17,152 nt of DNA from Candidatus Zhuqueibacterota bacterium (GTDB lineage Bacteria > BS750m-G25), in NCBI GenBank assembly GCA_016783505.1, contig JADHWK010000047.1, forward strand, positions 1 to 17,152, in the 5' to 3' direction. Shown in pieces: positions 1 through 17,152 of this stretch. Numbering within the stretch: the stretch's first letter is position 1; the number at the start of each line of letters is the position of its first letter. The translations under genes and the position numbers were made by a program. The notes under the pieces are model-generated. The model worked only from the letters and a program-made list of their open reading frames with translations. It was not told the origin of the DNA and searched no databases.

Positions 1-21
1 CCGGATTCCGGATTCCGGGGG
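1..21. repeat. Heptad tandem repeat inside hypF (linker)
   Basis: Two identical units CCGGATT (1-7, 8-14) and a degenerate third unit CCGGGGG (15-21). The array runs off the left edge, so its full length is unknown. It falls in frame in the stretch just upstream of the YrdC-like domain of HypF, which in the family is a linker after the zinc fingers. Confidence 0.6.
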
Positions 22-1714
22 GGATGTTATCTCGGCGGCCTGTGAATTGCTGAAGCAGGGGAGAATCCTCGCCGTCAAGGGGTTGGGGGGTTTTCATCTG
101 GCCTGTGATGCATTGAACGAAGATGCGGTTCAGAGGTTGCGGTCAAGGAAATTCCGGGAGGATAAGCCCTTCGCCCTGATGATGAAGGATATAAATACTA
201 TTAAAAAGCTCTGCTATGTTAATCATGTGGAAGAGGAATTACTGAACTCTGTTAACCGCCCCATTGTTCTTCTAAAGAGACGCAAAGAATGTCCAGTGGC
301 TGAAGCAGTGGCACCGGAATATCCCAATTTAGGGGTGATGCTTCCCTATTCCCCCCTTCACCACCTGTTGCTCAAAGAGTCAGGTTTGGTTTTGGTGATG
401 ACCTCGGGGAATATCAGTGATGAGCCCATCGCCTATCAGAACGATGAGGCCAAGGATAGGTTAAAGGACATTGCCGACTATTTTTTGATCCATGACCGGG
501 ACATTCACATCCGCAGCGACGATTCGGTAATCCGGGTGGTGAATGGGAGGGAGATGATCCTCAGGCGATCGCGGGGCTATGTTCCCGAGCCCATCAGATT
601 GCACTTTCGTTTCCAAAAACCCGTTCTGGCCTGCGGACCGGAGTTGAAAAATACCTTTTGCCTGGCCCGGGAGGATCTGGCTCTTGTTGGTCATCATATA
701 GGAGATCTGGAAAATTTGGAGACCCTGAAATCGTTTGAGGAGGGCATCAACCATTTTCAGAAGATTTTCTATACCAAACCCCAAGTTATCGCCTATGATC
801 TGCATCCCAATTATTTGAGTACCAAGTATGCCCTCGATCTTGCTTCTCGCCACCCGCAACTGATAACCATCGGCGTCCAGCACCACCACGCCCATATCGT
901 TAGTTGTATGGCTGAGAACGGTGTCCAGGAAAGAGTCATCGGCATCGCCTTAGATGGAACCGGATACGGCCCCGATGGGACGGTCTGGGGGGGTGAGATT
1001 TTGCTCGCAGATCTTAAGTCCTACGTGAGGGTAGGCCATTTCGATTACGTCCCCATGCCCGGGGGGGAAAGGGCCATCAAAGAGCCCTGGCGGATGGCGG
1101 TAAGCTATCTTTATCAAATATTCGGCAGGGATTTTATGGATTTAGACATTCCTTTCAATCATCATCTTGACAGAAGAAAATTAAATGTTATCCTTAAGAT
1201 GATCGAAAGCGAGGTGAACTGTCCCCTTACCTCCTCCTGCGGCAGGCTATTCGACGGGGTCGCCTCTTTGATCGGGCTTCGGAATGAGGTACATTACGAA
1301 GGGCAGGCGGCGGTGGAATTGGAGAACGTGATTAGTGATTCGGGATCCGTGATTCGTGATCCCTATTCTTTTAAGATTGATAAGTCAGCCAGGAAACTCA
1401 TTATCTTAACGGGACCGATTATCAAACAGGTAGTGCAGGATTTGCAAAAAGGTTCTGGGATAGGGATAATCAGTCAGAAATTCCATGATGTTTTAGTCCG
1501 GATTTTTGAAGAGGTCGCCGAAGAACTTCGGCTAAGGACCCGGATTGACAAAATTGCTCTAAGCGGTGGATGCTTTCAGAATATTTATTTGTTGACCCAT
1601 TTAAAGGAAAAGTTAGAAGGGTCGGGTTTTACCGTCTATACCCATTCTAAGGTGCCCCCCAATGACGGAGGTATCTCATTGGGGCAGGCGGTTGTGGCTA
1701 ATTTCAATCCCTAA
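2..1714 (+). CDS. hypF: HypF, carbamoyltransferase (5' partial)
   Basis: HypF converts carbamoyl phosphate and ATP to carbamoyl-AMP and passes the carbamoyl group to the C-terminal cysteine of HypE, the first step of cyanide ligand synthesis for [NiFe] hydrogenase. The frame is open to the window edge, so the TTG at 47 is not the start; about 570 residues are present against roughly 750 for the family. The missing part is the acylphosphatase and zinc-finger region. Numbering from base 2, the YrdC-like domain begins near residue 10 with KGLGGFHLACDA and includes VMTSGNISDEPI. The Kae1/TobZ-like domain has HHHAHIVSCMAENG (from residue 294), LDGTGYGPDGTVWGGE and SGGCFQN near the C terminus. Two interdomain or loop segments are encoded by 7-base tandem repeats (1-21 and 1328-1362). 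It heads a run with hypC, hypD and hypE. Identification is secure. Confidence 0.97.
   Translation, partial: RIPDSGGDVISAACELLKQGRILAVKGLGGFHLACDALNEDAVQRLRSRKFREDKPFALMMKDINTIKKLCYVNHVEEELLNSVNRPIVLLKRRKECPVAEAVAPEYPNLGVMLPYSPLHHLLLKESGLVLVMTSGNISDEPIAYQNDEAKDRLKDIADYFLIHDRDIHIRSDDSVIRVVNGREMILRRSRGYVPEPIRLHFRFQKPVLACGPELKNTFCLAREDLALVGHHIGDLENLETLKSFEEGINHFQKIFYTKPQVIAYDLHPNYLSTKYALDLASRHPQLITIGVQHHHAHIVSCMAENGVQERVIGIALDGTGYGPDGTVWGGEILLADLKSYVRVGHFDYVPMPGGERAIKEPWRMAVSYLYQIFGRDFMDLDIPFNHHLDRRKLNVILKMIESEVNCPLTSSCGRLFDGVASLIGLRNEVHYEGQAAVELENVISDSGSVIRDPYSFKIDKSARKLIILTGPIIKQVVQDLQKGSGIGIISQKFHDVLVRIFEEVAEELRLRTRIDKIALSGGCFQNIYLLTHLKEKLEGSGFTVYTHSKVPPNDGGISLGQAVVANFNP
1328..1362. repeat. 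Heptad tandem repeat inside hypF (loop)
   Basis: Five contiguous 7-base units: GTGATTA, GTGATTC, GGGATCC, GTGATTC, GTGATCC. They are translated as part of HypF (about VISDSGSVIRDP), between the EGQAAVELE segment and the following PYSFKI segment, where the family has a variable loop. The reading frame continues intact through the repeat. Confidence 0.75.
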
Positions 1715-1931
1715 TGCAAAAGACATTAAAACACACTTGAAAAGTTAATCTTTTAGGATTTTAAAAGGCTAACGCCTTAACTCCAAGATTTTTTGGGCTA
1801 AATCGAGTAGAAGTAAAAAGGAAGGTTCGAGTATTACCTCTCAAGAATTGATCCTGTGTCATCCTGTTTATCCTGTCTACTAAGATTTCTTAATTATGTG
1901 GACGGTTAGTTTTAAAAAGATGGAGAGGTAG
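1715..1931. other. hypF-hypC intergenic gap
   Basis: This 217-base gap has no convincing ORF. It contains a weak hairpin (AAGGC 1766-1770 with GCCTT 1775-1779) followed ten bases later by T6 at 1790-1795, a poor terminator candidate. It also contains three degenerate copies of a 9-10 base unit beginning ATCCTGT (1851-1878). The hypC ribosome binding site GGAGAGG lies at 1922-1928. I see no clear promoter. Confidence 0.5.
1851..1878. repeat. ATCCTGT short tandem repeat
   Basis: Three consecutive copies: ATCCTGTGTC (10), ATCCTGTTT (9) and ATCCTGTCT (9). This is an intergenic short tandem repeat between hypF and hypC, with a different unit and period from the heptads elsewhere in the window. 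Confidence 0.6.
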
Positions 1932-2159
1932 ATGTGCTTAGCGGTGCCAATGAAGGTGATCAAGATTGATGGGCAGGATGGACTGGTGGAGATAGGGGGG
2001 GTTAGGGGGGGTGTAAACCTTCAATTGGTGGAAAATATAAAAGTAGGGGATTATGTAATCGTCCACGCCGGGTTTGCCATCGAAAAGCTGGATGAGGAAG
2101 AGGCGCAAAAGACAATCGCTATGTTTAAAGAAATGGAAAGGATGGCGTCCCGGTGCTAA
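1932..2159 (+). CDS. hypC: HypC, hydrogenase maturation chaperone
   Basis: A 75-residue HypC/HybG-family protein. HypC binds HypD, carries the Fe(CN)2CO unit and delivers it to the hydrogenase large-subunit precursor. The start is fixed by the essential N-terminal Cys2 (MCLAVPMKV), which must be exposed after Met removal, and by GGAGAGG seven bases or less upstream. The family signature HAGFAI is present with His45. Length is normal. The gene contains two G7 tracts (1995-2001 and 2005-2011) three bases apart that encode GGVRGGV; these are slippage-prone but the frame is intact here. Confidence 0.96.
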   Translation: MCLAVPMKVIKIDGQDGLVEIGGVRGGVNLQLVENIKVGDYVIVHAGFAIEKLDEEEAQKTIAMFKEMERMASRC

Positions 2160-2163
2160 GTGT

Positions 2164-2250
2164 GAAGTTCGAAGTTTGAAGTTTGAAGTGAGAAATCGGA
2201 AGCTTGAAATTGGTGAGTGATAATTGCTGATTGTTGATTGATAATTGCTG
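2164..2250. repeat. Heptad repeats, GAAGTTT and ATTGCTG families
   Basis: Seven uninterrupted 7-base units (GAAGTTC, GAAGTTT, GAAGTTT, GAAGTGA, GAAATCG, GAAGCTT, GAAATTG) at 2164-2212. After a short spacer come ATTGCTG, ATTGTTG, ATTGATA, ATTGCTG at 2223-2250. The array begins five bases after the hypC stop codon. Confidence 0.8.
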
Positions 2251-2316
2251 CACTAGCCGTAGTGATCCATGTTTTCGTGATTTCAATTCCTGAACCCCTG
2301 GGCCTGGCTAGGGACA

Positions 2317-2339
2317 TGCCCCTGATCTAATCAGGGGCA
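2317..2339. repeat. Perfect 10-base inverted repeat (hairpin)
   Basis: TGCCCCTGAT (2317-2326) and ATCAGGGGCA (2330-2339) are exact reverse complements separated by CTA. A second, outer pair TTCCTGA / TCAGGAA flanks it. No T tract follows, so a standard intrinsic terminator is unlikely. It may stabilise RNA or be part of a small fold-back element. Confidence 0.7.
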
Positions 2340-2363
2340 GGCTCTGTCAGGAACAGGTTTTAA

Positions 2364-2398
2364 ACTTCGCACTCCGAACTCCGCACCTCGCACTTGCT
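2364..2398. repeat. Heptad repeat, inverted sense
   Basis: Five phased units: ACTTCGC, ACTCCGA, ACTCCGC, ACCTCGC, ACTTGCT. On the opposite strand they read GCGAAGT, TCGGAGT and so on, resembling the GAAGTTC array at 2164-2212. The two arrays therefore face each other around the hairpin. Confidence 0.7.
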
Positions 2399-2498
2399 CG
2401 GTGAGGACACCTTTGCCCTAGTTACCTAATCAGGCCCAGGCCTCTTAACAATTTACAATAATTATTTGTATCTATACTATTACAATGATTATAAAACC

Positions 2499-3581
2499 AT
2501 GAAATACGTTGATGAATTTCGGAATAATCGTGTCGCCCAACGCCTTTCCGAGGAGATAAAATCCCTTGCCAGGGATAGGGAAATGACCTTCATGGAGGTC
2601 TGCGGGGGGCACACCATTGCCATATTTAAATATGGGTTGAGGGACTTTCTGCCTCCGGGGATTCATCTGATCTCCGGTCCTGGATGCCCGGTCTGCGTGA
2701 CCCCCACCGGGTTCATTGACCGGGCGGTGGCCCTGTCACGACGGAAAGAGGTGATCATCGCCACCTTTGGGGATATGATCCGGGTCCCCGGGTCATCGTC
2801 CAGCCTCCGGGAGGAAAAGGCCCAGGGAGCAGATGTCTGGGTGGTCTATTCAGCCATGGATGCCATACCTGTTGCCAGAGACAATCCGGACAAAAAGGTG
2901 GTGTTTTTAGGCATAGGGTTTGAAACCACCGCTCCCACCATTGCCGCTACCATCCTGCAAGCTGACCGTTTAAGATTATCCAATTTCTTCGTCCTCAGCA
3001 CCCTGAAGACCATGCCCAACGCCTTAAAAGCCCTGCTGGAGGGCGATGATATGGGGATTCAGGGGTTCATTTGTCCAGGACACGTGAGCACCATCACCGG
3101 TCTGGGAATCTACGAATTCATCGCCCGGGACTATGGAGTGCCCTGCGTCATATCGGGCTTTGAACCCACTGACATTTTGCAAACCCTTTACATGTTGACC
3201 CGACAGGTGGGGGACGGAGTTGCTAAAGTAGAAAGCCAATACACCCGAACGGTGAAGCGGGAAGGGAACCCCTTGGCTCAGAAGACAATGATGGCTGTGT
3301 TCGAGCCCTGTGATATGGAATGGAGGGGGCTGGGAATCATTCCGGGCAGCGGGCTTAAAATCAGGGATGAATTTGTCCGGTTCAACGCGCTTCAACATTT
3401 TGATGTGGAAGTGGAACCGACCCGGCAGGAGCCGGGTTGCATCTGCGGGGACGTGATGAGGGGGGCCAAGACCCCCCTGGACTGTAAGTTGTTCAAGAAA
3501 ACCTGTACCCCGGCTAATCCAGCCGGGGCCTGCATGGTTTCCGAGGAAGGGACGTGTGCTACGTATTTTAAGTACACCTAA
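2499..3581 (+). CDS. hypD: HypD, Fe(CN)2CO assembly scaffold
   Basis: HypD is the [4Fe-4S] scaffold on which, with HypC, the Fe(CN)2CO unit is assembled using cyanide from HypE. I take ATG 2499 (MKYVDEF), which matches the usual family N terminus, over an in-frame TTG at 2466 that would add a Tyr-rich 11-residue extension. The product is 360 residues, normal for the family. Conserved motifs are MEVCGGHT (Cys35, His38), GPGCPVCVTP (Cys63, Cys66), ICPGHVSTITG and GFEPTDIL. A C-terminal cysteine-rich segment follows (Cys314, 316, 329, 336, 345, 353). No good ribosome binding site is visible. The stop is one base before the chosen hypE start, so the two are probably translated together. Confidence 0.96.
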   Translation: MKYVDEFRNNRVAQRLSEEIKSLARDREMTFMEVCGGHTIAIFKYGLRDFLPPGIHLISGPGCPVCVTPTGFIDRAVALSRRKEVIIATFGDMIRVPGSSSSLREEKAQGADVWVVYSAMDAIPVARDNPDKKVVFLGIGFETTAPTIAATILQADRLRLSNFFVLSTLKTMPNALKALLEGDDMGIQGFICPGHVSTITGLGIYEFIARDYGVPCVISGFEPTDILQTLYMLTRQVGDGVAKVESQYTRTVKREGNPLAQKTMMAVFEPCDMEWRGLGIIPGSGLKIRDEFVRFNALQHFDVEVEPTRQEPGCICGDVMRGAKTPLDCKLFKKTCTPANPAGACMVSEEGTCATYFKYT

Positions 3582-3582
3582 A

Positions 3583-4596
3583 ATGAAAACGGACGAAAAA
3601 ATCACCCTGGCCCACGGCGGTGGGGGAAGGCTATCACGGGACTTTATCAAGAAAGTCCTGCTGCGATATTTTGGCAATCCCATTCTTTCCGAACTTCAGG
3701 ATTCGGCCACATTTGACCTGACTGGAAACCGGGTCGCCTTCACCACTGACTCCTACGTGGTCAAACCCCTCTTCTTCCCGGGTGGAGACATCGGAAAGCT
3801 GGCGGTGGCGGGAACCATCAATGACCTGGCGGTGGTGGGTGCTCAGCCCCTCTATCTTTCCTGTGGGTTGATTATAGAAGAGGGGTTCGAACTGGGTCAA
3901 TTGGAACGGATATTGGGGTCAATGCAGGAGACGGCCCGAAAAGCCGGGGTGAAGGTGGTGGCCGGGGATACCAAGGTGGTGGAGAAAAAAGGGGCCGATC
4001 AGCTTTTTATCAACACTGCTGGAATAGGGTTAATCAGGAAGGACCGATGCTTAAGCCCAGTCGGGCCTGGGATCGGGGACAAGATTATTATCAATGGGGG
4101 TTTGGGTGAACACGAAGCAGCGGTGATTTCTAGCCGGGAGGGGTTTGACTTCGAGACCGAAGTTGTCAGCGACTGCGTCCCTTTAAATGACTTGATTCAG
4201 GGCATTTTGAAGGTTTCCCCAAACGTGAAGTGGATGCGGGACCCTACCCGGGGGGGGCTGGCCGCCATCCTCAACGAGCTGGTTGAAGGAAAGCCCTTTG
4301 GGATCCGGATCGAAGAAGCCCAAATCCCGGTCAAAGAGGCGGTTAAGGGGATTTGTGAGCTGCTGGGGTTTGATCCCCTTTACATGGTGAACGAAGGAAA
4401 GGTAGTACTGGTTGTGGCCTGGGAAGACGCCGATCGGGTCCTGAAGATTATGCAGAAACATCCTCTGGGTGGGGAGAGCCGCATCATCGGGGAGATCGTT
4501 CCCGAACCGGAAGGCAAGGTGGTTTTGAAGACGGGGGTTGGGGGGCATCGGGTAGTGGATATGATGGTGGGGGAAATGCTGCCGCGGATCTGTTAG
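3583..4596 (+). CDS. hypE: HypE, thiocarbamate dehydratase
   Basis: HypE takes the carbamoyl group from HypF on its C-terminal cysteine, dehydrates it with ATP to a thiocyanate and donates cyanide to HypC-HypD. The ATG at 3583 gives 337 residues and the usual ITLAHGGGGRL opening; a GTG at 3556 inside hypD would add nine unrelated residues. The PurM/AIR-synthase-like ATP fold shows TTDSYVV, GTINDLAVVGAQP and AGDTKVVEK. The family-defining C terminus LPRIC is intact, with Cys337 as the acceptor. A G8 tract (4250-4257) lies in the gene. Directly after the stop come octamer repeats and then the terminator that closes the hyp run. Confidence 0.97.
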   Translation: MKTDEKITLAHGGGGRLSRDFIKKVLLRYFGNPILSELQDSATFDLTGNRVAFTTDSYVVKPLFFPGGDIGKLAVAGTINDLAVVGAQPLYLSCGLIIEEGFELGQLERILGSMQETARKAGVKVVAGDTKVVEKKGADQLFINTAGIGLIRKDRCLSPVGPGIGDKIIINGGLGEHEAAVISSREGFDFETEVVSDCVPLNDLIQGILKVSPNVKWMRDPTRGGLAAILNELVEGKPFGIRIEEAQIPVKEAVKGICELLGFDPLYMVNEGKVVLVVAWEDADRVLKIMQKHPLGGESRIIGEIVPEPEGKVVLKTGVGGHRVVDMMVGEMLPRIC

Positions 4597-4645
4597 ATGG
4601 GAATAATAGAATGATGGAATAATGGATGAATGGAACAATGGATGG
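4597..4645. repeat. ATGGAAYA octamer tandem repeat
   Basis: Starting at the base after the hypE stop: a 9-base unit ATGGGAATA, then 8-base units ATAGAATG, ATGGAATA, ATGGATGA, ATGGAACA, ATGGATGG. Period is 8, not 7. No ORF or site is evident in it. Confidence 0.75.
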
Positions 4646-4700
4646 TTGGGTTCAACATTCTCCACGGCTATAAGACAGGATTCCATAGTTTGACCTGATT

Positions 4701-4732
4701 AGGGGGTTCTTTAGAAAAAAAACCCTCTTTTT
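4701..4732 (+). terminator. Rho-independent terminator after hypE
   Basis: A 12-position stem (4701-4712 with 4717-4728) has one mismatch and one G-T pair and closes on the tetraloop AGAA. It is followed by a run of five T (4728-4732). It lies about 105 bases after the hypE stop and immediately before the rex promoter, separating the hyp transcript from the rex-hdr transcript. Confidence 0.85.
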
Positions 4733-4735
4733 CAC

Positions 4736-4764
4736 TTGACAAAAATGTTTTTATTCTTTATCTT
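4736..4764 (+). promoter_or_regulatory. Sigma70-type promoter of the rex-hdr operon
   Basis: A perfect -35 box TTGACA (4736-4741), a 17-base spacer and a -10 box TATCTT (4759-4764, 4 of 6). Expected transcription start is near 4771, giving a leader of about 20 bases to the rex TTG start. The terminator immediately upstream and the Rex site immediately downstream support the call. Confidence 0.8.
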
Positions 4765-4767
4765 TAT

Positions 4768-4785
4768 ATGTTAAAAATTTAACGA
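4768..4785 (+). promoter_or_regulatory. Rex operator (NADH/NAD+-responsive)
   Basis: ATGTTAA-N4-TTAACGA matches the known Rex-box pattern TTGTTAA-N4-TTAACAA except at the outer first base and the penultimate base, with an exact GTTAA/TTAAC inverted core. It begins four bases after the -10 box and covers the expected start of transcription, so bound Rex should block initiation. Because the first gene of the transcript is rex itself, this predicts autoregulation and release of repression at high NADH/NAD+. Confidence 0.85.
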
Positions 4786-4789
4786 TCTT

Positions 4790-5419
4790 TTGTTGACCAA
4801 GAAGAAAATTCCCCAGAGTACCGTCTGGAGACTCTCCCAGTATCTGAATTGTCTCAGCTTACTTTCCTCCGAGAAATGCCGGGAAATCTCCTCCCATGAA
4901 TTGGCTGAAAGGGTGGGCGTAAAGTCCACCCAGATCAGGCAGGATTTCCATTATTTTGGGGGATTCGGCCAGCCCGGATGCCGTTATAATGTGGGCCAGT
5001 TGATCGGGGAACTGGAGGCCATCTTAGGTCTTGACAAACCCCAGAACATGATCATCGTGGGAGCGGGAAATATCGGCCAGGCCCTGGCCCATTACGATAA
5101 ATTTGAGCCCCTGGGCTTTAGGCTGAAGGGAATCTTTGATGTTAACCCCAGATTGTTCGGGCTTAAGATCAGGGGTGTTGGGGTCAGGGATGTGAAAGAG
5201 CTGCCCCGATTTGTCAAAGATCACCACATTAGAATTGGCATCATCACCACCCCGGCCCGGGTGGCTCAGTCGGTGGCTGATCTTTTGGTTCGCATAAAGA
5301 TAAAGGGAATCTGGAATTTTTCGCCGATGAATGTCACCGCCCCGGAAGGGGTTTCCATGGTAAACGAGAACCTTTCGGTGGGTTTAATGACCCTATCCCA
5401 TAAGATCAAAGGAGGTTGA
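4790..5419 (+). CDS. rex: Rex, redox-sensing transcriptional repressor
   Basis: Rex senses the NADH/NAD+ ratio; NADH binding releases it from DNA. The 209-residue length is standard. Residues about 1-85 form the winged-helix DNA-binding domain, including ELAERVGVKSTQIRQD and a YFGGFGQPGCRYNV segment. Residues about 85 onward form the Rossmann domain with VGAGNIGQAL and FDVNP. The C-terminal stretch has IWNFSPMNV, family-typical for the domain-swapped dimer. The start is TTG at 4790 or 4793: an in-frame TAA at 4772 blocks any upstream start and there is no nearby ATG. No Shine-Dalgarno is visible, which is unusual. hdrC starts five bases after the stop, with GGAGG inside the rex 3' end. Confidence 0.96.
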   Translation: MLTKKKIPQSTVWRLSQYLNCLSLLSSEKCREISSHELAERVGVKSTQIRQDFHYFGGFGQPGCRYNVGQLIGELEAILGLDKPQNMIIVGAGNIGQALAHYDKFEPLGFRLKGIFDVNPRLFGLKIRGVGVRDVKELPRFVKDHHIRIGIITTPARVAQSVADLLVRIKIKGIWNFSPMNVTAPEGVSMVNENLSVGLMTLSHKIKGG

Positions 5420-5423
5420 TGGA

Positions 5424-5999
5424 ATGAAAGTCGAAAGGGTTATCAAATACGAAGCGGAGTTGGACAAAGATTTTTCCCAATGGGTAGTTTCCGTCCCAGG
5501 GGGCGAGCAGATACGGGATTGTATCCAGTGCGGTACCTGTAGTGCCACCTGTCCCCTGAGTATCTATATGGACTATACCCCGAGGAAGATTATCCTCATG
5601 GCCCATCAAGGGTTCAAAGAGGAAGTTTTAAGGAGTTTTACCCCCTGGCTGTGCGCTTCTTGTTATGCCTGTATGGTCAACTGCCCCCGGGAGATAAAGA
5701 TTACCGAGATTATGTATATTTTGAAGGAAAAGGCGATAGAAGAGGGGATGTATCCTAAGAGATTTCCCATACCCGTCTTGGCCCGAGAGTTCACCCGTAT
5801 GATCGTAAAGAAGGGTCGAAACCCGGAGACAAAACTGATCATTGCCCTGGCCCTGAGGACCAACCCGTTGAACCTGCTGAAAATGGCCCCGCTGGGTCTT
5901 CGGTTGATGAAAGCAGGTCGGTTGGAAATAATGACTAAGTCTATCAAGGGTAAGGACCAGCTTAAGACCATGTTGCAATCCCTGGAGGCGACGACATGA
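5424..5999 (+). CDS. hdrC: HdrC-like heterodisulfide reductase Fe-S subunit
   Basis: HdrC passes electrons between HdrA and HdrB in heterodisulfide-reductase-type complexes. This 191-residue protein has two ferredoxin motifs: Cys33-x2-Cys36-x2-Cys39-x3-Cys43-Pro and Cys77-x2-Cys80-x2-Cys83-x3-Cys87-Pro, each expected to bind a [4Fe-4S] cluster. The remainder (about 100-191) is helical and basic, without membrane segments, so this is the soluble type. GGAGG at 5411-5415 supports ATG 5424. The stop overlaps the hdrB ATG by four bases. In bacteria without coenzyme M the heterodisulfide is not the substrate; the physiological acceptor of HdrB is unknown here. Confidence 0.94.
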   Translation: MKVERVIKYEAELDKDFSQWVVSVPGGEQIRDCIQCGTCSATCPLSIYMDYTPRKIILMAHQGFKEEVLRSFTPWLCASCYACMVNCPREIKITEIMYILKEKAIEEGMYPKRFPIPVLAREFTRMIVKKGRNPETKLIIALALRTNPLNLLKMAPLGLRLMKAGRLEIMTKSIKGKDQLKTMLQSLEATT

Positions 6000-6862
6000 A
6001 AGAATATGCCTACTATCCCGGCTGTTCGGTAAAGGGGACAGCCAAGCATTACGAGGAATCTTTACTGACGGCTTTTGATGTCTTAGGATTGAACCTAACC
6101 GAGCTTGAGGACTGGAACTGCTGCGGGGCGACTCTTGCCCTTGCGGTGAACGAATTAAAATCATTTACCATGGTATCGAGGAATCTGGCGCTGGCTGAAA
6201 AAACGGGTCTCGACATAGTGACTCCCTGCAGTGCTTGCTATCTGGTGCTCCTCAAAACCCAGGATTATATCCGGCGTTATCCCGATATTAAGGCAAAAAT
6301 AGATAGGGCGCTGAAGTCGGTGGGGATGGAATACCGGGGAACGGTGCGGGTGAAACATACCTTAGAAGCCCTGGTGAACGATGTAAAACTGGAAGAGGTT
6401 AAAAATAGGGTGACCCGACCCCTGAAGGGGTTTAAGGTGGCCCCCTACTACGGCTGCCAGATTGTGAGGCCCTATAAGGAGTTTGATCACCCCTTCTATC
6501 CCGATTCTATGGACAGGCTTCTTAAAGCCTTGGGAGCCGAGGTGGTGGATTATCCTCTGAAGACCGACTGCTGTGGGGCTGCCATTGCCGGGACTATGGA
6601 GGAGGTGGGGGTGAGGCTCAATTATGTCCTCCTGAAAGAGGCCCAGAAAAGGGGGGCCAATTGTGTGGTTACGGTCTGTCCCCTGTGCCAGCTTAATCTC
6701 GAACAGTATCAGGGAAAGATAAATAAACGCTTTAATTCGGATATATCCCTTCCCATACTTTATTTCACCCAGCTATTGGGTCTGGCCCTGGGGGTCCCCG
6801 AAGAACGGTTGGGCTTTAACCGGGCGATGGTATCTGCCGATTCGCTTCTGGAGGCTGCTTAG
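5996..6862 (+). CDS. hdrB: HdrB-like subunit with two CCG domains
   Basis: HdrB carries the disulfide-reducing site of heterodisulfide reductases, with two noncubane [4Fe-4S] clusters held by CCG domains. Both motifs are complete in this 288-residue protein: Cys10, Cys42-Cys43, Cys78-x2-Cys81, and Cys154, Cys192-Cys193, Cys228-x2-Cys231. The spacing fits the family pattern C-x31-39-CC-x34-36-C-x2-C, so it should be catalytically competent rather than degenerate. GGAGG at 5984-5988 and the ATGA overlap with hdrC fix the start. hdrA follows after 12 bases. The substrate cannot be read from sequence. Confidence 0.95.
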   Translation: MKEYAYYPGCSVKGTAKHYEESLLTAFDVLGLNLTELEDWNCCGATLALAVNELKSFTMVSRNLALAEKTGLDIVTPCSACYLVLLKTQDYIRRYPDIKAKIDRALKSVGMEYRGTVRVKHTLEALVNDVKLEEVKNRVTRPLKGFKVAPYYGCQIVRPYKEFDHPFYPDSMDRLLKALGAEVVDYPLKTDCCGAAIAGTMEEVGVRLNYVLLKEAQKRGANCVVTVCPLCQLNLEQYQGKINKRFNSDISLPILYFTQLLGLALGVPEERLGFNRAMVSADSLLEAA

Positions 6863-6874
6863 ATAGGAGGTAAT

Positions 6875-7729
6875 ATGAATAAAAGGTTGAACGGAAGACC
6901 AAAAATCGGGGTATATATTTGCCACTGTGGAACGAACATTGCCAAGACGGTGAACATGGGTGAACTCGTCGGGTTCGCTTCCGGCCTGAACAGTGTAGGA
7001 GTAGCCCGAGAATATAAATATATGTGCTCAGACCCGGGCCAGGAAATGATTAAGAAGGACATTAAGGAATTGGAACTGAACCGGGTTGTGGTTGCCTCCT
7101 GTTCCCCATTGCTCCATGAGCATACCTTCAGACGGGCCTGCGAAGACGCCGGATTAAATCCTTATCTTTTTCAAATGGCCAACATCAGGGAGCACTGTTC
7201 CTGGGTGACCCCGGACCCGGCCCAGGCCACGGCCAAGGCCAAAAGGATCGTGGCGGCGGCAGTTGTACGGGTTGTTTATCAGGAACCCCTGGAGGTGAAG
7301 AAGGTACCGGTGAATCCCAATGTCGTGGTGGTGGGGGGAGGGATCACGGGTATTGAAACTGCCCTGAGACTGGCCCAGTCAGGACGAAAGGTGTACCTGG
7401 TGGAACGGGAGCCCTCCATCGGGGGCCATATGGCCGAGTTAGACAAGACCTTTCCCACCCTGGACTGCGCCGCCTGTATCCTCACCCCCAAGATGGGCGC
7501 CGTGGGGCAAGAACCCAACATTGAGCTTTTGACATATAGTGAGGTAGAAGATATTTCGGGATATGTGGGGAATTTCAAGGTCAAAATTCACAAAAAGCCC
7601 CGATATGTTGATCTAGAAAAATGTACCGGCTGCGGGCTGTGCTGGACTAACTGTCCCACTAACATTGTTCCCTCAAAACGGGTGATTAGAAGGGGCGATT
7701 TGATCATCAATCAAACGGAGGTAGGTTGA
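6875..7729 (+). CDS. hdrA: HdrA N-terminal half (short, split HdrA)
   Basis: HdrA is the flavin-bifurcating subunit of Hdr complexes, usually about 650 residues or more. Here the frame ends at residue 284. It contains the N-terminal cysteine region (ICHCGT, Cys16/Cys18; Cys51; Cys76 in ASCSP), the FAD Rossmann motif VVVGGGITGIETALRLAQSG (from 151), and the DCAACILTPKM segment (Cys198, Cys201). The inserted ferredoxin motif Cys250-x2-Cys253-x2-Cys256-x3-Cys260-Pro follows. The C-terminal flavin-domain portion and two terminal clusters are absent. AGGAGG at 6865-6870 supports ATG 6875. The stop overlaps the next start, with that gene's GGAGG inside hdrA, so the short length looks settled rather than a fresh frameshift. 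The missing half is encoded at 14952-16700. Confidence 0.93.
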   Translation: MNKRLNGRPKIGVYICHCGTNIAKTVNMGELVGFASGLNSVGVAREYKYMCSDPGQEMIKKDIKELELNRVVVASCSPLLHEHTFRRACEDAGLNPYLFQMANIREHCSWVTPDPAQATAKAKRIVAAAVVRVVYQEPLEVKKVPVNPNVVVVGGGITGIETALRLAQSGRKVYLVEREPSIGGHMAELDKTFPTLDCAACILTPKMGAVGQEPNIELLTYSEVEDISGYVGNFKVKIHKKPRYVDLEKCTGCGLCWTNCPTNIVPSKRVIRRGDLIINQTEVG

Positions 7730-8082
7730 CCCTTAAGGAGATCGTAAAAATTCTCGGTTGTCAGGTGGTGGTGGGCAAGGAGACCCTGGATACTGAGGTG
7801 AGGGCCGGATGCGGCTGCGATCTGATGAGCGATGTATTAGCCTTTATTAAGCCCGACGCCCTGCTGTTGACCGGACTGAATAATCCCCAGGCGGTTCGCA
7901 CCGCAGAGATATCCGAAATAAAGGTCATCTGCTTTGTCAGGGGTAAACAGCCCAGCGAAGCTATGATCGCCCTGGCCCGGGAAAAGGAGATCGCCATTTT
8001 AACTACCTCCCTGCCCATGTTCGAGGCCTGCGGTAGATTGTTTAAGAACGGTCTGATAGGCTGTTCTGAATATGATGAATAA
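7726..8082 (+). CDS. DRTGG-domain protein, Cys-rich paralogue
   Basis: A 118-residue stand-alone DRTGG-type domain. Such proteins recur beside hydrogenase and bifurcating-enzyme genes in anaerobes, but their biochemical role is not established. The recognisable core is DLMSDVLAF, LLTGLNNPQAV and CFVRGKQPSE, then TTSLPMFEACGRL. It has six cysteines (12, 29, 31, 69, 102, 113), including Cys-Gly-Cys at 29-31; the paralogue at 9027-9365 has only one. A redox or metal-sensing role is possible but unproven. The start is TTG 7726, overlapping the hdrA stop by four bases, with GGAGG at 7717-7721. Confidence 0.85.
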   Translation: MTLKEIVKILGCQVVVGKETLDTEVRAGCGCDLMSDVLAFIKPDALLLTGLNNPQAVRTAEISEIKVICFVRGKQPSEAMIALAREKEIAILTTSLPMFEACGRLFKNGLIGCSEYDE

Positions 8083-8089
8083 AATTTAA

Positions 8090-9049
8090 GTGGGCACTTC
8101 CGTGGTTGATGAAAAGGAAATCACTAAGGTCCAGGAATTAGTCTATGAGTTGAAAGTAGGGCAGGTTATGGTTAAGGACGTTATTACGGTAACTCCCCAT
8201 AATCTGATGAGTGAACTCCGGGACCTGTTACGTGATAAACGTATTTCTGGCGTTCCCGTAGTAGATAAAGGCAGATTGGTCGGTTTGGTCAGCATTGAGG
8301 ACTTTATCAAATGTCTGACTGACGGCAAGATGGGCAGTCCCGTTGAAGAGAGAATGAACCGGAACGTTAAAACCCTGTATGATAATGAGCCGTTGGTCCA
8401 TGCGGTGAAAGAGTTTGACCGGATGGGTTACGGGCGTTTTCCGGTGGTGGATCGGGAAAGCGGAAAATTAATGGGGATAATCACCAAGGGGGACATCATT
8501 CGGGGTCTGCTCAAAAAGATGGAAATAGATTACCAGGAAGAGGAGATTCATCGCTATCGGGCCAGCCATTTCTTCGAAGACATTGTAGCTGATAAAACCA
8601 CCCTCATATTCCAATATAACGTCATCGGCAAAGATTTTGATCGGGCCGGGGAGACATCCAGTGGACTCAAAAAGACCCTGAGAAGGATGGGGATCTCCCC
8701 AAAGGCTATCCGTCGGCTCGCCATAGCGACCTATGAAGCCGAGATGAACATCGTTGTTTTTACCGACGGGGGGGAGATAACCGCCCGGGTAACCCCACAG
8801 GAGGTCAGGGTGGAGGTGGTGGACTCTGGGCCGGGGATTCCTGATATTAAAAAGGCCATGGAGCCCGGATTTTCAACGGCACCGGATTGGATCAGGGAGT
8901 TGGGTTTCGGTGCCGGCATGGGCCTGGCGAACATTAGGAAGTGTGCTGATGCGATGCATCTTGAGTCCACCGTGGGCAAGGGAACCCGGCTGGAAATCAC
9001 CGTTTATTTAAACGAGAAAGAGAAGCATGGTTCTGGGAACGATAGTTGA
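8090..9049 (+). CDS. CBS-CBS-HATPase fusion (RsbW/SpoIIAB-like kinase domain)
   Basis: A 319-residue regulatory protein. Residues about 22-150 are a pair of CBS domains (VMVKDVITVTP ... GVPVVDKGRLVGLVSIEDF; FPVVDRESGKLMGIITKGDI), which commonly bind adenine nucleotides. Residues about 185-310 are a GHKL ATPase of the anti-sigma/serine-kinase type, with N-box YEAEMNIV, G1 box DSGPGIPD and G2 box GFGAGMGLANI. No phosphoacceptor or transmembrane segment is seen. The expected output is phosphorylation or binding of a partner protein in response to energy charge (inference). An in-frame TAA at 8087 forces the start to GTG 8090 or the GTG at 8102; neither has a good ribosome binding site. It overlaps the next gene by 23 bases. 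Confidence 0.88.
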   Translation: MGTSVVDEKEITKVQELVYELKVGQVMVKDVITVTPHNLMSELRDLLRDKRISGVPVVDKGRLVGLVSIEDFIKCLTDGKMGSPVEERMNRNVKTLYDNEPLVHAVKEFDRMGYGRFPVVDRESGKLMGIITKGDIIRGLLKKMEIDYQEEEIHRYRASHFFEDIVADKTTLIFQYNVIGKDFDRAGETSSGLKKTLRRMGISPKAIRRLAIATYEAEMNIVVFTDGGEITARVTPQEVRVEVVDSGPGIPDIKKAMEPGFSTAPDWIRELGFGAGMGLANIRKCADAMHLESTVGKGTRLEITVYLNEKEKHGSGNDS

Positions 9050-9365
9050 AAAATTAGGTCTTGGGGTGAAGACCGCCCCGAGAGATCTCACCAGCGAGGT
9101 AACCGGGGCCTACGTCAGTGACCTGTTGAGCGACGTGATGGCCAACTCAAAAGAGGGGAACCTCTGGGTGACCCTTCAAGTTCATCCCAACATCGTAGCG
9201 GTAGCCACCCTTAAGGATCTTTCTGGTATTATCTTGGTGAACGGCCGCCAGCCCGCGGAGGAGACCCTTAAAAAGGCGGAGGAGGAGCAGATCCCCCTCA
9301 TGACCACCGGGTTGCCGACCTTCCAACTGGTGGGAAAGTTGTACAATTTAATCGGGGAATGCTGA
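9027..9365 (+). CDS. DRTGG-domain protein, second paralogue
   Basis: A 112-residue DRTGG-type protein paralogous to the one at 7726-8082. Both share the DLxSDVxA core, an N..AV segment, a V.G.QP.E segment and a LP.F...G.L ending with Gly-Leu/Ile. This copy lacks the Cys-Gly-Cys and retains only Cys112 at the C terminus. ATG 9027 lies inside the CBS-HATPase gene, 23 bases before that gene's stop, behind a weak GAGAAAG purine run, so translational coupling is likely. The stop overlaps the PHP gene start by seven bases. The function is not known. Confidence 0.85.
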   Translation: MVLGTIVEKLGLGVKTAPRDLTSEVTGAYVSDLLSDVMANSKEGNLWVTLQVHPNIVAVATLKDLSGIILVNGRQPAEETLKKAEEEQIPLMTTGLPTFQLVGKLYNLIGEC

Positions 9366-10093
9366 GGGAATTCGAGGCCGACCTTCACATCCATACCTGC
9401 CTTTCCCCCTGTGGGGATCTGAAGATGTCCCCGGGAGGGATCGTGAAAGAGGCGGTAAAGGAAGGTATTGATCTTATTGCCATCTGCGATCATAACTCTT
9501 CCGAAAATGCCGGTGCTGTCATCAAGGCATCGGAGGGGAAAGGGGTTGCGGTTTTGCCGGGAATCGAGATCACATCAAAAGAGGAAGTCCACATTTCCGC
9601 CCTGTTTGACCATTTTGATGATGCCCTTAAGCTGCAGATGTTGATCTACGAAAATCTGGATGGTGAAAACGACGAGGAAGTTTTTGGCATGCAGGTGGTG
9701 GTGAATGAGAAAGGTGAAGTATTGGGGTTTAATAAAAAGCTTTTAATCGGGGCCACCAACCTTTCCGTTGAAGAGATAGTCAATGCCATCCATTCCTTTC
9801 ATGGACTGGCGATCGCTGCCCACATTGACCGGGAAGGGTTCGGGATCATCGGACAGTTGGGATTCATTCCCCCTGAATTGGGATTGGACGCCCTGGAAAT
9901 TTCCCCTAAAATGGAAATGGAAGAAGCCCGAACGAGATTCAGCGAATATCATAAATATCCCTTCCTGTGTTCTTCCGATGCCCATTATTTGGATGATATT
10001 GGCAAGGGGACGACCACCTTTCTGTTGGAGGAGGCGTCGCTTAAAGAACTCAGAATGGCCCTAAAGGGGGAAGGGGGTAGGGGAATTTGCTGA
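9359..10093 (+). CDS. PHP-domain metal-dependent phosphoesterase
   Basis: A 244-residue PHP-superfamily phosphoesterase. The metal-binding motifs are present: DLHIHT (His10, His12), CDHNS (Asp44, His45), PGIEIT (Glu70), His78, AHIDR and SSDAHYL near the C terminus. PHP enzymes hydrolyse phosphate esters with two or three metal ions; related stand-alone forms act on nucleotides or sugar phosphates, and the substrate here is unknown. It overlaps the second DRTGG gene by seven bases and is followed by a stand-alone HATPase, an order I recognise from hydrogenase-linked clusters in anaerobes. The final codon and stop lie in a GCTGATA heptad repeat. Confidence 0.9.
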   Translation: MLREFEADLHIHTCLSPCGDLKMSPGGIVKEAVKEGIDLIAICDHNSSENAGAVIKASEGKGVAVLPGIEITSKEEVHISALFDHFDDALKLQMLIYENLDGENDEEVFGMQVVVNEKGEVLGFNKKLLIGATNLSVEEIVNAIHSFHGLAIAAHIDREGFGIIGQLGFIPPELGLDALEISPKMEMEEARTRFSEYHKYPFLCSSDAHYLDDIGKGTTTFLLEEASLKELRMALKGEGGRGIC

Positions 10094-10116
10094 TAGCTGA
10101 TAGCTGATTGCTGTTA
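10089..10116. repeat. GCTGATA heptad repeat spanning a stop-start junction
   Basis: Four phased units: GCTGATA (10089-10095), GCTGATA, GCTGATT, GCTGTTA (10110-10116). The PHP stop codon TGA (10091-10093) is inside the first unit and the last base of the array is the A of the next gene's ATG. The usual Shine-Dalgarno position before 10116 is occupied by repeat and shows no purine-rich motif. Confidence 0.8.
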
Positions 10117-10649
10117 TGGAAGACCTTTCCCTGCATATTTTGGATGTGGTTGAAAATTCCATAGACGCTGGTGCCCGAAAAGTTGAGATTAAGATTTACG
10201 AGGATTTGAAGAAGGACTTGCTTGAGATCGAAATTATTGACGATGGAAAGGGCATGGACGAGGGGACTTTAGAAAAGGCTCTGGATCCATTTTTCACCAC
10301 GAAGACGGTCCGAAAGGTGGGGCTGGGACTCTCCCTGTTCAGGGAAGCGGCTAGAATGGCAAACGGAGACCTTTCCATTCGATCGGAAGCTGGGCGGGGA
10401 ACCACGATAAGGGCCACCTTTCAACACAGCCATATTGACCGCAAACCAATGGGAGATTTAGAAGAAACGCTTTTCACGTTAATCATTGGAAATCCGGAAG
10501 TAGTTTTTTCTTTCGCCTATTTAAAAAATGGAAAAATGTTTAACATGAATACAACGGGGCTAAAGAAAAAACTTCCAGGTAATTACTTCAGTTCATCGGA
10601 GGGAATTAAGGTTTTAAGAAATGAATTAAACAAACTGGATGGCTTTTAG
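10116..10649 (+). CDS. Stand-alone GHKL (HATPase) domain protein
   Basis: A 177-residue protein with the ATP-binding part of a histidine kinase but no dimerisation or phosphoacceptor domain. Motifs are N-box VVENSIDAGA, G1 box DDGKGMD, F-box DPFFTTK and G2 box GLGLSLF. The last ~70 residues (from HIDRKPMGDLEE) form an extra domain that I associate with this hydrogenase-cluster family. There is no transmembrane segment. ATG 10116 abuts a repeat array and lacks a clear ribosome binding site. Base composition changes inside the gene: rows covering 10261-10440 are about 50-57% G+C by hand count, those from 10501 about 28-35%. Confidence 0.88.
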   Translation: MEDLSLHILDVVENSIDAGARKVEIKIYEDLKKDLLEIEIIDDGKGMDEGTLEKALDPFFTTKTVRKVGLGLSLFREAARMANGDLSIRSEAGRGTTIRATFQHSHIDRKPMGDLEETLFTLIIGNPEVVFSFAYLKNGKMFNMNTTGLKKKLPGNYFSSSEGIKVLRNELNKLDGF

Positions 10650-10655
10650 GAAAAA

Positions 10656-10679
10656 GTGTTTCCGTGTTTCCATGTTTTG
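10656..10679. repeat. GTGTTTCC octamer repeat
   Basis: Two exact units GTGTTTCC (10656-10663, 10664-10671) and a degenerate third, ATGTTTTG (10672-10679), in the 110-base gap before the nuoE-like gene. The rest of that gap is AT-rich with a TATAAA at 10731-10736 but no convincing -35 partner, so I do not call a promoter. Confidence 0.55.
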
Positions 10680-10774
10680 CCGAGGAGTTAATTTTAATTC
10701 TCTACAAATTTTAAGAATTACCCAGGAAGCTATAAAAGCCAAATTATCAAATTTACAGAATGGAGGTAATGAAA

Positions 10775-11230
10775 ATGGTAGTTGAAAAAGTCTTTGAAAT
10801 AATTGAAGAATACAATCATGACCCAGGGGCTATATTCGAAGTACTTATTGATATTCAAAATGAGTTTAGTTATTTACCTGAGGAGGGGCTCGAGAAAGTT
10901 TCTAGAGAGTTAGAGATTCCCCTGAGTAGATTATATAGTTTAGCTACTTTTTATAAAGCTTTTAGCCTCACTCCCAAGGGAAGATATCCGATTCAAGTTT
11001 GTATAGGTACAGCCTGTCATGTCCGAGGAGGGCAGCGGATTTTAGAGAAACTTGAAAAGGAATTAGATTTAAAAACCGGAGAAACTACGGAAGATTTGAA
11101 TCTCAGCTTAGACGCTATTAGATGTTTAGGAAGTTGTTGCTTGGCCCCAGTGGTCAAAGTTGGAGACGAGGTTTACGCTAATTTGACGCAGACCAGGATA
11201 CCAGAATTATTGAAAAAATATAAAAAATAA
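10775..11230 (+). CDS. NuoE/HndA-like [2Fe-2S] diaphorase subunit
   Basis: A 151-residue thioredoxin-like [2Fe-2S] subunit of NADH dehydrogenase and bifurcating hydrogenase diaphorase modules (NuoE, HndA, HydC family). The four ligands are Cys76 and Cys81 (CIGTAC) plus Cys117 and Cys121 (CLGSCC). The N-terminal helical part (residues 1-70) is typical. I choose ATG 10775 because GGAGG at 10762-10766 sits eight bases before it; ATG 10760 overlaps that site and ATG 10769 is too close. It is the first gene of an AT-rich block that continues through the NuoF-like gene. It works with the NuoF-like protein downstream, oxidising or reducing NAD(P) in the cytoplasm. Confidence 0.94.
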   Translation: MVVEKVFEIIEEYNHDPGAIFEVLIDIQNEFSYLPEEGLEKVSRELEIPLSRLYSLATFYKAFSLTPKGRYPIQVCIGTACHVRGGQRILEKLEKELDLKTGETTEDLNLSLDAIRCLGSCCLAPVVKVGDEVYANLTQTRIPELLKKYKK

Positions 11231-11248
11231 AATTTAACGGAGGGAAAA

Positions 11249-11638
11249 ATGCCGAAATTAACTTTAAAAGATTTAGAAAAAATCAGAGAAAAAGCAAGAA
11301 GGTCAACTATTCTTAGAGAAGGAGCCGGAAAAGCTAAAATTACAGTTCATATGGGAACATGCGGTATTGCAGCTGGAGCCAGAAATATTATGCGAGCTCT
11401 AGTGGAAGAGGTGGAAAGAGGAGGAGTAGAAGATGTAATACTTACTAATTCTGGATGCGCTGGACTCTGTAGTCATGAGCCCATGATGACTGTTCAAATT
11501 GTGGGGGGACCACCAGTTAAGTATGTTGACTTGACAGAAGAAAAAGCTAAGGAAATTTTTAAAAGTCACGTGATGGGTAGAGAAATTGTGAAAGAGTATG
11601 CCCTAGCAATAGGAAGTGAGCAAACATCAACTAAATAA
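11249..11638 (+). CDS. HndB-like (2Fe-2S) ferredoxin-fold subunit
   Basis: A 129-residue thioredoxin-fold protein resembling HndB of NADP-reducing hydrogenases, usually encoded between the NuoE- and NuoF-like genes, as here. Visible motifs are VHMGTCGIAAGA (Cys38) and TNSGCAGLCSHEPMM (Cys70, Cys74). Compared with the neighbouring NuoE-like protein, the first Cys of the C-x4-C pair is His34 and the second is shifted, so a standard four-Cys [2Fe-2S] site is not obvious; similar spacing is, as I recall, usual in HndB relatives. GGAGGG at 11239-11244 supports the start. Codon use is AT-rich, as in its neighbours. Confidence 0.88.
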   Translation: MPKLTLKDLEKIREKARRSTILREGAGKAKITVHMGTCGIAAGARNIMRALVEEVERGGVEDVILTNSGCAGLCSHEPMMTVQIVGGPPVKYVDLTEEKAKEIFKSHVMGREIVKEYALAIGSEQTSTK

Positions 11639-11867
11639 CTAAGCTATTCTAATTTTGAATATGTGATGTTGTTGGAATGCATCCCCAAGCTTCAGGATGC
11701 ATGCATTGATATGGTCAATCCACTCCAGACAGAAATGAAGAATATAGGTTACAAAACGGTTGGGACGATTCATATCAGTCGGGTCAGTTAGGCGCCTGAA
11801 TGACATCTGATCGAAGCAAATATCTTATGTTTCAATAGCTTATTTAATAAATCGAAAGGAAAGATAA
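11639..11867. other. Gap with hairpin inside the diaphorase block
   Basis: This 229-base gap interrupts an otherwise tight gene order. It holds a perfect 8-base inverted repeat, ATGCATCC (11677-11684) and GGATGCAT (11695-11702), with a 10-base loop containing AAGCTT and no T tract. A 41-codon ATG frame (11666-11791) is open but has no ribosome binding site and no recognisable product. AAAGGAAAG just before 11868 serves the next gene. I see no promoter I would defend. Confidence 0.5.
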
Positions 11868-14800
11868 ATGGTTGAAAAGGCATATCGTTTACACGTGATG
11901 GTTTGCGCAGGCACTGACTGCGTTACTAATCGGTCTTTTGAAGTTCTAGAAGCATTAGAACGAGAAATTGAAAAACACAATCTTGAGGATGAAGTTTTAG
12001 TAGTCACCACCGGATGTAATGGCTTTTGCGCTGAGGGACCAATTCTTATTGTTCGTCCCGATGGTATTTTCTATCAAAGGGTGAAAAAAGAGGACATATC
12101 TTTTTTAGTTGAGGAGCATTTCCTAAAGGGGAGACCGGTTAAAAAATTGATGTACACGCCACCCGAGGCCGAACCAATTCCTAAGCTCAGTGAAATAAAG
12201 TTCTTTGGTAAACAGATTCTTATAGCCATGAGAAATCGAGGTTTAATCGATCCTGACAATATAGAAGATTACATTGCTCGAGATGGTTATGCCGCCTTAG
12301 CGAAAGCTTTAGCCTCAATGACTCCAGAAGGGATTATTAAGGAAATAAAAGCATCGGGATTGCGAGGGAGAGGAGGGGCTGGTTTTCCCACAGGGATAAA
12401 ATGGGAGTTAGCAAGAAAAGCAGATGGTGAAACAAAATATATAATTTGTAACGCTGATGAAGGTGATCCAGGAGCTTTTATGGATAGAAGTATAATGGAA
12501 TCTGATCCTCATGCTGTAATTGAAGGAATGATTATTGGAGCCAATGCAATTGGTGCTCAAGAAGGTTTTATTTATGTCAGAAACGAATACCCAATGGCAA
12601 GAGAAAAATTAGCGAGAGCGATTGAGCAAGCAAGGGAGTATGGCCTCTTAGGAGAAAATATTTTAGACTTAGGCTTTAACTTTGATGTTCATCTTCATCG
12701 GGGAGCAGGAGCCTTCGTTTGCGGAGAAGAAACAGCCTTGATCAATTCAATAGAGGGAAAGCCGGGAGAACCTCAAACAAGGCCTCCGTATCCAGTAGAA
12801 AGTGGGCTGTGGAAAAGACCAACTGTAATCAATAATGTTGAAACGTGGGCTAATGTTGCTGTAATCATCAATCGCGGAGCTAAATGGTATTCAAAAATTG
12901 GTACTGTAGGAAGTAAAGGAACGAAAGTGTTCTCCGTGGTAGGGAAAGTAATTGACACAGGGCTTGTAGAGGTGCCAATGGGGACCACACTTGGAGAAAT
13001 CATTTTTGATATTTGTGGTGGAATTCCAGGAGATAGAAAATACAAAGCTGTCCAGATTGGGGGACCCTCCGGAGGATGTTTATCAGCGAGTCACTTAAAT
13101 TATCCAGTAGATTATGAAAGTTTAATTGAAGCTGGTTCAATTATGGGATCTGGTGGAATGGTGGTAACTGACGAGAATACCTGTATGGTGGATTTAGCGA
13201 AATTTTTTCTCACTTTTACCAAAGACGAATCCTGCGGAAAGTGTACACCCTGTCGTGAAGGTATCCCCAGGATGCTTGAAATCCTTGCTAAAATCACAGA
13301 AGGCCGTGGTGAGATGGATGATCTAACAATGCTTGAGGTTTTAGCAACAACCATCAAAGCAACCGCCCTCTGCGGTCTTGGAAACACTGCTCCAAACCCT
13401 GTTCTTTCTACCCTTAGATATTTCAGAAACGAATATGAAAATCACATCAAATACAAAAAATGTGATGCAGCAGTCTGTAAGCAAATTATATCTTCACCCT
13501 GTCATCATACCTGCCCGATTGGAACAGACGTGCCATCGTATATCGCGCTCATTGCTCAAGGGCATTTCGATGAAGCGTTTGACGTCATCTGGGAAGAAAA
13601 TCCTTTGCCCAGCATCTGCGGACGTGTCTGCAACCATCCCTGCGAGGTGAGATGTCGCTCCGGGGATATTGATAAACCCATTGCCATCAGAGACCTAAAA
13701 CGTTTTGTCTGTGATCACAAAAATGGCCGAATAAGAAGTTTTCCGACACCCACCAAGAAATACGAGAAGGTGGCCATCATTGGTTCCGGTCCTGCTGGAC
13801 TTGTCTGCGGATGGGAACTAGCGAAATTGGGTTACAAACCGACCATTTTTGAAGCGCTTCCAGTCGCTGGCGGTATGCTTGCTGTAGCAATTCCCGAATA
13901 CAGATTACCCAAAGACATTTTGAATGAGGAAATCGAAGGCATCAAAAAGGCAGGTGTTGAAATTATTACTAACTTAAAAATCGGTAAAGACAAATCGATT
14001 GACGACCTTTTTAATGAGAGCTACAAAGCTGTCTTCATCGCAACGGGTGCTCATAACAATCTGAAGCTGAAAATTCCCGGTGAGGATGCTGAAGGTGTTA
14101 TTGACCCGATTGAGTTTCTCCGAAAGGTTGCCCTTGGTGAGGATGTAAAAATCGGTAAAAAGGTTGTGGTGATCGGTGGCGGTGATACGGCAATTGATTC
14201 TGCCCGGGCCGTTTTACGAATGGGCGCAGATGTCACCATCGTGTATCGCCGTACACGCATTGAGATGCCCGCAGCTGCAGAAGAAATTGAAGCGGCGATG
14301 GAAGAAGGAATTCAGATGCACTTCCTCGCTACACCGGTTGAGGTAATCTCAAAGAATGGAAGACTTGCCAAAATCAAATGCGTCAATATGTCCCTTGGTG
14401 AATTTGATAAAGGGGGAAGGAGAAGACCAATCCCAGAAAAAGGCACAGAATTTGAAATTGAGTGTGATACGTTCATCCCTGCCATTGGACAGAAACCCGA
14501 CCTTTCATTTGTGAAAAACGGTAAACTTAAAACTTCGAAGTGGAATACGCTTGTAGTTAATTCTGAAACTCTGGAGACAGATCAACCTAGAATTTTTGCT
14601 GGCGGGGATGTTGTCAGTGGTCCTGCTACAGTGATTGAAGCCATGGCTGCCGGGAAAAAAGCTGCGGTTTCCATCCATAAATACCTGCGTGGAGAAAGTC
14701 TCGAGAGAACCTATGAAGTGACAAAACCAACCCGGGAAATCCCGGCGGTAGCGCTTACTGAAGATGAATTGGTGACACTGAAACGACCGACAATGCCTTT

Positions 14801-14909
14801 TCTTTCAATGGACGAACGGAAAAGCAATTTCAAAGAAGTAGAACAGGGATTCACAAAAGAAATAGCAATCCAGGAAGCAAAACGCTGCTTGCGATGTGAT
14901 TTGGAATAA
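11868..14909 (+). CDS. NuoF-GltD fusion flavoprotein (NAD(P)H oxidoreductase)
   Basis: A 1013-residue fusion. Residues 1-95 are a thioredoxin-like [2Fe-2S] domain (Cys13, Cys18, Cys50, Cys54). Residues about 115-530 are NuoF/HndC-like, with the NADH loop GRGGAGFPTGIKW (from 167), FMN motifs NADEGDPGAFMDR (195-207) and GAGAFVCGEETALI, and a [4Fe-4S] site at Cys456, Cys459, Cys462 and Cys502. From about 532 it is GltD/NfnB-like: an N-terminal cysteine set (Cys545, 549, 584, 588, 592, 596), FAD motif IIGSGPAGL (from 637), second Rossmann motif VVVIGGGDTAIDSAR and YRRTRIEMPA, typical of NADPH enzymes. The C terminus has CLRC (1007-1010). The usual HndC C-terminal ferredoxin domain is replaced by the GltD half. 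It could exchange electrons among NADH, NADPH and the NuoG-like partner (inference). Confidence 0.92.
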   Translation: MVEKAYRLHVMVCAGTDCVTNRSFEVLEALEREIEKHNLEDEVLVVTTGCNGFCAEGPILIVRPDGIFYQRVKKEDISFLVEEHFLKGRPVKKLMYTPPEAEPIPKLSEIKFFGKQILIAMRNRGLIDPDNIEDYIARDGYAALAKALASMTPEGIIKEIKASGLRGRGGAGFPTGIKWELARKADGETKYIICNADEGDPGAFMDRSIMESDPHAVIEGMIIGANAIGAQEGFIYVRNEYPMAREKLARAIEQAREYGLLGENILDLGFNFDVHLHRGAGAFVCGEETALINSIEGKPGEPQTRPPYPVESGLWKRPTVINNVETWANVAVIINRGAKWYSKIGTVGSKGTKVFSVVGKVIDTGLVEVPMGTTLGEIIFDICGGIPGDRKYKAVQIGGPSGGCLSASHLNYPVDYESLIEAGSIMGSGGMVVTDENTCMVDLAKFFLTFTKDESCGKCTPCREGIPRMLEILAKITEGRGEMDDLTMLEVLATTIKATALCGLGNTAPNPVLSTLRYFRNEYENHIKYKKCDAAVCKQIISSPCHHTCPIGTDVPSYIALIAQGHFDEAFDVIWEENPLPSICGRVCNHPCEVRCRSGDIDKPIAIRDLKRFVCDHKNGRIRSFPTPTKKYEKVAIIGSGPAGLVCGWELAKLGYKPTIFEALPVAGGMLAVAIPEYRLPKDILNEEIEGIKKAGVEIITNLKIGKDKSIDDLFNESYKAVFIATGAHNNLKLKIPGEDAEGVIDPIEFLRKVALGEDVKIGKKVVVIGGGDTAIDSARAVLRMGADVTIVYRRTRIEMPAAAEEIEAAMEEGIQMHFLATPVEVISKNGRLAKIKCVNMSLGEFDKGGRRRPIPEKGTEFEIECDTFIPAIGQKPDLSFVKNGKLKTSKWNTLVVNSETLETDQPRIFAGGDVVSGPATVIEAMAAGKKAAVSIHKYLRGESLERTYEVTKPTREIPAVALTEDELVTLKRPTMPFLSMDERKSNFKEVEQGFTKEIAIQEAKRCLRCDLE

Positions 14910-14951
14910 AAACGAAATGATATGATTTAATTTGGGAATGGGGAGAAAGAT

Positions 14952-16700
14952 ATGATACAATTAGAAATAGACGGTCATATCGTCGAAGTTGAAGAGGGCA
15001 CCACAATCCTGAAAGCGGCTGAAAAGCTGGATATCAAAATTCCCACTCTATGTTACCATCCCCTTTTGGAGCCGTATGCTGCCTGCCGGATTTGCACCGT
15101 AGAAGTAATAGCAGAGGGCGTTTCCGAACTGGTCACTTCCTGCAATACCCAGGTTCAGGAGGGAATGGTCGTTCAGACCCAGTCAGAGAAATCCCTAAAC
15201 GCCAGGCGGATAAACCTGGAGCTGTTGATGGCTCAGGCTCCGGCAGCCAGGGTCGTTCAGGAGCTGGCGGCAGAACTCGGGGTTGAAAAAACCAGGTTTA
15301 CCATCGAAAAACCCGAAGAAAAGTGCATCCTCTGCGGATTATGCGTGCGAACTTGCGAGCAGGTGGTGGGGGTATCCGCTATCAGTTTTGTCAACCGGGG
15401 GCGTGACAGGGAGGTGTCTACCCCCTTTGAGAAGTCCTCGGAGGCTTGTATCGCCTGCGGGGCCTGCGCCTATTTCTGTCCCACCGAGGCCATTACTATG
15501 GAGGATGCGCTGGGCCGAGAGGTGCTCCACGATCAACTCTACTTAGGTCCCACCACTGCCATCCGTGTTCCTTTCCTCCAGGCAATTCCTAATGTGCCCT
15601 GCATTGACACTGAAGCCTGTATTCACTTCAAGACAGAGGAGTGCAAGCTCTGCGAGAAAGTCTGCGAGCCAGAGGCGATAAATCATGAAGCAACCGATGA
15701 ATATGAAGAGATCGAGGTGGGGGCCGTTGTGGTGGCCACCGGATACGAACTCTTGGAAATGAATGCGCTCCAAAGCTATGGATACGGTAAACTTCCTAAT
15801 GTATTGACATCCCTGGAGTTTGAGCACCTGTGCCATGCCTCAGGACCTACCGGGGGTAAGGTACTGCTTCAGGACGGCCGGGAACCGGAAACGGTCGGTA
15901 TTATTCACTGCGTGGGTTCACGGGATGAGAACTACAAATCCTACTGCTCCCGGGTCTGCTGTATGTATGCCCTGAAATTCTCCCACCTGGTAAAAGAGAA
16001 GACTTCCGCCGGGGTGTATGAGTTTTACATTGACATTCGGGCCCCGGGGAAGGGTTATGAGGAATTCTACAACCGCATGCTGGAGGAGGACGTAATCTTC
16101 ATTCGGGGTAAAGTGGCTGAGGTTAGCGATGTGGCCCTGATACCGGAGGAGGAGGGAAAACTGGTCCTCCGCTGTGAGGACACCTTGCTGGGAATTGTCC
16201 GTCGCATCCCGGTGGATATGGTGATACTCTGCCCGGCCATGGTGCCCCGGAAGGACGCCGGAGAACTGGCGCGACTGTTCGGCATTAGCTGCGGCGAAGA
16301 CGATTTCTTCCGGGAGCTTCACCCCAAGTTGGCCCCCATCAATACTGCGGCAGATGGTATCTTCGTAGCCGGGGCCTGCCAGGCGCCCAAGGACATCCCG
16401 GATTCGGTGGCCCAGGGGGCCGGAGCCGCCGGGGCTGTTCTTTCGCTCGGGGATACTTTTTCTATGGAACCCATCTATGGTGTAATTGACGAAGATTTGT
16501 GCGCCGGGTGTAAGGTCTGCATCGCTGTCTGCCCCTATGAGGCCATCATTTTCAATGAAGAGAAAAAGATAAGCGAGATCCAGGAAATGCTGTGCAAGGG
16601 GTGCGGGGCCTGCGTAGCCGCCTGTCCTTCGGGGGCCAGTTATCAAAAAGGCTTTAGGGACGAACAGATCATTGCTGAGCTGGAGGGAGCGCTCGTTTAA
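14952..16700 (+). CDS. NuoG-like N terminus fused to HdrA C-terminal half
   Basis: A 582-residue chimera. Residues 1-75 are a plant-type [2Fe-2S] domain (Cys34, Cys45, Cys48, Cys64). Residues 120-182 carry two [4Fe-4S] motifs (Cys125, 128, 131, 135; Cys166, 169, 172, 176), as in the N-terminal arm of NuoG and bifurcating hydrogenases; the NuoG His-Cys3 cluster is not seen. From about 197 it matches HdrA downstream of the inserted ferredoxin domain: AIRVPFLQAIPN, Cys223/231/234/238, VVVATGYEL, CVGSRDE, YCSRVCCMYALKFS and FVAGACQAPKDIPDSVAQG. Two terminal [4Fe-4S] motifs follow (Cys517, 520, 523, 527; Cys548, 551, 554, 558). There is no GxGxxG, so it needs the protein at 6875-7729 to complete a flavin site. 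GGGGAG at 14940-14945 supports the start. G+C is higher again than in the preceding block. Confidence 0.93.
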   Translation: MIQLEIDGHIVEVEEGTTILKAAEKLDIKIPTLCYHPLLEPYAACRICTVEVIAEGVSELVTSCNTQVQEGMVVQTQSEKSLNARRINLELLMAQAPAARVVQELAAELGVEKTRFTIEKPEEKCILCGLCVRTCEQVVGVSAISFVNRGRDREVSTPFEKSSEACIACGACAYFCPTEAITMEDALGREVLHDQLYLGPTTAIRVPFLQAIPNVPCIDTEACIHFKTEECKLCEKVCEPEAINHEATDEYEEIEVGAVVVATGYELLEMNALQSYGYGKLPNVLTSLEFEHLCHASGPTGGKVLLQDGREPETVGIIHCVGSRDENYKSYCSRVCCMYALKFSHLVKEKTSAGVYEFYIDIRAPGKGYEEFYNRMLEEDVIFIRGKVAEVSDVALIPEEEGKLVLRCEDTLLGIVRRIPVDMVILCPAMVPRKDAGELARLFGISCGEDDFFRELHPKLAPINTAADGIFVAGACQAPKDIPDSVAQGAGAAGAVLSLGDTFSMEPIYGVIDEDLCAGCKVCIAVCPYEAIIFNEEKKISEIQEMLCKGCGACVAACPSGASYQKGFRDEQIIAELEGALV

Positions 16701-16703
16701 GAA

Positions 16704-16735
16704 GCAGAGGAGCAAGGGGGCAGAGGTGCAGAGGG
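16704..16735. repeat. GCAGAGGN octamer repeat
   Basis: Four phased 8-base units: GCAGAGGA, GCAAGGGG, GCAGAGGT, GCAGAGGG, starting three bases after the stop of the NuoG/HdrA chimera. Confidence 0.75.
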
Positions 16736-16871
16736 GAGAAGAGATTTAAAACCATTGTCCATAGCTCCCCAGTAAAAGAGGATTGGCGAAAGTTTGTTCT
16801 TAAATCCATTAGTTAGCCGAAATGCTTGCAGAAAAGAGGCGATAATTATGACCAATTTAGAGAATTTGAGA

Positions 16872-16909
16872 ATAAGATTCTTATCAAACAACAGAATTAG
16901 TAGTATACT
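16872..16909 (+). promoter_or_regulatory. Putative mvhD promoter with operator-like palindrome
   Basis: A -35-like TTATCA (16881-16886, 4 of 6), a 17-base spacer and -10 TATACT (16904-16909, 5 of 6). A perfect palindrome ATAAGA-T-TCTTAT (16872-16884) overlaps the -35 box and could be a repressor or activator site. It does not resemble a Rex box. The resulting leader would be about 20 bases and includes the CGGAGG ribosome binding site (16921-16926). Confidence 0.5.
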
Positions 16910-16935
16910 TTACAACAATACGGAGGCTTAGATTC

Positions 16936-17152
16936 ATGGCCAACAACAATTTCGAACCAAAACTGGTGGGATTTTTATGCCGCTGGTGTTCTTACCAGGG
17001 GGCCGATCTGGCCGGCACCAGCCGTATTGAATATCCCCCCAACCTGGTTCCCATACGGGTGATGTGCTCCGGTCGGGTGGACCCCGTCTTTGTGCTGAAG
17101 GCCTTCTCCCGGGGGGCGGATGGGGTCATCGTCTTCGGCTGTCATCCTGGGG
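16936..17152 (+). CDS. mvhD: MvhD-like [2Fe-2S] subunit (3' partial)
   Basis: The first 72 residues of an MvhD/FlpD-family protein, the small iron-sulfur subunit that connects a hydrogenase or formate dehydrogenase to HdrA. Clear family signatures are [20 protein letters not shown] (Cys15, Cys18), [17 protein letters not shown] (Cys44) and [10 protein letters not shown] (Cys69). The C-terminal remainder lies beyond the window. CGGAGG at 16921-16926 is correctly placed for ATG 16936. Given the hyp genes at the other end of the window, a [NiFe] hydrogenase (MvhGA type) downstream is plausible but not visible. Confidence 0.94.

Follow-up and report, generated by a model that had tools for sequence, protein, structure and literature searches.

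An HdrA encoded as two complementary polypeptides, very likely assembled with a Bfu-type NADH module at the cut

Results

HdrA is split over two distant genes

We found that HdrA of a Candidatus Zhuqueibacterota bacterium is encoded as two polypeptides and not one, with genes approximately 7.2 kb apart, and we consider it very likely that these proteins are the halves of one HdrA, assembled with a Bfu-type NADH module at the cut. The window is the whole contig JADHWK010000047.1 (GCA_016783505.1; 17,152 nt), which belongs to a fragmented MAG (89 contigs, 60% complete) and ends inside mvhD. Checking the open reading frames returned the same coordinates, lengths and frames for both halves as originally predicted.

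All genes of the window described here are on the forward strand. The [NiFe]-hydrogenase maturation genes hypF (partial), hypD and hypE (2..4596) and a Rex-like redox regulator of 209 aa (4790..5419) were named from their ORFs alone; the latter lies directly 5' of hdrC and probably confers NADH-responsive control. An HdrC-like [4Fe-4S] subunit follows (5424..5999; TIGR03290 4e-22, under the curated cut-off), whose position is kept in the locus maps of L037-L039, L069 and L070, and then an HdrB-like subunit with two CCG domains (5996..6862; PF02754; TIGR03288 2e-60 and NF042965 2e-65, both under curated cut-offs). The N-terminal half of HdrA (HdrA_N, 284 aa, 6875..7729) precedes a block of regulatory genes assigned by Pfam as DRTGG, CBS-HATPase, DRTGG, PHP and HATPase (7726..10649), their order being identical in L068 and L069. 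Next come a NuoE/BfuC-like [2Fe-2S] subunit (10760..11230), recognized by NuoE/HoxE family models and by fusions in relatives, and a small [2Fe-2S] ferredoxin-like protein (11249..11638; domain map), kept in L041, L068, L069, L077, L082 and L092. PDB matches identify a fusion (11868..14909) of NuoF/BfuB (residues 5-542) with an NfnL/GltD-like NAD(P)H:FAD domain (543-1011). The 582-aa chimera of a BfuA/NuoG-like part and the C-terminal half of HdrA (14952..16700) is followed by the N-terminus of MvhD (16936..17152; sequence and MvhD HMM match); as the contig stops within mvhD, MvhG and MvhA are outside the window.

The two halves are complementary

HdrA_N aligns with the solved HdrA 5odc_A over residues 3-260 only (phmmer, E 4.9e-101), and its AlphaFold model covers residues 2-239 of the same structure (Z 23.6, rmsd 2.9). 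It holds the N-terminal Fe-S domain, the nucleotide-binding FAD Rossmann motif GGGITG (residues 154-159), C201 (the Cys197-equivalent) and Cys4 motif I (C250, C253, C256 and C260; invariant in 17/17 homologues). C16, C18, C51 and C76, as well as G154, G156 and G159, were invariant across six sequences. The original prediction had placed the stop directly after the inserted ferredoxin domain; we found it inside this domain, after motif I and between its two Cys4 motifs. The predicted coupling to the next gene stands, since the stop overlaps a TTG start by four bases (TTGA, 7726-7729), consistent with translational coupling.

The first 190 residues of the chimera are of the BfuA/HydA/NuoG type, with [2Fe-2S] and 2[4Fe-4S] (phmmer matches 9mqx_A/8a6t_A), and the N-terminal model fits BfuA of Wor-Bfu (9MQX; Z 24.1). 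Residues ~198-582 correspond to the C-terminal half of HdrA: as predicted, the protein picks up at the next HdrA segment, from about residue 265 on 5odc or 276 on 8rvu, and runs to the terminal clusters at the C-terminus (phmmer, E 1e-102 to 2e-107). On 5odc_A its AlphaFold model covers residues 285-636 (Z 26.4, rmsd 5.1). This part carries Cys4 motif II (C223, C231, C234 and C238; invariant in 21/21 homologues), the FAD motifs ATG and AGACQAPKD, a CX11CX3CC cluster site and the C-terminal 2[4Fe-4S] ferredoxin (Fer4_7 at 517-562); the FAD-near cluster cysteines C320, C332, C336 and C337 were invariant in 21 homologues. The claim that the chimera has no GxGxxG is formally incorrect, as GAGAAG occurs at 489-494, but this stretch lies in the helix after AGACQAPKD and is not a Rossmann loop.

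According to both phmmer and the AlphaFold models, the halves together make one complete HdrA, with zero overlap and a gap of ~4 residues on 5odc; a large overlap or a large unfilled gap was looked for and neither was present. The inserted ferredoxin domain with both Cys4 motifs is complete only in the pair, and all eight cysteines are invariant. With one of these invariant motifs in each chain, two [4Fe-4S] clusters are probably shared between the halves, as is the FAD site. The single-chain predictions had low pLDDT at HdrA_N residues 241-284 (50-67) and chimera residues 191-250 (28-62), as expected for half-domains modelled without their partner. Sequence gives good support to a flavin site formed between the two subunits, in agreement with the original prediction. 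That prediction had overlooked that a cut within the inserted ferredoxin domain would make the two chains share Fe-S clusters in addition to the flavin.

Pairwise distances of the halves correlated with r=0.861 (none of 2000 permutations was as high), compared with 0.847 for single-chain HdrA, and in each pair both halves were similar to the same lineage of one-chain HdrA. Moreover, one-chain versions exist in nature: in L097, L100 and L114 a single polypeptide follows the order HdrA_N-FdI-NuoG-type clusters-FdII-HdrA_C, HdrA_N being there without its N-terminal domain.

The split is widespread and recurrent

Split pairs were present in at least 10 named phyla, single-contig genomes included, and a second pair occurs in the genome of this bacterium. 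We searched for the 284-residue form without the chimera and found its homologues sharing genomes with it: in one 14-genome phylum both halves were present in 10 genomes and neither in 4, and among 145 diverse genomes full-length homologues of the short form co-occurred with the chimera in 5/5. Likewise, independent assemblies contained no continuous full-length HdrA past 7729; homologues have their stop at the corresponding position in G054, G128, the G120 phylum (G160 and G162 on single contigs), Aminicenantes and Calditrichota. The chimera loci L067, L076 and L089 had no HdrA_N within 8-10 kb upstream, and the L067 genome has two HdrA_N genes elsewhere.

The HdrAc tree rejected a single origin of the split (AU p = 0.003), its well-supported branches forcing at least 8 changes. 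Support in the NuoG-domain tree was too weak to separate independent insertions from recombination. Motif II spacing, 5 residues longer (CX7C for CX2C), was considered as a signature of NuoG insertion and discarded, as 33/51 ordinary one-chain HdrA rows share it. L122, a candidate one-chain NuoG insertion, proved to have an ordinary inserted ferredoxin domain and was left out of the count.

NADH-module genes lie at the cut and hydrogenase genes follow in relatives

In several relatives (L036, L040, L074, L075 and others) NuoE is fused to the C-terminus of HdrA_N. Together, the HdrA_N-NuoE and NuoG-HdrA_C fusions place the NADH module at the cut. NuoF or GltD sequence was found directly 5' of 48/60 mapped chimeras (overlapping loci counted), and MvhDGA directly 3' in L037, L038, L070, L071 and others. 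The NuoF part best matched 7t2r_B of the bifurcating NiFe-Bfu, followed by HydB and 9mqx_B, and this BfuB homologue is closer to bifurcating members (751 bits to 7t2r_B and 718 to 7q4v_B) than to complex I NuoF (397 to 2fug_1). Where BfuB carries the B3/B4 clusters, in a C-terminal ferredoxin domain, this protein has a GltD-type domain that brings a separate Fer4_20; 9bov_A (Nfn-Bfu) was the best match for the GltD part. The NADH link is not universal, since neither the L162 pair nor the one-chain forms have NuoE/NuoF adjoining. Both the wide recurrence of the split and the place of the NADH module at the cut had escaped the original prediction.

Discussion

We infer that the two chains associate and would thereby rebuild the flavin domain, the Rossmann GxGxxG coming from HdrA_N and the ATG and AGACQxPKD FAD motifs from the chimera, as well as the inserted two-cluster ferredoxin domain, with motif I from HdrA_N and motif II from the chimera. 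In the two-cluster ferredoxin fold, each motif supplies one cluster with three ligands and the second cluster with a single one; following this pattern, each [4Fe-4S] cluster would have ligands from HdrA_N and from the chimera. The Bfu-type NADH module (NuoE/BfuC, NuoF/BfuB and NuoG-N/BfuA) would be attached covalently at the HdrA cut, in a likely complex of HdrBC, split HdrA, NuoEFG and MvhDGA. Electrons from H2 may enter via MvhAGD and the C-terminal ferredoxin and reach the FAD between the two chains. From there they would take two routes, one to HdrC/HdrB, where the acceptor would be a disulfide or a similar compound, and one through the inserted ferredoxin domain. The second route would lead to the NuoG clusters and on to the FMN site (NAD+/ferredoxin), rather than only to free ferredoxin. 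Flow in the opposite direction is just as possible. Altogether, our findings point to a so far uncharacterised enzyme linking hydrogen, NADH and, probably, a disulfide. More tentatively, and at somewhat less than even confidence, we propose that this is a distinct class of double-bifurcating complex, its flavin and both clusters of the low-potential exit domain ligated across two chains and its exit wired to an NADH/FMN bifurcating core, so that a single enzyme would couple H2, NAD+, ferredoxin and a disulfide-type acceptor. It would have arisen more than once, NuoEFG having been inserted or recombined into different HdrA lineages at one common site.

The split HdrA might instead assemble without bifurcating and serve as a plain conduit between NADH, H2 and HdrB. 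We regard this as a serious minority possibility: certain bacterial HdrABC complexes are thought to be non-bifurcating (PMC5861303) and bifurcation cannot be read from sequence, whereas the conserved FAD motifs and cluster-ligand cysteines, and the closeness of the NuoF part to bifurcating BfuB proteins, argue for a bifurcating enzyme. We find it improbable that the halves are not partners at all, with HdrA_N being an adaptor for full-length HdrA and the chimera a stand-alone iron-sulfur relay. Full-length HdrA relatives are indeed encoded on contig C1 of the same genome, and paralogous HdrA proteins of ANME archaea have been suggested to form heterodimers (PMC9012536). However, the chimera retains FAD motifs and cluster ligands that would be useless without HdrA_N; the halves co-occur in 10/10 cases, show co-evolution as strong as that within one chain, derive in each case from the same HdrA lineage and are known as one-chain versions.

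A frameshifted or broken hdrA beside an unrelated fusion gene, produced by sequencing, assembly or decay, could be suspected from the fragmented MAG and from the divergent GC3 of the nuoE-nuoF block between the halves (0.24-0.36, compared with 0.57-0.70 for most of the remainder). We consider such an artefact extremely improbable, because the split and its gene order recur identically in independent genomes of other phyla, single-contig ones included, in line with the original view that this is not an obvious frameshift; the second split pair, the long intact frames and the invariant ligands also speak against it.

Among known systems, MvhAGD-HdrABC of methanogens (5ODC) shares HdrB, HdrC, both HdrA halves and MvhD with the window, MvhG and MvhA following in close relatives; the differences are that HdrA here is two chains and that a NuoEF(G) NADH module sits at the inserted ferredoxin domain. 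The Bfu family (HydABC, NiFe-Bfu 7T2R, Wor-Bfu 9MQX; PMC9304861) contains close homologues of NuoE/BfuC and NuoF/BfuB, whereas BfuA is here fused to half an HdrA and an NfnL/GltD domain replaces the C-terminal part of BfuB. The Bfu classification describes no split-HdrA type, and its Bam-Bfu (class II benzoyl-CoA reductase, BamBCDEFGHI) is described as combining a BfuABC module with one of HdrA type in a single complex (PMC9304861). Compared by description only, Bam-Bfu differs in that the window has no BamB-type gene and no split HdrA is mentioned for Bam in the literature examined. HdrA type III (PMC12054007) has a GltD/NfnB domain inserted in the same inserted ferredoxin domain, but its chain is whole; here the chain is cut, the insert is of the NuoG type and GltD is on NuoF. 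No split class was reported among 1,152 archaeal HdrA sequences (types I, Ia, II and III, PMC12054007; ANME HdrA9-11, PMC9012536). Caldithrix abyssi has Hdr and group 3c hydrogenase clusters, with HdrABC genes of unknown function 5' of the group 3c [NiFe] hydrogenase (PMC5317091), where the HdrA split and the NADH module went unremarked. The open-licence literature searched yielded neither a split or shortened HdrA nor one joined to an NADH module; Appel et al. 2021, on HdrA(BC) module diversity, lay outside this search, so that absence is unproven.

HdrA belongs to the flavin sites where electron bifurcation allows anaerobes to save energy. With a natural HdrA in two chains, such a site could be taken apart, as each half could be produced on its own and the two then combined, and the position of the cut tells where the NADH module plugs in, making the fate of the low-potential electron directly testable. 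Current annotation would label one piece a truncated HdrA and the other NuoG-like, so that a hydrogen/NADH/Hdr complex widespread among uncultured phyla would be misread.

Results

The original prediction had placed two HdrA pieces at 6875-7729 and 14952-16700, and we found both sets of coordinates to be correct. The window is an entire contig of a 2.5-Mb, 60% complete genome. On its + strand hypF (partial), hypD, hypE, rex (these four named by sequence reading, without a family scan), hdrC, hdrB and the 284-aa hdrA are followed by five regulatory genes (DRTGG, CBS-HATPase, DRTGG, PHP and HATPase), and then by nuoE, a gene for a small 2Fe-2S protein, a fused nuoF-gltD, the chimera gene (582 aa) and the 72 initial codons of mvhD. 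A low-GC gap of 229 bases (11639-11867), to which no gene is assigned, lies between the 2Fe-2S gene and nuoF.

The alignment of the 284-aa protein (HdrA_N) to the HdrA of the methanogen MvhAGD-HdrABC structure (5odc) covers residues 3-260 only. Residues 1 to ~190 of the chimera align as BfuA/HydA/NuoG, and the rest aligns to HdrA from HdrA residue ~265 to the end. The predicted structures of HdrA_N and the chimera superpose on 5odc_A 2-239 (Z 23.6, rmsd 2.9) and 285-636 (Z 26.4, rmsd 5.1), respectively. The cut falls inside the inserted ferredoxin domain, leaving its first Cys4 motif (C250/253/256/260) on HdrA_N; the HdrA segment of the chimera begins with the second (C223/231/234/238). None of the eight cysteines varies across the homologues examined (17 for HdrA_N, 21 for the chimera). 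In the two-cluster ferredoxin fold both clusters draw on each Cys motif, from which we predict two [4Fe-4S] clusters common to both chains. In the models of the single chains, pLDDT is low across the half-ferredoxin segments, which would be expected if they required the partner chain. The FAD motifs are likewise divided, with GGGITG on HdrA_N and ATG and AGACQAPKD on the chimera. We infer assembly of the halves, FAD binding, cluster sharing, electron direction and bifurcation.

Three bacterial one-chain proteins (L097 of Desulfobulbus Tol-SR; L100; L114) demonstrate that the halves belong with each other and that the cut site can accommodate NuoG-type clusters. Their order is HdrA_N (without its N-terminal domain), the first motif, extra clusters, a NuoG-type dicluster, the second motif and the C-terminal half (HdrA_C). 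No NuoE/NuoF lies beside them.

The split HdrA is real, conserved and recurrent. The window's genome has a second split pair (contig C68), in which HdrA_N is fused to NuoE, and split pairs or chimeras occur in Fidelibacterota (Neomarinimicrobiota), Calditrichota, Armatimonadota, Zixiibacteriota, Spirochaetota, Thermodesulfobacteriota, Fibrobacterota, Planctomycetota, Myxococcota, Verrucomicrobiota and Cloacimonadota, and in MAGs labelled Aminicenantes, GN15, Altiarchaeales and Thermoplasmata. Since the window's exact gene order is kept in Aminicenantes (L068) and Calditrichota (L069), the 7-kb separation of the halves is itself conserved. In the phylum of genome G120, two single-contig genomes carry hdrC-hdrB-HdrA_N-nuoE-nuoF/gltD-chimera-mvhD-mvhG-mvhA; stand-alone HdrA_N and full chimera are both present in 10 genomes of this phylum and both absent from 4 (exact test probability ~0.001, with relatedness not taken into account). 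In a set of 145 diverse genomes, the two occur together in the same five. Three chimera loci (L067, L076 and L089) have no HdrA_N nearby; the L067 genome has two copies elsewhere.

Pairwise distances of HdrA_N and chimera were correlated (n=16 pairs, r = 0.861, no permutation as high), with 0.847 for the two parts of one-chain HdrA (n=43). Within each pair, the same one-chain HdrA lineage is the closest relative of both halves: L020/L021 for the C68 pair, the neighbouring full HdrA for L075. Split forms are not one clade in the HdrAc tree (AU p = 0.003), which implies repeated origin or transfer of the arrangement; the NuoG-domain tree does not discriminate between the possible routes.

Discussion

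The NuoF part is nearest to bifurcating BfuB proteins (7t2r_B, 751 bits; HydB, 718), with 397 bits for complex I NuoF, its C-terminal addition is closest to the NfnL-like part of Nfn-Bfu, and BfuA of Wor-Bfu (9mqx_A) is matched in structure by the chimera N-terminus (Z 24.1). The cut is flanked by fusions, HdrA_N-NuoE at one end and NuoG-HdrA_C at the other, which locate the NADH module to the inserted ferredoxin domain. In the published HdrABC-MvhAGD model (PMC9012536, from Wagner et al. 2017), this domain is the route to free ferredoxin; here, the inserted-ferredoxin branch would naturally communicate with the NADH/FMN site. GC3 is 0.24-0.36 for nuoE, the 2Fe-2S gene and nuoF-gltD (10760-14909) and 0.57-0.70 for most other window genes, both HdrA halves included. 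The NuoF part is nearer to genome G101 (62%) than to G054 (54%), and the chimera's closest relative is in G054. This block between the halves looks to have been replaced by transfer.

In the portions of the literature considered, Bfu types and a Bam-Bfu with an HdrA module are treated by Schut et al. 2022 (PMC9304861), and HdrA types I, Ia, II and III by a 2025 archaeal survey (PMC12054007). Chadwick et al. 2022 (PMC9012536) report NfnB inserted in the inserted ferredoxin domain that is cut here, as well as HdrA in tandem or fused form, and the Caldithrix paper (PMC5317091) reports a group 3c hydrogenase with Hdr genes upstream. Split HdrA is unmentioned in those portions. Our verdict is that split HdrA is a variant within the HdrABC and Bfu kinds and not a kind of its own.

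MvhD, MvhG and MvhA lie directly downstream in L037, L038, L070, L071 and other loci; in the window, mvhD is interrupted by the contig end and hydrogenase maturation genes lie upstream. At L040 (G134, 8155-16033), the split complex instead adjoins EtfBA and fatty-acid oxidation genes, so the third partner is not constant. The neighbours there, EtfBA, 3-hydroxyacyl-CoA dehydrogenase and an HdrD-like HdrC-HdrB fusion, suggest that this version is acyl-CoA-linked and has no hydrogenase. Downstream (3') of the C68 pair (L036, 10024-13855) lie not MvhDGA but an NtrC-like regulator and a protein resembling a sensor kinase.

Two architectures exist. The window has the short form; the long form has a ~1,090-aa chimera carrying a second HdrA, and an HdrA_N without its N-terminal domain, usually fused to NuoE. 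In seven split loci (L073, L079, L080, L083, L084, L096 and L099), the Cys197-equivalent codon of HdrA_N is an in-frame TGA (DCAM-TGA-IISPK). It probably encodes selenocysteine, which would make HdrA_N a selenoprotein in these loci; Sec-containing HdrA is already known from sulfate reducers (PMC5109826). In L083, L096 and L099, MvhD is additionally divided between two frames.

A Neomarinimicrobiota chromosome has a second split pair (L162, 13099-15760) without NuoE/NuoF; its halves are directly adjacent, their open frames overlap, and it is a possible intermediate form. Bacteria also have type III HdrA, with GltD inserted at the split point (L039, 5335-8770; L058-L064), and in L039 and L064 it adjoins a split pair or its HdrA_N.
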